From a virus: a stretch of DNA of 64,000 bases. Where the stretch lies: IMG/VR virus record IMGVR_UViG_3300009506_000008, positions 37,021 through 101,020 of that record; one strand, given 5' to 3'. Below, one piece after another: positions 1 to 64,000 of this stretch. A program made the position numbers and the translations under genes. The notes beneath the pieces are model-generated. The model searched no databases and was not told where the DNA came from. It saw only the letters and a list, made by a program, of their open reading frames with translations. Positions within the stretch are counted from its first letter, which is position 1. The number at the start of each line of letters is the position of its first letter.

Positions 1-8
1 ATCAAGTG

Positions 9-209
9 CTACAGTGTACCTCGGGCACCACAGTCGAGGCAACGCCACTTGAACTCTTGGTCTCCGTTCCTGTACACCACGTTCTCATGTGCCCACTTGC
101 CTTTGGCTTCAGGAGGTTTCGGATTGTTTTTGGAGCAGACGTTCCAGCCTGCATCCCCGGCTCGATCCCAGAACTTGGGTGCAATGTTCCCCGCTTGCTT
201 CGTTCTCAT
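9..209 (-). CDS. Small CxxC protein, zinc-ribbon-like
   Basis: A 66-residue protein of unknown function. A C-terminal CLDCG motif (Cys58, Cys61) and Cys25 suggest half or all of a zinc ribbon, though a clear fourth ligand is not obvious. The start at 209 rather than 215 is preferred because the AGGAG Shine-Dalgarno (SD) lies only two bases from the earlier ATG, and because the chosen ATG overlaps the stop of the upstream gene as ATGA. It is the last gene of the translationally coupled block 9-2045. No specific family is recognised. Confidence 0.75.
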   Translation of the reverse strand: MRTKQAGNIAPKFWDRAGDAGWNVCSKNNPKPPEAKGKWAHENVVYRNGDQEFKWRCLDCGARGTL

Positions 210-508
210 AGCCATATCTCCTGTGGCAGATCCTTGACAGCCAGGCGCAATTCATGCAACGCGCGACGACGGCAGTAGTCAGGACTCGTGAATGCTTCCC
301 CTCCCATGGCGGGCATCCTGACGTAAATGCCGGTCCCGCCGTGAACGATGTGCGCAAGTGTGCCCTTGCGATTGACGAGCATCTTCCACTCGTTCGTCTT
401 GATGAGTGGCAGTTTCTCGTTGAGCAACGAAGCTCGCAGGTCACAGCCCTCCCTGACAGTGAAGTTATCCTTCCAATCTCCGGTGTTCCTTCCTCCGAGT
501 GGAATCAT
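206..508 (-). CDS. Hypothetical protein
   Basis: A 100-residue soluble protein beginning MIPLGG. The start was chosen because a strong GGGAGGTGG SD precedes this ATG and because the ATG overlaps the stop of the upstream gene as TAATG; a longer upstream extension of the frame has no such support. It contains scattered Cys and His but no recognisable domain. It overlaps the next gene by four bases, so it is probably co-translated with both neighbours. Confidence 0.75.
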   Translation of the reverse strand: MIPLGGRNTGDWKDNFTVREGCDLRASLLNEKLPLIKTNEWKMLVNRKGTLAHIVHGGTGIYVRMPAMGGEAFTSPDYCRRRALHELRLAVKDLPQEIWL

Positions 509-825
509 TATTCCACCTCCCTTATGTCCCAGAACTCGCATTTGATGTGATGTCCTAGTTGGATGGTCGCGCCGCACGCAAGGCAGGTTCCCTCTTCATC
601 GGCGCACAGGTTCGGGGCGTCCAACTCGTACACGGTCTTCCAAGTGCCGTCTCCCATGCGCTTGTCAACGCGGAGCCCCTTACTCATGTCTCCAGTCCTG
701 ACTACCGACACTCTGTAAGGCCCGTGATCGAGTTTCAAGTTGCTGTCGTGGCCTTGTGTTAGGGTCGGGAGCATCGTGATTGCATCGATCAAATGCCACG
801 GCCCAAGGTCTTGTATCTCTGTCAT
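508..825 (-). CDS. Hypothetical protein with C-terminal CxxC motif
   Basis: A 105-residue protein starting MTEIQDLG. The ATG sits behind a GAGGAG SD and overlaps the upstream stop as ATGA. The C-terminal third carries a cysteine group (LCADEEGTCLACGA, then HHIKCEF) that could bind one zinc ion. The N-terminal part has no recognised fold. Coupled overlaps on both sides show that it belongs to the same polycistronic block as its neighbours. Confidence 0.75.
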   Translation of the reverse strand: MTEIQDLGPWHLIDAITMLPTLTQGHDSNLKLDHGPYRVSVVRTGDMSKGLRVDKRMGDGTWKTVYELDAPNLCADEEGTCLACGATIQLGHHIKCEFWDIREVE

Positions 826-1427
826 GGCAGCAACTCCTCGGGCACCGTGTCTGGCCTCACGATAGCGATCCACCTCGAACCGATGATCTGGTCGTACGTT
901 GCCGAGATGAGGACTTGTGTTTCATCGTCTCTGAAGATCGCCTTGAAGTGGATATCGGACAGGTGAAACATCATCAGCTTAATACGGTTGAGGACTTCCT
1001 CCGTGGGCTGGACGTACCCGTAGCAGTAACCACGGCCCCCGGAGATCGAGATCATGGGACCGATCCGCACCACACGCCCCTCCGAGTTCTTCCACAAATG
1101 AGCTGGAAGCGTTTCCTCTTTCCCCGAGCGGATCCACTTGGTGAAGACTTCCTTGAAGTCGGTGTACTGAGGAAACAGGAGGGGACGATCACCGAAGAGT
1201 TCGATGTCGCCGTTTTCCAACCCGATGCCGTAGGTCAAGGCTACTCTATCCCACTCGTCATCGTCGCCGCTGGGTACGATGAACCACTTGATCCTGTGAC
1301 CTTCTGGCATGTTGTCTGCTGGAGTGACACACAACTGATGTCCCTTGGGAATGAGTTTTGGTTCTCCTCCTTCCCAAGGCAGGCGTGTGTCGATGTCCCG
1401 AGTGGCCCTTCCGTAGAATCTATCCAT
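822..1427 (-). CDS. Hypothetical protein (201 aa)
   Basis: One of the longer left-arm proteins, with no family recognised. It is mixed charged and aromatic, has no signal peptide or membrane segment, and looks like a globular cytoplasmic protein. The start is behind a GAGGAG SD that lies inside the last codons of the upstream gene, with an eight-base overlap. It ends in a four-base overlap with the next gene. The compact overlaps argue that it is expressed. Confidence 0.8.
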   Translation of the reverse strand: MDRFYGRATRDIDTRLPWEGGEPKLIPKGHQLCVTPADNMPEGHRIKWFIVPSGDDDEWDRVALTYGIGLENGDIELFGDRPLLFPQYTDFKEVFTKWIRSGKEETLPAHLWKNSEGRVVRIGPMISISGGRGYCYGYVQPTEEVLNRIKLMMFHLSDIHFKAIFRDDETQVLISATYDQIIGSRWIAIVRPDTVPEELLP

Positions 1428-1647
1428 GCTTCTCCTCCTCTGAGGACACCTCTTGGCGGCGTTTCAACTGCTCGAAAGTTACTCCGCGAAGGGGTCCGTA
1501 GTCATGTCGCAATGGATTGTCTGGTTCGAGGAATCCGGTCTGGAGAACTGTTCGGCTCTGGCGGAGTCTCGCCACGTACTTGCTTCTGGCGTACCTGGAG
1601 ACACGTTCCGCTTTCTTCGAGAGCCAGTACCAGAATGTTTCTCTCAT
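1420..1647 (-). CDS. Small basic hypothetical protein
   Basis: A 75-residue Arg/Lys-rich protein starting MRETFWYW. The internal ATG at 1647 is chosen over one 48 bases upstream because a GGAGGAGGG SD precedes it and it overlaps the upstream stop as ATGA. The basic central segment (about residues 12-35) and acidic C-terminus could suit nucleic-acid or protein binding, but no domain is recognised. Confidence 0.7.
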   Translation of the reverse strand: MRETFWYWLSKKAERVSRYARSKYVARLRQSRTVLQTGFLEPDNPLRHDYGPLRGVTFEQLKRRQEVSSEEEKHG

Positions 1648-2045
1648 TCCAAACCCTCCTCCAACTTCGACGTTCTCGGGTTTCTCCCCAGCCAAGCCGT
1701 AGCCGCCACGACCCAGGCTCCGCTGAAGTTCTTCTGGATGTACTCCCAGACATCGTGTTTGGAAATGTCCGGGTTGGCAGAGTGTGTCCAGTGGATGCGG
1801 TCACCGGCGAGGTCGCGAATGAAAGCGGCGTCGTTGATGAGCTCGTCGGCGTACCATCCAGACAGGTCCGTCACTCCGTCACGGCGGGCCTTGCGAAGTT
1901 TCTTGGTAGCTTCCTCGGAGAATGCGTGTCCATCCTCAAGGAACTCCTCAGCCTCCGTGGAGGCTGTCTCAAAGGCAGCGTCTTCCAATGCTCCTTTGAT
2001 GGCGTGTGCAACGTCTTCCGCTGACTTATACTTCTCACCGTACAT
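1644..2045 (-). CDS. Hypothetical protein (133 aa), first gene of its block
   Basis: A soluble, acidic, predicted mostly helical protein starting MYGEKYKSAED. The start at 2045 is set by an AAAGGAG SD just downstream of a CCCTGC/GCAGGG hairpin; the open frame extends further upstream only through hairpin sequence. It heads the coupled block 9-2045. No family is recognised. Confidence 0.75.
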   Translation of the reverse strand: MYGEKYKSAEDVAHAIKGALEDAAFETASTEAEEFLEDGHAFSEEATKKLRKARRDGVTDLSGWYADELINDAAFIRDLAGDRIHWTHSANPDISKHDVWEYIQKNFSGAWVVAATAWLGRNPRTSKLEEGLE

Positions 2046-2144
2046 GGACCTACTCCTTTCTCCCTGCTTCAGCAGGGCTGTGGGGTTGAACATCCTATGC
2101 TGCCCCCCTCCTGAGAGGGGGACAGGAAGAAGGCTCAACCAGAA
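2046..2144 (-). promoter_or_regulatory. Intergenic RNA module A (bracketed hairpin plus SD hairpin)
   Basis: Read on the minus strand: an outer stem GGTTGA (2135-2140) with TCAACC (2084-2089) encloses a hairpin CCCCCTC/GAGGGGG (2104-2121). Next comes a hairpin CCCTGC-tgaa-GCAGGG (2062-2077), then the SD of the gene starting at 2045. The first part could terminate or attenuate transcription or be a processing site; the second sits where it could protect a 5' end or influence ribosome binding. The same plan recurs across the arm. Confidence 0.65.
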
Positions 2145-2819
2145 CTACTTGTCTTTCCAGAGCACCCGAGCTTCGACCGGCACCACCCTCATTTCTGTAG
2201 GGAACAGGCGGATCTGACCCGTCGCGAGAAGCACTCCCTTGGAAGTGTTGACTCCCAACATCTGACGCTTCTTGATGGTAACGTATACCTGGCACGTTTC
2301 CATCTTCATGTACACGTCATTTCTGTCGGGTTCCCGAAAGCACTGTCCATACTCGATGGAGTCGATGCACTCCGTCTCGATCAGTACATTTTCGCACTCG
2401 ACTTTCATTCTTTTGGTCTCCTCCCCCGAGGTGTTTATCCCATCTTCACAATGAGCGTCTCGGATTCGTTCGGTGTTGAGTTTGTTGACCGAGTCCATGT
2501 TGCAGAAATGAATCCCGCGAGGTCGGAACCCGGTGATCGTGTGACCGGATGCTGGCATGAGCATGTACACCTCAGGATCTACGGTGATCTTGCTCTCGCT
2601 GAGAGTCCTCCGGTAGTAGTCCTCCCAACTTGCCATAGAGGAGGGGCTCTGGCGTATGGCTCGTTCCATCTCCGTCGTTTCTCTGTGAAGATGATGTGCC
2701 AAGAGGTCTACCCAGTTGGGCTTGTCGATCCTGGACAGCATCTTGGCTGTGTTGGAGATGCGGCAGAAGCCATACCCCGTGAGCCTTTCGGCATCGAGGT
2801 TGGGGAATTTAGAGCTCAT
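2145..2819 (-). CDS. Hypothetical protein (224 aa)
   Basis: An unrecognised protein of 224 residues if it starts at the ATG at 2819, which overlaps the end of the upstream zinc-ribbon gene by eleven bases. The open frame extends far upstream, but only as the antisense-like shadow of that gene. The SD is weak here, so translational coupling is assumed and a later ATG is possible. The C-terminal half contains several Cys and alternating hydrophobic strands. Function unknown. Confidence 0.65.
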   Translation of the reverse strand: MSSKFPNLDAERLTGYGFCRISNTAKMLSRIDKPNWVDLLAHHLHRETTEMERAIRQSPSSMASWEDYYRRTLSESKITVDPEVYMLMPASGHTITGFRPRGIHFCNMDSVNKLNTERIRDAHCEDGINTSGEETKRMKVECENVLIETECIDSIEYGQCFREPDRNDVYMKMETCQVYVTIKKRQMLGVNTSKGVLLATGQIRLFPTEMRVVPVEARVLWKDK

Positions 2820-3204
2820 CGAACTCGCTCGCTGCCACTTCGTTGGTCTTGACGGTGTACTCAACCGACCGTTCGCAGTGGACGCACTTGACGTCGATGC
2901 TCGCCTCCAACCAGAAGAGGCGCTTGGCGTACCTGCCGCCGCCCTTCTCCATGACCTCGAACTCGGGTTCGTCCACTTCCTCGAACTCTTGGTCTTCCTC
3001 GTCGCAGTCAGGGCACTCGAAGTCCTCGCTGATGGAGAAGAACGCTTCCTTCTTCTCTTCAGCACAGCACTCCGACAACCTAGCCAGCCGGATCTCCGCT
3101 TCCAGGTGGCCCCCCTCTGTCTCGAAGTCCCAACTCTGAACTTCGGGTTCGCCCTCTTCCAGTGAGCAGAATGTGTTGCAGTTGTCACATCTCGTTGCGG
3201 CCAT
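2809..3204 (-). CDS. Acidic protein with several CxxC motifs
   Basis: A 131-residue, strongly acidic protein behind an AGAGGAGG SD. It has an N-terminal CDNC, a central CC and CPDC, and a C-terminal CVHC, enough for one or two zinc-ribbon folds. The acidic run between CPDC and CVHC is Glu/Asp rich. Zinc binding is inferred from spacing only. It lies just downstream of the RadC-like and sigma-like genes in the same block. Confidence 0.8.
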   Translation of the reverse strand: MAATRCDNCNTFCSLEEGEPEVQSWDFETEGGHLEAEIRLARLSECCAEEKKEAFFSISEDFECPDCDEEDQEFEEVDEPEFEVMEKGGGRYAKRLFWLEASIDVKCVHCERSVEYTVKTNEVAASEFDEL

Positions 3205-3216
3205 GTGTACCTCCTC

Positions 3217-3708
3217 TCAGGTTTGTGGCAAGACACCCTTGCCGTGGTAGGAATAGTAATCATCGGTGCCGTCGCCGATGATCACGTGGTCCAGCAACCG
3301 CAGTCCCAGCAGGAAGCACCCCTGTTGGAGGCGTGTCGTTAGCTGGTTGTCCTCGTCGCTGGGATCTGCATGACCGGTGGGATGGTTGTGGATCAGGACA
3401 ATGCCGTGTGCTTTGAGCACAAGAGCGGGACCAAACACTTCCCTGGGGTGTACCAAAGTTCCGCTCAGTGTCCCTACCGATGTGGTGTAGATGCCGATGG
3501 CATGGTTGCGTGCATCGACAGCAATGACAGCGAACTGTTCACATCCGTTGTCTTGGAGATGCTGCCGTGCGATCTGCACCACAACGCTACTGTGATTGAT
3601 CTTCGGTAAGGACAGGGCTGGCGGTCCCTCTCGTACCATGCTGATCCTGTACGAGGGAATTTCAATGTACTTCGGGGACATCTTTGGAGCCGGTTTTGTC
3701 CTCGCCAT
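3217..3708 (-). CDS. RadC/JAB-domain (MPN+) protein
   Basis: A 163-residue protein ending in a RadC-like JAB domain. The JAMM metal site is complete: Glu90, His107-x-His109 in HNHPTG, and Ser117-x-x-Asp120 (DPSDED). This predicts a zinc-dependent hydrolase fold. Cellular RadC proteins are of uncertain biochemical role despite the old DNA-repair name. It is shorter than cellular RadC and lacks its usual N-terminal helix-hairpin-helix part, as is common in phage and plasmid copies. The ATG overlaps the stop of the sigma-like gene (TGATG), so the two are probably co-translated. Confidence 0.88.
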   Translation of the reverse strand: MARTKPAPKMSPKYIEIPSYRISMVREGPPALSLPKINHSSVVVQIARQHLQDNGCEQFAVIAVDARNHAIGIYTTSVGTLSGTLVHPREVFGPALVLKAHGIVLIHNHPTGHADPSDEDNQLTTRLQQGCFLLGLRLLDHVIIGDGTDDYYSYHGKGVLPQT

Positions 3709-4220
3709 CAGCGCATCGCCTCCTTGAGTTCGTTCGTTACCTTCCAGCACTTATGCCATCCCCATCCCAGTGCCGTCTGCATGTGGAATCGCAGTCGGGA
3801 CCGGATGGCGCCAGGTTTCTTCTCTTCCAGAAGCCCGACGACTTCCTCTGGTGCTTGAAGGATGATCCGAACGATCTCTTGAGCCTCCGCTGACAGGCTC
3901 GCTATCGTTTCCTTGAACGCTAGCTCTGCGAACGGGCTGGGCCCGTTCTCCCTGTCAGGGATCTCGTCCACCAACTCCTCGTGGAAGTTCCTCACGTGCT
4001 CGTTCTGTGCCCAGGTAATCAGCGCGTTCTCCACACACTTGTACACCCAGGTGTTGATCGAGGACTTCTCATCGTCGTAGCTGCCCAACGCTACGGCAAA
4101 GGCGACCAGGGCTTCCGACTCCAACTCGTCGTAGGGCAACCCTGTGGTTTGAGCAAAGGACCGAGCCCTGGCTCTAACCAATCCGATTAACTCTGGCGTC
4201 ACTACAATCCCTTCACTCAT
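3708..4220 (-). CDS. Sigma-70-family-like factor
   Basis: A 170-residue protein starting MSEGIVVTPE after a GAGAGGAG SD. Residues about 10-75 match the sigma region 2 pattern: a DELESEALVAFAVALGSYD helix pair, then INTWVYKCVENALITW in place of the usual FsTYAxxxIrnaI. The C-terminus has no standard helix-turn-helix region 4. It ends instead in GWGWHKCWKVTNELKEAM, similar to short phage sigma-like factors. It probably redirects host RNA polymerase to later phage promoters. Family assignment is by motif; the target promoters are unknown. It heads a four-gene block with the RadC-like gene directly behind it. Confidence 0.75.
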   Translation of the reverse strand: MSEGIVVTPELIGLVRARARSFAQTTGLPYDELESEALVAFAVALGSYDDEKSSINTWVYKCVENALITWAQNEHVRNFHEELVDEIPDRENGPSPFAELAFKETIASLSAEAQEIVRIILQAPEEVVGLLEEKKPGAIRSRLRFHMQTALGWGWHKCWKVTNELKEAMR

Positions 4221-4307
4221 GCTACTCCTCTCTCCCAGGTTCTCCTGGGCTGTGGGGTGAGACTTTATCAGAAGGGACGAAGTCACCCTCGTCCCCTCTG
4301 GAATGCC
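4221..4307 (-). promoter_or_regulatory. Intergenic RNA module B
   Basis: On the minus strand a strong 11-bp stem (4270-4280 with 4289-4299, one G-U pair) is followed by CCCAGG-agaa-CCTGGG (4234-4249) and then the SD of the sigma-like gene. A short outer pairing GTGAG/CTCAC (4257-4261 with 4307-4311) overlaps the upstream stop codon. The layout matches module A. Confidence 0.6.
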
Positions 4308-4520
4308 TCACATAAGGGTGAACTGCATTGTGCAATTGACACACGTGAAAGAACCGTTGCCGTTGGTAGGCGGGCAGTATCCATCCAACGGTTCGTCTAT
4401 GTCCTTGGAATACTTTCGAGCTAAGTGATTCTCGTGTTCGCAGTGAGGGCAGTGTGCGTATACCAATAACATCAACTTCTTTGGAGTCGGTTTCATTTGC
4501 CTCTTGCGTGTTCTCGCCAT
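4308..4520 (-). CDS. Small zinc-ribbon protein
   Basis: A 70-residue protein with a basic N-terminus (MARTRKRQMKPTPKK) and two CxxC knuckles, CPHC near residue 24 and CVNC near residue 60, a typical four-Cys zinc ribbon. The start at 4520 is preferred to 4532 because the GGAGG SD lies between the two ATGs. It overlaps the upstream gene by 28 bases. A nucleic-acid or protein-binding role is plausible but not shown. Confidence 0.75.
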   Translation of the reverse strand: MARTRKRQMKPTPKKLMLLVYAHCPHCEHENHLARKYSKDIDEPLDGYCPPTNGNGSFTCVNCTMQFTLM

Positions 4521-4831
4521 TTCCGCCTCCATTCTTTGTTGAATCCTACCCTGATACCCTCCTCGTACACGTCCCAGACATCATAGGGTTTGATCTGCTG
4601 TGCATCGTTGAGATCGCTGGCCGTGAACTCGAACGGGGAGAACTGGCGATTGTTCTCCTCGGCTTGCCAGCACCGGTGGAGGAAGACTACCTCCTGGTCG
4701 TTCTTGTCTTCCACGATCTTAATGTCAAGATCGTGGTCGTCAATCTCTTCCCCGATCTCAGGGAAGTCCTGGTAACTGGCAATGCTTTCTCCTCTGTCGC
4801 GGCCTTCTTCATAGATTTCTTTCTTGTTCAT
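4493..4831 (-). CDS. Hypothetical acidic protein (112 aa)
   Basis: An acidic soluble protein starting MNKKEIYEEGRD behind GAGGAGGG. Its ATG overlaps the upstream stop as ATGA. It contains acidic stretches around residues 25-45 and a basic C-terminal tail (EWRRKWREHARGK). No domain is recognised; charge segregation suggests a protein-interaction role. Confidence 0.75.
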   Translation of the reverse strand: MNKKEIYEEGRDRGESIASYQDFPEIGEEIDDHDLDIKIVEDKNDQEVVFLHRCWQAEENNRQFSPFEFTASDLNDAQQIKPYDVWDVYEEGIRVGFNKEWRRKWREHARGK

Positions 4832-5031
4832 GTTCCCTCCTCATGCACCATCCTGTGCGTTTCCTCCTTGTGGAAGTTGAAGTACGAGAACAACCGGAAC
4901 CTGTCCCAACCCAGCGTGCGTCGGCAGTGTCTGATAGCACCGCGCACTGTCTTGAGTTGAAAGAGAACCCTGTGACTCGTTCCCAACGGTTCCTTTCCCT
5001 CATCGTTTGGAACGTAAGCGTAGAATCTCAT
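4828..5031 (-). CDS. Hypothetical protein (67 aa)
   Basis: A small basic protein starting MRFYAYVPNDEG. The ATG at 5031 follows the upstream stop by two bases, and the SD (AAGGGGGAG) lies in the last codons of that gene. No motif is recognised. It overlaps the next gene by four bases. Confidence 0.7.
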   Translation of the reverse strand: MRFYAYVPNDEGKEPLGTSHRVLFQLKTVRGAIRHCRRTLGWDRFRLFSYFNFHKEETHRMVHEEGT

Positions 5032-5033
5032 CG

Positions 5034-5276
5034 TCACTCCCCCTTGTAACAATCATCGAGGTTGTGGTTGGCTCTGTCTGTCTCAGGGACAATCGTTACC
5101 AACCCCAAGTCCTCGATTTTGGTCGTTCCCGGCTCGAACCAATAGCCGGGACCGTCGTAGTCAGCGTCCAATGGATCGGTGCTGACCTCCATTGCTTGCA
5201 TGGCATCGACACTAACCAATCTAGTGACGAGTTCTCCATGCCTGTTAGTGCCTCTGAACATTCGGTACTTGTTCAT
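5034..5276 (-). CDS. Hypothetical protein (80 aa), first gene of its block
   Basis: A soluble protein starting MNKYRMFRGTNRHGE, placed behind an AAGAGGAGG SD that directly follows the GCTCC/GGAGC hairpin of module C. The frame continues upstream only through the hairpin region. It has alternating strands and an acidic C-terminus. No family is recognised. Confidence 0.75.
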   Translation of the reverse strand: MNKYRMFRGTNRHGELVTRLVSVDAMQAMEVSTDPLDADYDGPGYWFEPGTTKIEDLGLVTIVPETDRANHNLDDCYKGE

Positions 5277-5367
5277 GCGATCCTCCTCTTGACTGTGCTC
5301 CTTCAGGAGCAGGTTGAGAAACCGAGGAAGGGGACGAGGTGACTCGTCCCCTCGACTGCGCCTCAAC
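5277..5367 (-). promoter_or_regulatory. Intergenic RNA module C
   Basis: This is the clearest copy. The outer stem GGTTGAG/CTCAACC (5312-5318 with 5362-5368) encloses a perfect 9-bp hairpin, GGGGACGAG with CTCGTCCCC (5330-5338 and 5343-5351, 4-nt loop). It is followed on the minus strand by GCTCC-tgaa-GGAGC (5297-5310) and the SD for the gene starting at 5276. Confidence 0.7.
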
Positions 5368-5577
5368 CTACTTGCTGAGCTTCTTGATAAGCGAGAGTCG
5401 CTTGGTCTTGCAGCAATTCTCACCCCCATCCTCATATCCACAGGAGAGGCACACATCCATATTGGCCGGGTTGTTCGGACAGTTCTCCATGTGCCTGTGG
5501 AACTTGGTTGCGTCCTCCCGACCTCGTTCATCCTTGTCGCACTTGATTGTTTTGGAACAGAACACGCAGAACATCAT
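5368..5577 (-). CDS. Small cysteine-rich zinc-binding-like protein
   Basis: A 69-residue protein with CVFC near the N-terminus, an H-x-H/C group in the middle (FHRHMENC), CLSC, and a CC pair, eight Cys in all. This is enough for two metal sites. The start MMFCVFC overlaps the upstream stop (TGATG). The Lys-rich C-terminus ends directly in the outer stem of module C. Function unknown. Confidence 0.78.
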   Translation of the reverse strand: MMFCVFCSKTIKCDKDERGREDATKFHRHMENCPNNPANMDVCLSCGYEDGGENCCKTKRLSLIKKLSK

Positions 5578-6074
5578 CAGTCCTCCCACAGTATGCTGAG
5601 GTCTTTGCTGATGACCCCAAGCCGAACCTTGTCACCGCCGTGCTCCTTCATCCAGACAATGTAGTCCATGATCGACACACGGGACAGACCTTTCCACTCC
5701 GGGTCTGTCTTGTGCTTGAGAAGCAGAGCTTGGAAAGCACCCGTTACGCCGGCCAACAGGAAGTCGTCGGGCTCTGGACACTTGCTCTCTTGACCGTTCT
5801 CGATGAGGGGATCGGGCATTGGACAGTTGATTGCGAGTCTCCAATCTTCCTCGAACGCTGCCCTGGCGTCGATTACCGGGCACCCGACCATGTCAGGGTA
5901 GCTACCCTTCTCGCCGTTCTGGAGAGCTTTGACAAAGGATTCTGGAGAGTCATACCCGCTGATGCGGTATGTCGTACGTGGTCTGCCGTGCTGAGCTCCG
6001 TAAGAATCATCCTTGGAGCACTCTACTCCGTGCCCTCCCAACCCGAAGGACACCAAATGTGCAATGTCAGCCAT
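5577..6074 (-). CDS. Hypothetical protein (165 aa)
   Basis: A soluble protein starting MADIAHLVSFGLGG after an AGAAGGAGGT SD that lies within the last codons of the upstream gene. No recognised domain. It contains a region (about residues 40-95) of mixed strands with conserved-looking Pro and Cys, but no pair suggesting a ribbon. Confidence 0.78.
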   Translation of the reverse strand: MADIAHLVSFGLGGHGVECSKDDSYGAQHGRPRTTYRISGYDSPESFVKALQNGEKGSYPDMVGCPVIDARAAFEEDWRLAINCPMPDPLIENGQESKCPEPDDFLLAGVTGAFQALLLKHKTDPEWKGLSRVSIMDYIVWMKEHGGDKVRLGVISKDLSILWED

Positions 6075-6408
6075 CTCCTACCTCCTTCTGAATAATGCTC
6101 CGCGTGATGCGAAGCAGTTCGTTGATCTCTTCCAGCATGGCATCGTCCATTCGCTCGGGATTTCTGTTGACGAGTTCCTCGATGCGCTTGGTAACATATT
6201 CCCAATGCCGTTGTGCCAGGAGTTTCCGGGCCGCGGCCTCCAAGATGTGGACGGGCTTGCCGAAGATACCAGCTTCGTCATAACTCCAGACGTAGTAGCT
6301 GGTACCTATCTGCAACTTCCTCAGCTTGTCCGCCCAATCTTCTGGGACCGCGTAGTCGTAATTCTTCAGGGAGGTGTAATTGTTGATGACGTCTAGGCTG
6401 GTTACCAT
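6067..6408 (-). CDS. Hypothetical helical protein (113 aa), first gene of its block
   Basis: Starts MVTSLDVINNYT behind AAGGAGG, directly after the GCCTC/GAGGC hairpin of module D. The C-terminal half (about residues 58-113) is predicted helical and rich in Leu, Arg and Glu. No family is recognised. It overlaps the next gene by eight bases. Confidence 0.78.
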   Translation of the reverse strand: MVTSLDVINNYTSLKNYDYAVPEDWADKLRKLQIGTSYYVWSYDEAGIFGKPVHILEAAARKLLAQRHWEYVTKRIEELVNRNPERMDDAMLEEINELLRITRSIIQKEVGDG

Positions 6409-6494
6409 GCGCTCCTCCTTGCCTCTTCAGAGGCACTAGGGGTTGTTGGCCGAACGATCTTACCCCCAACCGAAGTTGGGGGCAAGGGCGAGGG
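6409..6494 (-). promoter_or_regulatory. Intergenic RNA module D with UUCG tetraloop
   Basis: On the minus strand an outer stem GTTGACC/GGCCAAC (6493-6499 with 6445-6451, one mismatch) surrounds CCCCCAAC-ttcg-GTTGGGGG (6463-6482), a cUUCGg loop known to be unusually stable in RNA. GCCTC-tgaa-GAGGC (6421-6434) follows immediately before the SD at the 6408 start. Confidence 0.7.
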
Positions 6495-6701
6495 TCAACG
6501 ACCGTAGGCTCCGTTATCCAGCGCGAACTGGGCCGCTTCGCGGGAAGGATAGTAACCAGATTCTCTGGAGATCGGGCCGCACTGTTCGCACCAATACCCG
6601 ATGTAATAGGCATTGGAACGACAGATTTGGATCTTCAGCTTCGCGCCACACTCAATGCACGTTGTCTCCGTTCCACCTAGTGTTTCACCGGGCAGTGTCA
6701 A
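6495..6701 (-). CDS. Zinc-ribbon protein with TTG start
   Basis: A 68-residue protein with CIECG and WCEQCG knuckles plus a Cys near residue 27, a typical small zinc ribbon. No ATG is suitably placed. A TTG at 6701 has an ideal AGGAGG SD seven bases upstream and overlaps the stop of the previous gene as TTGA, matching the overlap style of the arm. The C-terminal part (YYPSREAAQFALDNGAYGR) resembles a short helical cap. Function unknown. Confidence 0.75.
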   Translation of the reverse strand: MTLPGETLGGTETTCIECGAKLKIQICRSNAYYIGYWCEQCGPISRESGYYPSREAAQFALDNGAYGR

Positions 6702-6919
6702 TGTACTACCTCCTCGTTGATGTTGATGTTGATGGTGCCTTTCTTTCCTATCAGACTGATCTCGATCTCTGTGGCTCCGAGATCCGTGAGACGTGTGATG
6801 AGCTCGTCCACGCATTGCTCGAAGGGCTGTCCCAGAGTCGGATCGGCACCAGTGCGCCCGTCCTCGAAACACCAGACGAGCCTGTTGGTGTACGATTCTT
6901 GGTAGACGTAAACGTACAT
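6698..6919 (-). CDS. Hypothetical protein (73 aa)
   Basis: Starts MYVYVYQESYTN in a TGATG overlap with the upstream gene. It is a compact alpha/beta-looking protein with an isoleucine-rich C-terminus (INININEEVVH). No family is recognised. The SD (AAGGTGGAC) is within the upstream gene, consistent with coupling. Confidence 0.72.
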   Translation of the reverse strand: MYVYVYQESYTNRLVWCFEDGRTGADPTLGQPFEQCVDELITRLTDLGATEIEISLIGKKGTINININEEVVH

Positions 6920-7116
6920 CAGTCCACCTTGATCCCGTCCCACAGATCCTCCTTGATCTGCTTTTCCACTGCGTCACACAGATAACGCAGTTGGGAGACG
7001 GCCTTCTTGATGAGTCCGACGTTGCCAGATCCCCAAGACATCTTGAGATCGGCGGCCATGTTCTCCGCTAGATCCAACAGTCCCGTGATTTGTTCTCGCT
7101 TCGTTGGCTGGACCAC
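6919..7116 (-). CDS. Small helical protein with GTG start
   Basis: A 65-residue protein beginning at GTG 7116 behind AAGGAGG, one base after the upstream stop. It appears wholly alpha-helical with Leu/Ala spacing compatible with a helical hairpin. No family is recognised. Confidence 0.72.
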   Translation of the reverse strand: MVQPTKREQITGLLDLAENMAADLKMSWGSGNVGLIKKAVSQLRYLCDAVEKQIKEDLWDGIKVD

Positions 7117-7117
7117 T

Positions 7118-7273
7118 CTAGTCCTCCTTGGTTACGTTGGGAACCAGTGCGCACACAAACGCAAGCAATGCCAACAGTCCACCTCCCACGTAGTCGAAAG
7201 AGGAAGTGACATGCTTGTACGCACTGATTGCAATGAATGCTGACAGTGCATAGAACACGATCTTGAAGATCAT
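7118..7273 (-). CDS. Small membrane protein, two predicted TM helices
   Basis: A 51-residue protein starting MIFKIVFYALSAF. Two hydrophobic stretches (about residues 2-20 and 30-46), separated by a short polar loop, suggest a membrane hairpin. The ATG overlaps the stop of the upstream 45-aa gene as ATGA. Holin-like size and topology are possible, but no lysis genes are nearby, so the role stays open. Confidence 0.75.
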   Translation of the reverse strand: MIFKIVFYALSAFIAISAYKHVTSSFDYVGGGLLALLAFVCALVPNVTKED

Positions 7274-7407
7274 CTCGACACGATCCAGGTGTGCTGTATG
7301 CGCTGGCGCACCGTGCCGTTTGCTGTGCTGAAGACTACCAGGTAGTCCCCAGCCGTTCTGACCGCATACGCGATCTTCTGCATGATTCTCCAGGCTTTGT
7401 CCTTCAT
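7270..7407 (-). CDS. Small basic protein (45 aa), first gene of its block
   Basis: A 45-residue frame, ATG at 7407 behind GAGGAGG and directly after the GCCCC/GGGGC hairpin of module E, ending in an ATGA overlap with the membrane protein gene. It is Arg/Lys-rich (MKDKAWRIMQKIAY). Short, but the SD, the overlap and the position all support it. No function recognised. Confidence 0.7.
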   Translation of the reverse strand: MKDKAWRIMQKIAYAVRTAGDYLVVFSTANGTVRQRIQHTWIVSR

Positions 7408-7518
7408 GATACACCTCCTCTTGGTTGTGCCCCTTCTGGGGCAGGGTGGAGAGAGATGGTCTCAATGCTGCCCTGGTTTTTCCCGGTTTAGGCGAACCGG
7501 CACCAGGGCAGGATGAAA
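7408..7518 (-). promoter_or_regulatory. Intergenic RNA module E
   Basis: On the minus strand a long two-tier stem-loop has a 10-bp outer stem, CTGCCCTGGT with ACCAGGGCAG (7502-7511 and 7468-7477), and an inner CCGGTT/AACCGG (7483-7488 with 7495-7500). It is followed by GCCCC-agaa-GGGGC (7429-7442) and the SD for the 7407 start. The strict GTTGAC bracket of the other modules is missing here. Confidence 0.65.
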
Positions 7519-7527
7519 CTACCTCAT
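7519..7527 (-). other. Possible two-codon minigene ATG-AGG-TAG
   Basis: A perfect AAAGGAGGT SD is followed at normal spacing by ATG AGG TAG. It lies in a gap between the small gene ending at 7586 and hairpin module E. The arrangement resembles the bar minigenes of phage lambda (ATG plus one codon), but it may be the remnant of a lost gene or chance. Translation is not demonstrated. Confidence 0.3.
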
Positions 7528-7585
7528 CTCGTACCTCCTTTGGTTGCTTGTCGTTCTCAATGAACGCAGCCGAACTGCTTGAGCT

Positions 7586-7798
7586 CTACTTCTTCTTGCG
7601 GTTGACGTTGAGGGAGACGATCACGTCGGCGTGACCGGGAACCGCCGCGAAGCCCGAGGTGGTCGCGATCATGTGCGTCTTCCCAGACTTGGTGGGACCG
7701 TTGTCCTGGGACAGGTCGAACTCCAGGGTGAGCTTGTTGCCGTCCACGGTAGCGACGACGTTGGTTCCCAGCTCGGTGGTGTCTTTTGCGCGTGCCAT
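7586..7798 (-). CDS. Small conserved-looking beta protein (70 aa)
   Basis: The sequence LTLEFDLSQDNGPTKSGKT with the following MIATTSGFAAVPG and a C-terminal LNVNRKKK matches a pattern I associate with small uncharacterised bacterial, archaeal and phage proteins (DLS-x-GP-S-SGKT-x-IATT-G). That link is from memory, not a search. It is predicted mostly beta with a basic tail. It stands alone between modules E and F, behind an AGAAAGGAT SD, suggesting independent expression. Function unknown. Confidence 0.8.
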   Translation of the reverse strand: MARAKDTTELGTNVVATVDGNKLTLEFDLSQDNGPTKSGKTHMIATTSGFAAVPGHADVIVSLNVNRKKK

Positions 7799-7858
7799 GG
7801 TAGATCCTTTCTGGGCATCAGCCCTTGTTTTGGGGCAACGTTGCCCCGGTTGGTGGAA
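7799..7858 (-). promoter_or_regulatory. Intergenic RNA module F
   Basis: A palindrome GGGGCAAC/GTTGCCCC (7832-7847) and a small hairpin GGGC-tgat-GCCC (7813-7824) precede the SD of the gene starting at 7798. It is a reduced version of the modules seen elsewhere in this arm. Confidence 0.55.
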
Positions 7859-8119
7859 CTAGCCTTTGAAGCCGAACTCTTTCTTGAGAGCCGCAAGGAC
7901 GGCGGGTTTCATGACGGTCTTCCACTCCTGGTAAATCTTGTACCCGGAGCGTTCAGCGAACACGTCCTCCGCGCTGATGTTTGCACGAAGAAAGCTCTCC
8001 AGGTCCTTGTGAGGCTCGGCCAATTCGATGATCTCTTTGATCTCCAGGCACTCGTAAAGCGAAGTGCAAGGACCAAAGCAATCCTTGACCTTCAGCGCCG
8101 TCTGTTCCGTCATGTCCAT
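7859..8119 (-). CDS. Hypothetical helical protein (86 aa)
   Basis: Starts MDMTEQTALKVKDC in a TGATG overlap with the upstream gene, SD GGAGGAAG. Predicted mostly helical, with three Cys in the first 25 residues but no clear metal-binding spacing. No family is recognised. Confidence 0.75.
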   Translation of the reverse strand: MDMTEQTALKVKDCFGPCTSLYECLEIKEIIELAEPHKDLESFLRANISAEDVFAERSGYKIYQEWKTVMKPAVLAALKKEFGFKG

Positions 8120-8499
8120 CAGTCTTCCTCCGCTTTGGAGCCCCGCTGCTTGGCTCGTTCTGCCCTGGTCTCCCGTGCTCGGGCGATGAGTTCCATCATC
8201 TTCTGGAGGAGTTCCCCGCCATCTTCGGCAGACATCTCCAGCAGAACACAGTTGAGATTGAGTCCGTAGTACAGCTCATGTCCCAACTCGGCGGTCATCT
8301 TGCACACGCGACCGACCATGTCATCGAGTCCAGCAGGAATCGGGAGCTCCAACGTCTTCGTTTCCGCCAGAGCGATGTTCCGTTCTGTACCACATGCGCC
8401 CGATCCGTACTGGTGAGGGCAGCGCATGATACGAACGTTTACCCAACGCTTGCATTTTGGACACTTCCACAAGTCTACCTTTGTGGGCCTTCCCATCAT
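8119..8499 (-). CDS. Zinc-ribbon protein with helical C-terminus (126 aa)
   Basis: Starts MMGRPTKVDLWKC behind AAAGGAGGG. An N-terminal CPKCKRW, a following CPHQYGSGACG and nearby residues form a probable zinc ribbon (about residues 13-37). The rest is helical with a charged C-terminal tail. A DNA- or RNA-polymerase-binding role is common for such folds but is not shown here. Confidence 0.78.
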   Translation of the reverse strand: MMGRPTKVDLWKCPKCKRWVNVRIMRCPHQYGSGACGTERNIALAETKTLELPIPAGLDDMVGRVCKMTAELGHELYYGLNLNCVLLEMSAEDGGELLQKMMELIARARETRAERAKQRGSKAEED

Positions 8500-8513
8500 T
8501 ATACTGCCCTCCT

Positions 8514-8669
8514 TTACTTGGCAGAGATACAGACTCTTTCCCCATCCGGCGAGGTCAGAATCATGTACTCTCCCTGTTGGAACGAGCAGGCGCGCTCGTT
8601 CTTTGTGGGTGTCGTCGCGCATCCTGCCAACAACAGGACGAACGCCAACGCGCTAATCATCGTTCGCAT
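8514..8669 (-). CDS. Small lipoprotein with lipobox (51 aa)
   Basis: The frame starts MRTMISALAFVLLLAGC behind GGAGGTGA and ends 14 bases before the next gene. It has a basic start, a hydrophobic stretch and a lipobox (LAGC, Cys17), so signal peptidase II should leave a lipidated mature peptide of 35 residues. Two further Cys (28 and 47) could form a disulfide. It is exported and membrane-anchored by prediction. Candidates are an outer-spanin-like peptide, a superinfection-exclusion lipoprotein or an envelope-modifying factor; none can be chosen from sequence. Confidence 0.75.
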   Translation of the reverse strand: MRTMISALAFVLLLAGCATTPTKNERACSFQQGEYMILTSPDGERVCISAK

Positions 8670-8674
8670 AGGAC

Positions 8675-8755
8675 TCACCTCCATTCTCCTACGGGTTGCG
8701 GGTTGAAGTACCGCAGAGAGGCGCGACCAAAGTCGTGCCCCTCGACGATGTTCAA
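8675..8755 (-). CDS. Possible 26-aa peptide with TTG start
   Basis: A TTG overlapping the upstream stop as TTGA would open a 26-residue frame (MNIVEGHDFGRAS start, PQPVGEWR end) that fills an otherwise empty 82-base gap. The SD (GGAAAG) is weak. It is listed because the arm shows the same overlap style at 6701, but it may be untranslated. Confidence 0.28.
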   Translation of the reverse strand: MNIVEGHDFGRASLRYFNPQPVGEWR

Positions 8756-9036
8756 CCGAGCTGGCTTTCCAACACAGACTTGAGGATGTGGGACGTTCCG
8801 GTCAATTCCTCCGTGGACAATCCCTCGGACATTACCAACTCCAGCTTGTCGAGTTCCAGGATGCAATCGTCCAGGCTATACCTCCCGCAGTTCAACGCCG
8901 CGAGGAAGTTCCTGAAGGTGTTCACAATCTGCGCCGGTGTCATGGATATCTTCTCCACAGGATTCTCCACAGGGCACTGTTCAAACTCGGTGCCGCACAG
9001 TGAAGCGTTCGCATTCGGACAGTTTTCACAGAGCAT
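8752..9036 (-). CDS. Hypothetical protein with N-terminal Cys cluster (94 aa)
   Basis: Starts MLCENCPNANASLCG behind AGGAGG. Four Cys in the first 21 residues (CENC, C, C) suggest a small metal knuckle, followed by a helical region (about residues 32-94) rich in Leu, Glu and Ser. No family is recognised. Confidence 0.78.
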   Translation of the reverse strand: MLCENCPNANASLCGTEFEQCPVENPVEKISMTPAQIVNTFRNFLAALNCGRYSLDDCILELDKLELVMSEGLSTEELTGTSHILKSVLESQLG

Positions 9037-9045
9037 TGGTACCTC

Positions 9046-9243
9046 CTAGATGCGTGTCAATGTTGGTCTAGGCCAAGCGGTTGGACGCCACTCGTACAGG
9101 TCACCGTCCTTGGTTAAGATATGCCAAGTTCCCATGTGAGGACCATTGTACTCGACAACCTCCATGCAGGACTTGTCCAGCATCTTGAACAAAATGTGTG
9201 AGTACAAACTGCCCTCCAAGTTCCGCATGTTCTTTGCTGCCAT
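9046..9243 (-). CDS. Hypothetical protein (65 aa)
   Basis: Starts MAAKNMRNLEGSLYS behind GGGAGGAG. Predicted beta-rich, with conserved-looking Trp and His (MGTWHILTKDGDLYEW). No family is recognised. It is separated from neighbours by about ten bases on each side. Confidence 0.75.
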   Translation of the reverse strand: MAAKNMRNLEGSLYSHILFKMLDKSCMEVVEYNGPHMGTWHILTKDGDLYEWRPTAWPRPTLTRI

Positions 9244-9254
9244 TCCACTCCTCC

Positions 9255-9440
9255 CTACCGGCTGACGTGGATTCCCCCAGGGGTAACCCAGTCGGCCTTG
9301 TTGTAGGCCAGCGCGAAGTCGCTTTGGACGTCTCGGAAGCAGATGAAGTAGTTCCAGCCCTGCTTCGCCAACATCGCTATGGCCCGCTTGCGGTCAGCCG
9401 CGTTTGCGTAGCCTCTGGTGTGTTCAATGATGCGCTTCAT
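9255..9440 (-). CDS. Hypothetical basic protein (61 aa)
   Basis: Starts MKRIIEHTRGYANAADRKRA two bases after the upstream stop, with its SD (AAGAAGAGG) inside the upstream gene. The N-terminal half looks helical and basic, the C-terminal half strand-like. No family is recognised. Confidence 0.72.
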   Translation of the reverse strand: MKRIIEHTRGYANAADRKRAIAMLAKQGWNYFICFRDVQSDFALAYNKADWVTPGGIHVSR

Positions 9441-9442
9441 CT

Positions 9443-9646
9443 CTACCTCTTCTTTGACGACGTTACGTGAACTGTAACGTCTCCTCGGTGGTCGATGATG
9501 TCCTTCATTGCCTCTTTGGAGATTTCGTCCCCTGGCAACCACTCGATGCTGTTCGTGATCTTGGTGACCACGTACACAATCTTGGTCGGCTGGGGAATGT
9601 GGCGCTCGTGCGCCTCCACATGGAGAGTGACCGGCTTGTGCCTCAC
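9443..9646 (-). CDS. Hypothetical protein with GTG start (67 aa)
   Basis: The GTG at 9646 has a perfect AGGAGG SD and overlaps the upstream stop as GTGA. The only upstream initiator in frame would lie inside the previous gene without an SD. The protein is beta-rich in its first half (KIVYVVTKITNSIEWL) with a basic tail. No family is recognised. Confidence 0.72.
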   Translation of the reverse strand: MRHKPVTLHVEAHERHIPQPTKIVYVVTKITNSIEWLPGDEISKEAMKDIIDHRGDVTVHVTSSKKR

Positions 9647-9810
9647 TTTTTCCTCCTGTTGAACCACTCCCCGCACTGGTTACACTTTCTGACAGTGTCG
9701 GACAGTGGTTTCACGTTGCGGGACTTGCACTTGGGGCACTGACCCCACCCCGTGTCAACTCCCTTGTTGTAGTGGACTCCTGCACGCTCGAAATTGGTCG
9801 AAAACGGCAT
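9643..9810 (-). CDS. Small zinc-ribbon protein (55 aa)
   Basis: Has CPKCKS and CNQCGEWF knuckles separated by about 18 residues, a classic four-Cys ribbon, followed by a basic C-terminus (NRRKK). The start MPFSTNFERAG follows an AGAGGAGG SD downstream of module G. It is similar in size to the other ribbons of this arm. Binding partner unknown. Confidence 0.78.
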   Translation of the reverse strand: MPFSTNFERAGVHYNKGVDTGWGQCPKCKSRNVKPLSDTVRKCNQCGEWFNRRKK

Positions 9811-9882
9811 TTCTTGATCCTCCTCTGCTAGGGTTGACTGCCTGGGCCTGCCCTCGTCCAGAGACAAGGACAGGAACAGAGG
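9811..9882 (-). promoter_or_regulatory. Intergenic RNA module G
   Basis: On the minus strand an outer stem GTTGAC/GTCAAC (9882-9887 with 9833-9838) encloses an irregular hairpin built on CCTG/CAGG (9871-9874 with 9847-9850) and GTCC/GGAC. The upstream stop codon TGA is part of the outer stem. No WGAA hairpin precedes the SD here. Confidence 0.6.
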
Positions 9883-10095
9883 TCAACGAGAGTGGTCGAG
9901 AGGAACCGGGACCATTGCCGATCCCAGCCAGTACAGGTAGCAGTTCAGCCCGTGTTGGGCAATAATGGCCTCGATCACCTTTTTGGCGCTCTTGGACGAC
10001 GTCGAACGGTGAATCGTGGCAAGGGCACGAGCCTTGCTGGCATCATCCGGCATGGACAACGCCGTTCTGATTCGGGACGGGATGGTTTCGGCCAT
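9883..10095 (-). CDS. Hypothetical helical protein (70 aa)
   Basis: Starts MAETIPSRIRTALS in a TAATG overlap with the upstream gene. Predicted helical over most of its length (about residues 5-50), with a hydrophobic C-terminal segment (LYWLGSAMVPVPL) too short and mixed to call a membrane helix. No family is recognised. Confidence 0.72.
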   Translation of the reverse strand: MAETIPSRIRTALSMPDDASKARALATIHRSTSSKSAKKVIEAIIAQHGLNCYLYWLGSAMVPVPLDHSR

Positions 10096-10262
10096 TACTT
10101 CACTCCTTGAACTGAGAGTTTGCACTTCTCACAGACCAGTTTCCGGGGATCGCTTGGAACGCCCTTTGCGGGATTCCAAACCATCACCTGTCGAGAGTCT
10201 CCAAAGGCCCATCCGCATTCAGTTGTACCCTTACCGTTTACGAGGTGAATTTTGTGCTTCAT
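10095..10262 (-). CDS. Small CxxC protein (55 aa)
   Basis: Starts MKHKIHLVNGKGTTECGW behind GAGAGGAGG in a TAATG overlap. CEKC near the C-terminus pairs with Cys16 and nearby His to make a plausible metal site. The basic N- and C-termini fit nucleic-acid contact. Function unknown. Confidence 0.72.
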   Translation of the reverse strand: MKHKIHLVNGKGTTECGWAFGDSRQVMVWNPAKGVPSDPRKLVCEKCKLSVQGVK

Positions 10263-10369
10263 TAGAATCCTCCTCTCAGGGACAGCTGGTTCATGACGGG
10301 AGCCAAGTAGTACGCGGCCCCAACAGCGAGTGCTCCGAGCCAACCGATTGCCAGCCATACGACATTCAT
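10262..10369 (-). CDS. 35-aa single-pass membrane peptide
   Basis: A 35-residue peptide starting MNVVWLAIGWLGAL behind AGAAGGAGG. One hydrophobic segment (about residues 2-24) is followed by a short polar tail. The SD follows the ACCGC/GCGGT hairpin of module H, and the gene ends in TAATG with the next one. The tiny size is offset by good initiation signals. Role unknown. Confidence 0.68.
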   Translation of the reverse strand: MNVVWLAIGWLGALAVGAAYYLAPVMNQLSLRGGF

Positions 10370-10442
10370 TTGAACCTCCTTCTGTTGTACCGCTTCAGCG
10401 GTAGTTGGCGGGCACCGAACTGGTCGATGCCCTACGGATGAC
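10370..10442 (-). promoter_or_regulatory. Intergenic RNA module H
   Basis: On the minus strand an outer pairing GTTGG/CCAAC (10447-10451 with 10404-10408) surrounds a loose hairpin on GGGC/GCCC. It is followed by ACCGC-tgaa-GCGGT (10389-10402) and an AGAAGGAGG SD for the 10369 start. Same plan as modules A, C and D. Confidence 0.62.
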
Positions 10443-10577
10443 CTAACCAACAGCTTCGTCGTATTCACGCCATGCTGCACAGTGTGAATCACATCCGGGG
10501 CAGCTATCGTGGTCGCAATCCATGCAGGGATCGTCAATCTCGACAATCGTACCATCCGCCATAGTCGTCTCTCGCAT
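10443..10577 (-). CDS. 44-aa cysteine-rich peptide
   Basis: Starts MRETTMADGTIVEI in a TGATG overlap with the upstream gene. The second half is dense in Cys and Asp (CMDCDHDSCPGCDSHC), six Cys with CxxC pairs, a compact metal knuckle. Either zinc or iron-sulfur binding is possible from spacing alone. Function unknown. Confidence 0.7.
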   Translation of the reverse strand: MRETTMADGTIVEIDDPCMDCDHDSCPGCDSHCAAWREYDEAVG

Positions 10578-10870
10578 CACTTTTCCTTTCTCCGTCGGAT
10601 AACCTTGGCCCCGTTCGCCAAGGCTTTCTCTTTGGCCTTCTCCAAAGCATGGTCGGCAAACGCCTTTCCGAAGGGATTCATCTGGTCGTAGCCGATCAAT
10701 TGGTCGCGCTCCTCTGCGCGATCCGCTTTGGCGATCAAACCCCGCAACTGCTTGGCGTCGTAGGTATATGGGTGGTACCGCTTCTCTTTCTTGATTCGGG
10801 GTTTGATCGGACTCTGCATCACCGGGTCTCTGCCGTTCCTTGGAGACCCCACACCAAATCTCTTCGACAT
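10577..10870 (-). CDS. Lys/Arg-rich protein (97 aa)
   Basis: Starts MSKRFGVGSPRNG behind CAAGGAGG. It is strongly basic throughout, with a C-terminal helix of Lys, Ala and Glu ending in IRRRKEK. The frame stays open upstream, but only this ATG has an SD. Such composition suggests DNA or RNA binding; no family is recognised. Confidence 0.75.
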   Translation of the reverse strand: MSKRFGVGSPRNGRDPVMQSPIKPRIKKEKRYHPYTYDAKQLRGLIAKADRAEERDQLIGYDQMNPFGKAFADHALEKAKEKALANGAKVIRRRKEK

Positions 10871-11392
10871 TCTTGAACCTCCTTGCAGCAATTGAACAGA
10901 ACGGGATACAGCTGAATTTTTCCGGGTAGGAACGGACATTGGAAAAGTCCATCTGAATCCTGTTCTACTCTTGGTCGTATAGGGGAGAAGCGTCGCGCAC
11001 GTGAGCTGGTCGTCCGATCCTCGCGGGTACGGCTAACGTCACCCCCCACCTAGCCCGTTGACCCCGCCGCTCCGCTCCAGGTGGGTTGCACCTATCTTGG
11101 CAGAGCTCCAACCCCGTGCGGCCTAGCTTGAACAGATGGCGTCGGCGCGGTATTGGAGAGGTGGCCTGCGTGGACTTCCGATACTCTTGGTGGCCCGTAT
11201 CGGGCGCAGGCTCGTTGGGTTAGGAAGTGAGCATATTTCGCCCAAATCCCGCGTGCTGCGACTCCCGTTGTCAAAGACCGATCCTGCGGTTGACCCCCCC
11301 TGACAGGGCGCTCCCGTGGCCGGAAGCGGCCTGTCAGGGGAAGGGTCGGCCTGGGCGGCCGATCCTTCCTGGATCCCGACTTGCGCGGTAGG
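10871..11392. ncRNA. Gene-poor stretch with nested hairpins (possible structured RNA)
   Basis: No convincing gene lies in these 520 bases. Read on the minus strand they hold, after two terminator-like hairpins: a two-tier hairpin with 7-bp arms GCCTGCG/CGCAGGC (11164-11170 with 11205-11211) around CCGATAC/GTATCGG (11178-11184 with 11197-11203); a stem CTCCAA/TTGGAG (11106-11111 with 11153-11158) enclosing further pairs; and 7-bp CCCACCT/AGGTGGG (11045-11085), which competes with a hairpin at 11079-11093. This may be a leader or a separate noncoding RNA. No tRNA fold was found. Confidence 0.4.
11290..11368 (-). terminator. Tandem terminator-like hairpins after gene 11393-11731
   Basis: Downstream of the leftward gene are a short hairpin, GATCGGCC with GGCCGACC (11344-11364), and then a long one whose arms contain CCCCTGACAGG (11288-11298) and CCTGTCAGGGG (11330-11340). 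No T-tract follows, so termination efficiency is uncertain; either could be a processing signal. Confidence 0.5.
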
Positions 11393-11731
11393 CTAACTGG
11401 CGCGGTATTCTCCCGCTTTTTCGGCCGCTTGCATGGTCGCCTGGTTGAAGCTGAGGCTACCGTCGGCCGCTTCGATAACGATGGAACCGAATCTTTTCGC
11501 GAGGTGGCGAAGGTGGCACTTCACGCGGCCGATGAGCGCCTTATGGGCTTCTTGTCCGTGGCCGCCACGGCCGCTGTTTTTCCTTTGCGCTTGTGGGTAC
11601 TCGCCACCGGCTTTGCCGATGTGGAGCTCATCGGCAATACCGCGAATGTCACGGCCGCCAAACAGGATAAGGGAATCAATCCTGGCCGCCTGGGAGTCTA
11701 CATTGTGACCGAGAAAGTTTTTCTGTGACAT
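11393..11731 (-). CDS. Hypothetical protein (112 aa), first leftward gene
   Basis: Starts MSQKNFLGHNVDSQ behind AGAAAGG, preceded by a hairpin GGCCGC/GCGGTC like those before other blocks. It is the gene nearest the switch region on the left and so probably the first transcribed leftward. It is helical and basic in the second half (RVKCHLRHLAKRFG). It could be a regulator, but no helix-turn-helix is clear and no family is recognised. Confidence 0.72.
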   Translation of the reverse strand: MSQKNFLGHNVDSQAARIDSLILFGGRDIRGIADELHIGKAGGEYPQAQRKNSGRGGHGQEAHKALIGRVKCHLRHLAKRFGSIVIEAADGSLSFNQATMQAAEKAGEYRAS

Positions 11732-12094
11732 GGTGTTCTACCTTTCTGACCGCCTCAGCGGCCGTCGGTTTCCGCGAATCGGGCTGATCCGCGGGGTGGA
11801 ACTTTTTATTTTTTAGTTATGCGCGAAGTGTGCCGAAGAGATGAAATCGCGCTGAAAAACATTGTTTGTTTCAGTCGGATCATCCCGCAATCAGCCGGAA
11901 TCGCCCGGAAACAAAGGGAAAAATTATTTTTGCCTATGCTAAGATTTCCAACAAAAATCACGGCACATCAATTGCACAGCAAACGATGTTTTCATGAAAT
12001 ACTGCGCGAACACACACACCTCATGGACGCAGTTTGCTCTTACAAGTGTTACAAACCAGGGACTTTTCCGCGAGAATACAGGCTTTTTTGCACT

Positions 12095-12135
12095 GTGCGA
12101 AATCGCGCACCCCTACTGCGCAGAATCGCGCAGTA
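12095..12135. repeat. Two phased dyads, possible operators
   Basis: Two inverted repeats of like sequence and equal 6-bp spacer lie side by side: GTGCG/CGCAC (12095-12110) and TACTGCGC/GCGCAGTA (12114-12135). Their centres are 22 bp apart, about two helical turns. Related half sites (TGCGCGAA or ATCGCGC) occur at 11820, 11845 and 12003. This geometry is typical of cooperative dimer binding. Confidence 0.5.
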
Positions 12136-12583
12136 TTCCAAGCAAAGCATGATTCGCGGTACTAGACTGGACAGCCCATCGCTTATCTATTACATAAGGG
12201 AAAACGAGTGTCAGTTGACAAACGCCACCTTTGCAGAAACAAACATGACACTTTCAGGGGATCAAGAAAAGGGAAAACGATACCTGAACGGGATGGGCGG
12301 GAATGTATGCAAAGGAAGTGTCAGGTTTCAGAGTAAGGGAATAGGGGAAAAGGTTCCGGCCATCCATACATACCGGCGATCAACAAAGAGCACAATGAAA
12401 TCCCTACCAACTGAAGAGACAATTGAGACGATGACACGATCAGTTCCACACTACGCTGTCAGGGGATTGATCGGCCTATTGTTGACACGGCCGATGCTGG
12501 TAGGGGTGTCCGATACCCGACCAAGGGAGGCAGGGTAAGCCGTTTGGGCCCCCGTAGGTAGTATCATCAGTAGGCCCCTGGTT

Positions 12584-12698
12584 ATGAAAACCTTGGTTTA
12601 GTAAAGGAATCAGGGACATGCTAAGGTTGATACATGATTATTGAAAGAGATTAAAGAACAAAGAGTGAGGTGCCGATAAAGCCTGAAAAGGTTTTCAT
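12584..12698. repeat. Long-range imperfect inverted repeat
   Basis: ATGAAAACCTT (12584-12594) recurs inverted as AAGGTTTTCAT (12688-12698). The complementarity resumes outward through the GGCCCCT and AGGGGGCT blocks. The arms are about 90 bases apart. It could form a stem capping an RNA domain or be a protein-binding site. Confidence 0.4.
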
Positions 12699-12745
12699 CA
12701 ATGTAGGGGGCTGGTTAAGTTGACGTTGACTTTTGCACATTTTCG

Positions 12746-12785
12746 TTGACGAATACTCATGAAGTATTTTTTATCATGAGTATTC
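12746..12785 (+). promoter_or_regulatory. Possible rightward promoter overlapped by 12-bp inverted repeat
   Basis: TTGACG (12746-12751) and TTTTAT (12769-12774) are 17 bp apart. A perfect inverted repeat, GAATACTCATGA (12751-12762) and TCATGAGTATTC (12774-12785), covers the same stretch. The combination looks like a promoter under a dyad operator. A hairpin role is less likely because no T-run follows. Additional TTGAC copies lie just upstream. Confidence 0.4.
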
Positions 12786-12878
12786 CGAATCTCCCCCGGT
12801 AAAAAATCTTCAAGGGAACGAAATCACCCGTTACGTCCAAGCGGTTATAGGATTTTTGGTCTCTTCCAAGGAAGGAAG

Positions 12879-13034
12879 GTGTTTTTGCCTGAAAAAGAGG
12901 TGTTGATTCTTCATGGAGAAAGCATCAATGATATTTTGTGTGTGTCAAATGCCGATGACATGTCCATAGTGGTATTGAACGCTATAGTGATGTTGATATT
13001 GATACTGGTCATTGATTCGTGGAGGAGGAAATAG
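12879..13034 (+). CDS. Possible 51-aa single-pass membrane protein
   Basis: A GTG (12879) or TTG (12885) start follows AAGGAAGG and opens 51 codons. The protein has a polar N-terminal half, one strong hydrophobic segment (MSIVVLNAIVMLILILVI, about residues 28-45) and a DSWRRK tail. The charge pattern predicts N-out, C-in. The frame is short and lies in AT-rich DNA, so chance cannot be excluded. Confidence 0.4.
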   Translation: MFLPEKEVLILHGESINDILCVSNADDMSIVVLNAIVMLILILVIDSWRRK

Positions 13035-13176
13035 GTGGTCTTGAATTGGTTTTGGATAGAAAATATGTGGTTTTGAATTCTATGGAAGAGAAAAAAGTGG
13101 TTTACATGCGAGTGACATGAGGTGTACCCTTTGTGATGTGAAGGACAAAAGGTTGTTTTGAACGGAGGACGATATT

Positions 13177-13857
13177 ATGCCAAGAACCAAGAACCCGAAC
13201 GGGAACAGAAGGGATCAAAAAGCCATACGGACCGAGTACGGGTACAAGTATGACTATGACGATGACAGGCATCCCCACTTGGCATACGTCGCTTGCGCCG
13301 AACATGGGCTAACAAACAGAGAGTTGGCCAAGTTGTTCGGGGTGGCGGAGAGTACCATCAAGAGCTGGATCAAGAATCATGAGCTCTTCGGGAGGGCTGT
13401 CAGGGACGGGAAAGACGAGTTCGACCTGGAAAAGGCCGAGAATGCCTTGTTCAGAAGAGTCACGGGGTTCGAGGTTGAGGAAACCAAAGTAGTGGACAAT
13501 GCCAAAAACGGCAGGACGGTGGAGGTAAGGAGGAAAACGATCCTGCCAGACGTGTTGGCTTGCATATTCTGGCTGAGAAACAGGAACTCCGAGCGTTGGA
13601 AGGATGTCAGGAACGTCAAACAAGACGGGCATGTCAAGCACGACCACGAGCACAGTTTCAAGGAGTCCAACGAGAGACTGGATCTCGACAAACTATCGGT
13701 AGAAGAGTTGGAGAACTTGCATGGCATCCTCGCCAAGGCGGAGAACCAAATTTCCCGCAAAAGGGAGTACGACCCAAAAGACTTCGAAGCCATCACTGCC
13801 GGACAGGATATTGGTGGAGAAGGCTCTCGCGGAAAGAGACCTCGGTCACTTCATTAG
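13177..13857 (+). CDS. terS: Terminase small subunit
   Basis: A 226-residue protein behind AACGGAGG. A helix-turn-helix (LTNRELAKLFGVAESTIKSW, about residues 45-64) is followed by the typical small-terminase middle (EKAENALFRRVTGFEVEE) and TILPDVLACIFWLRNR. The protein would bind the packaging site on phage DNA and recruit the large subunit. It is the first large rightward gene. Its C-terminus runs into the large terminase frame. Assignment rests on motif and position. Confidence 0.9.
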   Translation: MPRTKNPNGNRRDQKAIRTEYGYKYDYDDDRHPHLAYVACAEHGLTNRELAKLFGVAESTIKSWIKNHELFGRAVRDGKDEFDLEKAENALFRRVTGFEVEETKVVDNAKNGRTVEVRRKTILPDVLACIFWLRNRNSERWKDVRNVKQDGHVKHDHEHSFKESNERLDLDKLSVEELENLHGILAKAENQISRKREYDPKDFEAITAGQDIGGEGSRGKRPRSLH

Positions 13858-15454
13858 ACAAGCCTGGCATGTGTTAGAGCCAGGAACTCCGTACATTCAT
13901 GGTTGGCATATTGACGCTATAGGAGAGCATCTTCAGGCTGTTGACGAGGGGGAGATCCGCAGACTTTGCATCAACATTCCCCCTCGTCACATGAAGAGCA
14001 CCGAGGTAAGTGTCTGTTGGCCTGTATGGAGTTGGATTAAGCGACCTTGGATCCGGTGGTTGTTCTCTTCATATGCGTACAATCTGTCCATTCGAGACTC
14101 TGTCAAAGCGCGGCGTCTCATCAATTCTAGGTGGTTTCAAGACAGGTGGAGCGATAAGTTCCAGCTTGTAGGAGATCAGAACGAGAAAACACGGTATGAG
14201 AATGACAAGTCAGGATTCAGGATAGCCACTTCTGTAGGGGGACTTGGAACGGGGGAGGGGGGTGACAGAATAGTAGTAGACGACCCGCACAACGTCAGAG
14301 AAGCCGAATCAGACACTGTTCGAGGAGGCGTGGCGTTGTGGTGGGACGAGGTTATGAGCACTCGTATCAATAATCCCAACACAGGGGCCTTTGTCATCAT
14401 CATGCAGAGGGTTCACGACAACGACTTAGCTGGTCACGTGTTGGCAAAAGGGGGGTACACGCATTTGTGCCTTCCGGCGAGGTATGAGCCAAGGATACAG
14501 ATAGAGCTCCATGTACATCCAAGCACTGAATATCGCTTTCAAGACCCCCGTGTAGAACCGGGGGAGCTATTGTGGCCTGAGCGATTTGACGAGCGGGCTT
14601 TATCTGACATCGAAAAAGACCTCGGGGAGTATGCGGTCGCCGGCCAACTTCAACAGCGTCCCGCTCCCAGAGAAGGTGGTATTTTCAAGAAACATTGGTG
14701 GAGATTTTGGCAGCGTCCGGGTCAGAATCTTCCCGCAGTGACCTTTCAAAGATCGGACGGCGGTGGTTGGAACTGTCCTGTAGTAACCATTCCCCATGCG
14801 TTAGACGAAGAGTCCGTGGATCCCTTGAAATACGATCAATCTTGGGATATGTCCTTCAAGGACACGTCTTCGAGCGATATGGTCGTGGGGCAACTGTGGG
14901 CTCAGCCTATGCACCTGTGTGAAAATGGAGATGGGTTGACCTTCGGACCCGCTGATGCGTTCTTAATAGATGAGGTTCGAGGGCGCAAAAACTTTCCTGT
15001 CAGCGTGAAAGCTGTCATAGAGTTCAAACGGAAGTACCCAATGACGCGGAGGATTTGGGTAGAGGACAAAGCAAACGGTCCCGCCGTCATTGCTGTTCTC
15101 AAGTCCCAGATCCCCGGCCTCATTGCGGTTACTCCGCAGGGCGACAAAGAGGCGCGAGCTTCTGCTTGCACTTTTGCCATTGAATCGGGTAATGTGTATC
15201 TCCCTCACCCCCACAATGCTCCTTGGATTTTGGACTGGATCGACGAGTTAGGGGGCTTTCCCAAGAAGACATTCGATGACCGAGTCGATGCTGCAACTCA
15301 GGCTCTGCTGAAGTTAGTGGTGAAAGCGGCAGGCATCCGGCTAGGGGGTCAGCAGCACTGGATACGGTCGTTGATGAAGAAACCAAAGGGTCCGATGGGC
15401 TTTGTCGCTAAGAAACGCGGTGCTCAGATAGGAGGCATCAGTTATGGCAGATAG
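13721..15454 (+). CDS. terL: Terminase large subunit
   Basis: The packaging motor ATPase and nuclease. Counting from this start: Walker A PPRHMKST (residues 87-94), Walker B RIVVDDPH (183-190), nuclease residues in SWDMSFKD (Asp376), VEDKANG (near 448) and DDRVDA (about 519-524). The arrangement matches the family whose C-terminal part is TIGR01630-like. Start is uncertain: ATG 13721 overlaps the small subunit by 137 bases and the first 28 residues look like shadow sequence. TTG 13811 or GTG 13814, just before LVEKALAERDLGHF, are alternatives. It overlaps the portal gene by eleven bases. Confidence 0.93.
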   Translation: MASSPRRRTKFPAKGSTTQKTSKPSLPDRILVEKALAERDLGHFIRQAWHVLEPGTPYIHGWHIDAIGEHLQAVDEGEIRRLCINIPPRHMKSTEVSVCWPVWSWIKRPWIRWLFSSYAYNLSIRDSVKARRLINSRWFQDRWSDKFQLVGDQNEKTRYENDKSGFRIATSVGGLGTGEGGDRIVVDDPHNVREAESDTVRGGVALWWDEVMSTRINNPNTGAFVIIMQRVHDNDLAGHVLAKGGYTHLCLPARYEPRIQIELHVHPSTEYRFQDPRVEPGELLWPERFDERALSDIEKDLGEYAVAGQLQQRPAPREGGIFKKHWWRFWQRPGQNLPAVTFQRSDGGGWNCPVVTIPHALDEESVDPLKYDQSWDMSFKDTSSSDMVVGQLWAQPMHLCENGDGLTFGPADAFLIDEVRGRKNFPVSVKAVIEFKRKYPMTRRIWVEDKANGPAVIAVLKSQIPGLIAVTPQGDKEARASACTFAIESGNVYLPHPHNAPWILDWIDELGGFPKKTFDDRVDAATQALLKLVVKAAGIRLGGQQHWIRSLMKKPKGPMGFVAKKRGAQIGGISYGR

Positions 15455-17024
15455 CACCAGGCAGATCGACACCACTCATAAGGAATATGAGAAGTATTCC
15501 TCTGATTGGCAACTATATCATGATTCCTATCACGGGGAGGGAGGATTCGCCGACGGGACGTATTTGGTGGCGCATCCTTTGGAATTGGATGACAACGGCA
15601 CCGAGTCGGCGTCGTTCAAGAAGAGGAAGGAGGTTGCCTGGTACCTCAACTTCCCGGCTTTCATCATCGACGCCAAACACGCTCATCTTTTCAAGCGGCC
15701 CATCGTTCGTTCAACGAAGAACAAGGAACTTCAAGCCTTCCTAGAGAACTGCGACGGGAAAGGAACCAAGTACGGGGACTTTCTCGACGACATCCAACAG
15801 GATGCCCAAGTCTTCGGTCATATGTTCATCTTTATGGACAGACCGATGGCCCCGGAACTCAAGAACAGACCCGTAGTGACGAAGGCTGACGAGATGGCTG
15901 CGGGGCTTCGTCCCTATGTGTACGCTTGCACCCCTCAAGAGGTTATTGACTGGGCTGTTGACCGCCGCGGAAACTTTGAGTGGATCAAAGTGCGTGAAGT
16001 CCATACCGTGTATGAGGGGTATGCGTTAGGCCAGACTAATCCGATGGCGAAGCGGGAAGAGAAGACCTACATCAGGATTTGGACTCGCGTTGAGACGATT
16101 CTGTTCGATGAGCAGGGTGGTCCGGTCCCCGGTTATCGAGATGCTCATAACTTGGGCATTGTTCCTTGCGTGGTCCTGTACAACAAGAAGGGGAAGAAGG
16201 GGGAATTGAGCGGTTCCTCGGAGATCAGCAAGATCGCTCCGGTCAACAAGCGGTTGTATAACGCTCTGAGCGAACTGGACGAATGGCTGCGAAATCAAGC
16301 CTTCTCCATCCTTACCATTCCTCTTATGCCCGAGGACGAAATACCGAAGGACGAAGACGGAAATCCACAGATTGGCGTTGCAACCAACCGTGCTCTAACC
16401 TATAACGGGGCTTCCCCTCGTGCTCCCGGCTTCATTAGTGCCGACGCTTCTCATGGAGAATCGTACGAGAAACGGATCGCGGCGTTGATTGAAGACATCC
16501 ACCGCCTCGCGCACATGAAGTTCAAGGGAGGAGTGGTACAATCGGGGACTTCCTGGGCATTCGATTGGGAGGAAGTGAACAATTCTCTCATGGGACAAGC
16601 GAATCTCTTGCGGGATGCTGATTCCAAGATTGTTCGTATTTGGATGAAATGGCAGGGAGTCAACACCGACAAGCTGGATTACCAAGCAGAGTACCCGGAG
16701 ACGTATTCCTTCAGCGATGAGGAAACGGAACTGGCGATGCTGCGCGATTTCAGTCTTACCGAGATGCCCTCGGTGGAATTCATGCGGGAGTTCTTCAAGA
16801 ACCGCATTCGCCGGATTCTGCCTAACCTGACAAAGGAACAGTTGCAGAAGATTGATAGCGAGATTGACTCCTGGGATGGTCCGGCGAAGGACGAAACCCC
16901 GGAGAGCAATTTCGACCGTTGGACACAAGGTCAAATTCAATCCGATCGCAACCGGACCATGAAGGGGGATGAAAAGCCTCCTACTGAAAGTTCAGGGAAG
17001 GACAATTCAGGTCAATCTATGTAG
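15444..17024 (+). CDS. Portal protein
   Basis: A 526-residue protein between large terminase and the MuF-type gene, where the portal is expected. Length and composition fit the dodecameric portal (about 500 residues): an N-terminal mixed region, a long central helix region (SGSSEISKIAPVNKRLYNALSELDEWLRN) and a polar, disordered C-terminus. It would form the DNA-entry channel and dock the terminase and the neck. No short diagnostic motif exists, so the call rests on context and overall pattern. Confidence 0.88.
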   Translation: MADSTRQIDTTHKEYEKYSSDWQLYHDSYHGEGGFADGTYLVAHPLELDDNGTESASFKKRKEVAWYLNFPAFIIDAKHAHLFKRPIVRSTKNKELQAFLENCDGKGTKYGDFLDDIQQDAQVFGHMFIFMDRPMAPELKNRPVVTKADEMAAGLRPYVYACTPQEVIDWAVDRRGNFEWIKVREVHTVYEGYALGQTNPMAKREEKTYIRIWTRVETILFDEQGGPVPGYRDAHNLGIVPCVVLYNKKGKKGELSGSSEISKIAPVNKRLYNALSELDEWLRNQAFSILTIPLMPEDEIPKDEDGNPQIGVATNRALTYNGASPRAPGFISADASHGESYEKRIAALIEDIHRLAHMKFKGGVVQSGTSWAFDWEEVNNSLMGQANLLRDADSKIVRIWMKWQGVNTDKLDYQAEYPETYSFSDEETELAMLRDFSLTEMPSVEFMREFFKNRIRRILPNLTKEQLQKIDSEIDSWDGPAKDETPESNFDRWTQGQIQSDRNRTMKGDEKPPTESSGKDNSGQSM

Positions 17025-17033
17025 GAGGATGCC

Positions 17034-17330
17034 ATGGAACCTGCGGCTGAACCTGGAGCTGCCACTTTAGGCGCTCACGAAGAGAGGAAACGGAAACGAG
17101 CTCAACTGCGAAGAGTTGCAAAGATCATGGAAGAGAAGCGGAATAGGTACGATCAGATCCTTTTGGGTTATCAAAAGGGGACCGGTTTGGTTTATGTGGA
17201 AGTGAAGGGGCATGACGATCCCAAGAGTAGCGTCATGTGGAAAGAGGGTGAGCGCCTGCCCCGCAAGTTCCGCATTCATCTCATAAAACAGATGTTCAGG
17301 ATCATCTTCGGAAAAGGCAGCATCGGCTAG
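17034..17330 (+). CDS. Hypothetical basic protein (98 aa) between portal and MuF gene
   Basis: A 98-residue protein behind AGGAGG. An Arg/Lys-rich helical segment (about residues 15-42) precedes a short strand region and a hydrophobic-basic end. It lies between portal and head morphogenesis genes and abuts the latter. It may be a head accessory protein; not recognised. Confidence 0.75.
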   Translation: MEPAAEPGAATLGAHEERKRKRAQLRRVAKIMEEKRNRYDQILLGYQKGTGLVYVEVKGHDDPKSSVMWKEGERLPRKFRIHLIKQMFRIIFGKGSIG

Positions 17331-18581
17331 ATGGCCTTCATTGCCAAGCTGGAGCTAGATCCCAGGGAACAGATTGCGAAGTCCATCCGCGAGTCGGATC
17401 GGACGATCCGGTCTATTCTGAATGAACTGGCTGCGGCAACTACTACCTTGGTAGTAGGTGAAAAGAACATTGGTAAGATCGAAAAGGCGATAGCAAAGGC
17501 TTTCGACACTATCGTGGAAGCGGAATCATCCCTGTTGGAGGCGGGCATCGCCACCGCTATCGAGGAAGTCAACTCTATGTATGTGAGGGAGTTAGTGGCA
17601 ACGTTCCCCCTGCCAGACCTCCTTTCTGTCAAGATCGAACTCCAGCGCCCGAACGTAGAAGCGGCAGCGTGGTTTCAAGAGATGCGTGCTGTCCAGATTC
17701 AAGGGGGAAATGAAGCAGTGTTCTCCCTTAGTCAGAAGATATGGCAATTTGGGCAGGAATCGCGGGAAGCTCTGTTAACCAGACTTCGCAACATCATCCA
17801 CGACGGGACCGCCGCTCAGACTGCTGCTGAACAGATAGCGGCTCTGACAGAGATCACTCCCATCACAAACATCTACATAGAGGACCTCAAGCGCACCATT
17901 GCACGGTTGCACGGAGAACTGTCTACTCAAACTCGGGCTTCCATCCGAAATATAATCAAGGAGTACACTGCCTATGCTCAACGTCAACTTGCCTCGGGGG
18001 CCGCCCAGGTCCTCAGAATACCTACGCAGAAGTTGGTGGAGGAGGTGTCCAAAGCAACCACCGTAGAGGCTGTTCAATCTGCAATTGACAGGTGGATGCG
18101 AGAGAAAGCCCTATATCATGCCAGAACGCTAGCGCGGACAGAACTTAACCGGGCGTTCAATGAGAACATGAGGAGGCGAGCGGAGAACTCACCGACCACG
18201 ATTGGTTGGAAGGTTAGCCTGTCGCCTTCCCATCCGCGCCCGGACATTTGTGATGACTTGGTAGGCGATTTCTACTTCAGGGACGGGTTCAAAGGGATGC
18301 GATTGCCTCCCTGGCACCCCAACTGTATGTGTATCGCCCAGCCTATAATCGACACCGGCTACTTCAAGAGGATGCAGAAGCAACTTGAAACAGGGCGAGT
18401 GACTCTGGATGAGTTCACGGCAGAGGTTCTGGGGGAGAACGTAACTAAAGCAGCACTTCGCCAGGCTTTGTCGGTCAAAACACTCATTCCCCGTCATGTG
18501 TTGAAGAACTTGCCGAAGTCGCAACTTGTAAAGTTCCTCACGATGTCGGACGAAGAGATACGAGCCTTTGTGGGACGGTAG
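17331..18581 (+). CDS. MuF-like head morphogenesis protein
   Basis: A 416-residue protein whose C-terminal part shows the phage Mu gpF / SPP1 gp7 signature: ARTLARTELNRAFNENM, then a conserved WHPNCMCIAQP near residues 327-337, with Cys nearby (DICDDLVGDFY). Members are minor capsid proteins inside the head near the portal. The N-terminal half is helical. The start follows the previous stop directly, as expected for coupled head genes. Confidence 0.9.
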   Translation: MAFIAKLELDPREQIAKSIRESDRTIRSILNELAAATTTLVVGEKNIGKIEKAIAKAFDTIVEAESSLLEAGIATAIEEVNSMYVRELVATFPLPDLLSVKIELQRPNVEAAAWFQEMRAVQIQGGNEAVFSLSQKIWQFGQESREALLTRLRNIIHDGTAAQTAAEQIAALTEITPITNIYIEDLKRTIARLHGELSTQTRASIRNIIKEYTAYAQRQLASGAAQVLRIPTQKLVEEVSKATTVEAVQSAIDRWMREKALYHARTLARTELNRAFNENMRRRAENSPTTIGWKVSLSPSHPRPDICDDLVGDFYFRDGFKGMRLPPWHPNCMCIAQPIIDTGYFKRMQKQLETGRVTLDEFTAEVLGENVTKAALRQALSVKTLIPRHVLKNLPKSQLVKFLTMSDEEIRAFVGR

Positions 18582-18593
18582 GCCACAAAACTC

Positions 18594-18622
18594 TTTACGC
18601 GGGGCTTGTGGTCGGTTATACT
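18594..18622 (+). promoter_or_regulatory. Sigma70-type promoter before scaffold and capsid genes
   Basis: TTTACG (-35) and TATACT (-10) are separated by exactly 17 bp in the 174-base gap after the MuF gene. Both boxes are close to the sigma70 consensus. This would give the scaffold and capsid genes their own strong transcription start, in line with the high demand for capsid protein. Confidence 0.65.
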
Positions 18623-18670
18623 AGCTGAGATCAAGTCCGGTGACGTGTCCGCCCACTGATCCGGCAAGGA

Positions 18671-18743
18671 AGGGCTAGATGCCCTGGTAAAAAGTGAATA
18701 GGGGGCTTGATGCTCCCGACTCCAAGAAGGGGTTAGAAACCCC
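18671..18743 (+). promoter_or_regulatory. Three tandem leader hairpins before the scaffold gene
   Basis: Hairpins AGGGC/GCCCT (18671-18685), GGGGGC/GCTCCC (18701-18717, one G-U pair) and GGGGTT/AACCCC (18729-18743) follow the promoter. The loops are tagat, ttgat and aga (tagaa if the last pair is open). The third abuts the AGGAGG SD, as in the left-arm modules. They may protect the 5' end of an abundant mRNA or set translation. Confidence 0.55.
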
Positions 18744-18755
18744 AGGAGGAAAGTG

Positions 18756-19604
18756 ATGAAGAAGAAAATCGTCCGGTTCAAAGGCAAACGGCACAACCTG
18801 TACTTCAACGACGAGGGTCCTCAGCATCTCATTCCCCTCGACAAGGACGGGAAGGAAGTTCCCAACGTCAAGATCGAGGAGTTTGAGGAGTCGGACATCG
18901 AAGAACTCAAGATGTTCGATGAGGAGTACGTAGGCCAGCTGCGGGACGAGAACAAGAAGACCCGCGAGGCGCTGGAATCCCTTCAGAAGCAGTTTGAGGG
19001 GTTGGACCCGGAGCAACTTCAGGAAATGGCGAAGAAGCTCAAGGATGCCGAAGATGCCAAGGAGAAGGAGCGTCAGGAGGCGCTGAAGAAGGAAGGCAAG
19101 TGGCAGGAGCTCATGGATCAGCAAAAGGCTGACTTCGAGAAGCAGTTGGATGCTGAGAAGACCCGAGCCGACACCGCTGTCAGAGACTTGGAAAGTTATC
19201 GGGTTTCCACGGTGCTTCGAGACCATGTATCTGTGGTGGAGAACATCGTTCCCGGTGCTGTCTCTCAGGTCGTTGACCTTCTCAAGCGTTTCGTCGTCGT
19301 CCAGAAAGAGGGTACGTTCAAGATTCTGGACGACGACATGACCTCGACGCGACTGAAGCCGGACAGTGCGGACCCTGCAACGATCACCGATCTCGTCTCC
19401 GTCTTCATGGAGAAGAATCCTTGGTTTATCAAGGGTAGTGGAGCCGGGGCCGGGAGTGGCGGGGACGGAGGGGCTGGCGAAGGAGAAGTCAACCCCTGGA
19501 AGAAAGACACGTGGAATCTTACTCAGCAAGGGCAGATTACCAAGAACGATCCCAACAAAGCCAAGCGTATGAAGGTTGCGGCGGGAATGCGGGACGCTGC
19601 CTGA
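18756..19604 (+). CDS. Capsid scaffolding protein
   Basis: A 282-residue, highly charged, coiled-coil-rich protein directly before the major capsid gene. The helical zone (about residues 50-150) is Glu/Lys/Gln rich. The tail contains a Gly-Ser-Ala-rich linker and a basic end (NKAKRMKVAAGMRDAA). This is the usual plan of scaffolds without a fused protease. ATG 18756 is chosen over GTG 18753 because the SD spacing is better. It should guide procapsid assembly and then leave. Confidence 0.85.
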   Translation: MKKKIVRFKGKRHNLYFNDEGPQHLIPLDKDGKEVPNVKIEEFEESDIEELKMFDEEYVGQLRDENKKTREALESLQKQFEGLDPEQLQEMAKKLKDAEDAKEKERQEALKKEGKWQELMDQQKADFEKQLDAEKTRADTAVRDLESYRVSTVLRDHVSVVENIVPGAVSQVVDLLKRFVVVQKEGTFKILDDDMTSTRLKPDSADPATITDLVSVFMEKNPWFIKGSGAGAGSGGDGGAGEGEVNPWKKDTWNLTQQGQITKNDPNKAKRMKVAAGMRDAA

Positions 19605-19631
19605 GCACAACCGATTAGGAGGTAGTCAAGA

Positions 19632-20681
19632 ATGGCCGCTACCAAGATTGCGGACGTCATCGAACCTTCGGTGTTCAATCCGTACGTGATTGAGCGCACC
19701 GCTGAGCTGTCCGCTCTGTGGACCTCCGGGGTCGTATCCACGAACCCCGAGATCCAGGCCAGAGTGAACGGCGGCTCTCGACTCATCAACATGCCCTTCT
19801 GGACGGACCTGACCGGCGACGATGAAGTGTTGGCGGACGATACGGCACTGACGCCCGGTGCCATCGGAACCGACATGGATGTCGCCTGCAAGCACTTCAG
19901 AGGAAAAGCCTGGGGCGTGAACGACCTTGCCAAATCCCTCTCGGGGGATGACCCGATGGGCGCCATTGCGGATCTGGTTGCTGCGTATTGGGCCCGTCGG
20001 ATGCAGGTGATGCTGATCAACACTCTCGCCGGTGTGTTCGCTGACAACATTGCGAACGATGCCGGTGACATGGTGAAAGACATTCACGAAGCGGATGTTG
20101 ACACCGACGGTGCCAAGCTGATCGGTGCGGACAGCATCATCGACACTCTCGGTACAATGGGTGACGCGTGGGAGAAGCTGGCTGCGATCATGATGCACTC
20201 GGTTCCCTTCCGAACCCTTCAAAAGGCCGACCTGATCACTTACGAAGAGATTGCTGCTGCTGACGTGAGTGGCACTGCTTCCATCGTTGCCCAGTCCGCT
20301 GGGTACACCGGGGCATCCACGAAGTCGCTCAAGATCCCGTACTACCTCGGGAAGCGGATCATCGTTGATGACGGGTGTCCCGCTGTTGCTGCCGCCACCT
20401 CCGGTATGAAGTACACCTCGTACTTCTTTGGTGCTGGGGCTGTCGGTTGGGCGGACGCTGCGCTTGACGAGGCTACCGAGACTGACCGGGACAAGCTGGC
20501 TGGGGAGGACTACCTCATCCATCGTCGGCACTACATTCTCCATCCGCGTGGGATCAAGTGGCTGGATGACACCAAGGCTGGTGTTGGTCCGACGAATGCC
20601 GAGTGCGCCCTCGCTGCCAACTGGAACCGTGTGTATGAGCGGAAGAACATCAGGATTGCCGCTCTGATCACCAACGGCTAA
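19632..20681 (+). CDS. Major capsid protein
   Basis: A 349-residue protein behind TAGGAGG, following the scaffold. Size, acidic-neutral composition, N-terminal PSVFNPYVIERTAELSALW and C-terminal LHPRGIKWL near the end fit HK97-fold capsid proteins of the coat family found after such scaffolds. Codon choice looks like that of a highly expressed gene. A strong hairpin follows the stop. Confirmed by position more than by any single motif. Confidence 0.9.
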   Translation: MAATKIADVIEPSVFNPYVIERTAELSALWTSGVVSTNPEIQARVNGGSRLINMPFWTDLTGDDEVLADDTALTPGAIGTDMDVACKHFRGKAWGVNDLAKSLSGDDPMGAIADLVAAYWARRMQVMLINTLAGVFADNIANDAGDMVKDIHEADVDTDGAKLIGADSIIDTLGTMGDAWEKLAAIMMHSVPFRTLQKADLITYEEIAAADVSGTASIVAQSAGYTGASTKSLKIPYYLGKRIIVDDGCPAVAAATSGMKYTSYFFGAGAVGWADAALDEATETDRDKLAGEDYLIHRRHYILHPRGIKWLDDTKAGVGPTNAECALAANWNRVYERKNIRIAALITNG

Positions 20682-20686
20682 AGAGA

Positions 20687-20720
20687 GTGTTGAAGGGGGA
20701 GACTTTCTCCCCCTTCACAC
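20687..20720 (+). terminator. Hairpin after the capsid gene
   Basis: A perfect 12-bp stem, TGAAGGGGGAGA (20691-20702) with TCTCCCCCTTCA (20706-20717), has a 3-base loop and extends by GTG/CAC after a bulge. No T-run follows, so it may slow rather than end transcription, or stabilise the capsid mRNA 3' end. Confidence 0.6.
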
Positions 20721-20738
20721 TTCAAGGGAGGTCCGCAC

Positions 20739-21029
20739 ATGAAGATTTATGTAACACAGGAACTCCAGGCCGATGCAACGTTGATCAAGCGATCCGATGG
20801 AATTCCCACAATTCACGCCGCTGCCGAAGACGATGGCGTCGCCGTGAAGATCCACGTTGACGGTGTCGGTGTTCTCGTCTTGACGTGCTTGGTGAACGCG
20901 ACTGCTGACGGTGTCAATTACGCGGCAACAATGGTTCCGTACACCGGAGTTGGAGGAGATTCCATCACTCCAGTCGGTGATACGGGGGCCGCTCCGGGCG
21001 TGACCGGCGCCATCGGTTCAACAACATAA
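20739..21029 (+). CDS. Small structural protein (96 aa), decoration candidate
   Basis: A 96-residue beta-rich protein with a Gly/Pro/Thr-rich C-terminus, just after the capsid gene behind AAGGGAGG. Position and composition fit a capsid decoration or head fibre protein, but no family is recognised. Confidence 0.75.
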   Translation: MKIYVTQELQADATLIKRSDGIPTIHAAAEDDGVAVKIHVDGVGVLVLTCLVNATADGVNYAATMVPYTGVGGDSITPVGDTGAAPGVTGAIGSTT

Positions 21030-21048
21030 CCTGCAAACATCGAGTCAG

Positions 21049-21076
21049 GGCGGGGAGGGACGGGTTCCCTCCCCCG
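21049..21076 (+). terminator. Hairpin between 20739 gene and 21101 gene
   Basis: A stem of GGGGAGGGA (21052-21060) and TCCCTCCCC (21066-21074) with a 5-base loop. GC-rich and strong, but not followed by a T-run. A partial terminator or mRNA stabiliser. Confidence 0.5.
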
Positions 21077-21100
21077 TTCCTCCATCCGAGGAGGTTGAGT

Positions 21101-21430
21101 ATGAGTGCAACCGGTTTTCAGAGAGTGCGCAGACTCCAGGCCCTTCGCAAGGAAATTGCGGCTTTGGAGGGAAAGAAGGGGGACGAAGTCCAGGTGCGGG
21201 CGGATGAACTCAAGCCCGTCGGGGAGTTCAAGTTGAAGGGGATGCTTGAGGAACTCAAGAGCAAGACGGCTCAAGCGGCTCAGTCGCGCAGTGTTCCTCG
21301 CTATCCTGCCAAAGCCCCGGAACCGGAAGCCAAGGTTGCGGAAGCCAAGGTTGCGGACGCCCCAGAGGCAAAGCCCGACGAACCAGTGACCGACGAAGAG
21401 AGCACCAGAAGGTCCCGGCGCACGAAGTAA
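21101..21430 (+). CDS. Hypothetical Ala/Glu/Pro-rich protein (109 aa)
   Basis: ATG 21101 follows GGAGG at good spacing; the TTG at 21095 does not. A helical N-terminal half (Leu/Lys/Glu) is followed by a disordered tail with a two-copy repeat EAKVA, reflecting a 15-bp direct DNA repeat, and a basic end (STRRSRRTK). Located among neck genes. Function unknown. Confidence 0.72.
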   Translation: MSATGFQRVRRLQALRKEIAALEGKKGDEVQVRADELKPVGEFKLKGMLEELKSKTAQAAQSRSVPRYPAKAPEPEAKVAEAKVADAPEAKPDEPVTDEESTRRSRRTK

Positions 21431-21433
21431 CCC

Positions 21434-21982
21434 ATGGACATCAGCGGTAAGCTCGGGAGTCTGAACCTAGCAATTCCCCTAGCTCGGTTGTATGACCGAT
21501 TGGGGGATGTTTGGTTCAAGCTCTTGGTAGATACGGGGAAGGCAGCGGGAGAGCTTGTCGTTGGTGAAGCAAAGATGACGACTCTGTTTCAAGATAGTCA
21601 GCACCCGGAACGAGGAAGCGGCGGTCAACTGAGAGCGTCGATAACAACTCAGACCTACTCCTCCAGGCGACAAATCACAACGATAGTTTGGCCGGGTATG
21701 GAGTATGGTAGATACGTTCACGACGGGACAGTAGACACTTCCAAAATCGCCCCCAAGAAAGCCCGGCCAATGGGTCCGGGCGATCCTCGTTTTATCTTCC
21801 CCGTAAACACGCGAGCCCTGCGGTTCTTCATAGGTGGAGAGGAAGTATTCGCCGCTTGGGCGCGAAAAGGAAGGCGCAAGGCTCGTCCGTTCCTGTACGA
21901 TGCGTTGGGAAAGAAGCAGAAGGAAATCACAACGATGTTTGCTGATACAGTAAGTCTGTTGATGCAAATAGCAGGAAGGTAG
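21434..21982 (+). CDS. HK97 gp10-like neck or tail-completion protein
   Basis: A 182-residue protein with the pattern of the HK97 gp10 family: an N-terminal helix with Ala/Leu, a central GQLRASI segment, VWPGMEYGRYVHDGT (close to the family's YAxyvhxGT), and ARPFLYDALGKKQKEI at the C-terminus. Such proteins join the head connector to the tail. The neighbouring genes are also neck-sized. Confidence 0.8.
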   Translation: MDISGKLGSLNLAIPLARLYDRLGDVWFKLLVDTGKAAGELVVGEAKMTTLFQDSQHPERGSGGQLRASITTQTYSSRRQITTIVWPGMEYGRYVHDGTVDTSKIAPKKARPMGPGDPRFIFPVNTRALRFFIGGEEVFAAWARKGRRKARPFLYDALGKKQKEITTMFADTVSLLMQIAGR

Positions 21983-21988
21983 GGGGTC

Positions 21989-22360
21989 ATGGCAAAAGTC
22001 TACTCGGAAACAGATGACGTCTTCGACCCTCTCATCCAAGGCATAACACAGGACGAGGACCACGAAGAGGCTGGCCGGGTAATCGAGAGGGAATTGAAGA
22101 AGCGGGGGATTGATCCCGCTCTCGTTACCTCGGAGGATGGCATCGAGTACCTGAGGCGTCTGTCAGTTCTGTACGCTTCACTGTATCGGTGTCGGCTGTC
22201 GATGTCGGATGAAGGGGATTCTTACCATGTGCGGGTTGTAGATCTCAAGGAGCAATGGCAGGACGCCCTGGACGAAATCACGTATGAGGGACTACTGGGA
22301 AAGATTCCCGATTCAACAGGCACGTCGCTGCTGGGATCGGTATCAGTCAAGCGAGGGTAA
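21989..22360 (+). CDS. Neck-region hypothetical protein (123 aa)
   Basis: An acidic, mostly helical protein of the size of head-tail adaptors. It lies directly after the gp10-like gene, behind AGGGGG. No motif identifies it; a connector role is inferred from position only. Confidence 0.75.
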   Translation: MAKVYSETDDVFDPLIQGITQDEDHEEAGRVIERELKKRGIDPALVTSEDGIEYLRRLSVLYASLYRCRLSMSDEGDSYHVRVVDLKEQWQDALDEITYEGLLGKIPDSTGTSLLGSVSVKRG

Positions 22361-22361
22361 A

Positions 22362-22787
22362 ATGCCACCTGCGGCAATCGTACATTGGAGCATGAAGGCC
22401 GGGAGAAGCGAAGACTTCACCCGGTTCCAGTTTCAACAGTACGACTACACTTGTCGTGCCTTCAACATTCCCTTAGTCCTAGTTGACGAGTTCGATTCGT
22501 TCGGGCTTGAAGTATTGAACGGTATCTTCCCTACCTTGGTCCAAGCAGTTTCCCTATTCCCTCGCCACATTCCTGTCTACATGGATAAAGAGGCTGAGCA
22601 CCGCCTCCAAGATGTAGAGTTGCCTGAACAGAGTGTGTTCATTGTCGGCCCTGATTTCGGAAGTATGGAAGATAAACCGGAACACGCTTTCAGAATCAGA
22701 GTTGATTATCCTCGCATGGAGCAGGAACTGTGGTCTTGCAGTGTGTTGGCGATCTGTTTATTTGAGTGGAGTCGCCAATGGCCGTAG
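22362..22787 (+). CDS. Neck-region protein (141 aa) with SPOUT-like C-terminal pattern
   Basis: Starts MPPAAIVHWSMKAG one base after the upstream stop. The N-terminal part looks like alternating strands and helices. The C-terminal part, VFIVGPDFGSM followed by FRIRVDYPRM and a helix ending in LFEWSRQW, resembles the knot region of SPOUT methyltransferases. The usual Gly and Asn residues are only partly kept, so a structural neck role remains just as likely. Confidence 0.6.
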   Translation: MPPAAIVHWSMKAGRSEDFTRFQFQQYDYTCRAFNIPLVLVDEFDSFGLEVLNGIFPTLVQAVSLFPRHIPVYMDKEAEHRLQDVELPEQSVFIVGPDFGSMEDKPEHAFRIRVDYPRMEQELWSCSVLAICLFEWSRQWP

Positions 22788-24370
22788 CAACTAATCTGAC
22801 CACCGTCGATTCCTGCGAGGGGATCACTGGATGGAGCGCTCATAACATTTCAGGTGCCGTAGGCACATTGGGTGCCATCCAAGCTAGCGATGAAGAAGCC
22901 CCTCCCGTTGAGGGAACTTACTGTCTCTCGTATGATATTGACATAGAAAACGGGGGATATGTTTACGAGGTCAATGCTAGCGGGGAGGATTGGTCTGCCC
23001 AGACTGCCTACATTTGGTTGCTGTGCATGACGGCAGCATCTCTCCAGGTGCTGACTCCGGGTAGCGGACAAAGCGGAGTTTACTTCATAGCCATAGATAC
23101 CAGCGGAAACGCTGGTTACTGGCATGTAGGGGGTTCAGACACATACAGTGGCGGATGGAAGTGTTTCACTTGCTACTTTGGGAACACCCCGGATACCAAT
23201 AACGGTACCAATCCCACGATGTCTTCTATTCGATATGTTGGGATAGGTACGAACCACCTTTCCAAGTCTAAAGCCACTCATAACGTCTTCTTCGATTTCT
23301 TCAGAAAGGGAAATGGAGGAATCACGGTTACTGGAGGATCTTCTGGTACTCCGTTGACGTGGGACGACATTGTATCGGGTGACGCGAGTATCGCGGCGGG
23401 CATCATCCGAAAGCAGGGAGGTGTTTACTTCGTCCAAGGTCAGATTGTCTTCGGCGATGGTACCGGATCGACTGACACATATTTCGATGACGAAGGTCAG
23501 ACCATCGTGTTCGAGGGCAACGAGCACGTGGCCAATGATACCTATGGTTTGCAAGTCGTAGAGAACGGGGCAAGCAACCTAACCAGCTTCGTCATAGGAA
23601 ACAAGACGGGTGGACAGGGGTTGCAGGGGGGCTCGATCCTCGGGGCTTTGCCGTGGGACTTCGATGCCAGTGACGAGGACATTACCAAACTTCTCATCTA
23701 TGGAGCGGTCCTTCAGAACTTCAGGACGTTCGATCTGCCGTCCAATGCTACCGACCGCGAAGTCTTAGGATGCAATTTTCTGGACGGTGGCGAGATTACA
23801 CCCAACACTATCGTTTTCCAATACTGCAATGTCATCAATGCAGACGCTAGGGGACTGAAGCTGGAGAGTACCAGTCACAATATGTCGTATTGCAACTTCA
23901 TCTCCAATCCTCACAGCATTCACATAGACACGGCAGGCACGTACACCATTAGCGGGTGCAAGTTCTTTGGATCTGACGGTTCGTCTACGTATGATTTGGA
24001 GAATAGCAGTACGGGCGCGGTTACAATCAGTGCGACAAATGACTCCGACATAGCTGACTATGAAAATACTGGAGGAGGGTCGGTAACAATTCAGAATCAG
24101 AAGTCGCTCACTATCGGGACAACATCCAATCCGTTGGTGGCGAACAGTGAGGTGAGGATCTATCGTACGAGTGACGATGCTGTGTTGGATGGGGTGGAAA
24201 ATAGTGGAACCACGTTTGCGTACAGTTACAATTACACCGGTGATACTGACGTGTACGTTCACATCATTCACCCGTCCTATGTGTGGGAACGACTAGACTT
24301 GACGTTACTAAGCACCAACCAAGCGGTTCCGGTCAAACAACGGCCAGACCGGATGTATTCTAACCCGTGA
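22778..24370 (+). CDS. Beta-helix structural protein (530 aa)
   Basis: Starts MAVATNLTTVDSCEG; ATG 22778 has GGAG six bases upstream and overlaps the previous gene by ten bases. The central part (about residues 230-430) shows the ladder of short strands with repeated NCxF or YCNF segments typical of right-handed parallel beta-helices. The C-terminal domain (VRIYRTSDDAVLDGV) resembles small beta-sandwich modules in phage structural proteins. Likely a virion surface or adsorption protein; a role in the head or tail is undecided. Confidence 0.75.
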   Translation: MAVATNLTTVDSCEGITGWSAHNISGAVGTLGAIQASDEEAPPVEGTYCLSYDIDIENGGYVYEVNASGEDWSAQTAYIWLLCMTAASLQVLTPGSGQSGVYFIAIDTSGNAGYWHVGGSDTYSGGWKCFTCYFGNTPDTNNGTNPTMSSIRYVGIGTNHLSKSKATHNVFFDFFRKGNGGITVTGGSSGTPLTWDDIVSGDASIAAGIIRKQGGVYFVQGQIVFGDGTGSTDTYFDDEGQTIVFEGNEHVANDTYGLQVVENGASNLTSFVIGNKTGGQGLQGGSILGALPWDFDASDEDITKLLIYGAVLQNFRTFDLPSNATDREVLGCNFLDGGEITPNTIVFQYCNVINADARGLKLESTSHNMSYCNFISNPHSIHIDTAGTYTISGCKFFGSDGSSTYDLENSSTGAVTISATNDSDIADYENTGGGSVTIQNQKSLTIGTTSNPLVANSEVRIYRTSDDAVLDGVENSGTTFAYSYNYTGDTDVYVHIIHPSYVWERLDLTLLSTNQAVPVKQRPDRMYSNP

Positions 24371-24385
24371 TAGGAGGTACCAAGC

Positions 24386-26023
24386 ATGGCCAAGATTACC
24401 GACCCCGATAGCCTAACCAGATGCACCACAGGTCAGTTAGGGACGGACGGGAACTTGGAAATCGACACGACCAACCATACTCTCGGTCTGGCTGCGTACG
24501 GGTCGCTTTCCGATTCTGGTTCGTCCGCCACAAACGGAGTCAGCCTTCAAGCGGTGTACTCCAAACTCAAGGAACTGTGGAAGTCGGAATCGGATCTCCC
24601 GGTGGAAAAGTTCCCCATCGAGGCGCTTCAACCAGACAAGTACGAAGTCAAGAACGGCTGGACGTGGAAGGATGCTAACACGAGAACACTTCTGCGTGAC
24701 GGCGGCTGGGCTGTACTAGACACTTCCGAAGTCACTCAGAATGCCGAGGAAATGTTCATGAACGTCATCTCCCTCGGTTCGTTCGATGACAGCGCGAACG
24801 ACTTGGCGTACTTCCAGCGTACGGATGGAGGTGATCCGGTAGACTTCGACTTCAACGGCGAGGTTAACCAGGGCGTCCAGATCTATCAGGACGACAATGC
24901 GGATGGCACGCCAGACAACGACTGGCGCGACTACTTCGTCATGTTCCTGCGCGAGGAACAGAAGACGTATGACCGGTACGACCTGATCACCGAGCAGGGC
25001 ATCAGCCAGCTGACATACATCACGTACAAGTTGCCGTTGTCCAACGGCACGGACCTCAAAGCGTCGGTGACGGACTTGACCATCGACTCCAACACCGATT
25101 ACGACCCTGAAGGCGACTACGCGAACATGACCATCGAGTGGTTGTACGGATCGGCTGGTCGGTTCAACATTCGGGGCAATGCTGCGATTGACACTTACGC
25201 TGTGGATGACGTGGTCAAAGACGGCGACTCTCCGGCGCGGTGGGCGAAGTGTACGGGTGCTGGCACGATCACGGGCGGTGAAAGCGGTCCTTACGCATCC
25301 TTCACCGGTACTGCGACTTGGGCTGCTTACACCGAGGGCGAACACCAAATCGGTACCAGTTACTACGCTTTCACCGTCGAGATCGACTTCGATTCCAAGG
25401 TCATGCAGAAGGGTTACGAGTTCGTCCAATGGCGACTCCGCAACCCGGTTGGGCAGGACATTGACGACAACGCCACCGGAACCTACGTTGGTAAGATCGC
25501 GCCCGAGCTTCTGTACTACATCGGTGACGTACTTCACACGATGCCGGAAGTTTGGATCGCCAATTACAACTCCGGTGACGTGAACAGCATCGTGTTCCAC
25601 GATCACACAGACACTGGACGACAGTTCCCGTATACTGCATCCATTACCCTCAACTTCAACCAGAACTTGCAGGATGATAGTGGACCTGCTGAGTACTGGC
25701 TGTTCTTCCTCGATCCCGAGGGCGATGGCTCGACCAACATCTGGCCGGGACAGAATGCCATCGTTGTGGACGATGACACGACAGCCAACATCGAGGGCAA
25801 CATTTCCGGTCCCAGCGTCTCCAAGGGATTCGCAATCGACACCAACACTCAGGGTTCCGAGACGAACTACACCACTGCGAGCGGTCCAGTTCCTGTTGTG
25901 GCTGTAGCGGCTGGAACAGACAAAGCGCAGTACGTGTTCCAGACCGGCGTAATCGACCGTACCACAACGAACAGCATCACGCTCAATGCCGCACTGGAGA
26001 GAAACTACTCCAACCCGGCATAA
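24386..26023 (+). CDS. Virion structural protein (545 aa)
   Basis: Follows an AGGAGGT SD. The N-terminal half (LQAVYSKLKELWKSES, NGWTWKDANTRTLLRDGGW, VISLGSFDDSANDLAYFQ) matches a conserved phage structural protein pattern that I recall from other siphovirus genomes; no search was possible. A long beta-rich, Asp/Thr-rich C-terminal half follows. Probably an abundant virion protein. A strong hairpin follows the stop. Confidence 0.75.
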   Translation: MAKITDPDSLTRCTTGQLGTDGNLEIDTTNHTLGLAAYGSLSDSGSSATNGVSLQAVYSKLKELWKSESDLPVEKFPIEALQPDKYEVKNGWTWKDANTRTLLRDGGWAVLDTSEVTQNAEEMFMNVISLGSFDDSANDLAYFQRTDGGDPVDFDFNGEVNQGVQIYQDDNADGTPDNDWRDYFVMFLREEQKTYDRYDLITEQGISQLTYITYKLPLSNGTDLKASVTDLTIDSNTDYDPEGDYANMTIEWLYGSAGRFNIRGNAAIDTYAVDDVVKDGDSPARWAKCTGAGTITGGESGPYASFTGTATWAAYTEGEHQIGTSYYAFTVEIDFDSKVMQKGYEFVQWRLRNPVGQDIDDNATGTYVGKIAPELLYYIGDVLHTMPEVWIANYNSGDVNSIVFHDHTDTGRQFPYTASITLNFNQNLQDDSGPAEYWLFFLDPEGDGSTNIWPGQNAIVVDDDTTANIEGNISGPSVSKGFAIDTNTQGSETNYTTASGPVPVVAVAAGTDKAQYVFQTGVIDRTTTNSITLNAALERNYSNPA

Positions 26024-26045
26024 GGGCATATCCTTCAGGGTTAGT

Positions 26046-26073
26046 TGGCCGACTCCTTTCGGGGAGTCGGCCA
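26046..26073 (+). terminator. Hairpin after gene 24386-26023
   Basis: A perfect 11-bp stem, TGGCCGACTCC (26046-26056) and GGAGTCGGCCA (26063-26073), with a 6-base loop. It lies entirely between genes. No T-run follows; a terminator or processing site. Confidence 0.6.
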
Positions 26074-26090
26074 CTTGATGGGAAAGAACG

Positions 26091-27389
26091 ATGGCCGATC
26101 CCGTAACCTTCGACGGACCAGGGAACCAGATCAACGTCGATTTTGGTGTGACGGAGATCGACGTTCGCCGGGATCTGTACAGTGCTTGGAAAAGATGGGT
26201 GATTACTGGAGAGGGGGCCAAGTACATGCCCCTCATGCGGACGGTTGCTGGTGACGATCTCGGTGGAGGGAAGAAGCTAGGTTCTGCTTACTTCATGTTG
26301 GAAGGGTGCAAGATCAAGCCTCACGAAGCTAGCCACACGTTGAATGTTACCGGTAGCTTGTTCGTGGAGAATGCGGCAACGTACGGGGATGACCCGTTTA
26401 TTCCTACCACGGGAGCTTACACAGTCAGCATCAGGTCTGCAACTTCTGAGGTCTTGTTGGCAGATGTCGAAGAGACCAATCTCATCCCTCATCTAGGAGC
26501 CATCTACTACGACGAGAACGCCAACAATACCGGAACTGTAGTAGGGACTGATGGGGTTCCCGGCAATCCTGTTAGTTCTGAGGCAGCGATTCACGGGTTA
26601 CACGATCAATCAGGTCTAAACCTTGTGCGTATTATGGGGACGCTAACGTTATCCGAGGATCATGCCGAACCGTGGATGTACGAGGGATTGAATCCTTCGT
26701 CTATGTTGAACATGGATGGGTACAGTGTTGACGGTGGTCGTATCTCCCGAATGGGTGTTACTGGACAACAGGGCGGGAGCGGACAAGTTCAATGGGATAT
26801 GGTGGTATGTTCCGGGGTAACCAACGCTTTTGTATTCGGTGACAAGGTATGGCTAAAGGGCGACTTAGAAGTCAGGGCCGGTAGCCATGTCCTAACCAAC
26901 GTATTCGATTCGGTGCCTGGAGATGACGAACCTGTCCTGTCCTTCGGGAGTTCTTCTGCTACCGAAGTGAACATTCAGAACTACCGTGGCGAGCTAGAGA
27001 TTGCCAACATGGGGGCCAACCATAAGATCGAGTTCGCCGGTTCCGATGCGGAGATCATTATCCTAGCCAGTTGCACCGGGGGCACGATTGAGGTTTACGG
27101 GTCGGTGTTGGTAGTAGATCAATCTGGGGGTGCTGTAACGGTCATAGACGAACGCCAAACAGCCGATGCGACAACCACCGCCGATGCTGTTTGGGCTCAT
27201 GCGACGGCTACCTCGTTCCTCAGCAAGATTGGCAGTCTGTGGAACAAACTCTGGCCTAAGAAACGCACGTTCGTCAAGGATAGCGACACGCAGTACACTG
27301 AAACGATCTACGAACAGGACGGAGTTACCCCGGAGGCTTCATTTACTCATACCAAGTCCGGGGATGACGAGTCGGTGGACCGTGTATGA
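26091..27389 (+). CDS. Structural protein with VDVR-DLYSAWKRW motif (432 aa)
   Basis: N-terminal FGVTEIDVRRDLYSAWKRWV is a motif seen at the start of many phage tail or baseplate-associated structural proteins. The rest is beta-rich with Gly/Val/Asn patterns suggesting a beta-solenoid (about residues 240-350), then a short helical zone and a charged end. The SD is weak (GGGAAAG). It overlaps the next gene by four bases. Confidence 0.72.
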   Translation: MADPVTFDGPGNQINVDFGVTEIDVRRDLYSAWKRWVITGEGAKYMPLMRTVAGDDLGGGKKLGSAYFMLEGCKIKPHEASHTLNVTGSLFVENAATYGDDPFIPTTGAYTVSIRSATSEVLLADVEETNLIPHLGAIYYDENANNTGTVVGTDGVPGNPVSSEAAIHGLHDQSGLNLVRIMGTLTLSEDHAEPWMYEGLNPSSMLNMDGYSVDGGRISRMGVTGQQGGSGQVQWDMVVCSGVTNAFVFGDKVWLKGDLEVRAGSHVLTNVFDSVPGDDEPVLSFGSSSATEVNIQNYRGELEIANMGANHKIEFAGSDAEIIILASCTGGTIEVYGSVLVVDQSGGAVTVIDERQTADATTTADAVWAHATATSFLSKIGSLWNKLWPKKRTFVKDSDTQYTETIYEQDGVTPEASFTHTKSGDDESVDRV

Positions 27390-27955
27390 ACAAGAGCGCC
27401 TTGACAGACGGGGGGTTCGGGCTATTCGACGGTCAAGCCTTGTCCGTTGGTACGGACGGGGGAATCTGGTTCAGTCAGTGGTCTTACCTAGACGTTCCGG
27501 TGGGTTTGAACTTAGACATCCGCTGGGACATATACCAGATCATCGGGAAGGACACGGAACTAGCTTGGAACATATACACCGTGATCGGTGTATCGTCCTC
27601 CGTGCTTTGGGATCTCTTCCATTTGGTGGGGGTCAACTCCCGGTGGTATTGGGATCTGGATGGTCTGAGGGCTCGGACTCCTTCGCCGGATGCCCGAGAC
27701 AGAACGATCATCGTACCCGCTGCGATAAACCGCATCATTGTTGTTCCTGCGGACGTGGAGACGATGATTGCCGTTGGTCGGACGTTTGGAGAGGTACAGA
27801 GAGGGCGGTCCACCTCCGCTGTCCCGACCGGACGACGAACTGTCAACGTTCCTACCGAGTCAAATGTGTCAAAGGTAGGAACACCGGCAGGTTCGACTAC
27901 CGTGAAATCAAAACGCACTTCGGTAGCAGTGGAGGCACAGGACAATGAGCGCTGA
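27386..27955 (+). CDS. Structural protein with four 14-residue Trp repeats (189 aa)
   Basis: The central part repeats a 14-residue unit four times (LDIRWDIYQIIGKD, TELAWNIYTVIGVS, SSVLWDLFHLVGVN, SRWYWDLDGLRART), with Trp at a fixed place. The C-terminal third is basic with Val/Thr-rich short repeats (RTVNVPTESNVSKV). I recall similar W-N-IY-IG repeats in small phage structural proteins. ATGA overlap with the upstream gene. Confidence 0.7.
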   Translation: MNKSALTDGGFGLFDGQALSVGTDGGIWFSQWSYLDVPVGLNLDIRWDIYQIIGKDTELAWNIYTVIGVSSSVLWDLFHLVGVNSRWYWDLDGLRARTPSPDARDRTIIVPAAINRIIVVPADVETMIAVGRTFGEVQRGRSTSAVPTGRRTVNVPTESNVSKVGTPAGSTTVKSKRTSVAVEAQDNER

Positions 27956-28232
27956 CAACTGGACGAAGCAACCGAGTGAGGTGCTTGACTTCTACTTCGA
28001 CTTCTCTGTGTGGTTGACAAGTGTGGGAGAGACTTCGCTTGAGAGTGCGGTTGTCACAGTAGCCCCTACCGGACTGGACCTAGACGATTCTGGGATAGTG
28101 AGCTCTACGCGGGTTCAAATGTGGTTCTCCGGGGGATCCAACGGGACGGCTTACAAGGTCACGTGTGTCGGGACTACTCCCGGTGGCAGGACCAAAGAAT
28201 ACGAGAACTGGTTAGTGGTGAGAGATACATAA
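27945..28232 (+). CDS. Small virion-associated beta protein (95 aa)
   Basis: A compact all-beta protein with W-x-KQPSEVLDFYFDFS at the start and FSGGSNGTAYKVTC and a GRTKEYEN end, a conserved pattern I associate with phage structural operons (GG-x-GT-x-YKVT). It overlaps the neighbouring genes at both ends. Probable minor structural protein. Confidence 0.75.
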   Translation: MSADNWTKQPSEVLDFYFDFSVWLTSVGETSLESAVVTVAPTGLDLDDSGIVSSTRVQMWFSGGSNGTAYKVTCVGTTPGGRTKEYENWLVVRDT

Positions 28233-28741
28233 TGGCGATCCTAGCTGGCAACCTAGAGGTCCACCTTTCTGGTGGAGCTGGGAATACCGACCCGGATGCA
28301 AGTCTGGGAGGGGTGATTTCGCCGACGGAGATTGTTGACGCCACTCCTCACAATCTGTTCGGGGAGATCGACGGTGATATGGCAGCGGCGGGAGGTACCA
28401 CCTACCGTTGCATCTACGCCAAGAACGCGCACGGCTCGCTGACGTGGAAAGCGGTGAAGACATGGATATCCTCTCAGACTCCGAGTGCTTCTACGTCAAT
28501 CGAGATCGGGATAGGAACGTCAGCGGCGGGTGGGACAGAACAGACGATTGCAAACGAGACTACTTCACCTGTGGGGGTATCGTTTGCCAGCCCCTCAGCC
28601 AAGGCACAGGGACTTGCACTTGGAGACATTCCTGCGGGATCTCACAAGGCGATATGGGTAAAAAGGGTTGTAACGGCTGGGGCTTCGGCATATACTAATG
28701 ATGGATCTGTGATCCGTATCGAGGGCGATACGGCTCCGTGA
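28232..28741 (+). CDS. Structural protein (169 aa)
   Basis: Starts MAILAGNLEVHLSGG in a TAATG overlap with the upstream gene; a longer upstream reading is the shadow of that gene. Beta-sandwich-like, Gly/Ala/Thr-rich. Resembles small virion proteins that follow the GG-x-GT-type protein in other phages. Exact role unknown. Confidence 0.72.
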   Translation: MAILAGNLEVHLSGGAGNTDPDASLGGVISPTEIVDATPHNLFGEIDGDMAAAGGTTYRCIYAKNAHGSLTWKAVKTWISSQTPSASTSIEIGIGTSAAGGTEQTIANETTSPVGVSFASPSAKAQGLALGDIPAGSHKAIWVKRVVTAGASAYTNDGSVIRIEGDTAP

Positions 28742-28783
28742 GTAGGTTAGCGTGGCGGACGCGAGCCTGCAAAGGAGTAGGGG

Positions 28784-29272
28784 ATGGCCAGTCTAAAGTT
28801 GATTTTGAGCGGCATGGTATCGGCATTAGAGTCAGATACTCTGCTGGATACCTTTGCCAAGACGCTCAAAAAAGACGAGCCTGGGAGCGCCGGGCGACTG
28901 GTCGTGCTAAAGGGGAATGAGTTCCTCGCACGCGAGATCCCCCTGGAAAACTATCCCTTTACGATGTTTGTCATTGGGGATGAAATCGGGCAGGACTATG
29001 ACGCACCCGGAAGGTCCGTCAGACGCCAGTGCGATGTTCATTTCGCGTTCTTTGACAACAACACGTCCAGGGGTACTGACCGGGCTATCGACTTCGAGGA
29101 AAACATGGTGAGGGTGCTAGGCCGCTTCCTTTCCATGTCTGTAGTGGGTCCTAACAACCCCGATGGGTTGATACGGGACTTTGACGTAGGCCTCATCCTG
29201 GTAGATCGGGATGTCAACCGCCCGAAGGTGTTTCGGACCCTGCCGGTGGAGTTGGAATACACTACGGGCTAG
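28784..29272 (+). CDS. Tail terminator or neck protein candidate (162 aa)
   Basis: A 162-residue alpha/beta protein behind AAAGGAG, two genes before the tail tube. Size, position and mixed strands (LVVLKGNEFLAREIPLENYPFTMFVIG) fit tail-terminator proteins that cap the tail tube and join it to the neck. No decisive motif. Confidence 0.6.
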   Translation: MASLKLILSGMVSALESDTLLDTFAKTLKKDEPGSAGRLVVLKGNEFLAREIPLENYPFTMFVIGDEIGQDYDAPGRSVRRQCDVHFAFFDNNTSRGTDRAIDFEENMVRVLGRFLSMSVVGPNNPDGLIRDFDVGLILVDRDVNRPKVFRTLPVELEYTTG

Positions 29273-29290
29273 GTGGCAAGGAGACAGTTC

Positions 29291-29500
29291 ATGTGGACAA
29301 TCAACTGCGGAGGTTGCGGTGAAACTATCCGCTCCAGCAAGGAACCTGGTCTCAAGGCGGACATTGCCTGCAAGTGCGGCCATACCACTTCCTACGATCC
29401 CAACGCGGTAGTAGACGAGCCCGAGGTCGCTGAGGAGGAGGAGGTTCCAGAGGAACCGGAAGAATCACCTGCGATCTTCAAACGCAAGCGGAGGAAATAG
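29291..29500 (+). CDS. Zinc-ribbon protein with acidic tail (69 aa)
   Basis: ATG 29291 is preferred to the GTG at 29273 because AAGGAG lies between them. CGGC and CKCG form a four-Cys ribbon in the first 30 residues. Then comes an acidic Glu/Pro/Val tract (about residues 38-57) and a basic end (FKRKRRK). Its position among tail genes is unusual for a ribbon. Function unknown. Confidence 0.7.
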   Translation: MWTINCGGCGETIRSSKEPGLKADIACKCGHTTSYDPNAVVDEPEVAEEEEVPEEPEESPAIFKRKRRK

Positions 29501-29503
29501 AAC

Positions 29504-30223
29504 ATGCCCATCATCAAGGGAAAAGGCACTTTCATGACCCTGATTTCCGGGGCGTATAAGGGCTCGTTCTTCACCGGCGGGTCCAACGACGTATGGGTCC
29601 AGTCGTTGAGTTACGGACCCGCGTGGAAATCGGAAACGCAATCGGCCTTCGGAAGCAATGACCCGGTGTCCGTTGACGACACGTACGACGGCATCAGTTG
29701 TAGCTTCGACATCATCGAAACTGCGTCCAAGATGGCCTTGGAGATCCTCACCCGGCAAACGATTGGATCGGGTGTCGGATTTGACCCGTCCCTGTTCAAT
29801 ACCGCGTACCTGGTGGCGAACTTCAAAGACACGAAATGGGTCACGGGTGGTGCGGCTGCGGATGAGTACATCGGTTCCGTACTTCTCAAGGGCTTGAAGG
29901 TCGTCGCCGCAGATACGTCGAGTGCGGTTGACGGTGTTCAGACCAAGAAGTTCGATTTCGACGGAACGGGTGTCATCGAATACTCGCTGCCGCTCCTGGT
30001 TGACATCTTCACGTCGGCCGGTGGTGGCAATGAAGCGTTCACCCTGAGCGAAACTGCTTCTGCGTATCCCACTGGGGCCTACGCGCAGCTGGTGATGGTG
30101 GAGGACGCCGTGCAATCCAAGGCGGCTGGTGACTACACCGAAACGGCGACTGCGGTGACCATTGTCGCTGACATCGGCGCCAGTAAGACCGTCACCGTCA
30201 TTTACCCGTACGTGCCCACGTAA
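29504..30223 (+). CDS. Major tail tube protein
   Basis: A 239-residue beta-rich protein located immediately before the tail-assembly chaperone pair and the tape measure gene, the standard place for the tube protein. A C-terminal small domain (AFTLSETASAYPTGAYAQLVMVEDAVQ) may be an extra Ig-like module. Codon choice resembles that of the capsid gene. A terminator follows. Confidence 0.82.
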   Translation: MPIIKGKGTFMTLISGAYKGSFFTGGSNDVWVQSLSYGPAWKSETQSAFGSNDPVSVDDTYDGISCSFDIIETASKMALEILTRQTIGSGVGFDPSLFNTAYLVANFKDTKWVTGGAAADEYIGSVLLKGLKVVAADTSSAVDGVQTKKFDFDGTGVIEYSLPLLVDIFTSAGGGNEAFTLSETASAYPTGAYAQLVMVEDAVQSKAAGDYTETATAVTIVADIGASKTVTVIYPYVPT

Positions 30224-30244
30224 TACCGGGTAGCACATGGCAAG

Positions 30245-30291
30245 TGGAGCCCCGGTTTGAGGTTTTCCCCTCTCCGGGGCTCCATTTCTTC
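30245..30291 (+). terminator. Rho-independent-like terminator after tail tube gene
   Basis: GGAGCCCCGG (30246-30255) and CCGGGGCTCC (30274-30283) form a perfect 10-bp stem with an 18-base loop, followed by ATTTCTTCT. This is the most conventional terminator in the right arm. It would separate abundant tube expression from the chaperone and tape-measure genes. Confidence 0.7.
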
Positions 30292-30314
30292 TCACCCCAC
30301 AAAGGAGATTTGAG

Positions 30315-31112
30315 ATGGCGGAAGAAGCGAAGACCGAAGAAGTGGTTGAGAAAAGTCCTGCGGCACAGGCTGGAGAGCACGAGGACGAGGTCACCAAAAT
30401 TGTTGATGGGTGTTTGTACACGGAGTTCAAGGGCAAGCCCATCGTCTTCCATCCTCTGACTCTTCGAGACACGAGCGAGCTTACCCAACTCAAAGGTAAG
30501 TTGCTTCGCAAGTTGACAGCGGAGGGGGAACTGATCAACGAGTCCATGATAGAACCGATGGTCGCGAAGCGGGCCAAAGAAATGGGGATTCCAAAGAGGA
30601 TTCTCGATCCTCGTACTCAACAGCGGTGGTTTCAACGCATGTTCGACCTAGCTCCCAAAGCGATTACCGAGGGCGACAAGGAGGGGATGCTGGAGGGCTT
30701 GAGTAGCTTCGCGGACGAATTGACCGATGAGGAGTTTGAGGAACTCGGTTACGTGAATGCGGTCGTGGGACTGAGGAATACGCTAAATCTTTGCACCGTC
30801 GAAAACCAGGTAGCGTCGAACATGCTGAGGCATGAGATGGTCCGATCCGCTCGCACTCCCGAGGGGGAATTTTTCTGGGAGACAGTGGACAAGATCCTCG
30901 AAGAGGCTGACAACGACCTGGAACAGATCACGATGGAATTCAGAGCGTGGAAGAGTGGCCGAGGGCTGGATTTTTTACTCAGCTCGCCACGTCGGCTACG
31001 TGGCAAAGGTACTGGGCCTTCGCCCAAAGCGACCCCTGCAAAATCTTCAGAAGTCAGATCATCGAGTGGACGCAGGACCAAAAGGTCCTCTCGCAAGTCA
31101 GCCAAGTCATAG
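30315..31112 (+). CDS. Tail assembly chaperone (G-type)
   Basis: A 265-residue acidic protein just before the tape measure, behind AAAGGAG. Position, size and an internal slippery site match lambda gpG-type chaperones, which coat the tape measure and recruit tube subunits. The zero-frame end after the slippery site is Ser/Arg/Lys-rich and looks non-native, as expected if the true C-terminus is supplied partly by frameshifting. Confidence 0.85.
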   Translation: MAEEAKTEEVVEKSPAAQAGEHEDEVTKIVDGCLYTEFKGKPIVFHPLTLRDTSELTQLKGKLLRKLTAEGELINESMIEPMVAKRAKEMGIPKRILDPRTQQRWFQRMFDLAPKAITEGDKEGMLEGLSSFADELTDEEFEELGYVNAVVGLRNTLNLCTVENQVASNMLRHEMVRSARTPEGEFFWETVDKILEEADNDLEQITMEFRAWKSGRGLDFLLSSPRRLRGKGTGPSPKATPAKSSEVRSSSGRRTKRSSRKSAKS

Positions 31113-31285
31113 ACATCTTGAAGTCGTTTCCTCCGCATCACAGGGGAAACATAGAAGATATCAAGACGTGGGAGGAATTGGTCAAGCGTATCGAGGTCTG
31201 TCGTAGGGCTCAGGATGCGGGGGGAAGCAGAGGCGGCAGGTTTGAACCGACCAGAGCCAATTTCGGGGAAACGATAGTCTATTGA
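30315..31285 (+). CDS. Frameshifted tail assembly chaperone (GT-type)
   Basis: A -1 shift at 30971-30977 would join 221 residues of the first frame to 102 residues of the overlapping frame (TQLATSATWQRYWAFAQ start, FGETIVY end), giving a 323-residue protein that stops just before the tape measure. The second frame has normal composition but no start of its own. This is the conserved G/GT arrangement of siphovirus tails. Confidence 0.8.
30971..31004 (+). other. Programmed -1 frameshift signal
   Basis: The heptamer T-TTT-TTA is in exact zero-frame phase (codons GAT TTT TTA). Eight bases later a perfect 7-bp stem-loop, GCCACGT (30986-30992) with ACGTGGC (30998-31004), follows. Heptamer, spacer and stem all match the classical bacterial and viral pattern. 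Confidence 0.85.
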
Positions 31286-31292
31286 GGTGCCT

Positions 31293-34200
31293 ATGGCAAC
31301 TGGTGGAAGTGGAAAGGGCAAGGCGGCCAAGCTATCGGTTATCATAGAGGCCATTGATAACTTTTCAGAGGAGTTCCGCAAAGCGTCAGAAAATGCGGAA
31401 CGTTTTTCTGAGGCCCTTGATAAGGCATCTGGTTCGTACAACGCTTTCGTCCAGACCATCACTGCGATCCGGGGAGAGCTGACACGTCTCGGTGAAGAAG
31501 TCGATGTAGTCAAGAAAGCCCTCCAGAACCTCCGCAAGTCAGCCCAGTCTACGGCCCAATCTCAGGACAAGATGGGAGAGGCGGCCAAGGACACGGCAAA
31601 AGGTCTGAAGGATGTAGGTGAAGCGGCTGACAAGGCCGGGGACAAGTTAGATAGCGCCACCAAGGATACAAATGAGCTGAAGGAGTCGATGGATCAGGCT
31701 AAGGATACCCTACAGAAGGTAGGTAGGGCATTCCTGGCGTTGACCGCGGCTTCTCGTGCTTTTGCTCTTACCAAGCAGGTTGCTGGGGTATTCGCTGATC
31801 TGTCTGGTTCCTATGCGGATCTGGAATTACAGATCAAACGGATCGAAGCTATTTCCGGGGCCAGTGCCGATGCGATGTTGGGCGTAGCCAAAGCCGCTAC
31901 CAGTGCCGACATTGCAATGAAAGGCTTTGCTGGTGCGGAAGTAGCGGAGACGATGTTTGAATTCGCTCGTGCCGGTCAAACCATTGAATCCAGCATCATC
32001 GCCCTTCCAAGTATCACTTCTTTTGCCGTCGCCGGTACGCTAGATCTCAAGGACGCATTGAACACCGCTCTCGGTGTCATGTTCTCCTTCAAGACCGGTG
32101 CCGACGGTCTGTCCAAGTCCTTCGATATTATGACCCGAGCGGTGAACACGTCTCGCTTGGGTGCGGCAGAGTTCTCTGATGCGATTCGTACGGGCGGCGC
32201 GGCGGCTCAGATTGCTAACCAAGATTTGGCTAGCTTCTTGGGCGCAATCCGGTCCATGCGCGAGATCGGGATCACTGCATCCATGGCCGGTACTGCGTTC
32301 AAGACGGCTATGATGCAATCGATCATCGGACCTGCGAAGGATGCGCAGGATGTCATAGCCAAGTACGGTCTGCGGTTTCGTGATGCGGCGGGCAACGTTC
32401 GTCCATTCGCGGACATCATCGAGGAGTTAGAAGTCAAGCTCGGGGGGCTGTCGAGGGTTGCACGTGACGCAGCTTTGGCGGACTTGTTCGGGACACGCGG
32501 GATCCAAGCTGCCGTTGCCGGGTTGAGTGTTGGTAGTAAGGCGTTGCGAGCGTGGACACAGGACCTCAGAGACGCAGGGGACGAGACGGATCGGGTAGCG
32601 AACGTGATGCTTGAAGCCTTGTTCCAGAAAGTCAAGGCTCTCGGGGCAACGTTCGAGAATTTCAAGGCTGTCTATGGCGAGACGATGGCCCCGTTCGCTT
32701 CGGATCTCGTAGCTTGGTTGACTCGACTGTTGCAATCGTTCATCGAGCTGGACGATTCGGTCAAGAAGGGGCTTCTCGTTACGTTGGGAGTGGCGGGATT
32801 GGCGGGGGCATTGCTGGCTGTGGCGGGGGCAGCGGCAGGTGTCGTGGCTGCGATCTCGTTGATCACCGGCCTGTCGGCAGGGGTCATCGTAGGGATAGGT
32901 GGAATCGCTCTTGCGCTATCCGCAGCCATCGGGGCTCTGGTTGGATTTTCTGCGGCGGCTGAGGATGCTTTCAAGATTGTACCGGAAGGGTTTGACAAGC
33001 TGAAGAACGAAGCCGACCAGATTTCGGAGGCTTCTAAGTTCCTGGCAGCGGCTCTGAGAGAAATCCAGGAGTCGATTGGGGAGAATACTCTTCAGTTCGA
33101 GAACACTGCCGCAACGATCCGCGATCTGCGCAACTTGGGTACAGAATTCAACAAGCTTCATGGGAATGTGGTAGAGGGATCTGAGAAGCATCAACGATAC
33201 CTTCAGGTACTGAATGCTATCGGTGGATACCTACCGTCCGTGAAGAAACTGATCGAGGACGAAGCTGTCACGTTCGAGAATGTGAATGCGGCAATTCAGG
33301 CTGGGGTGGAAGAGAGGCTTTCCGGTCTTGAGAAGATGCGGGACAGCCAAGAACTTCTGCTGCGCCAGGAACAGGCGAACGTAGAAGAACAGATCAAGGT
33401 CAACAAGGGCAGGCTGGACAATATCAAAGCCTCTATGAAAGCTGAAAGGGGAGAGTACAACAAGCAGAAGGCTTTCCTTGATAGGATGGGTACCGAGTTG
33501 GGTAGGGGATCTTTCTATCAGGAGATCAGCCGTACCCAAGGAGGTCGAGCCCAAGACATCGTTGCTGATGTGGAGAGGATGATTGAGAGGGCTCGTGAGT
33601 ACGTAAAGACCCACGAGGAGCGCGAGGCAGCTTGGAAGAAGTCTCAGGAAGCTGCCCAGACGGCTCTCGATGCTGAGGAAACGAAGCTCGTAGAGGTCAA
33701 GAAGAAACTTCAAGAGCTTCTCCAGTTCGAGGGAGCTGAAGGGTGGTTTGCGAAGATTATCAGGGATCTCTTCGGTAAGGGAGGTGTTGAGCAACTATCC
33801 GAAGAGATGCAGAAGATCACCGACAATGCTTTGACCTATTGGGAGAAGTATCTCAGATCTCAGATTGTCCTAGCTCCGAACGATGCAGCCAAGAAGAAAG
33901 CCGAAGACGAACTGAACAAGTTCCGGGCTGACTACTTGGCTTTCTTCGATCCCTCGACGGGATTGTTCAAGTACGATGACGACTTCTACAAGTTCTTCAC
34001 CGGCATCCAGGAGAAGCTGGTAAAGGTCACTCAGAAGTACGACAACTTCTTCAAGGATCTGGCCGTCGCCGTCAGACTCGAACAGGATGCGGACAAGGCT
34101 GAGAAGAAAGCCGAAGAGACTGCCAAGAAGATCGCCAAGCATTACGAAGACTCGGTGATCAAGACGGTACAGGTTCTTCAGCAGCTCATGAAGGCTGGGG

Positions 34201-37200
34201 AGATCGACCCAGATCAATATGTCGAAGCTCTGCGTGCCTTGGAGGAAAGCTACTCGGCCAGCGGGAAGTCGCAACTCTCTACCATCCTCAAGATCAACGA
34301 TGCCTCGAATGACGGTGTCAAGGATCAGATGGAACAGAACACGCGGCTGTTCAGGCTGCGCGTTCTCAATGAGGAACAGTACCTCGCTCTCCAGGAGTCC
34401 TATATCGCTCTGTGGTCTGGCAATGAGGAGGGTCGAGTTGAGCAAGAAGCGAAGGTTTATGAACAGATAGCGAAGCTACGCCAGGCCGATCTCAATGCCG
34501 ATGTGAAGGCTGCGGAGGCCAAGCGCCGACGAGGTGAGGGATCGTACGCAGACGTTCTTGACGTGCTTGCTACTTACATTGCGCAGGCGACCGACGGGAA
34601 TGAAAAGCTCATTGCTCTGAGGGAACAGTGGATCGAGAAGTACCTGTCCACCGAACAGATGGCGCAAGAGGAGTCTGACAACACTCGACGGTTCTTGTAT
34701 CAGGTAGGAGTCCTTACCACCGAGGAGTACAAAGCTCAGTTGGAGGAAAGGCTCTCCGCATTCAAGGGTAATGAGCAGAAGAGACAAGCCCTTGCCAACG
34801 AGTACAAGAAGCTGGTTGAGGACACTCTGTACAAAGAGAACACCAGCCTGTTCCGAGCACGCGCAATCAGCGAAGAGCAATATATCAATACGCAGTTGGC
34901 CTTTCTATCTGTTTGGGAGAAGAATGAAGCCAAGCGGATCGAAGCGTCCAGGAAGGTGTACGATGAGGTAAACAAGGTCAGGAAGAGTGACTACGACAAC
35001 GAGGTCAAGGAAGCTGAGAGAAGGATCTCCCTCGGGCAAGCCACGACAGACGACCTGATTGCAATCAACGATAGATACCTCTCCAAGGTAAGGTACGACA
35101 CAGATCAATCCAGGAAGTTCTTCACCGAATTGGCCGATGATCGTGTTGCCTTGGAGCAGCGTGTTCGAGACGAGTCTACGGCTACGATGAAGTGGGAAGT
35201 CGATATGGGGTATCGTACCATATCGGAGTACAAAGCCCACTTGGAGAAGCGGCTTGCTTCCTTCAGAGACTTTGGAGAGAAACGTCGTAGCTTGATGTTG
35301 GAACTGCAACAAGTAACGGAGCAAGCAGACTTTATCAAGCCGTTGGCCGAACAGGATTCCTGGATCTCTCTCGTTCAGACGAAGATCCAAAGCATGACCG
35401 GGGCCTATGAAGCCCTTGGTCATAAGATGACCGCCTCCATGAAGACAGACTTGCTGGAGGAGCAAGCCGATTGGTATGAGGTGCTCATCGAGAAGCAGAT
35501 TCAAAACATCGAGCTTTTGATCAAGAGGGCGCAAGCAGAAAAGGATACTGTCAAGAAGAACACCTTCCTCCAAGAGGCGTTAGAAGCAGAGCAAGGCGTT
35601 TACCAGTCTCTCCAAGAGTTCCAAGAGTTCGGTGCTAAGTTCCCCGGTCGGTTCGGATCTGAGATTCGGGCAGTGACCCAGGATGCGATTGATGCACTGG
35701 ATAGGATCGGGGACAACATTACCGATACCATAAACGGGGTGAACAACACGCTGTTCAATACACTCCGTGACATGGATCAGACTCGGGTTCTCCTCTCGCA
35801 GATGGCTCTTGAGCGAGAGAACATCAAGCTGTCCACCGAGGATCTGGCTTTGGTGTTGAGGACCTCCCAGGAGGTTGCAAACAAGCTCGGTGAGTCGGTC
35901 CCATCTATTGAAGAGGTTGTCACCGCTGCCCGTTCGCTCGCCGGTAGGATAGACGATGGCGGAGCGGCTTTCGAGCGTTCCAGTAGAGTAGCTCAGGACG
36001 CTGCTACGATCCTGATCCAGCCGTACAATGACCTGAGGACGCAGCTGGATTCGATGATCGCTTCCGCTGAGCAGATGACCTCGAACTGGAGAGAGGGCGC
36101 GACCAAAGCGGCTCTGGGATTCCAGATTCTCGGTACAAAGATGGACCCGTTGGAAGAGCGGATGGGTCAATGGCTCGCGAGCACCGAGCCTGTCTCGGAT
36201 GGACTGGACTTCCTAGCTGAGAAGTTGAACATCGGCAAGGACGCCATCGAGGAATTGAACAGGAAGTACGGGGATGCCAAGGACGAGGTAGGGGGAGGGC
36301 TTGAGGAACTTCGACAGGCATTGGGAGGGGCTGAAGAGGGAACTGCAAAGGCCAAGACAGCTTCCGAGATCATGGCGGAGGCGGCAGAACAACTTCGGTT
36401 GATTGTAGGTCAGCAAAGCTCGGCCAGTGACGCGGCGGGGAATGCCGCAACCGTCTTCAGCAATGCAGCGGGAGAGTTGACTACAGTCATTCCTCAGATT
36501 ACTTCTGTGTCCGAAACCACTGCCGGTCTTGCCGGGACGATGGAGACAGCTTCTGGCAACTTGACGACTGCGGTAGGTCAGTTACAAACAGCCGCCCAGT
36601 CCACCGAAGGGATTTCTCGGGCCGCTCAAGTTGCGGTGTCTCGATTGGTAGAGTTGCTGCCCGACGTAGCCGGATTGGCCGGTGATGTTGTTTCCTCTGC
36701 TGGCAGACTAACGTCCGCGTCCAACTCTCTGTCCGGTGTGTTTAATCAGGTAGATTCCTCGGTAGGGGACTCTACCGGGAACTTGGCCGATGCAACTGGA
36801 GAACTTACCTCGACCACCGGCGGTCTTCAAGATGTGTTGAACACGGCTCGGGATGCTTCCGGTACTTTGTCAGAGGCTTCGTTGGATCTGTTGACATCTG
36901 GAGGAGTGCTCGGGGACCGTCTCGGAGAGCTACAGGGCGCAGTCACCGTTCTAAGGGAAGCCACAACGGGACTGGCTAACATCCCTCCCGAGTTGCAGGT
37001 TGCTTTGCAGAACGTTGAAACCTACGTAGGCAACCTGACGGGGGCTTCGAACCAGCTAAATGATGCGGCTGCGAGATTCCCCGAGCTATCTAGGTCGGTA
37101 GAAAAGGCTTCGAATCAGTTCGGTACGGTAGTTGGGGAACAGTCGGCTCTGGTAGATCCGTTGAGAGCAGTGGCTGCTGGAAACCGAGATGCTGCCTCGG

Positions 37201-39092
37201 CTGTCAACCTCGCTGCAACCAACTTCCGAGGGTCCGCCAGTACGATGCAGACGTTGGGAGGATCGTTAGCTGATGCGGTAACGCGAGCGGCAGAAGGAAC
37301 CGCTACAGCCAAGGATGTAGCTTCTACGGCTGGCGCAACCATCTCGGCAGCGGAAGATGCTGCTCAGGCGGCTACTGAAGGGGCGCGGAATGTTCAGAGA
37401 ACTGTTCCGGCTCTCGACTCAGCTATCAGCAATTTGACGGCAGCGTCTGGTAGTTCCGAAGAGGCCACTACTCGGCTTGCGGATCTCATTCCATCCTTCG
37501 GTGACATTGTCACGCAGATTGCTCGGGCGGCTGAGTCGATAGGAGTTGCTTCCACCTCGATCCAAACTAACTTGAGCGCACTCGGCGACCTTGCGGGGAG
37601 CATGGAGGATGCTGCTGGAGGAGTGCGTACTGCTTCATCGGACATCGTAGGATTGACGACGGAACTCCAATCCGTAACCTCCGCTTCCAATGAAGCGATT
37701 CGTGCGGCGCGGGATGCTGCTACGTCAACGGGCAATTCTGTAGGTCAACTCGGGGAGGTGCTGTCTCGGATCGAGACGGCGGTGACAACGATTGGTGCGG
37801 CTTCTACGCAGTTGGATGCTACCACTCGGGCGTTCTCTACCCTCATCTCGAACGTTACCGCAACGTCGGGTAACTTGGCAGGTACCATCGGAACCTTGTC
37901 TCAAGGCATCACCGACATTCGTACTTTGTCGGCAGAGACTCAGACCGCGGCTGGATTGATCACTACCGGGGCGGCAGATTTCAGAACGGTAGCTGATTCG
38001 TTTGGTGCTTACATTGCGGTCATAGGGGATGCCGCAGAACCGATCAAGCTAGCAGGCGACCAGATAGCCGGTCTCATTCCTCAACTCTCCGGTGTGGTAG
38101 GACAGTTTGCTCCCGTTCAAGCTGCCTTGACGAACATTGTCGGGAGTTACGATGCTGCCCTTCAGAGATTGGACACAGTATTTGTTGGAGCAGCGGATAC
38201 CACGAGGGTTTTGACATCTGCGGCTGGGGAACTCTCGGCTAGGTTCAGCGAATACGGTTCCTTGACGAGTGAGCTTGCTGTAGCAGGTGACAAGGTAGCT
38301 ACTGCGTCGTCAGCTATGGAAAGCACTCTCGGGATTCTTCGCTCATTCGCGGCAGACATGGCCCGCACCAGTGAGGGGCAGGCTATCGTCGCTACCAGGA
38401 TGAGCGGTTTGATAGATCCCCTGTACGCTTACATAGGATCAATCACATCGGCAACTAGCAACTTGAGTGAGGCCGGTGTAGAAATCGCGGGAGTGCTGGA
38501 GTCGGTACGAAATGTTTCAACCGACATCATCGGAGTGGCGGGTGCTCTAACCACTACGGCAGGAACCCTCGACAGTGCGGCGAGCGGATTCAGCGCCTCC
38601 GTCGATGCTGCTGGAGAGGCTTCCGAAAAGTTCATTACCACAGCGGCAGACTTGGAGGAGACTTCCTCGGTATTCCAGACGGTCATCCGTCAGAGTAGCA
38701 CGATTGTAGACCAAGTGCGGAACTCGGTGGCCGGTCTGTACAACAAGGAAGAGATCGTGGCGTCGAAGCTGAGCGAGATTGCCTCAGAGTTCGGCAGCCA
38801 AAGAGATCGCATTGCAGGGGCTCTCCAAGATGTCAACGGTAAGTTGCAAGAAATGGCGCAGGCCATTCGAGACTTTGGTTCTCTCAATTCGGACATTGCT
38901 ACATCGGTAGCCGTGGTTGGTACGAAGATGGACAGGATGGACACTGTCATCGAAGACTTGAGTGGGGCGATTCGCAGAATGCCCGATACAATTGAACAGA
39001 ACTTCGACATTGACATCAACGGATTGTCGTTGGCTGTGGCGGAGTTGCGGACTGCTATTCGTCAGCAAGTAATGGCTCTGATGCCGAGGTAA
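31293..39092 (+). CDS. Tape measure protein (2599 aa)
   Basis: A giant tape measure. Residues about 160-400 match the TP901-type tape measure core (SGSYADLELQIKRIEAISGA, then FEFARAGQ). A strong hydrophobic zone lies near residues 490-566. Coiled-coil segments with a duplicated unit of about 170 residues follow (starting near 1010 and 1180). The last 900 or so residues are a monotonous Ala/Ser/Thr repeat region. At about 0.15 nm per residue the tail would be near 390 nm. ATG 31293 is chosen over GTG 31287 for SD spacing. Confidence 0.93.
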   Translation: MATGGSGKGKAAKLSVIIEAIDNFSEEFRKASENAERFSEALDKASGSYNAFVQTITAIRGELTRLGEEVDVVKKALQNLRKSAQSTAQSQDKMGEAAKDTAKGLKDVGEAADKAGDKLDSATKDTNELKESMDQAKDTLQKVGRAFLALTAASRAFALTKQVAGVFADLSGSYADLELQIKRIEAISGASADAMLGVAKAATSADIAMKGFAGAEVAETMFEFARAGQTIESSIIALPSITSFAVAGTLDLKDALNTALGVMFSFKTGADGLSKSFDIMTRAVNTSRLGAAEFSDAIRTGGAAAQIANQDLASFLGAIRSMREIGITASMAGTAFKTAMMQSIIGPAKDAQDVIAKYGLRFRDAAGNVRPFADIIEELEVKLGGLSRVARDAALADLFGTRGIQAAVAGLSVGSKALRAWTQDLRDAGDETDRVANVMLEALFQKVKALGATFENFKAVYGETMAPFASDLVAWLTRLLQSFIELDDSVKKGLLVTLGVAGLAGALLAVAGAAAGVVAAISLITGLSAGVIVGIGGIALALSAAIGALVGFSAAAEDAFKIVPEGFDKLKNEADQISEASKFLAAALREIQESIGENTLQFENTAATIRDLRNLGTEFNKLHGNVVEGSEKHQRYLQVLNAIGGYLPSVKKLIEDEAVTFENVNAAIQAGVEERLSGLEKMRDSQELLLRQEQANVEEQIKVNKGRLDNIKASMKAERGEYNKQKAFLDRMGTELGRGSFYQEISRTQGGRAQDIVADVERMIERAREYVKTHEEREAAWKKSQEAAQTALDAEETKLVEVKKKLQELLQFEGAEGWFAKIIRDLFGKGGVEQLSEEMQKITDNALTYWEKYLRSQIVLAPNDAAKKKAEDELNKFRADYLAFFDPSTGLFKYDDDFYKFFTGIQEKLVKVTQKYDNFFKDLAVAVRLEQDADKAEKKAEETAKKIAKHYEDSVIKTVQVLQQLMKAGEIDPDQYVEALRALEESYSASGKSQLSTILKINDASNDGVKDQMEQNTRLFRLRVLNEEQYLALQESYIALWSGNEEGRVEQEAKVYEQIAKLRQADLNADVKAAEAKRRRGEGSYADVLDVLATYIAQATDGNEKLIALREQWIEKYLSTEQMAQEESDNTRRFLYQVGVLTTEEYKAQLEERLSAFKGNEQKRQALANEYKKLVEDTLYKENTSLFRARAISEEQYINTQLAFLSVWEKNEAKRIEASRKVYDEVNKVRKSDYDNEVKEAERRISLGQATTDDLIAINDRYLSKVRYDTDQSRKFFTELADDRVALEQRVRDESTATMKWEVDMGYRTISEYKAHLEKRLASFRDFGEKRRSLMLELQQVTEQADFIKPLAEQDSWISLVQTKIQSMTGAYEALGHKMTASMKTDLLEEQADWYEVLIEKQIQNIELLIKRAQAEKDTVKKNTFLQEALEAEQGVYQSLQEFQEFGAKFPGRFGSEIRAVTQDAIDALDRIGDNITDTINGVNNTLFNTLRDMDQTRVLLSQMALERENIKLSTEDLALVLRTSQEVANKLGESVPSIEEVVTAARSLAGRIDDGGAAFERSSRVAQDAATILIQPYNDLRTQLDSMIASAEQMTSNWREGATKAALGFQILGTKMDPLEERMGQWLASTEPVSDGLDFLAEKLNIGKDAIEELNRKYGDAKDEVGGGLEELRQALGGAEEGTAKAKTASEIMAEAAEQLRLIVGQQSSASDAAGNAATVFSNAAGELTTVIPQITSVSETTAGLAGTMETASGNLTTAVGQLQTAAQSTEGISRAAQVAVSRLVELLPDVAGLAGDVVSSAGRLTSASNSLSGVFNQVDSSVGDSTGNLADATGELTSTTGGLQDVLNTARDASGTLSEASLDLLTSGGVLGDRLGELQGAVTVLREATTGLANIPPELQVALQNVETYVGNLTGASNQLNDAAARFPELSRSVEKASNQFGTVVGEQSALVDPLRAVAAGNRDAASAVNLAATNFRGSASTMQTLGGSLADAVTRAAEGTATAKDVASTAGATISAAEDAAQAATEGARNVQRTVPALDSAISNLTAASGSSEEATTRLADLIPSFGDIVTQIARAAESIGVASTSIQTNLSALGDLAGSMEDAAGGVRTASSDIVGLTTELQSVTSASNEAIRAARDAATSTGNSVGQLGEVLSRIETAVTTIGAASTQLDATTRAFSTLISNVTATSGNLAGTIGTLSQGITDIRTLSAETQTAAGLITTGAADFRTVADSFGAYIAVIGDAAEPIKLAGDQIAGLIPQLSGVVGQFAPVQAALTNIVGSYDAALQRLDTVFVGAADTTRVLTSAAGELSARFSEYGSLTSELAVAGDKVATASSAMESTLGILRSFAADMARTSEGQAIVATRMSGLIDPLYAYIGSITSATSNLSEAGVEIAGVLESVRNVSTDIIGVAGALTTTAGTLDSAASGFSASVDAAGEASEKFITTAADLEETSSVFQTVIRQSSTIVDQVRNSVAGLYNKEEIVASKLSEIASEFGSQRDRIAGALQDVNGKLQEMAQAIRDFGSLNSDIATSVAVVGTKMDRMDTVIEDLSGAIRRMPDTIEQNFDIDINGLSLAVAELRTAIRQQVMALMPR

Positions 39093-39095
39093 AAG

Positions 39096-39440
39096 ATGGC
39101 AACAATCAGCTTTCTCAACAAGGACTTTGCCACCCAGAGACGTCACTCTGTGGTGCATCCTCCGGGCATGTCCACTCCTCTCTACCTGGGTAGCAGGTAC
39201 GAGGGGGAGCTTGTTCAGGTAGACGGGGTCATCGAGGGCTCAAGTTACGACGATGCCAAGTCGGCGCTGGAGTCTATCCGAACCTTCGTCAAAAATAATG
39301 AGGAGGTGACAATCGGAGGAAATATCGGTACACTACCTGAATCAGAACAGATTACGGGCAAGGTTGAACGGTTCAGCGTAGCACATCGACCCGCGACTAA
39401 GTACCAACGCTTCTCGATCACGTTGAGGATGTACACATAA
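39096..39440 (+). CDS. Small tail protein after tape measure (114 aa)
   Basis: Beta-rich protein directly between tape measure and hub genes, where a distal tail or baseplate component is expected. It has a Lys/Arg-rich start (FATQRRHSVVHPPG). Ends in ATAATG, overlapping the hub gene start by one base. No family is recognised. Confidence 0.75.
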   Translation: MATISFLNKDFATQRRHSVVHPPGMSTPLYLGSRYEGELVQVDGVIEGSSYDDAKSALESIRTFVKNNEEVTIGGNIGTLPESEQITGKVERFSVAHRPATKYQRFSITLRMYT

Positions 39441-42400
39441 TGGCAAGCTACCAGCCTCATGCCGAAGCAAGTGACATCCGGTTCTCATATTCGATGTATG
39501 GGGGGCCTACCACGGCCTCTTTTCTCGTTCCTAATGCTAGGGTGTCCCTGTTTGCGTTGGGATCCCTCATTTCCATAGGGGAACATTGGAGAGGAGAGGT
39601 TGTCAGTCACGAGCAATCCGGGGAGTACCTGACTCGGATCGTTTGTTCTGGACTGGCGCGGAGACTTGACAGTATCGAGTTCCGGCAGTGGTACAACTTC
39701 CTGCTAGATGACGGAGTCACGGAGCATCCGTTCAACAACGAGACTACTGATGCAGGGGAGATCCTGGACGAGGTTGCTCCTCTCTTGACATTGGTCGGAT
39801 TGTCCGCTGCCTCTCTGACCGTGGGCTTCAATCCCGTGCAAGTAGAAGTCAGCGGACCTGTCCGTAGCGTACTCGATACGTTGGCGTACGCGGCAGGCAA
39901 GGGATGGTACATTGACCAATCTAATACGATTCAGTGGGGTTCTTGGGCCCTGTCTCCCGCTTCGCCGACGCTGACGACCATCGAGAACGTACGGAACGTT
40001 CTCATCATCGAGGCTGGCCGTAAGAAGGATCCATTTGACAAATCCTCGGTGCCCGAGGAAGACGTACCACTTGAAGAATTTCTCTACCTCATGCAAATTG
40101 TGGATGTGAACTCGTCAGGATACACCGGGGAAACCCGGTTTCATTCTGATCAGATCATATTCATTGCACACGATTCAGCTAGTCGCAGTTCGTATGGGAC
40201 GCGAGAGGAACGGTTGAGTGTTCCGTACATTGGAGATTCGACCGCTGCCCTGGCTTTCGCTACGCAATGGTTCTCGATATTCGCCAACCCTATAGAATCA
40301 GAAGCTGAGATTGAGTACATCGAGTCTCCAGGTCCGGGGGCACACGAGTCGTTGCCTCATGAAAAAGCGGCGATGTCTGTGGACGTGGCTGTATTGGAAA
40401 CCGGGGCGTTGGAAGTAACGTACAATGTGAGCATGGGAGAACTGATGGCAAGTCCTCTCATGCGCGGCAATCTTCAACGCCCATTCGAGGTTCCCAGAGC
40501 CGACATTGACGTAACGCCTCCTCGGGTGGAGATGACATCCGAGTTGGTTGCTCCCCGAACGAATCCAATCCCGTCCGACATCAAAGTGTATGTGCGAGCG
40601 GAGGATGAGAAGCTCGACGGGACCAAGACCATCGAAACGCCGGTCATCCAAATTACCACGGACCCGGCAGACTTCAGTATCGCTACAGAGTTGAATGGTA
40701 CTCCTGTGGCAGTTCCCCCGGCAGCGGAGGAGGGTTGGTATGAGTTTACCTTTGACCTCCGCAATTCTCCTTTCAATCTAAATCGTGGAGATCCTATAGC
40801 CTACCGGGCGAAAGCGGTTGATGCGTCTGGTAACGTCGGGTATTCATCCGTTGTAGAGGGCAACGCCGATAGTGAGCAACCCGAAGTGTCCTTCTCGGTT
40901 TCCGAGTATGACTATGGGGAGGGTGCGGAGAGGGCTGAGCAACCTACCGGGCTGAAGGCAGGGCTCGGGACCATCGTGGTCACCGTGTCCGACATTTCCA
41001 AGATCAGTCGAGTGCATTGCACGCATGGCACGTTGTCTTTCGTTCCTGGTGAAAAAATCGAAAGCCCGATAGACGGTAGCGAGGTTGAAACGCAGGATCG
41101 TTGGGAGGGTACGATCTCCGTCAGCGGCGTGGAAAAGGTTTCGGTGTACGCTGAGGATGTGTATGGGAACATTGGGGAGAAGTGGGAATACTTTTGGAAC
41201 ATGGACGACCCGATGCCTCCCGAGTGGGACAAAACTCCTCCCACTATCAACGTCTCGACCAGTCCCGACACTAACGATTCTCGCACAGTAGTTGGGCATC
41301 CGTTGAAGGTGTATGCTCGGGTCATCGACAATGAATCAGGTCCCAGCCCGGAGCAACCGACATTCCAGTTCAGCATAAATGGAGTGGACTTTACGAATTA
41401 CTCCATGACGAATGCCACTCACCCGGATACCGGAGATCCGTTACCCGGTTGGCACATGATCAATTTTAACCTGACTCCGTATTCTCGGGGACAGAAGGTT
41501 TGGTATCGCGTTCGAGGTAGGGATCTTGGAGGCAATTACGGCTATTCCGAGATCATTGAAGGTGTCGTAGATGATAAGCAGCCAGAACCGTCGATGTCTG
41601 TTGCATCATGGGATGGAGCGGCTGCGTCGCCTAGTCAACCGAAGGGACTCAAGAACGGTCGGGGATTGTTGACGGTCACAGTCCAAGACGCATCCTCGAT
41701 CAGTCGGGTAGATTGTACGCATGGTACGCTGACGTTCATTCCCGGCACCGAGGTCATTGATCCGGTATCTGGTGACGAAGTTACCACCAGCGATCGTTGG
41801 GAAGGCGAGATCAACGTTTCTGGGGTGGAGAAAGTTATAGTCACCGCTTACGATGTGTTTGGCAACGTCGGTGAAGATTGGGAGTATTATTGGAACACTG
41901 ACGATGTAATGCCTCCTGAGTGGGACAAGACTCCTCCAGAGATTACGATGGCAGCGGCACCGTCTTCCATGAAGCCTACGGTGCTCGGGCATCCGTTGTT
42001 GATCTTTGCGCAGATAGTGGACAAGGAATCCGGTCCAAGCGGACTTCCGTGGCTAGAAGTTAGCACCGATGGACTCGTATTCTCCAATGTGGGGACGTTC
42101 GTGTCGCCAGCTATTCACCCGGAGACGGGCGACCCCTACCCAGACTGGGCTATGATCTCTTACGATCTGACCGGCTACTCCAGAGGGGAGAAGATTTGGT
42201 ACAGGGTAGGAGGTCAAGACGTAGCGGAGAATACGGGATACTCGGCTATCAACGAAGGGGTCGTAGACGATCAACAACCGCAGGTTACGTTCAGCATCGA
42301 GGAGTTGGGATCGGGAACCAAGGACCGACAGCCTACTGGGTTGAAGCACGGGCAGGGCAAGATTTCGGTCATGGTTACGGATGCTTCTACCATCGATCAC

Positions 42401-45193
42401 GTGACGTGTTCGCATGCCACCTTGTCCTTCGTTCCCGGCACTGAAACGATTGATCCGGTAACTGGAGATCCGGTAAAGACGAATGACCGTTGGGAAGGAA
42501 CCGTCAGTGTTTCGGGAGTAGAAAAGGTTATTGTCACTGCGGTTGACATATTCGGTAACTCGGGGTCCGATTGGGAGTGGTTCTGGAACTCTGACGATCC
42601 GATGGATCCGATTTGGGACAAGACCGCACCCGATATCCAAATGAGCTCCTCTCCATCTGCCGAGAAACCTTCGGTGATAGGAAGTCTGCTCAGGGTATTC
42701 GGAAAGGGAGTTGACAAAGAATCTGGTATGTCGGCTGGGATGACGTTGCAGCTCAGTCTCGATGGATTGGTATGGGGATTCAACGAGACGATGACGACTC
42801 CTGCGTATCATCCAGAAACGGGTGATCCTTACCCGGATTGGTACGAGGGCACGTTCGACATGACAGGCTGGCCTCGCGGGACTCGGATATACTATCGAGT
42901 CATGGCGCAGGACATAGCAGGAAATGTGGGATATTCCAGCGTAGGAGATGGTGTCCTAGACGACCAACAGCCAGAAGTTACTCTCAATGTGTCGGAGTAC
43001 GACTACGGTTCAGGAGGGGAACGGTCCAAGCAACCGACCGGGCTCAAACACGGGTTAGGTACGCTGGAAGTTACAATCAACGATGCCTCTACAATCGTTC
43101 ATGTATGGTGTGATTCTTTGGTAGGAGGTGCTGGTACACTGACCTTCGTTCCGGGCACTGAAATGATCGATCCTGTCACCGGCGATCCCGTGAAGAAGAG
43201 TGATAGATGGGTCGGTGTTATTCAGGTCTACAGTGTCCAGAAAGTAACGGTCAGGGCGACTGACGTCTTCGGAAACATCGGCGAGGATTGGGAATACTTT
43301 TGGAATACCGATGACCCGATGCCGCCGGAATGGGACAAGACCGGTCCCTCAGTGTCCGTAGCGAACAGCCCGTCCAATTCCAACAAGCCCGCTCCGGTAG
43401 GTAGTCCATTCGTGGTGTTTGCACTGCCGACTGATGCGGAGACTGGAGTGGACACCGGGGAACCGGTGGAGCTAGAAGTCAGTCTCAACGGGGGACTTGA
43501 CTTCGACCAGTCGTTTGAGATGTCCTCCCCTGCGTATGATCCTGAGACAGGCGATCCTTACCCGGATTGGTACCAAGTCTCGGTCGATCTCAAGGGTGCC
43601 CCGCTCAATCTGTCCCGAGGGGATTATTTCTGGTATAGAGTCAGAGCCACGGACCTAGCGGGGAACGATGGTTACTCGGGCGTGCAAGAAGCACGAGTTG
43701 ACGATGATCCGCCGATTGTCACTGTAACGATTGACAAAGATCCGGGGGAGGCTGACAGCGAAAAGCAACCGACAGGACTAGCGCACGGGTTCGGTTGGGT
43801 TACAGTCAAAGTCGATGACATCTCGGTTATCGACTCGGTTACGTGTGACCGAGCTAGTCTTTCATTCGTTCCAGGGGGGTTGGACAGCGAGGGGAAGCGG
43901 GAACCGGATACTTGGCAGGGCAAGATCGACCCGCCAATTAGCGGTGTCGAGCTTGTGACTGTGAGGGTCGTTGACACCTTTGGGAACAGCACGGAGGAGT
44001 CAGACTACTACTGGAACACGGATGACCCGATGCCGATTGAGTTCGACAAACGGGGTCCGATTGTTTCCCAAGCGATGAATCCTTCCGCAAGCCGGAAGGA
44101 CACCATGGGAATCGGTTCTCCCCTGATCGTGTACGCAAGAGCGGAGGATCGGGAGACTGACATTGATGAAGATACGTACGTATTGGAGATCGGGCTCGAC
44201 GGGATCGACTTTCCATACCAGCATTCGATGGCGCCGGTCGGTCCAGCCTACCCCGATTGGTACAAGGCTGAAGTCGATATCAAGGTAGAACACGGGTTCT
44301 CTAGCGGGGATCTTATCTTCTACCGCACCAAATGCGATGACATTGCTGGCAACACTGGGTACAGTACGGTGGTCGAGGGAAATGTAGACGGTATCCCTCC
44401 GACCGTTGCCGTACGAGCCCAGTCATATGATGCGGGGGCCACCGGGGACGAGGGGACGGAGTATGATGAGGTCAAGGGGGATCTCCGGTTCCGAATCACG
44501 GTTACAGATGCCAGTGCTGTCAAGCTCATCGAAGCAGATCCTGGAACAGGGTCCTACGGAATCATTTGGCAGCGAAGCGTAGGGGATACCCCTTCGTGCT
44601 ACAGGGATCCAGATGATGTAGATGGCAACGCTTGGTTGTACGATACGGGGCGTGATTACAAGGGCAAGAAGGATTGGAAGTTCCGTGTCACCGACTACTT
44701 TGACAAGACAGGTTCCGACGGTATCAAGGTAGACCACAGAGCGAAGGACGAAACCACTAGCGACAACACCACGCAAGAGATTGTTGAAGGACTAGGAGAG
44801 GAAACGGACGAGCCGGACATCGACGGCACGCACATCATGGTAGGTACGTTGCCGTTGGATCGGTTGGCGGAGGCGGTTGAGGGAGTCTTCACACGCGTCA
44901 TCGGAGCGGACACGTACAAGTTGGAGTTTGTACTGGACGATGAGGAGTCCCCAAACCATGCTAAGATGATCCTGACTCGGAACGGTGTTGAGCAAGTCGC
45001 TTTCCAGTTATGGAACGGGAATCCTCTGCATCGTCCTTTCCTGTTGATGGGAGCCGACACGGATGGAGGACGGGTCATCTTCAGTCCTAAAGTCAGTTCT
45101 GTCGGTGATATCATGATGACTGCGGAAAATTGGTATATTCGGCAGGACGGTCGTAGTACACTAGCTTCTCGGGCATACTTTACTGACGATTGA
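39440..45193 (+). CDS. Baseplate hub with five large tandem repeats (1917 aa)
   Basis: The first 350 residues have the pattern of tail hub proteins (IRFSYSMYGG, a beta-rich block, then SGPVRSVLDTLAYAAGKGWYI). Residues about 354-1655 hold five Ig-like tandem units of 231-239 residues, each marked by WEYFWNTDDPMPPEWDK or a variant and by a D-x-GNxGYS motif. A final domain (about 1655-1917) ends the protein. It would form the tail tip and extend outward as a stalk, perhaps contacting the host. Function of the repeats is inferred from fold-like pattern. Confidence 0.82.
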   Translation: MASYQPHAEASDIRFSYSMYGGPTTASFLVPNARVSLFALGSLISIGEHWRGEVVSHEQSGEYLTRIVCSGLARRLDSIEFRQWYNFLLDDGVTEHPFNNETTDAGEILDEVAPLLTLVGLSAASLTVGFNPVQVEVSGPVRSVLDTLAYAAGKGWYIDQSNTIQWGSWALSPASPTLTTIENVRNVLIIEAGRKKDPFDKSSVPEEDVPLEEFLYLMQIVDVNSSGYTGETRFHSDQIIFIAHDSASRSSYGTREERLSVPYIGDSTAALAFATQWFSIFANPIESEAEIEYIESPGPGAHESLPHEKAAMSVDVAVLETGALEVTYNVSMGELMASPLMRGNLQRPFEVPRADIDVTPPRVEMTSELVAPRTNPIPSDIKVYVRAEDEKLDGTKTIETPVIQITTDPADFSIATELNGTPVAVPPAAEEGWYEFTFDLRNSPFNLNRGDPIAYRAKAVDASGNVGYSSVVEGNADSEQPEVSFSVSEYDYGEGAERAEQPTGLKAGLGTIVVTVSDISKISRVHCTHGTLSFVPGEKIESPIDGSEVETQDRWEGTISVSGVEKVSVYAEDVYGNIGEKWEYFWNMDDPMPPEWDKTPPTINVSTSPDTNDSRTVVGHPLKVYARVIDNESGPSPEQPTFQFSINGVDFTNYSMTNATHPDTGDPLPGWHMINFNLTPYSRGQKVWYRVRGRDLGGNYGYSEIIEGVVDDKQPEPSMSVASWDGAAASPSQPKGLKNGRGLLTVTVQDASSISRVDCTHGTLTFIPGTEVIDPVSGDEVTTSDRWEGEINVSGVEKVIVTAYDVFGNVGEDWEYYWNTDDVMPPEWDKTPPEITMAAAPSSMKPTVLGHPLLIFAQIVDKESGPSGLPWLEVSTDGLVFSNVGTFVSPAIHPETGDPYPDWAMISYDLTGYSRGEKIWYRVGGQDVAENTGYSAINEGVVDDQQPQVTFSIEELGSGTKDRQPTGLKHGQGKISVMVTDASTIDHVTCSHATLSFVPGTETIDPVTGDPVKTNDRWEGTVSVSGVEKVIVTAVDIFGNSGSDWEWFWNSDDPMDPIWDKTAPDIQMSSSPSAEKPSVIGSLLRVFGKGVDKESGMSAGMTLQLSLDGLVWGFNETMTTPAYHPETGDPYPDWYEGTFDMTGWPRGTRIYYRVMAQDIAGNVGYSSVGDGVLDDQQPEVTLNVSEYDYGSGGERSKQPTGLKHGLGTLEVTINDASTIVHVWCDSLVGGAGTLTFVPGTEMIDPVTGDPVKKSDRWVGVIQVYSVQKVTVRATDVFGNIGEDWEYFWNTDDPMPPEWDKTGPSVSVANSPSNSNKPAPVGSPFVVFALPTDAETGVDTGEPVELEVSLNGGLDFDQSFEMSSPAYDPETGDPYPDWYQVSVDLKGAPLNLSRGDYFWYRVRATDLAGNDGYSGVQEARVDDDPPIVTVTIDKDPGEADSEKQPTGLAHGFGWVTVKVDDISVIDSVTCDRASLSFVPGGLDSEGKREPDTWQGKIDPPISGVELVTVRVVDTFGNSTEESDYYWNTDDPMPIEFDKRGPIVSQAMNPSASRKDTMGIGSPLIVYARAEDRETDIDEDTYVLEIGLDGIDFPYQHSMAPVGPAYPDWYKAEVDIKVEHGFSSGDLIFYRTKCDDIAGNTGYSTVVEGNVDGIPPTVAVRAQSYDAGATGDEGTEYDEVKGDLRFRITVTDASAVKLIEADPGTGSYGIIWQRSVGDTPSCYRDPDDVDGNAWLYDTGRDYKGKKDWKFRVTDYFDKTGSDGIKVDHRAKDETTSDNTTQEIVEGLGEETDEPDIDGTHIMVGTLPLDRLAEAVEGVFTRVIGADTYKLEFVLDDEESPNHAKMILTRNGVEQVAFQLWNGNPLHRPFLLMGADTDGGRVIFSPKVSSVGDIMMTAENWYIRQDGRSTLASRAYFTDD

Positions 45194-45203
45194 GGAGGTT
45201 GAC

Positions 45204-46244
45204 ATGGCTAAGTGGTGGAGTCCGGTTATTGTTCTGAACGCTTTGGATGCCGTCCTAGTGACGGACGTATTCACGTACTTCAAGACACCACCTGATACCG
45301 GGACGCCTAATCCGCGTCCCAACGTGGACTGCAAGCTGACCAACTACGATACGTACCGAGGGGAGACTGACAGACTCCTCCTGGTCATTCAAGGGTACTA
45401 CGACGACGGGTGGAACACGGCTCGGGATACCCAAGATCCTAGCCGAGTGGGGATGTACAGAAAGTTGACGTACACATCCATTGCCGGTGACCCCGGCAAC
45501 GAATCGACAGGGGCCATTGAACACACCGCAGCTGGTGCGATCTTCCAAAATGACATCTATGTGGTGCGTCCGAATGCGCCGGAGATTCATGAAACATCCG
45601 TCTACTTCCCGTTCTTGATCTACTCCGTGGAGTTCTTCGACACCATCTCGGCTACCTACGGCAGCAACGGAATGGCTTCTGGTGCTGCGGAGTACACGTC
45701 TCAGAGCGAGGCTCACGGTGCTCCGGGGGACAGTGGTCCGCAGCCAGCCTCCCAAAACACCATTCGAGACTATGCCATCTGGTGGGATGAGGAAGTGTTG
45801 GATCCGGGTGGGGACGATTACATCGACGCGAACCAATACTTCCATGGTCCGTCCGATAGTCCGGTAAGTTCTTTGACCGGGGGGAGAGATTCGGAACTGA
45901 ACGGCGGTCCTCCGGGTTGGACAATTTCCGGGGATGCTCGATTTCACAACACTGATTACTTCGCTGACGAAGCCGGGCACTCTTCCACATTCGCAATGGA
46001 CTCCTCATACATCCCAATCTTCGCTCGTATGAAACCAGGTGATGGGGTTCCGGTTGCCGGTTTGCTTCTCGGTTGGAACTACGACGGTCACGAAGACTAC
46101 AGTGGAGATCCTATCGGGACGAGTGTTCTGACCCGTCTTCAGATGTCGTGGAAGTTCGGAAAGGTTGATAGAGTGTGGACCACCGTTCCCGGTAACAATG
46201 CGGAAGACACTGCCGTACTCCCAGGATTCAACAAGGTCACGTAG
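45204..46244 (+). CDS. Tail-tip protein, unrecognised (346 aa)
   Basis: A soluble beta-rich protein behind GAGGAGG, directly after the hub gene. Aromatic and Gly-rich, with no coiled coil. Lies at the head of a run of large unrecognised genes likely to form the tail tip. No family is recognised. Confidence 0.75.
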   Translation: MAKWWSPVIVLNALDAVLVTDVFTYFKTPPDTGTPNPRPNVDCKLTNYDTYRGETDRLLLVIQGYYDDGWNTARDTQDPSRVGMYRKLTYTSIAGDPGNESTGAIEHTAAGAIFQNDIYVVRPNAPEIHETSVYFPFLIYSVEFFDTISATYGSNGMASGAAEYTSQSEAHGAPGDSGPQPASQNTIRDYAIWWDEEVLDPGGDDYIDANQYFHGPSDSPVSSLTGGRDSELNGGPPGWTISGDARFHNTDYFADEAGHSSTFAMDSSYIPIFARMKPGDGVPVAGLLLGWNYDGHEDYSGDPIGTSVLTRLQMSWKFGKVDRVWTTVPGNNAEDTAVLPGFNKVT

Positions 46245-48122
46245 ATGTTGGAACCTTGGGTTCCCGTACACTTGATTCCAGGTTACGACTCGTCTGGAGA
46301 ACCGATTACTGACGAGACGGCAACCTGGATGTCAAAAGCGACCATTAGGACGGTTCGCCGGAACCTTGAGATCGTTATGGGGTTGGCTCGGGTGCTATTC
46401 ACCGATGTCACCGATTCGTTCAAAGGCAGCCCCCTTCATCCTACCATTAACAACGGAATAGAAGGAGGATATGACGATTGTTGGTGGGATGCGCAGCCAA
46501 TGCGGATAACTAACCGGACGGGAGAGGATGTCCCGGGCCAACCCTGTTTGAATCCTAACTTGACGACGTGTTCGGGTCTTGATTACGACGATAACCCGCA
46601 GGGATTGACCTACTTCGACAATGGATCTGGGACGTGCGGGTTCTATGATTCTCTGTCAGGAAACTGCTTCAACTGCTATACCTGCGAAGGAGATGTAGAC
46701 GGAACCTACATCCCAAGTCCATTTCTGTTGAAGAAGAGTTATTTCACGCAACCTCGGGACGTCATCGAGCTTTTGTGTACCATCTATACAGAGGTTGGGG
46801 TCCCCGGATGGACTCCTATCGTTCCTAAGTGGAACATGGCAGGGGGTGTCATAGATCCGGGTGCTCCTCCGTTAACCATAAATCCGGTGTACGCATTACG
46901 AGTCAGTCATGTAGAGCAACTGCGAATAGTCATTGAGGCATTGGGAGACTTCGCGGAGGATCTATTTGACGGACTGGGTATGTGTACGCTAGTCCAATCT
47001 TTGGAAAGTGAAACTCTTCACGAAAGTGGAGCGCCTGTATGGACGAGGCAGGCATTGGCTTCCGAGGACTCGTTTGATGCGGAGGGATTGGCACATCTAC
47101 GTCAAGCGTTGCAATCGGAGTTTCTAGCGGACGGGGCATCCATCGTCTCTGTGCGAACAGGATTGGACAACTGGTTGGTTTCGGACACCGGGACGATGGT
47201 TCCGGTGGATCTGCGTCAGGCATTGGACGATGCTGTTGAAATGGAAGCGGAGAATCCGGTTTCGTTGCGCCAGAAAACGGAAGACTTCGCAGTATCGTTA
47301 ATGGACGGATCGAGTCTCGTCCACTTGAGGAACAAGACGTTAAACCAAGTGCTTCGCACGGGCCGGTCCTACGTTAATCTGGTGCAGGAACTGGGCTCGA
47401 AGGAAGTCTACAACGGGTCCAGTCCTGTCAGGTTGCTGGATATACTGGACGACGGCTTCATCGACTTTGACGGATACGGAGCGGCCACCATCGTGCAAGC
47501 GTTGGGTAGCGAGCAAGTCTTCGACGGGATAGCCCCGGCGACCCTCCGAAACAAGTTGGAGACGCAGTTTGAAGCCTTTGGTTCGGCTCTCACGGACCTT
47601 CGACAGCAACTACTCCCCCCGATAGACCTAGACGGGTTGGCGCCGGTGACTGTGCGTACAGGATTGGGTAGTGAACAGACGTTCAATGGGGCAGGACGTG
47701 TCGATTTGGTGCAGAAGTTGTTGGGGCAGGTAGAGATGGTCGCCCTCGCGGCAGCGAACTTAGTTCAGTCGCTAGACGAGGAGCAACTATGGGACGGGGA
47801 GGGAGCCACTAACCTACGCCAACAGGTAGCTGAAGCCGTTGTAATGTCAGCAGAGAGCTTTCTGAACCTGAGAGATCGGTGCGCCGGGCAGCAAACTTGG
47901 AATGCAAGGGCTGAGGCTCGTCTACGGGACGAATTGAAGGGAGTGGAGGATATTGACGGGTTAGGGATAGCGGACCTTCGGCAGAGTCTCCAGAACGTCA
48001 TAGAGTACACCGGTTATGGTATAGGAAATTTGAGGCAGCGGCTAATGGTTCTCGGAACAACGGTCGAATTGCCTACCGATGCCGCCGTTTGGTTCAATGG
48101 CACCGATTTGATAGGTGATTGA
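46245..48122 (+). CDS. Tail protein with Cys-rich domain and nineteen 18-residue repeats (625 aa)
   Basis: Residues about 78-150 form a Cys-rich region with seven Cys (ending CFNCYTC). Residues 249-595 consist of nineteen units, sixteen of exactly 18 residues and three of 19-20, with consensus LRQxLxxxxxxDGxxxxx. The unit has hydrophobic first and fifth positions and a DG turn, suggesting a regular solenoid or stacked fibre. The start follows the previous stop directly. Likely a tail-tip fibre or spacer; the repeat family is not one I recognise. Confidence 0.8.
   Translation: MLEPWVPVHLIPGYDSSGEPITDETATWMSKATIRTVRRNLEIVMGLARVLFTDVTDSFKGSPLHPTINNGIEGGYDDCWWDAQPMRITNRTGEDVPGQPCLNPNLTTCSGLDYDDNPQGLTYFDNGSGTCGFYDSLSGNCFNCYTCEGDVDGTYIPSPFLLKKSYFTQPRDVIELLCTIYTEVGVPGWTPIVPKWNMAGGVIDPGAPPLTINPVYALRVSHVEQLRIVIEALGDFAEDLFDGLGMCTLVQSLESETLHESGAPVWTRQALASEDSFDAEGLAHLRQALQSEFLADGASIVSVRTGLDNWLVSDTGTMVPVDLRQALDDAVEMEAENPVSLRQKTEDFAVSLMDGSSLVHLRNKTLNQVLRTGRSYVNLVQELGSKEVYNGSSPVRLLDILDDGFIDFDGYGAATIVQALGSEQVFDGIAPATLRNKLETQFEAFGSALTDLRQQLLPPIDLDGLAPVTVRTGLGSEQTFNGAGRVDLVQKLLGQVEMVALAAANLVQSLDEEQLWDGEGATNLRQQVAEAVVMSAESFLNLRDRCAGQQTWNARAEARLRDELKGVEDIDGLGIADLRQSLQNVIEYTGYGIGNLRQRLMVLGTTVELPTDAAVWFNGTDLIGD
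46989..48029 (+). repeat. Nineteen-unit 54-bp protein-coding repeat
   Basis: The DNA encodes nineteen tandem units of 18 codons (three of 19 or 20). At the DNA level the units have diverged, so the periodicity is protein-driven. A twentieth partial unit (LRQRLMVLG) follows. Confidence 0.85.
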
Positions 48123-48760
48123 TGGCTGTCTTTTATGAACTTCGATGGGCTATGACGGGATTTCCCGATGCGTTCCTCGTATTCAGGTGGGAACAGTTGA
48201 ACAGCACCTGGTACGTGATCGACGCATGGGACGGGGAACCAATCGAGCCTTTGGCATCCTTCCGGGTTCGCAACCCGTTTACTCTCAACATGCCCAATGG
48301 ACATTGGTGGGAGTATCGAGGACTGGTGGATCCTAACGTAGCGGACCCCGAAGATCAAAGCATGGAGGATTACTACGCTTCCTTTCAATGGGGCTCGCAC
48401 TATCAGGTTGTCCAATACTATCAATCCGTGGGGCAGTTTTCGCACTACACCCAATTGAACCCTACCGTAGATCCGTTATGGGGGACTCAGACTCCCTCCG
48501 ATCATTTGATGAAGGTGCGCCGAAGGTACTACGACGGCATCCCTCAGGTTCGCACATTGACTTTGATGGATTCCGAGACCAATGCTATCGGCAAACTAGA
48601 AGTGACCAACAGTTTCTTCGGCAAGAGTTACCAGACAGCGATGGGTGACTGGCCCCTGTGTGAAAAGAGCGAAATGCTGGAAATTATAGGGGAGGACATT
48701 AAGCTCAACGCGGATGTTTGGATACGGGACATCTCCGGTAACATTCTGGTGTGGACATGA
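48122..48760 (+). CDS. Tail-tip protein, unrecognised (212 aa)
   Basis: Starts MAVFYELRWAMTG; ATG 48122 overlaps the upstream stop as TGATG. Very rich in Trp and Tyr (WYVIDAWDG, HWWEYRG, DYYASFQWG), typical of surface-exposed carbohydrate-binding or tail-tip beta proteins. No family is recognised. It overlaps the next gene by ATGA. Confidence 0.75.
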   Translation: MAVFYELRWAMTGFPDAFLVFRWEQLNSTWYVIDAWDGEPIEPLASFRVRNPFTLNMPNGHWWEYRGLVDPNVADPEDQSMEDYYASFQWGSHYQVVQYYQSVGQFSHYTQLNPTVDPLWGTQTPSDHLMKVRRRYYDGIPQVRTLTLMDSETNAIGKLEVTNSFFGKSYQTAMGDWPLCEKSEMLEIIGEDIKLNADVWIRDISGNILVWT

Positions 48761-49266
48761 TCTCGTTCAACTGTTACAAGTTCATTCTCATGTCTTCGGA
48801 TGACTTGGAGGAAAGAATGACCCTCCAAGCTAGCGGAATCTATGACCGGTTTCTGTTGTCAACGTGTTCTGGTGCCGCTTTCGGGTTCCATCCGTACAAT
48901 GTAGGGTTGAAATGGAACGGAACGAATTGGGTAACGGATGTCGAAACAATTTTTGCAGGCCCGATAAATGACTCGGTTGGTGTTGACACTCCCTCTGCCA
49001 CGCTCGAAGAAGAGATAGTGGTTGTACTTGACGAGTTCTACATGGTTAACTCATCGGGCCAGAACAGAATACGCATCAGGTGGTTTCCTGTAGACCAACA
49101 AGTGCTTGAGGGATACTATTATGGGCTTGCAAGCAGTCCTATTGATGTAGTAGAATTCAAGTCAGTAAGTAGTTCTGTTGGCATGGTTTTCTCAGAAGGG
49201 GTAGTGACGACACATAACTCAATCGTAATAGGCGGTGACTATCATATCTACCCATTCCCGTCTTAG
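48757..49266 (+). CDS. Tail-tip protein, unrecognised (169 aa)
   Basis: Starts MISFNCYKFILMSSDD in an ATGA overlap; no good SD, so coupling is likely. Beta-rich with several aromatic residues. Its DNA looks slightly more AT-rich than its neighbours. No family is recognised. Confidence 0.72.
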   Translation: MISFNCYKFILMSSDDLEERMTLQASGIYDRFLLSTCSGAAFGFHPYNVGLKWNGTNWVTDVETIFAGPINDSVGVDTPSATLEEEIVVVLDEFYMVNSSGQNRIRIRWFPVDQQVLEGYYYGLASSPIDVVEFKSVSSSVGMVFSEGVVTTHNSIVIGGDYHIYPFPS

Positions 49267-49275
49267 GAGGTGGAA

Positions 49276-52017
49276 ATGGCCTGGCAACCGATTCCTACCA
49301 CGCTCGAACTAGAGTCCCTTGAAAAAGCACTCACCATCGAACAGTTTCAGTCTTTACCAGATGCCAACGACAGAATCGGTTTCCGGGTTTACAACGAAGG
49401 TCAACTTGTAAGCAACATGACCTTCAAGGTCAAAGCCTCGGACGGACAGTGGCACGAGATGACCGGAGGGGAGTTCTGGACGACAAGGCCCGGAGAGTAT
49501 CTTGTTCAGATGATCTCCGTGGACGATGCGAACAACACCCTCCAGGTCGTGAACAAGCAGATCAGAATCTGCAACTCCTTCCGGCGTTACATCATTCCTG
49601 ACACGTACGTTTGCATCGACGTCAACAAGCCCTGGGGATACATCGGCAACGATCCGGTGATTCATGTTCTCAATGGGTACTATGATGAGGATTTGGACAA
49701 GGACGTTTTCGAGGATGTGATCCTGACGATGCTGCATCCCGAGGATCCAGGTGGGCGATCTGACGTAGGGATCTTCGTACACATTGACGGAAGCAATGGA
49801 GAGCTTCTGGACATCGACGGGAACACGGCAGGCAATTTGACGACCAACCGATACCAAGCCCTTCGGTTGCGTTTTGACATTTCTGACAGCGATCCGGGTT
49901 GGGATTATGATCCCGTGTCCGGCGACGAGTTCATGGACGTTGACGTTCATGCCGGAGTTGTGTTCGGTGACGAGGTTGACAAGTTCTTGATGATGAACGT
50001 CCCCCGAGACTTCAGGATTCGGGTATGGAAGAGTTTCGCAGCCAACCGAACCAGTTCCGACATGGCAATCATGCCGGATACGGACGTCAGGGCGTTGTTG
50101 GAAAGCATCCCGACCATCGAGCAATACCGTTTCCGTGGTCGTGTGCGCACGGTCGGTGCGGTCGGTACAGTTCAAGCGAGCAACCCGAGCCATGCGGATG
50201 GGCAGTGGGTGGACGTCACTTCCGTCACCGATTACTTGCTTTTCGCTCTCACGACGTATGACAACTACGCCATATCATACTCCAGCGGAACGTCGGTAGA
50301 CATCAACGCCCACTCGAATGTCAATGCGTTCCTGGCTGCCGACATTCCGATGACGCAGCCTGTGGAAGCTATCGTCAATCAGGTTCATGCGTACCCTCCT
50401 TCGTTCGGTCCGGCTGAGTACCATTGGATGAGCATTCGGTTGGACAAGGATGCTCGTTACCTGCTTCATATCCTGCCGTTGGCAATCTCTCCGACCAACA
50501 TTCCTGTAGTGAACGGGTTCCAGTCTTTGATTCCTCTCGACATCATGATCGAGGACACCGACGATCACGGTCACACCGACGATTACGACTTGGGTCCGAT
50601 TTATTTGGGGTTCAAGGAAGAGTTTACCCAATGGAGTGTGTTCGATCCCGATACGTTTACATTCATTCCCAAGCGTCTGTTCGGTTCCAGGATGGGGAAC
50701 CCGCTGAAGATGAACATTCCGTACCGTATGTGGTTGAGATGTCCGGGGAGTTCGAGCGCAGCCAACTCCACTCTTCAATTCAACGGAGTTGACTTTGTGA
50801 CATTCAGTGTTACATCCTGCAACCTGAACGATACTTCTCAGACCAACTTCCTCCGAAACATTTCCAAGTGGGTCGCCCTCGGGAACTTCACTTACCTCAT
50901 CAACGACTCCGATCCTACTGACACGTCAATGCACCGGGCGGCTTACATCACCGAAAACTTTCGTCAGTATGAACTCGATGTAGGAATGGCCGAATACGTT
51001 GATTCGTATGCCTTCACCGGGATCGAGAACCTCACCAATTCCAGTCTGTGTTGCGGATACCACCTTGCGGCGGGCAACTGGCAGGGAGCGGTAGACGACT
51101 GGATGGCGAAGATGAAGACGTTCATCATCGACGAGAGTAACTGGTGCAGTTGGTTGGAGGACGATGGAAGTCAGCGTCCCTCGCAGAACATCGAATCCCT
51201 TACCAACTACGGATTGGACTTGGGGCTCCCGTTCGGACTCCATACTGCGTACTACACGGGCTCCGCCCAGTTCGACGTGAACCGCAACGTCATCAGCTTC
51301 GTGTCCGTGTACTATTGGCTGAACTTGATGATGCGGCAGGACGGGTCCAGCCTCTCGCTTAATTACCCCGACGTGGGGGACGGCGTCACGAATGCGGAGA
51401 AGCTAGGCGGGACAATCTGCGTAGCGAAGAGTTGGGAGACTGAAGACGGGACGCCAGACGGCAATCCATACTATCGTTGCGTGTGGGTCGCGGTCGGAGA
51501 TCCGAACATCCTCATCGAGGACGAGGGCCAGACCGACCTCGGTGCTGGAGTCTTGACAAACACAACTCCGTTGGAACTGAGCGACGCACAACTGAACATC
51601 AACTATGGAGATCCGGGGTACATTGACCTGTTGTATCTCCATGCGGGTCCGCTGTGGGTCGTGGAAACTTTTGTTGAGTTGGACACCACGTTCGGAGATA
51701 TTGTCTGGTTCGATTTTGCGATCAACACGTACGCCGACTTTGGATATGGTGCGGACAAGACGGGCGACCGTCCTTACCTCATCACTCCTGACAAGCTGGT
51801 ATCGTACGACCCGTTGGCTACGGATGAGAGAGTCATTTCCAATGCGGATTTCACATCGTCCGAGTCCTACGACAACAACCAAGTAATCCAGGGTCAGTTC
51901 TCTCAAACGGAGATCGGGTTCCTAGCGATGAAAGGGGCCGCACTGATCCATCGAGGGCACGCGATCCTAGCCAGAGACTCCAACGGGAACTTGGTACACG
52001 GTTTTGGCGCAAACTGA
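49276..52017 (+). CDS. Large tail-tip or adhesin protein (913 aa)
   Basis: ATG 49276 follows AGGAGG at the right distance; GTG 49270 is too close. A long beta-rich protein with an N-terminal Ig-like pattern (IGFRVYNEGQLVSNMTFKVK), many Asp/Tyr/Trp and a few Cys (CCGY). It may be an adhesin or depolymerase, but no catalytic motif is recognised. Confidence 0.78.
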   Translation: MAWQPIPTTLELESLEKALTIEQFQSLPDANDRIGFRVYNEGQLVSNMTFKVKASDGQWHEMTGGEFWTTRPGEYLVQMISVDDANNTLQVVNKQIRICNSFRRYIIPDTYVCIDVNKPWGYIGNDPVIHVLNGYYDEDLDKDVFEDVILTMLHPEDPGGRSDVGIFVHIDGSNGELLDIDGNTAGNLTTNRYQALRLRFDISDSDPGWDYDPVSGDEFMDVDVHAGVVFGDEVDKFLMMNVPRDFRIRVWKSFAANRTSSDMAIMPDTDVRALLESIPTIEQYRFRGRVRTVGAVGTVQASNPSHADGQWVDVTSVTDYLLFALTTYDNYAISYSSGTSVDINAHSNVNAFLAADIPMTQPVEAIVNQVHAYPPSFGPAEYHWMSIRLDKDARYLLHILPLAISPTNIPVVNGFQSLIPLDIMIEDTDDHGHTDDYDLGPIYLGFKEEFTQWSVFDPDTFTFIPKRLFGSRMGNPLKMNIPYRMWLRCPGSSSAANSTLQFNGVDFVTFSVTSCNLNDTSQTNFLRNISKWVALGNFTYLINDSDPTDTSMHRAAYITENFRQYELDVGMAEYVDSYAFTGIENLTNSSLCCGYHLAAGNWQGAVDDWMAKMKTFIIDESNWCSWLEDDGSQRPSQNIESLTNYGLDLGLPFGLHTAYYTGSAQFDVNRNVISFVSVYYWLNLMMRQDGSSLSLNYPDVGDGVTNAEKLGGTICVAKSWETEDGTPDGNPYYRCVWVAVGDPNILIEDEGQTDLGAGVLTNTTPLELSDAQLNINYGDPGYIDLLYLHAGPLWVVETFVELDTTFGDIVWFDFAINTYADFGYGADKTGDRPYLITPDKLVSYDPLATDERVISNADFTSSESYDNNQVIQGQFSQTEIGFLAMKGAALIHRGHAILARDSNGNLVHGFGAN

Positions 52018-52029
52018 GGAGGAACGTCT

Positions 52030-53685
52030 ATGCCAATCCAAACATACGGGGCCGACGACGGTACCAACGGGATCACCACCCGGATGCAGACTGTCTTGGG
52101 CAGGGCGAATTTCAAGGTAATGATGCCGGATACCATCTGGATTTGTGCGGGTCCTACGGTGTATCAACAGCCGTTTAACGGGACCGGGCCGAATGAGGTG
52201 GAGGGAGGTATCATTAACGGGATGGTAGCCCACTCCAGGACTCGGTGCTTGCCCGATAAGAAGCGCCCCGAGTATCCCAACAGGATGTACGCTCATTGTC
52301 GGTTTACTATCAACGCAGAGGTAATTCACGGCGCAGTGACTCGAAGGTTCCACCTGATAAACAAGGTTGAAAACTTCGACATTCCGTTGGACTCGGAGTC
52401 GGACGAAGTCAGAATCACCTACACTCTTGAGTACGATACCAACGACAAGACTCGGAACGGGTACGTAGGTTTCAACTACAAGGACCCGGTGTTCGAGATC
52501 ACCGATCTCGACCGCATGATCGATTGGAAACAAGGTGCTCAGCAGATGAAGGTTGTTGACATTTCTGCTGATGCTACTCGCTTGAAGCTTCGCACGTTGA
52601 CGGGAGAAGGCGAAGTAGCCAAGCTGATGGATGACATTGCTCTGGAGATCCCGGTTAGCCAGTTCGTAGCACAGATGACGGACAGGTGCTCTTCGATCAC
52701 TACCGGGAAGGAACTTCGGAAGCGATGTGAGCATGTTCAGAAGTACAGCTACAGCCCTTGGAAGTGCCGGATTCGCAGTGTGTTTTGTGACGGATGGCGA
52801 AACGACTGCGCCAACTACAAACCGCTCAAGGGCTGCGAGATGTACATTGCCATGCAGAAATTCACCCGGAATGAAAGTATCATCGAGATGGACGACGACC
52901 AGGTGAAGTACCTCTTCGATCAGAAAGAGGGCTTGGGGTTGATTCCTTGGTCGGAGTGGCGAGGATCGTGGCTAGACTGGATGGCGCACCTTTGCAGCAA
53001 GTTGTCCGCTCTCCGCTCGGGAGTGTTCTACTACTGTCACAAGTTTGATACCGCACCATACGAGAACAACTGCCTGTCCTGCGCGGCCAGCTACAACTGG
53101 ATGTTCTCTCAGTTGTTACTGGGAGACAAAGCGTTTTGGAGATACGTTCTTCCTTCGCAGTCCTTGGATCTGACGTACCACAGCAAACTCCAAACGGAGA
53201 TCGTGCTCAAGTCAGAGGATGTTTGCGTGACGAACGCGAACGACCGGGGAGAAGCGATGGGAGAACCTGATAACTGGGCAGTGCATGGTCGGTTTGTCGA
53301 TCCACAGGCTCCGAAATTGACGCCGGTGACCTACCTTCCCGAGGCGCTTCCAGAAGGACTGTACGAGGTTTGGTTGTACTGTAAGAACAGTTTGAAGTAT
53401 CCCTTCGCCCTCATCTTCGAGAACGACAACAACTTCACCCAGGTAGACAAAATCTCGGCTGGGTACTCGGATCGCGTTGCGCTTGAGATTCCTCAAGCTG
53501 CCTCATACCAGTGGGTTCAGTTGCAGCAACGAAGGCCCGACAGATACGGAGTTTGGTTGGCTCCGTTCCAGCGGCTAACTTTCGGGTTGGCTCCTTTGGA
53601 GTTCTCGAAGACGATCACCGCCGATCAGTTTGCAGTAGGTGACGAGTTTGCCTTCAAAGCCGTTCATATCGAAAGGGTGAAGTAA
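52030..53685 (+). CDS. Cysteine-rich tail-tip protein (551 aa)
   Basis: Behind GAGGAGG. Contains about seventeen Cys, many paired (CEHV with WKC, FCDGWRNDCANYKPLKGCEM, NCLSC), unusual for a virion protein. They could be metal ligands or disulfides formed after release. The C-terminal part (about residues 440-551) is beta-rich. Overlaps the next gene by one base. No family is recognised. Confidence 0.75.
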   Translation: MPIQTYGADDGTNGITTRMQTVLGRANFKVMMPDTIWICAGPTVYQQPFNGTGPNEVEGGIINGMVAHSRTRCLPDKKRPEYPNRMYAHCRFTINAEVIHGAVTRRFHLINKVENFDIPLDSESDEVRITYTLEYDTNDKTRNGYVGFNYKDPVFEITDLDRMIDWKQGAQQMKVVDISADATRLKLRTLTGEGEVAKLMDDIALEIPVSQFVAQMTDRCSSITTGKELRKRCEHVQKYSYSPWKCRIRSVFCDGWRNDCANYKPLKGCEMYIAMQKFTRNESIIEMDDDQVKYLFDQKEGLGLIPWSEWRGSWLDWMAHLCSKLSALRSGVFYYCHKFDTAPYENNCLSCAASYNWMFSQLLLGDKAFWRYVLPSQSLDLTYHSKLQTEIVLKSEDVCVTNANDRGEAMGEPDNWAVHGRFVDPQAPKLTPVTYLPEALPEGLYEVWLYCKNSLKYPFALIFENDNNFTQVDKISAGYSDRVALEIPQAASYQWVQLQQRRPDRYGVWLAPFQRLTFGLAPLEFSKTITADQFAVGDEFAFKAVHIERVK

Positions 53686-56600
53686 TGGCGACCTACAATT
53701 GGAGCATCAGCAACGTTGTTTACACTCAGTCGTCCTACGATTCTTCCAAGGACAGGGATTCTGGGACACTAGCATTCGATGTGAACTTCCCAGATGCTGA
53801 CTTCTACGACCCCGTGAGTCCAACGATTCGCGGTGTTTGCATGGAGGGGGACAACGTACAACGGACCTGTACGGTAGTGAGCGACAACGTCAACGGGGCT
53901 ACCCGGACCATTCGGTACTCAGTGCCCGTAGACTTCTCCAACAACATCGTCACCCTCCGAGAGTGGCGCACGGTGTTCTGGAAACGGCACGGATGGATCT
54001 TCCAGTGCTTGATGTCGGCCAAAGATGTCTGTCTCGACGTCAAGACGCACAAAGTTCCATCGGCAATCGACGCCAAGGGGGAGATGTACTTCGACATCCC
54101 AGCCGAGGACGATCTCTGGGAGGCGAATGCTTGGATGGGGTTCAGCTTCGCCACCGGAGGGGCTGTCATCGTACCGACCGACTTGAACACAGTTTACTGT
54201 GACGACCTGTACGAAGAGCGCGTGCTGGCGAACAGTGTGGGAGACCAATCCAATCCTCTGTACTCTCCATGGGAAGCTATCCGCCGCGCAGGATTGATCA
54301 GCAGGTACTACGATCACAAGGTCACGGTGGACGTCGCTCCCGGTGAGTATGAAGAGTTCTGGTTGATCCATTACATGCCTTGCAACGCTGATGTAGAGGT
54401 TCTTGGCGACGTGGACAGTCGTCCGAAGCTCTGGGTCAACGAGGACATGAACCAGATTACCCTGTGGATGGGGTACAGTCGGGGAAGCACAGCCAAGATC
54501 AATTACATCATCACTCCGTACGTGATCGAGACAAAGTTGGTTATGAAGGATCTCGACATCACCGGGGTTCAGTTCTATGGCAACCTTTCGCACCTGGAGT
54601 ATCAACGATGCTCCTTCAGTCTGTGCGAGATCAAGCCTCATGTCAATGCCGTGTACAGAATGTTGGACTGCGAGACGAGCGGAACAGAGATCGATCAACA
54701 GATCCCATTCAGCCCGGACTTCCGTTGGAGAGTCAAGGACTACTACTCAAGCGATCCGCCATCGTCCTTTATCTCCAAGACTTTCGTCAGCGATATGTGG
54801 ATCAGTTTCGGTTACTGGAAACCCTTGGACATAGCTACATTGGCGGACTACGTACTCCCGACCGGTATCACCAAGTTGCAGGTGCAAAACTACACTGACG
54901 ACAATCGACCCATCGGCGGTGGCGGCAAGACGTGGATCTATACGGGGCAGAACCTCGACACGACTAAGATTGAAGCGTACTCTGACGTACATGATGCTGT
55001 GTTCCACAATACGATTACGAGCGACTGGGACACCTACGACCTGGTCGTCGATGTCAAACGCAATCATTTCCGCGACAACAGCACGCAAAGGTACCAAGCC
55101 GGTTACGGTTCCTTGTACTACATGAACAACCGATACTCGTCCAACACGGTGTACTTGACCACCTCACTGCGGAACTGTATCGTCACCAACAACACCGGCG
55201 ACTACCATATCGGTATCTGGAGACTGTGTAGTTCCTGGGCGATTCCTGAGACTGCTCTTGGATCTGGTGTGCTGCCCTACACGGTAGACCATCCTGACAA
55301 GCTCGTAGCGGAAGCTCGGTGGAGCATGGTTCCGTTGGACTTCGAGCACATTTGGGTTACCCAAGAGATGTTGATAGAGACAGCCGAATTCAAGGGTAAC
55401 ATCAACCTAGCGGCTAATGGCAATCCTGGTTACGACTACAAGTCGTTCACCGGTTACGGGCATTGGTTGTACAACAACACTCTCATGAAGACACTGCAAG
55501 ACGAATATGGGTTGACAAGCGCGGAGGTAGCCGGAATCGGTGGGCAGGGTGAATCTTATCCCCAGTGTGACGAAGACTACCCGGATTTGGACATTGAAGG
55601 GTGCTCTCAGTTCGATCCCACTGAGTTCTATGACCTGTATACATTGCGCCCACTTCCGACCAGTGGTTATATCAACGCCGGTCCAGCCGATGCTGCTTAC
55701 AATGATTTGGACGGAACGAGGAACGACCAAGGGCATCTCGGTGGACCGGAAGCTAACTCCAGTTTGGTTGCTCGTATCAGATGGGTAGACTCGTTCGTCC
55801 CCGTGAACTACACCAAAATCTACACCGGGATGACATTAAATCTGAGCGGAATCCAATCTAGTTGGTCCGCGGCCATTACTCCTACGTTCACATGGAGTGC
55901 TACATTGGATGCTGGGGGCGGTCCGAACCCGTGGGTTCCTACCGCAGGATGGACTGACAACGGCACATTCGACGGCATGGAGCAAGAGGTTCTGCTGGAT
56001 GGCGGTGACGGGACATATGAGTTCACGCTTGACATTTACGATCCCATTGCCGATGCACATGACATCGAGACGCAGACGTTCATCGTCACTGCTACACGAA
56101 AGTTTCAAGTAGACACTCGCATGTCATTCACCGGTAATGTTCTCCCGTTTGACGAGATCGCGCCGGACGTCAGCAACTGGATCTTCACGGACAACACGCT
56201 GATCGATGTAAACCGAGAGTACGACAGCGGCGATGTTCATAGCCTCAAATTCGAGGGTGTGTCGGCTGACGTAGTAGAGTCTCAGTTTGCCGCCCATCGG
56301 TATCTCTCCCTCACAGCCAACACTCGGTACTATCTCAAGCTCAACGTAGCGAAGGCCGCCACTGATAAGCGCCAAAACAGCAACATTTTCTACTACGTGT
56401 ACATCGTGGACGGCAGTGGAAACATGCTGTTCAGCGATACTGCGAAGATCAACGCAGCTAACCAAATCACTACCCACAATTTCGAGGACTCTTGCACATA
56501 TGGTGTAGCGTCCTGCTACTTCCGTACGGGGAACAACGGCAACATCACGATTTACATCATCAGTTACAACGACTGGGGGAATCCTCGGTACACCACGCAG

Positions 56601-58325
56601 CTTCGCTGGATGTACATCGCAGAAGCCGACCAGGAACTTGCCGGGATCTATCAGGATCTTCGCCTTGCCATTCGACACTCCAAACCCAACGACGAAATCC
56701 AAGTCGCCGATTGCTACGTGGACGTTCCGTTGCGGGTGGCCGGCAGAAACATCTGTTTCAATATCTCGGGAGGCTGGGACGCGACCAGTTACGACGACAC
56801 TACTCCCGGTGATGAGCAATACACCGTACAGAACTGGCTTACCTATCCAACCTACATGAATTACCTCCGGTTCGCGTGGTTTACTCGTCAGCGAGATTGG
56901 GCATACAACGCAATGAGTTTCTTCATGACGGTGTACTTCCCGTCTAAGGTCGAAGGGTTCCACATCGAGAATACCGCGCCCGAGCTACCGAATGCTTGGG
57001 GCTATCACGGGATCAACTTTGAGGGGATTCTCCACGCGGATGTGACATTCAAGGACATGCAAATCACGGGGATCTTCTCGGCAGGGGAGATCAAGGCATA
57101 CAGTGATTCCTTGCTTAACAAAGACGTTACGTTAGAATTCGACAACGTCAACGTCACCGATTGCATCCAGGGACTTACAATCAGGACGGAACACATCGAC
57201 CTGGATATTCATGACTGCGACTTCGATAGGGTCATGGCCGGTTCGTTGATCCTGTCCTGTAGGAGGAGTTCATTCTTCAGGCGCTTCGTGCGGATATGGA
57301 ACAACGACTTTACTGACTGTGCGGTGCCCGATAAGATTCAGGCGCAGGCGATGACTAGGGATCAAGCCTTCTACCGAAGGTTCCCCAGCTTGTCAGCGTT
57401 TGCTGTGGGATACCGGACTCAATGGGGAGACTACGAGTACCGTCCATATTGGAGGCTGCCGTACGACCCCGCAATCGCCCCGGTTCTTATCGCACAGGGG
57501 ACGATGAATCGAGTTGGTGTCGAATGGGCGGATTTGGAGGGCTGGAACAATAACTGGAACAGCACCGATCCGGCATTTGAACCCATCTTCTGCGTAGCTT
57601 ACATGAGCCAAGACTGGGCTACCCCCGTCCCGCTGCCGGTCAACGCTCACCACGAGTGGCATGACAATACGGCTACCGCAGGCAAGTCTTTCATCGGTAC
57701 GATGAACGGGTGGATCGCCATCTACTTCTTCACCGGTTACGAGAACGTTCCTGGTCGGCAGAAACCCGACCCGAACGATTGGAACCCGATGGAGCATCTT
57801 ACCGTTACCGGAGTCAATCTGCCAACACTGTCGGACTACGCGGCAATCAAGGCACATGCTCAAGGAGGGTACGCTCAAGCGGGATACGATGGACCGACTG
57901 GAGGGAATGCAAACAGTCGTCAGAGCTTTTTGGTGTACAACAACACCTTGAGCAACATGCGGGCCATTGTAGAGCACACGGCAGGCAACGGGACACTCCA
58001 ATTCGGTTGGGATTCTGGGCAAGCCAGTGATCCCCTCGCGATCATGGGAGGACACGTTGTAGCGATCATGGACAACGATTGCACGGATGTGGAAGTTGCC
58101 CAATACTTCCACGCTTTCACCGCGGTCACTCCTGCCCTGTATGACCGGTACAAAGACTGGCAGCGGGTTGAGAACAATGGGGTGGACTATAAGGAAGTCT
58201 GTTACTGCTTGAATTGGTATCCGTCCAACCCCGAGGTCCGTGAGGATATGACTTATTGGTCGTACGTCGCGGGCAAGGTCCCGTTTCAGCAATTGGCCTA
58301 CTTCCCGAAGGTCATCCTTCCATAA
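53685..58325 (+). CDS. Giant beta-helix tail fibre or spike (1546 aa)
   Basis: Two long parallel beta-helix-like regions flank a PKD/Ig-like insert (about residues 705-810). The first ends with SGYINAGPADAAYNDLDGTR and a following HLGGPEA, the standard closing signature of right-handed beta-helices in bacterial surface proteins and polysaccharide lyases. The second contains a DITGVQ-like and WNNDFTD-type ladder. A host-glycan-binding or cleaving spike is likely; catalytic residues are not evident. Confidence 0.8.
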   Translation: MATYNWSISNVVYTQSSYDSSKDRDSGTLAFDVNFPDADFYDPVSPTIRGVCMEGDNVQRTCTVVSDNVNGATRTIRYSVPVDFSNNIVTLREWRTVFWKRHGWIFQCLMSAKDVCLDVKTHKVPSAIDAKGEMYFDIPAEDDLWEANAWMGFSFATGGAVIVPTDLNTVYCDDLYEERVLANSVGDQSNPLYSPWEAIRRAGLISRYYDHKVTVDVAPGEYEEFWLIHYMPCNADVEVLGDVDSRPKLWVNEDMNQITLWMGYSRGSTAKINYIITPYVIETKLVMKDLDITGVQFYGNLSHLEYQRCSFSLCEIKPHVNAVYRMLDCETSGTEIDQQIPFSPDFRWRVKDYYSSDPPSSFISKTFVSDMWISFGYWKPLDIATLADYVLPTGITKLQVQNYTDDNRPIGGGGKTWIYTGQNLDTTKIEAYSDVHDAVFHNTITSDWDTYDLVVDVKRNHFRDNSTQRYQAGYGSLYYMNNRYSSNTVYLTTSLRNCIVTNNTGDYHIGIWRLCSSWAIPETALGSGVLPYTVDHPDKLVAEARWSMVPLDFEHIWVTQEMLIETAEFKGNINLAANGNPGYDYKSFTGYGHWLYNNTLMKTLQDEYGLTSAEVAGIGGQGESYPQCDEDYPDLDIEGCSQFDPTEFYDLYTLRPLPTSGYINAGPADAAYNDLDGTRNDQGHLGGPEANSSLVARIRWVDSFVPVNYTKIYTGMTLNLSGIQSSWSAAITPTFTWSATLDAGGGPNPWVPTAGWTDNGTFDGMEQEVLLDGGDGTYEFTLDIYDPIADAHDIETQTFIVTATRKFQVDTRMSFTGNVLPFDEIAPDVSNWIFTDNTLIDVNREYDSGDVHSLKFEGVSADVVESQFAAHRYLSLTANTRYYLKLNVAKAATDKRQNSNIFYYVYIVDGSGNMLFSDTAKINAANQITTHNFEDSCTYGVASCYFRTGNNGNITIYIISYNDWGNPRYTTQLRWMYIAEADQELAGIYQDLRLAIRHSKPNDEIQVADCYVDVPLRVAGRNICFNISGGWDATSYDDTTPGDEQYTVQNWLTYPTYMNYLRFAWFTRQRDWAYNAMSFFMTVYFPSKVEGFHIENTAPELPNAWGYHGINFEGILHADVTFKDMQITGIFSAGEIKAYSDSLLNKDVTLEFDNVNVTDCIQGLTIRTEHIDLDIHDCDFDRVMAGSLILSCRRSSFFRRFVRIWNNDFTDCAVPDKIQAQAMTRDQAFYRRFPSLSAFAVGYRTQWGDYEYRPYWRLPYDPAIAPVLIAQGTMNRVGVEWADLEGWNNNWNSTDPAFEPIFCVAYMSQDWATPVPLPVNAHHEWHDNTATAGKSFIGTMNGWIAIYFFTGYENVPGRQKPDPNDWNPMEHLTVTGVNLPTLSDYAAIKAHAQGGYAQAGYDGPTGGNANSRQSFLVYNNTLSNMRAIVEHTAGNGTLQFGWDSGQASDPLAIMGGHVVAIMDNDCTDVEVAQYFHAFTAVTPALYDRYKDWQRVENNGVDYKEVCYCLNWYPSNPEVREDMTYWSYVAGKVPFQQLAYFPKVILP

Positions 58326-58337
58326 GGAGAGAACCCG

Positions 58338-58634
58338 ATGAGCGAACTCTATGATCCCACAACGATCAACCAACCGGATACGTTGGCAAAGTACGTCCGG
58401 TTGGAATCGTTGGAAGTGGTTTGTTCCGAACGACTGGAAGTGGAGAGGACCAAGGAACTCGGTTCAGCGGTGTTTGACAAGGGAACGCAATATACGCTGG
58501 ACCTGTACGCCTTGATGGGCGGCCAATCCAAAGATGTGTACTACCACCCGGACTCCGGGGTGTCGTTGACGAAAGATCAGTTCAACCAACACTTCGGGAC
58601 TGCTGAGGAACAGGAGGAGAAGAAATGGCAGTAA
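58338..58634 (+). CDS. Hypothetical small tail protein (98 aa)
   Basis: Starts MSELYDPTTINQ behind AAGGAGAG. Soluble, mixed charge, with a Glu/Lys end (EEQEEKKWQ). Overlaps the next gene by ten bases. Not recognised; may be an assembly factor for the fibre encoded just upstream. Confidence 0.72.
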   Translation: MSELYDPTTINQPDTLAKYVRLESLEVVCSERLEVERTKELGSAVFDKGTQYTLDLYALMGGQSKDVYYHPDSGVSLTKDQFNQHFGTAEEQEEKKWQ

Positions 58635-59239
58635 ACGTTCACTACATCGAAGTGCCAGAGGCCGACTTCAAGGTCGTCGTTCCCCTGTTCCTGGGTACTA
58701 CTCCGTGGACATGGGAGGATAGCTCGGGTGACGCTTTGCTCACCATATGGGCTCCCGGTTCTGGTGAGCAGGGAGTCGGTGGATACAGCATAGCGGCAAT
58801 CAACAGTACGGGGGCTCACGAGTTGACGGTTCCGTTGACCGGACTTCCCGGCAGTCTTGATCGGTTCACTCTGTGGCTAACTAGTCCGACCAACAAGTTC
58901 GATGCTCAGCAGGTCAATGTCAAGTTCGTGGACAACGACAAGGACAAAATCTACGCTGACATCATGGCGAAGTTGGGTACGGATACCGATACGATTGATG
59001 GGAAGATCGACGATACCATCACAAGTCTCTTGCAAGTGCTCACCCTTACCGAGTATAATCAAGAGCGTACGATAAACTGGGATTCCAACGGAACGTACGT
59101 CGAGTCCATTGATATCGCGATGGTTGCCGATGACGCCGCCCCGGACTTCTCCAACCCGGACAAGCGGATGAGGATTGAGTACACTCGTGACGGGAACAAC
59201 AAGGTCACGGTTGTAACAATCAAGGAGGTGGTCATCTAA
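58625..59239 (+). CDS. Tail-associated beta protein (204 aa)
   Basis: Behind AGGAGG inside the end of the upstream gene. Beta-rich first half with a helical section (about residues 110-140), then a beta C-terminus. Resembles small baseplate or fibre-linker proteins in plan. No family is recognised. Confidence 0.75.
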   Translation: MAVNVHYIEVPEADFKVVVPLFLGTTPWTWEDSSGDALLTIWAPGSGEQGVGGYSIAAINSTGAHELTVPLTGLPGSLDRFTLWLTSPTNKFDAQQVNVKFVDNDKDKIYADIMAKLGTDTDTIDGKIDDTITSLLQVLTLTEYNQERTINWDSNGTYVESIDIAMVADDAAPDFSNPDKRMRIEYTRDGNNKVTVVTIKEVVI

Positions 59240-59421
59240 TGCCGATGCCGTCATACACCCCAGATGGGGATACGGTACACGTCAATAAGCTACCTGACGT
59301 GTACGATGTAGGAACGGTCACTTTGCTGCCCCCTCATGGGTGCGTGGAAGCCGACATCACCTCGGCTCGTTTCTTGGTATTCGAGGAGAGGGTCATCGTC
59401 TCCTACATCCAAGAGGAGTGA
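59239..59421 (+). CDS. Small tail protein (60 aa)
   Basis: Starts MPMPSYTPDGDTVHVN in a TAATG overlap with the upstream gene. A single small beta domain. Compact overlaps support expression. No family is recognised. Confidence 0.7.
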   Translation: MPMPSYTPDGDTVHVNKLPDVYDVGTVTLLPPHGCVEADITSARFLVFEERVIVSYIQEE

Positions 59422-59424
59422 GCT

Positions 59425-60108
59425 ATGTACTCGATCCTATTCCAGGATATTACCCTGGCTCTGACAGGAGATCCAGGGTATGATCCGTTACTGGCAGATA
59501 CCCTCGGAGGGGTACTGTTGGGATATGTCCCCTATGTTGGGTATTCCGAGTATGATGCAAACATTGACACGTACCTTCATAACCAGCTAAGGGAAATCAT
59601 CGAAAGGTGGTTCAGCCGGAAGGATGTTTTCTTGTGTGAAGTCTTGCCGGTGGCAGAGTTCCCTCTGAGTGTGATCTACACGGACCCGGATATTCCGGGT
59701 TCTCCGGTGGATATGTATGAAGGTATCGTTCCCATGCAGGTCTTGTTTCCTCCTCTCCCTGCCACGGTTTTGTCTGACATTGTCATCGACGTTGCCGACC
59801 ATAACATCTCGGCGTTCAAGAACTTGGAGTTCACGTACTGGTCGGAGACAGAGTTCGAGCTTACTTGGAGTTTCGAGTACACGGATGACACAAAGGAAAG
59901 TGCCACATTCACCACGGAAGTGTCTGTGGATCCCGATGATTGGAAGAAGGGGTTGGTAGACACCCCATATTCTGTCAAGCGGTTGGACAAGGTTCGGGTA
60001 GGAGTGCGAGACGTGCCGACATCCAATCTTACCATCGTCATCGGTCGGATCAGTATGCTCTATGACAAGAGCCCCATCCCGCCGCCGATATTCAAGTCCG
60101 GTACGTAG
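59425..60108 (+). CDS. Tail protein, unrecognised (227 aa)
   Basis: Follows the 60-aa gene after three bases, with AAGAGGAG as SD. Acidic and beta-rich. It lies just before the HxH fibre protein gene. No family is recognised. Confidence 0.74.
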   Translation: MYSILFQDITLALTGDPGYDPLLADTLGGVLLGYVPYVGYSEYDANIDTYLHNQLREIIERWFSRKDVFLCEVLPVAEFPLSVIYTDPDIPGSPVDMYEGIVPMQVLFPPLPATVLSDIVIDVADHNISAFKNLEFTYWSETEFELTWSFEYTDDTKESATFTTEVSVDPDDWKKGLVDTPYSVKRLDKVRVGVRDVPTSNLTIVIGRISMLYDKSPIPPPIFKSGT

Positions 60109-60117
60109 GAGGCACGA

Positions 60118-60834
60118 ATGAAGGCATATCTGAGCAAACTCCTACATAGGCTGGTTGATCACGCGGACATTCCGGGTGTCAAGGATCACGAAGCCGTCCA
60201 CCAGGTGCTCTTTGACAGCGTGTACGCAGCATCGGGTCACGATCATGCCGGGGTGTACTCTCTGAGCAGTCATAACCATCTCGGGGTGTACTCGTTGATT
60301 ACGCATGATCATGATGCGGATTACGAACCCCTCGGCACGTTGCACGATGGTCGATACTTCCAGAAGACGGAGTTCATTGACGAAAGTGGGGGTGTCGGGG
60401 ATGCTGGAAAGCCCATCCTGTTGGGATCTGACGGGAAGATGTCACCCTCGATCTTTGCGATGGGTCGTGCGGGGGTCGTAGGAAACTTCCACAGCGGCGG
60501 TCCCGAGGTTGCCGTAGAAGCAGATCAACGGGTCGCTATCCTAATCCAACGTGCCTTTACTATCGACGCGCTACGCATTGTAACTGATCAATCGACCAAT
60601 CTGCAAATCGACCTTTGGTGGGAACCGAACCCGGCCAATGGACCTCCCGACGGTACTGATACAATCACGAACGGTAATGAGCCCGCGATGGTGTCCGCTA
60701 ACTATTTGTTCATGGATACTTTTACCGGGTGGACCGAGACAGTCTTGACAGCAAATGGGATCTTGACCATTAACATCGACGCCAATACGGTCGCTCGCTA
60801 CATCCAAGTTCAGCTAACGGGCGAGCCTGCTTAG
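60118..60834 (+). CDS. Fibre protein with HxH repeats (238 aa)
   Basis: Residues about 40-66 carry three SHNH/GHDH-type units (GHDHAGVYS, SHNHLGVYS, THDHDADYE), then LHDGRYF. HxH motifs of this kind bind iron along the axis of trimeric tail-fibre needles such as T4 gp37. The C-terminal half is a beta-sandwich-like domain. A trimeric fibre or needle part is likely. Confidence 0.78.
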   Translation: MKAYLSKLLHRLVDHADIPGVKDHEAVHQVLFDSVYAASGHDHAGVYSLSSHNHLGVYSLITHDHDADYEPLGTLHDGRYFQKTEFIDESGGVGDAGKPILLGSDGKMSPSIFAMGRAGVVGNFHSGGPEVAVEADQRVAILIQRAFTIDALRIVTDQSTNLQIDLWWEPNPANGPPDGTDTITNGNEPAMVSANYLFMDTFTGWTETVLTANGILTINIDANTVARYIQVQLTGEPA

Positions 60835-60844
60835 GAGTGTTGAC

Positions 60845-61291
60845 ATGGAATATGTGTATTCCTACGCGCCTGTGAGGGAAGAGAAGGGAGTCACTATCTT
60901 CTCTGTGACCGCGTATGGTCAGACACGGGAGTTCAGGGCGAACGGTCCCCTGCCGGTCATCGAGGTAGCTGAAAGGATCGCCCGAGAGTTGTTCGTCGAG
61001 ATCAACAAGGTTCCGAGAGAGACGATTTCTGTGTCAATCTTGGAGAAGGAATTGATCCATAGTCACAGGAAACAGGTAAAGTTTTTTGTTGACAAAGCCG
61101 AAGAATACGACACCGAAGAGGGATTGTTGGAGGCTTTGTCAGAGGAGTTCGGGACGCTGCTGAGCAATCCAGCAGAGATGATTGCTGTGTACTGCGCGTT
61201 CCTTCACTCCAAGGGATTCATCCCGTCTGCGGATTTTGACAGTCTTCGGGACTTCGTCATTGCCAATCCTTCTTTGGCCGTCGAACTGTAG
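60845..61291 (+). CDS. Hypothetical protein, possible fibre assembly factor (148 aa)
   Basis: A helical-looking charged protein with no virion-like beta pattern, between two fibre genes. Its position and composition suit a chaperone or a small accessory factor, but nothing specific is recognised. Confidence 0.72.
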   Translation: MEYVYSYAPVREEKGVTIFSVTAYGQTREFRANGPLPVIEVAERIARELFVEINKVPRETISVSILEKELIHSHRKQVKFFVDKAEEYDTEEGLLEALSEEFGTLLSNPAEMIAVYCAFLHSKGFIPSADFDSLRDFVIANPSLAVEL

Positions 61292-61302
61292 GAGAGTGAT
61301 AC

Positions 61303-64000
61303 ATGGCTGACATCATCGTAAACGAGACCAGCGGTAGCAAGTCTGTCTCAGAGCTTACCATCACCGGGGCAGACAACGTCATCGTCTATGGAGGGACGGA
61401 GGCGAACCCTATCACTCTGACGGTCGATGAAGACTTCGAGTGCATGAACTTGACGTTGGGTAACAACACCTCTGCCGATGATGGTCAGCTGCCGGGTAAG
61501 CTGTTGATCGTGGATGATGTATCTAACTGTCGTCGCATTGTCATTCACGGGTACTTCTATCAGGGCGAGCGTACTTGGGTAAGTTCTCCTGGAGCCGGTC
61601 ACGAGTGCTCGGAGGTTTCCCAAGGAAAGTACAGCATTCCAGATGATGTCTACGGACTCAAGGTAGAAACTGCGGTGTCTTCCGGGGTGTATGAAGAGTT
61701 TGGATTTGTTGGCAACGTGGACGTGGAGAACGAGCATACGTACTCCAACACCGAGGAGTTCGTGGCCTGGCCGGACGTAGGGAACGTTCAGAAAGTACCC
61801 ATCGGAGGGTTGACCGGAAAAGACGGGCTCGGGATACAGACGGCTAACCACGTGGTCGATCTCTACAACAGCAGCCAGTCTCATACGATGCCCACCGATA
61901 ACTCCTGGCCGGTGACACATTATGAATACGCATACACCGGGGGAGTTCCGTACTGTCCAAACGTTCAGGCTGACCTCGGTTGCTTTGAGATGGGTACTCG
62001 ACAGCAAAGAGTGTACTCCAACGGAATCTCCGAATTGACTGTGAGTGGTGATTACAGCATTTCTGAGGACGGAAAGTTCCATTCTTACAAGTCTTGGGCT
62101 CAGTTCACTCTGAACGGGGCCATCTCCGATACCGATACCAGCCTTGTCGTGGACGAAGATATTTCAGGAATGCCTGATTCTGGCTATATCTGCATCGACG
62201 ACGAGTTGATCATGTACGGGGCGAAGGACAACGGTACCAAGACGTTTTCCTCCCTGTCCCGAGGGGAGCACGTCACGATCGCAGCCGCGCACAGTGACGA
62301 GGCTGTTGTCAACGAGGGCGGGTTCATCTACTACCACAACATGAGGAACAAGTATTGGTGGTTGGGCGGGACCAGAGGTTCGTTGACAGCCGAGTTTGGA
62401 AAGACGAACTACCTCACAACGCCCACAGCGGGAGGGTTCCGATATCAAGCCTACGTGGGCACCGGTAGGAAAGTCAAGTGCGCCAGCATTCATTTCTTGT
62501 CGCACATGGATACGTCGAACCAGCGGCATTGGTACTTGCGGGGACGTTGGACGGCTACGTGGACTGAGATCGGTGTTTACTACCCGACCTTTGGTTCTAC
62601 TGCGGTCTACGCCAACCTGTACCTCTACACCGACAAGGAACAGATCGGAGCCAAGGAGTTCACAAACTGTTCCATTGTGTGGCCTGTGCTCTACTTTAGT
62701 GGGAACAAGTACGATGTTGGAGACAAGGTGGGGTATCCGAACGGGAAAGTCAAGTTCATTGACTGCTACCTCCTGTCATACTATGGCGGGACCACCGCTG
62801 ACGGCTCTGACATCTACTTTGAAAACGGACTTTACATGGGCTTCCAAGATTTGAGGATGGAGTGGTGCCATGTGGAGTACAAAGGCGAAATCTACGCTTG
62901 GATGTTCCCGATCATCGACTTGGGAGGGCAGGAGTTCACTCATAATATCTACGTCCATGTCGGTACCAAGATGCACTGCGTCCAAACGTACAACCGATTC
63001 GAAGCTGACGGCAGCAACTTTGACATACACTACCCTGGCGATGTAATCAATCTCAGCGAGCTGGAGATTTATCATACCGCGAGAGCGAATGCGGATGCTT
63101 GGTCTCAGACTTATCCCTATGACTTCCCGAAAACGGTGTGGTCGTGGGGTTACCAGTCTAATTTTGGGTTCGGGGAGGTAGATAACCAAGGCAAGCCTGC
63201 AACGGGGGGTGCTGTTCAGCTCCCTGATACGATCTACTTGTTCTGTACCCAGATTGAGTTCTTCCCTTATGGAGCGTACGATCCGCCAGCCCAAGCCGGG
63301 GCTTCTCCTAGTCCTACTGTTTGGCAGGGGAACTCTCCGGTGATTACTTTGTGGCATTCCATGTGGTCCTCTTTCACTGGCTATGCTTTTTACACCGTGC
63401 CCAAGAGCGGGCGATACAATCCCTGCGTGGACATTCCGTTCATCTACATAGGTGGTAATATCCTGCAACGGGTGAACGGGTTCTACGTCAACAGAGGCGA
63501 TGATGCAACAGGTCCGTATGGAGAAGGTCCGGCTGGATATGCCCCCGGTGTTTTGGACATAGGTGTCCCGATCTATGTGAACGGGATCAGTTCCATAGTG
63601 AACTGGCAGGATTCTTCATATCAATATCTGATCATAGACTCGATGTTCGATCTCATTGTTGGTTCTCGTAGCGGGACCACCGGCGCAGACCTCCCGTGTT
63701 ACGAGTTGACCACGAGCGGGCTCCAGCACGGGATAATTGACTACGACGAATTCGACATGACGAACATCACCACAGCTTGGTCTTCTAGGATTCCATACTA
63801 TGGTTGGTACTACGAAAGTGGAGAATTTCATCAGAACCGGTACAGTTCTACCGTGATTGAAACTTACCCGATCCCGGCTTTCAGATCTACACCTGGACTG
63901 AAGAGAAGGTATGCAGGTCAATACTGGTGGCCTTTCTCGATTCCTGTCGATGGAGCTGGCGAGGTGACAGTCTCCTTCGATATGTTTGGTTCGGAGACCA
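61303..64000 (+). CDS. Large beta-helix tail protein, incomplete at right edge
   Basis: The frame from MADIIVNETSGSKSV is open to the end of the window, at least 899 residues. The N-terminal part (SELTITGADNVIVYGG) is a beta-helix-like ladder. The remainder is rich in Tyr, Trp and Gly with repeated strand-turn patterns. Probably another adhesin or spike. The stop lies outside the window. Confidence 0.85.
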   Translation, partial: MADIIVNETSGSKSVSELTITGADNVIVYGGTEANPITLTVDEDFECMNLTLGNNTSADDGQLPGKLLIVDDVSNCRRIVIHGYFYQGERTWVSSPGAGHECSEVSQGKYSIPDDVYGLKVETAVSSGVYEEFGFVGNVDVENEHTYSNTEEFVAWPDVGNVQKVPIGGLTGKDGLGIQTANHVVDLYNSSQSHTMPTDNSWPVTHYEYAYTGGVPYCPNVQADLGCFEMGTRQQRVYSNGISELTVSGDYSISEDGKFHSYKSWAQFTLNGAISDTDTSLVVDEDISGMPDSGYICIDDELIMYGAKDNGTKTFSSLSRGEHVTIAAAHSDEAVVNEGGFIYYHNMRNKYWWLGGTRGSLTAEFGKTNYLTTPTAGGFRYQAYVGTGRKVKCASIHFLSHMDTSNQRHWYLRGRWTATWTEIGVYYPTFGSTAVYANLYLYTDKEQIGAKEFTNCSIVWPVLYFSGNKYDVGDKVGYPNGKVKFIDCYLLSYYGGTTADGSDIYFENGLYMGFQDLRMEWCHVEYKGEIYAWMFPIIDLGGQEFTHNIYVHVGTKMHCVQTYNRFEADGSNFDIHYPGDVINLSELEIYHTARANADAWSQTYPYDFPKTVWSWGYQSNFGFGEVDNQGKPATGGAVQLPDTIYLFCTQIEFFPYGAYDPPAQAGASPSPTVWQGNSPVITLWHSMWSSFTGYAFYTVPKSGRYNPCVDIPFIYIGGNILQRVNGFYVNRGDDATGPYGEGPAGYAPGVLDIGVPIYVNGISSIVNWQDSSYQYLIIDSMFDLIVGSRSGTTGADLPCYELTTSGLQHGIIDYDEFDMTNITTAWSSRIPYYGWYYESGEFHQNRYSSTVIETYPIPAFRSTPGLKRRYAGQYWWPFSIPVDGAGEVTVSFDMFGSET

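Follow-up and report, generated by a model that had tools for sequence, protein, structure and literature searches.

Intergenic hairpin modules in the left arm of an uncultured phage resemble the processing sites of T7 in architecture

Introduction

The best-known intercistronic RNase III sites are those of phage T7, whose early genes carry a series of processing sites (R0.3, R0.5, R1, R1.1, and R1.3). The promoter-early stem-loop (PeSL) cassettes of T4-type phages are repeated between small early genes and carry a promoter.

Cluster K mycobacteriophages possess repeats, named SAS and ESAS, upstream of the start codons of non-structural genes (PMC3203893). In the ESAS an inverted repeat precedes an SD-like element, the sequence of this repeat is specific to each phage group, and its authors saw little support for RNA pairing of the 17-bp repeats (PMC3203893). 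In bacteria, selective RNA processing and stabilisation has been described, in which intergenic stem-loops split an operon into pieces of unequal stability (PMC8219983, PMC4423207). We compare these systems with a series of hairpin modules in the left arm of an uncultured phage, using a stretch of 64,000 nucleotides (the window) of record IMGVR_UViG_3300009506_000008. Positions are those of the window, and all modules lie on its minus strand.

Results

Thirty gene boundaries between 2.0 and 10.6 kb on the minus strand were checked base by base. Judged by gap lengths and folds, hairpins are present in all nine gaps of at least 60 nt (eight modules and one reduced form), and the 21 gaps no longer than 14 nt have none. 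Eight modules and a reduced form are thus packed into about 8.5 kb, among small accessory genes. The hairpins occupy the whole gap directly after the stop codon, and their position is strand-specific, on the coding strand and always 5' of the SD. A first-pass annotation made from the sequence had named five full sites, at 2.1, 5.3, 6.4, 9.8, and 10.4 kb, all of which are present on this strand and fold as claimed. Its list was incomplete, the module at 8.7 kb, which is the eighth, having been overlooked, and of the three sites that it took for reduced forms only the one at 7.8 kb is truly reduced, those at 4.2 and 7.4 kb being full modules. The outer stem GTTGA/TCAAC does not serve as a defining feature, since other outer stems are found at 4.2 and 7.4 kb.

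GC-rich stems at gene ends could suggest terminators or attenuators of transcription, whether intrinsic or conditional. However, there is no U tract, a terminator scan was blank on the minus strand at every module, and each stem is followed immediately by the SD and start codon with no sigma-70-like promoter between. The sequence already largely refutes termination or attenuation at these gaps, which we consider highly improbable.

Each module contains a large hairpin with an imperfect stem of 20-24 bp, shorter at 10.4 kb. A stem of this length with internal loops is seen in eight of the nine large hairpins, seven of them in the window and one just outside it (L004:16964-17025). Stability is given below as the z-score of the minimum free energy (MFE) against dinucleotide shuffles. 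The large hairpin at 2.1 kb (2084..2140) is built of 8 bp, a 1x1 loop, 4 bp, a 2x3 loop, and 11 bp under a tetraloop, with a z-score of -4.65 for a fold that includes the small hairpin described below. That at 4.2 kb (4257..4311; z -5.48) has a 7-bp outer stem (GTGAGGC/GTCTCAC) separated by a 4x5 internal loop from 14 bp with a tetraloop, while that at 5.3 kb (5312..5370; z -4.10) has an outer stem of about 9 bp, a 1x1 loop, 2 bp, a 4x5 internal loop, and 11 bp with a tetraloop. At 6.4 kb (6445..6499; z -3.83), segments of 4, 2, 2, and 12 bp are separated by small internal loops and capped by a TTCG loop. The remaining large hairpins are those at 7.4 kb (7459..7519; z -4.84), with outer stem GTTTCA/TGAGAC; at 8.7 kb (8701..8757; z -3.72), with outer stem GGTTGAA/TTCAACC and segments of 7, 5, 7, and 4 bp; at 9.8 kb (9833..9887; z -3.79), with 6, 4, and 12 bp; and a weaker one at 10.4 kb (10405..10451; z -2.89), with GTTGG/CCAAC and 9 bp. 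The reduced form at 7.8 kb (7813..7847; z -2.60) consists of two small hairpins, GGGGCA-ACGT-TGCCCC and, before the SD, GGGC-TGAT-GCCC.

At six sites the stop codon of the upstream gene is within the outer stem or in contact with it: it is inside at 4.2, 6.4, 8.7, and 9.8 kb (TGA in each case), overlaps the base of the stem at 5.3 kb (TAG), and is inside or next to it at 10.4 kb (TAG). At 2.1 kb it precedes the outer stem by 4 nt. This agrees with the earlier description of a stop codon in or next to the outer stem in several cases. At 7.4 kb the adjoining stop codon, directly at the base of the module, is that of a candidate two-codon minigene, ATG AGG TAG (7519..7527), with the SD AAAGGAGGT, predicted from the sequence only.

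The same placement and structure would also suit hairpins that are never cut and that act as translational insulators and 3'-end stabilisers at the ends of gene blocks. Filling the gap right after the stop codon, such hairpins would keep ribosomes from sliding or re-initiating and would bar the way to exonucleases, with expression set for each block as in selective processing and stabilisation operons; clostridial operons use 3'-end stem-loops in this way (PMC8219983). A pure barrier, however, needs neither internal loops nor a constant 20-24 bp, and the hairpin next to the SD would require a separate explanation. We regard insulation alone as possible but unlikely.

The inner sequences had been said to differ while pairing is kept. 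This stands insofar as the hairpins are independently stable, but it could not be carried to column-by-column covariation, as the inner hairpins within the window show no mutual sequence alignment and MAFFT failed beyond the outer stem. Most pairs of copies have low identity; modules 2.1 and 4.2 share 84% over 37 nt, which indicates that copies have been duplicated. This identity, together with outer stems that are alike within a genome, could point to elements acting as DNA, such as mobile cassettes, recombination boundaries, or inverted-repeat operators. Against this, strand-specific placement, two-sided stem changes, and variable apical parts fit RNA, the identity between most copies is low, and the modules show no sigma-70-like promoter, whereas PeSL cassettes of T4-type phages carry a promoter; a role at the DNA level thus seems remote.

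A second hairpin, of 6 bp with a UGAA or AGAA loop, stands just before the SD at six sites. At 2.1 kb (2062..2077) it reads CCCTGC-TGAA-GCAGGG and is followed by the SD AAAGGAG and an ATG at 2045. The others are CCCAGG-AGAA-CCTGGG at 4.2 kb (4234..4249), upstream of a sigma-factor-like gene (3708-4220); TGCTCC-TGAA-GGAGCA at 5.3 kb (5296..5311); TGCCTC-TGAA-GAGGCA at 6.4 kb (6420..6435), which abuts the SD; TGCCCC-AGAA-GGGGCA at 7.4 kb (7428..7443); and TACCGC-TGAA-GCGGTA at 10.4 kb (10388..10403). The first-pass annotation had placed such a hairpin at most sites, which is true of these six and not of modules 8.7 and 9.8, from which it is absent. Given these two modules and the weak large hairpin at 10.4 kb, the two elements can occur apart.

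The six small stems differ in sequence, but their pairing is perfect (36/36 cells); two-sided changes occur at five of the six pairs, and the covariation score was reached in 0 of 500 shuffles. Six SD-adjacent [TA]GAA hairpins of 6 bp were observed, against a mean of 0.001 and a maximum of 1 in 1000 dinucleotide shuffles of 12 kb, and 7.2 Mb of sequence from other phages, both strands included, yielded none. In 4.8 Mb of related loci there are 51 further SD-proximal hairpins; UUCG is the most frequent of their loops, and UGAA and AGAA are not among the loops listed, so the choice of loop is poorly explained by stability alone. No match of the SD-proximal set to any described element was found.

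A fixed loop on a varying stem that always adjoins the SD, and that is not listed for the 51 other hairpins, would be expected of operators for one RNA-binding protein of phage or host. Six cistrons would then be repressed or activated together as in coliphage coat-protein regulons, with the large hairpins a separate matter. Yet none of 70 left-arm proteins could be matched to a known RNA-binding regulator at the thresholds applied (in PHROGs, among the best 25 of 32 families), and UGAA also occurs as a common structured tetraloop in 16S-like rRNA (cited in PMC5311481). We therefore hold an operator role of this kind to be rather improbable. An operator of the CsrA/RsmA type was rejected, as it needs GGA in the hairpin loop and the loops here are UGAA or AGAA.

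The other described systems share some features with the modules. Like the Cluster K elements, the modules are repeated, lie upstream of starts, place an inverted repeat before an SD-like element, and have repeat sequences particular to their phage group, but ESAS conserves sequence rather than pairing, whereas the SD-proximal stems keep pairing while their sequence varies. The 13-bp SAS (GGGATAGGAGCCC), which stands beside the start codon, shows no excess (18 occurrences when at most 3 mismatches are allowed, against 17.64 expected), and identity with SAS/ESAS was rejected on both grounds. PeSL cassettes share with the modules repeated stem-loops between small genes, but they carry an early promoter; identity was rejected because a scan for promoters of the sigma-70 type found none in the modules. 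Stabilisation operons are bacterial whereas the modules form a series along a phage arm, and the abstracts of PMC8219983 and PMC4423207 describe no SD-proximal hairpin family such as the modules have. A search with 4227 Rfam covariance models gave no match at gathering score in the window and none at E <=1 in positions 1-12000.

Discussion

The closest likeness is to T7. In both, the sites are serial and lie between cistrons with the downstream SD close by, and in both the hairpin is imperfect, spans some two helical turns (fewer at 10.4 kb), and has an internal loop. As a control we folded the stretch before gene 0.5 in the T7 record, where we take the R0.5 cut to lie, and obtained an outer stem of 8 bp containing the gene 0.4 stop codon TGA, a 4x5 internal loop, and 10 bp. 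A 4x5 loop is thus common to R0.5 and modules 4.2 and 5.3, and R0.5 has a stop codon within its outer stem, and R1 one close by, as the modules do. Three of five T7 controls fold weakly in isolation (z -0.96, -1.31, and -1.74), so that structure alone is a soft criterion. Compared by eye, the modules do not contain the T7 site sequence CUCAAGGUC.../...GGCCUUUAUGA, nor do they show AAGGUC.../...GGCCUU with its flanks. They also differ from T7 in carrying, at six sites, a further UGAA/AGAA hairpin ahead of the SD, and cleavage here is something we infer. Our claim is accordingly one of working like the T7 sites, not of membership in their family.

We propose that transcription of the left arm probably yields long leftward mRNAs that are cut, in the manner of T7, into short polycistronic units at the gaps, and give this a probability of about 0.5. 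The idea first put forward, that the modules may divide a long transcript into blocks translated or processed separately, fits their placement at non-overlapping boundaries only, the blank terminator scan on the coding strand there, and the match to T7. The large hairpin, with about two helical turns and internal loops near the middle, would be a putative processing site of the RNase III type. After a cut, the upstream message would keep the lower 5' arm and its stop codon, and the UGAA/AGAA hairpin would sit near the 5' end newly created on the downstream message, where it may protect against 5'-dependent decay, hold the ribosome site open, or do both, or may bind a protein.

A wider scheme must be worded tentatively. 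Each gap would hold a processing hairpin, mostly accompanied by a UGAA/AGAA hairpin. A single protein would recognise the fixed loop and so switch the cleavage and translation of at least six blocks in concert, and processing parts of their own would have arisen in many phages that share this replication module. We think this whole scheme doubtful. The SD-proximal [U/A]GAA set makes directly testable whether one loop sequence coordinates six genes.

The left arm has no match in 50,697 phage records by near and distant DNA searches. No relative was found for the 1546-aa gene at 53.7-58.3 kb in the same records, for the 5.6-kb gene product among the viral contigs searched, or for the SNF2 helicase among the genome contigs searched. 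Orthologous boundaries are therefore not comparable, and covariation in the window rests on copies within one genome.

As relatives we used phage loci with shared replication genes (L086, L122, L150, L196, L204, and L221), which carry their own genome-specific families of long intergenic hairpins. In L150, L196, and L204 these were seen by folding. All three families tested for covariation (L086, L122, and L221) showed it in their stems, the five copies in L086 with a score reached in 0 of 500 shuffles. Together with the covarying SD-proximal copies in the window, they uphold the earlier claim of selected RNA structure. The presence of hairpins of matching structure, in families particular to each genome, across several uncultured phages that are distantly related suggests that dividing long messages at the borders of gene blocks is a common phage strategy that has evolved independently, and such families give a sequence-level route to detecting it.

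Overlap of stop codon and stem in the relatives was not enriched over gap geometry (29 of 65 against 27.8 expected) and is not used as evidence there; matches to the L086 outer-stem pattern in L112 and L114 were chance ones inside coding sequence; and a generic scan, in which the 107 nt before each start were folded, lacked stringency and gave coding-sequence matches everywhere. Across the related loci, 98 of 991 gaps hold long hairpins of this kind, against about 38 expected from shuffles.

Organization of the left arm and module anatomy

The whole phage record comprises 101,020 bases, of which the window takes up 37021-101020, and the 37 kb left of the window were read as two loci, L003 and L004. 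Left-arm genes lie on the minus strand, with starts assigned from coding score and Shine-Dalgarno (SD) sequence. Base-by-base inspection of 30 gene boundaries on this strand between 2.0 and 10.6 kb found a gap of at most 14 nt or an overlap at 21 and gaps of 60-178 nt at nine; hairpins fill all nine, and non-coding space here is thus almost solely composed of these modules, named below by kb position. Their 5' to 3' order is upstream stop codon, large imperfect hairpin, small hairpin (at 2.1, 4.2, 5.3, 6.4, 7.4, and 10.4 kb), SD, and start codon. The large hairpin has 20-24 bp interrupted by internal loops, being shorter at 10.4 kb and reduced at 7.8 kb, and the small one is a 6-bp stem with a UGAA or AGAA loop, the SD beginning 0-8 nt downstream. 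Modules fold more stably than dinucleotide shuffles (z -2.6 to -5.5). The first-pass annotation was correct at base level and on folding for the five sites it named as full (2.1, 5.3, 6.4, 9.8, and 10.4 kb) and for the reduced form at 7.8 kb. Modules 4.2 and 7.4, which it also described as reduced, are full, and its list, all of whose sites are present, overlooked the module at 8.7 kb.

In six modules (4.2, 5.3, 6.4, 8.7, 9.8, and 10.4 kb) the upstream stop codon falls inside the outer stem or abuts it; in module 2.1 it precedes the stem by 4 nt. The stop adjoining module 7.4 is that of a two-codon minigene (ATG AGG TAG; window 7519-7527, minus strand) with a strong SD (AAAGGAGGT), which ends exactly at the base of the module and may supply the terminating ribosome, a role played elsewhere by a real gene. 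Just left of the window, a further large hairpin (L004:16964-17025, minus strand; outer stem TTGATCG/CGATCAA) is followed by TGTATAAT and two further hairpins ahead of the gene at window 9-215; this element may be a processing hairpin joined to a promoter. A 56-nt near-perfect hairpin (window 11292-11347, minus strand; -47 kcal/mol) lies within non-coding DNA (10.9-11.4 kb) that precedes the entire left arm.

Selection on the small hairpin

A search for a perfect 6-bp stem with a [TA]GAA loop, then an SD and a start codon, gave six matches in 12 kb and zero in the remainder of the record, compared to a mean of 0.001 (maximum 1) in 1000 shuffles and zero in other phage loci totalling 7.2 million strand-bases. 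All 36 pair cells of the six copies are standard pairs, both sides have changed at five of six pairs, and the covariation score was reached by 0 of 500 shuffles. This rarity, retained pairing, and covariation strongly support selection on the small hairpin as a structure. Such copies could form a translational regulon read by a protein, a serious rival to processing but an improbable one, and compatible with processing also being true; no known RNA-binding regulator was detected at the thresholds used among the matches listed for 70 left-arm proteins.

In L004, a 6-bp TGAA hairpin (ACCAAC-TGAA-GTTGGT, about 11554, minus strand) lies 17 nt ahead of a different SD-GTG start, a spacing that differs from that of the six modules. 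Three right-arm structural-gene gaps (window 20681-20739, 26023-26091, and 30223-30315, plus strand) each hold a strong single hairpin before the next start and lack the [U/A]GAA hairpin.

Proposed processing at the large hairpin

No terminator-like sites occur on the left-arm coding (minus) strand at the modules. We propose, at roughly even odds (about 50%), that transcription reads through the gaps to give a long message, that an RNase III-type enzyme would cleave this message at the large hairpin, and that the downstream message would retain the small hairpin close to its 5' end. At the thresholds applied, the matches listed for the 70 left-arm proteins did not include RNase III, and therefore the proposed enzyme would be that of the host. 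The large hairpins cannot be aligned with one another beyond the outer stem, so the evidence for them is their stability, constant length, and placement. They could instead belong to a barrier or stabilizer acting without cleavage, a serious rival that we regard as possible though rather doubtful. For comparison with processing, we folded five spots in the T7 early region, which we take to be the RNase III cut positions of Dunn and Studier; the T7 record leaves these positions unannotated. The R0.5 fold consists of 8 bp, a 4x5 internal loop, and 10 bp, with the gene 0.4 stop codon inside the outer stem, the same plan as modules 4.2 and 5.3. A good fold is likewise obtained for R1.3 (z -3.44), and the other three sites fold weakly in isolation.

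Hairpins and gene content in relatives

No close relative of the phage was found in the collections searched, and distant relatives were reached through the SNF2 helicase and primase genes adjoining the left-arm region. Several contain long intergenic hairpins that form families particular to each relative, the lower stems being conserved and the upper stems changing. The five-copy family of L086 has a covariation score above all 500 shuffles, with z of -4.9 to -6.8 for four copies. L122 and L221 also have such families, L122 with a second of two copies, too few for covariation, and those of L150, L196, and L204 were detected by folding. Long hairpins occur in 98 of 991 gaps of all related loci versus about 38 expected from shuffled gaps, an excess concentrated in a few contigs. 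The [U/A]GAA hairpin is absent from all related loci examined, and stop codons within stems are not enriched beyond expectation from gap size. At L150:3133-3204 and 4030-4122 (plus strand), the hairpin 3' arm (CTCTATACGCTTTT) is followed by tandem 21-nt units repeating that arm.

L003, L004, and the left arm of the window encode GTP cyclohydrolase I, QueD-like, QueE-like, ThyX, dUTPase, and SbcC/phosphoesterase-like proteins, a set that suggests 7-deazaguanine DNA modification.
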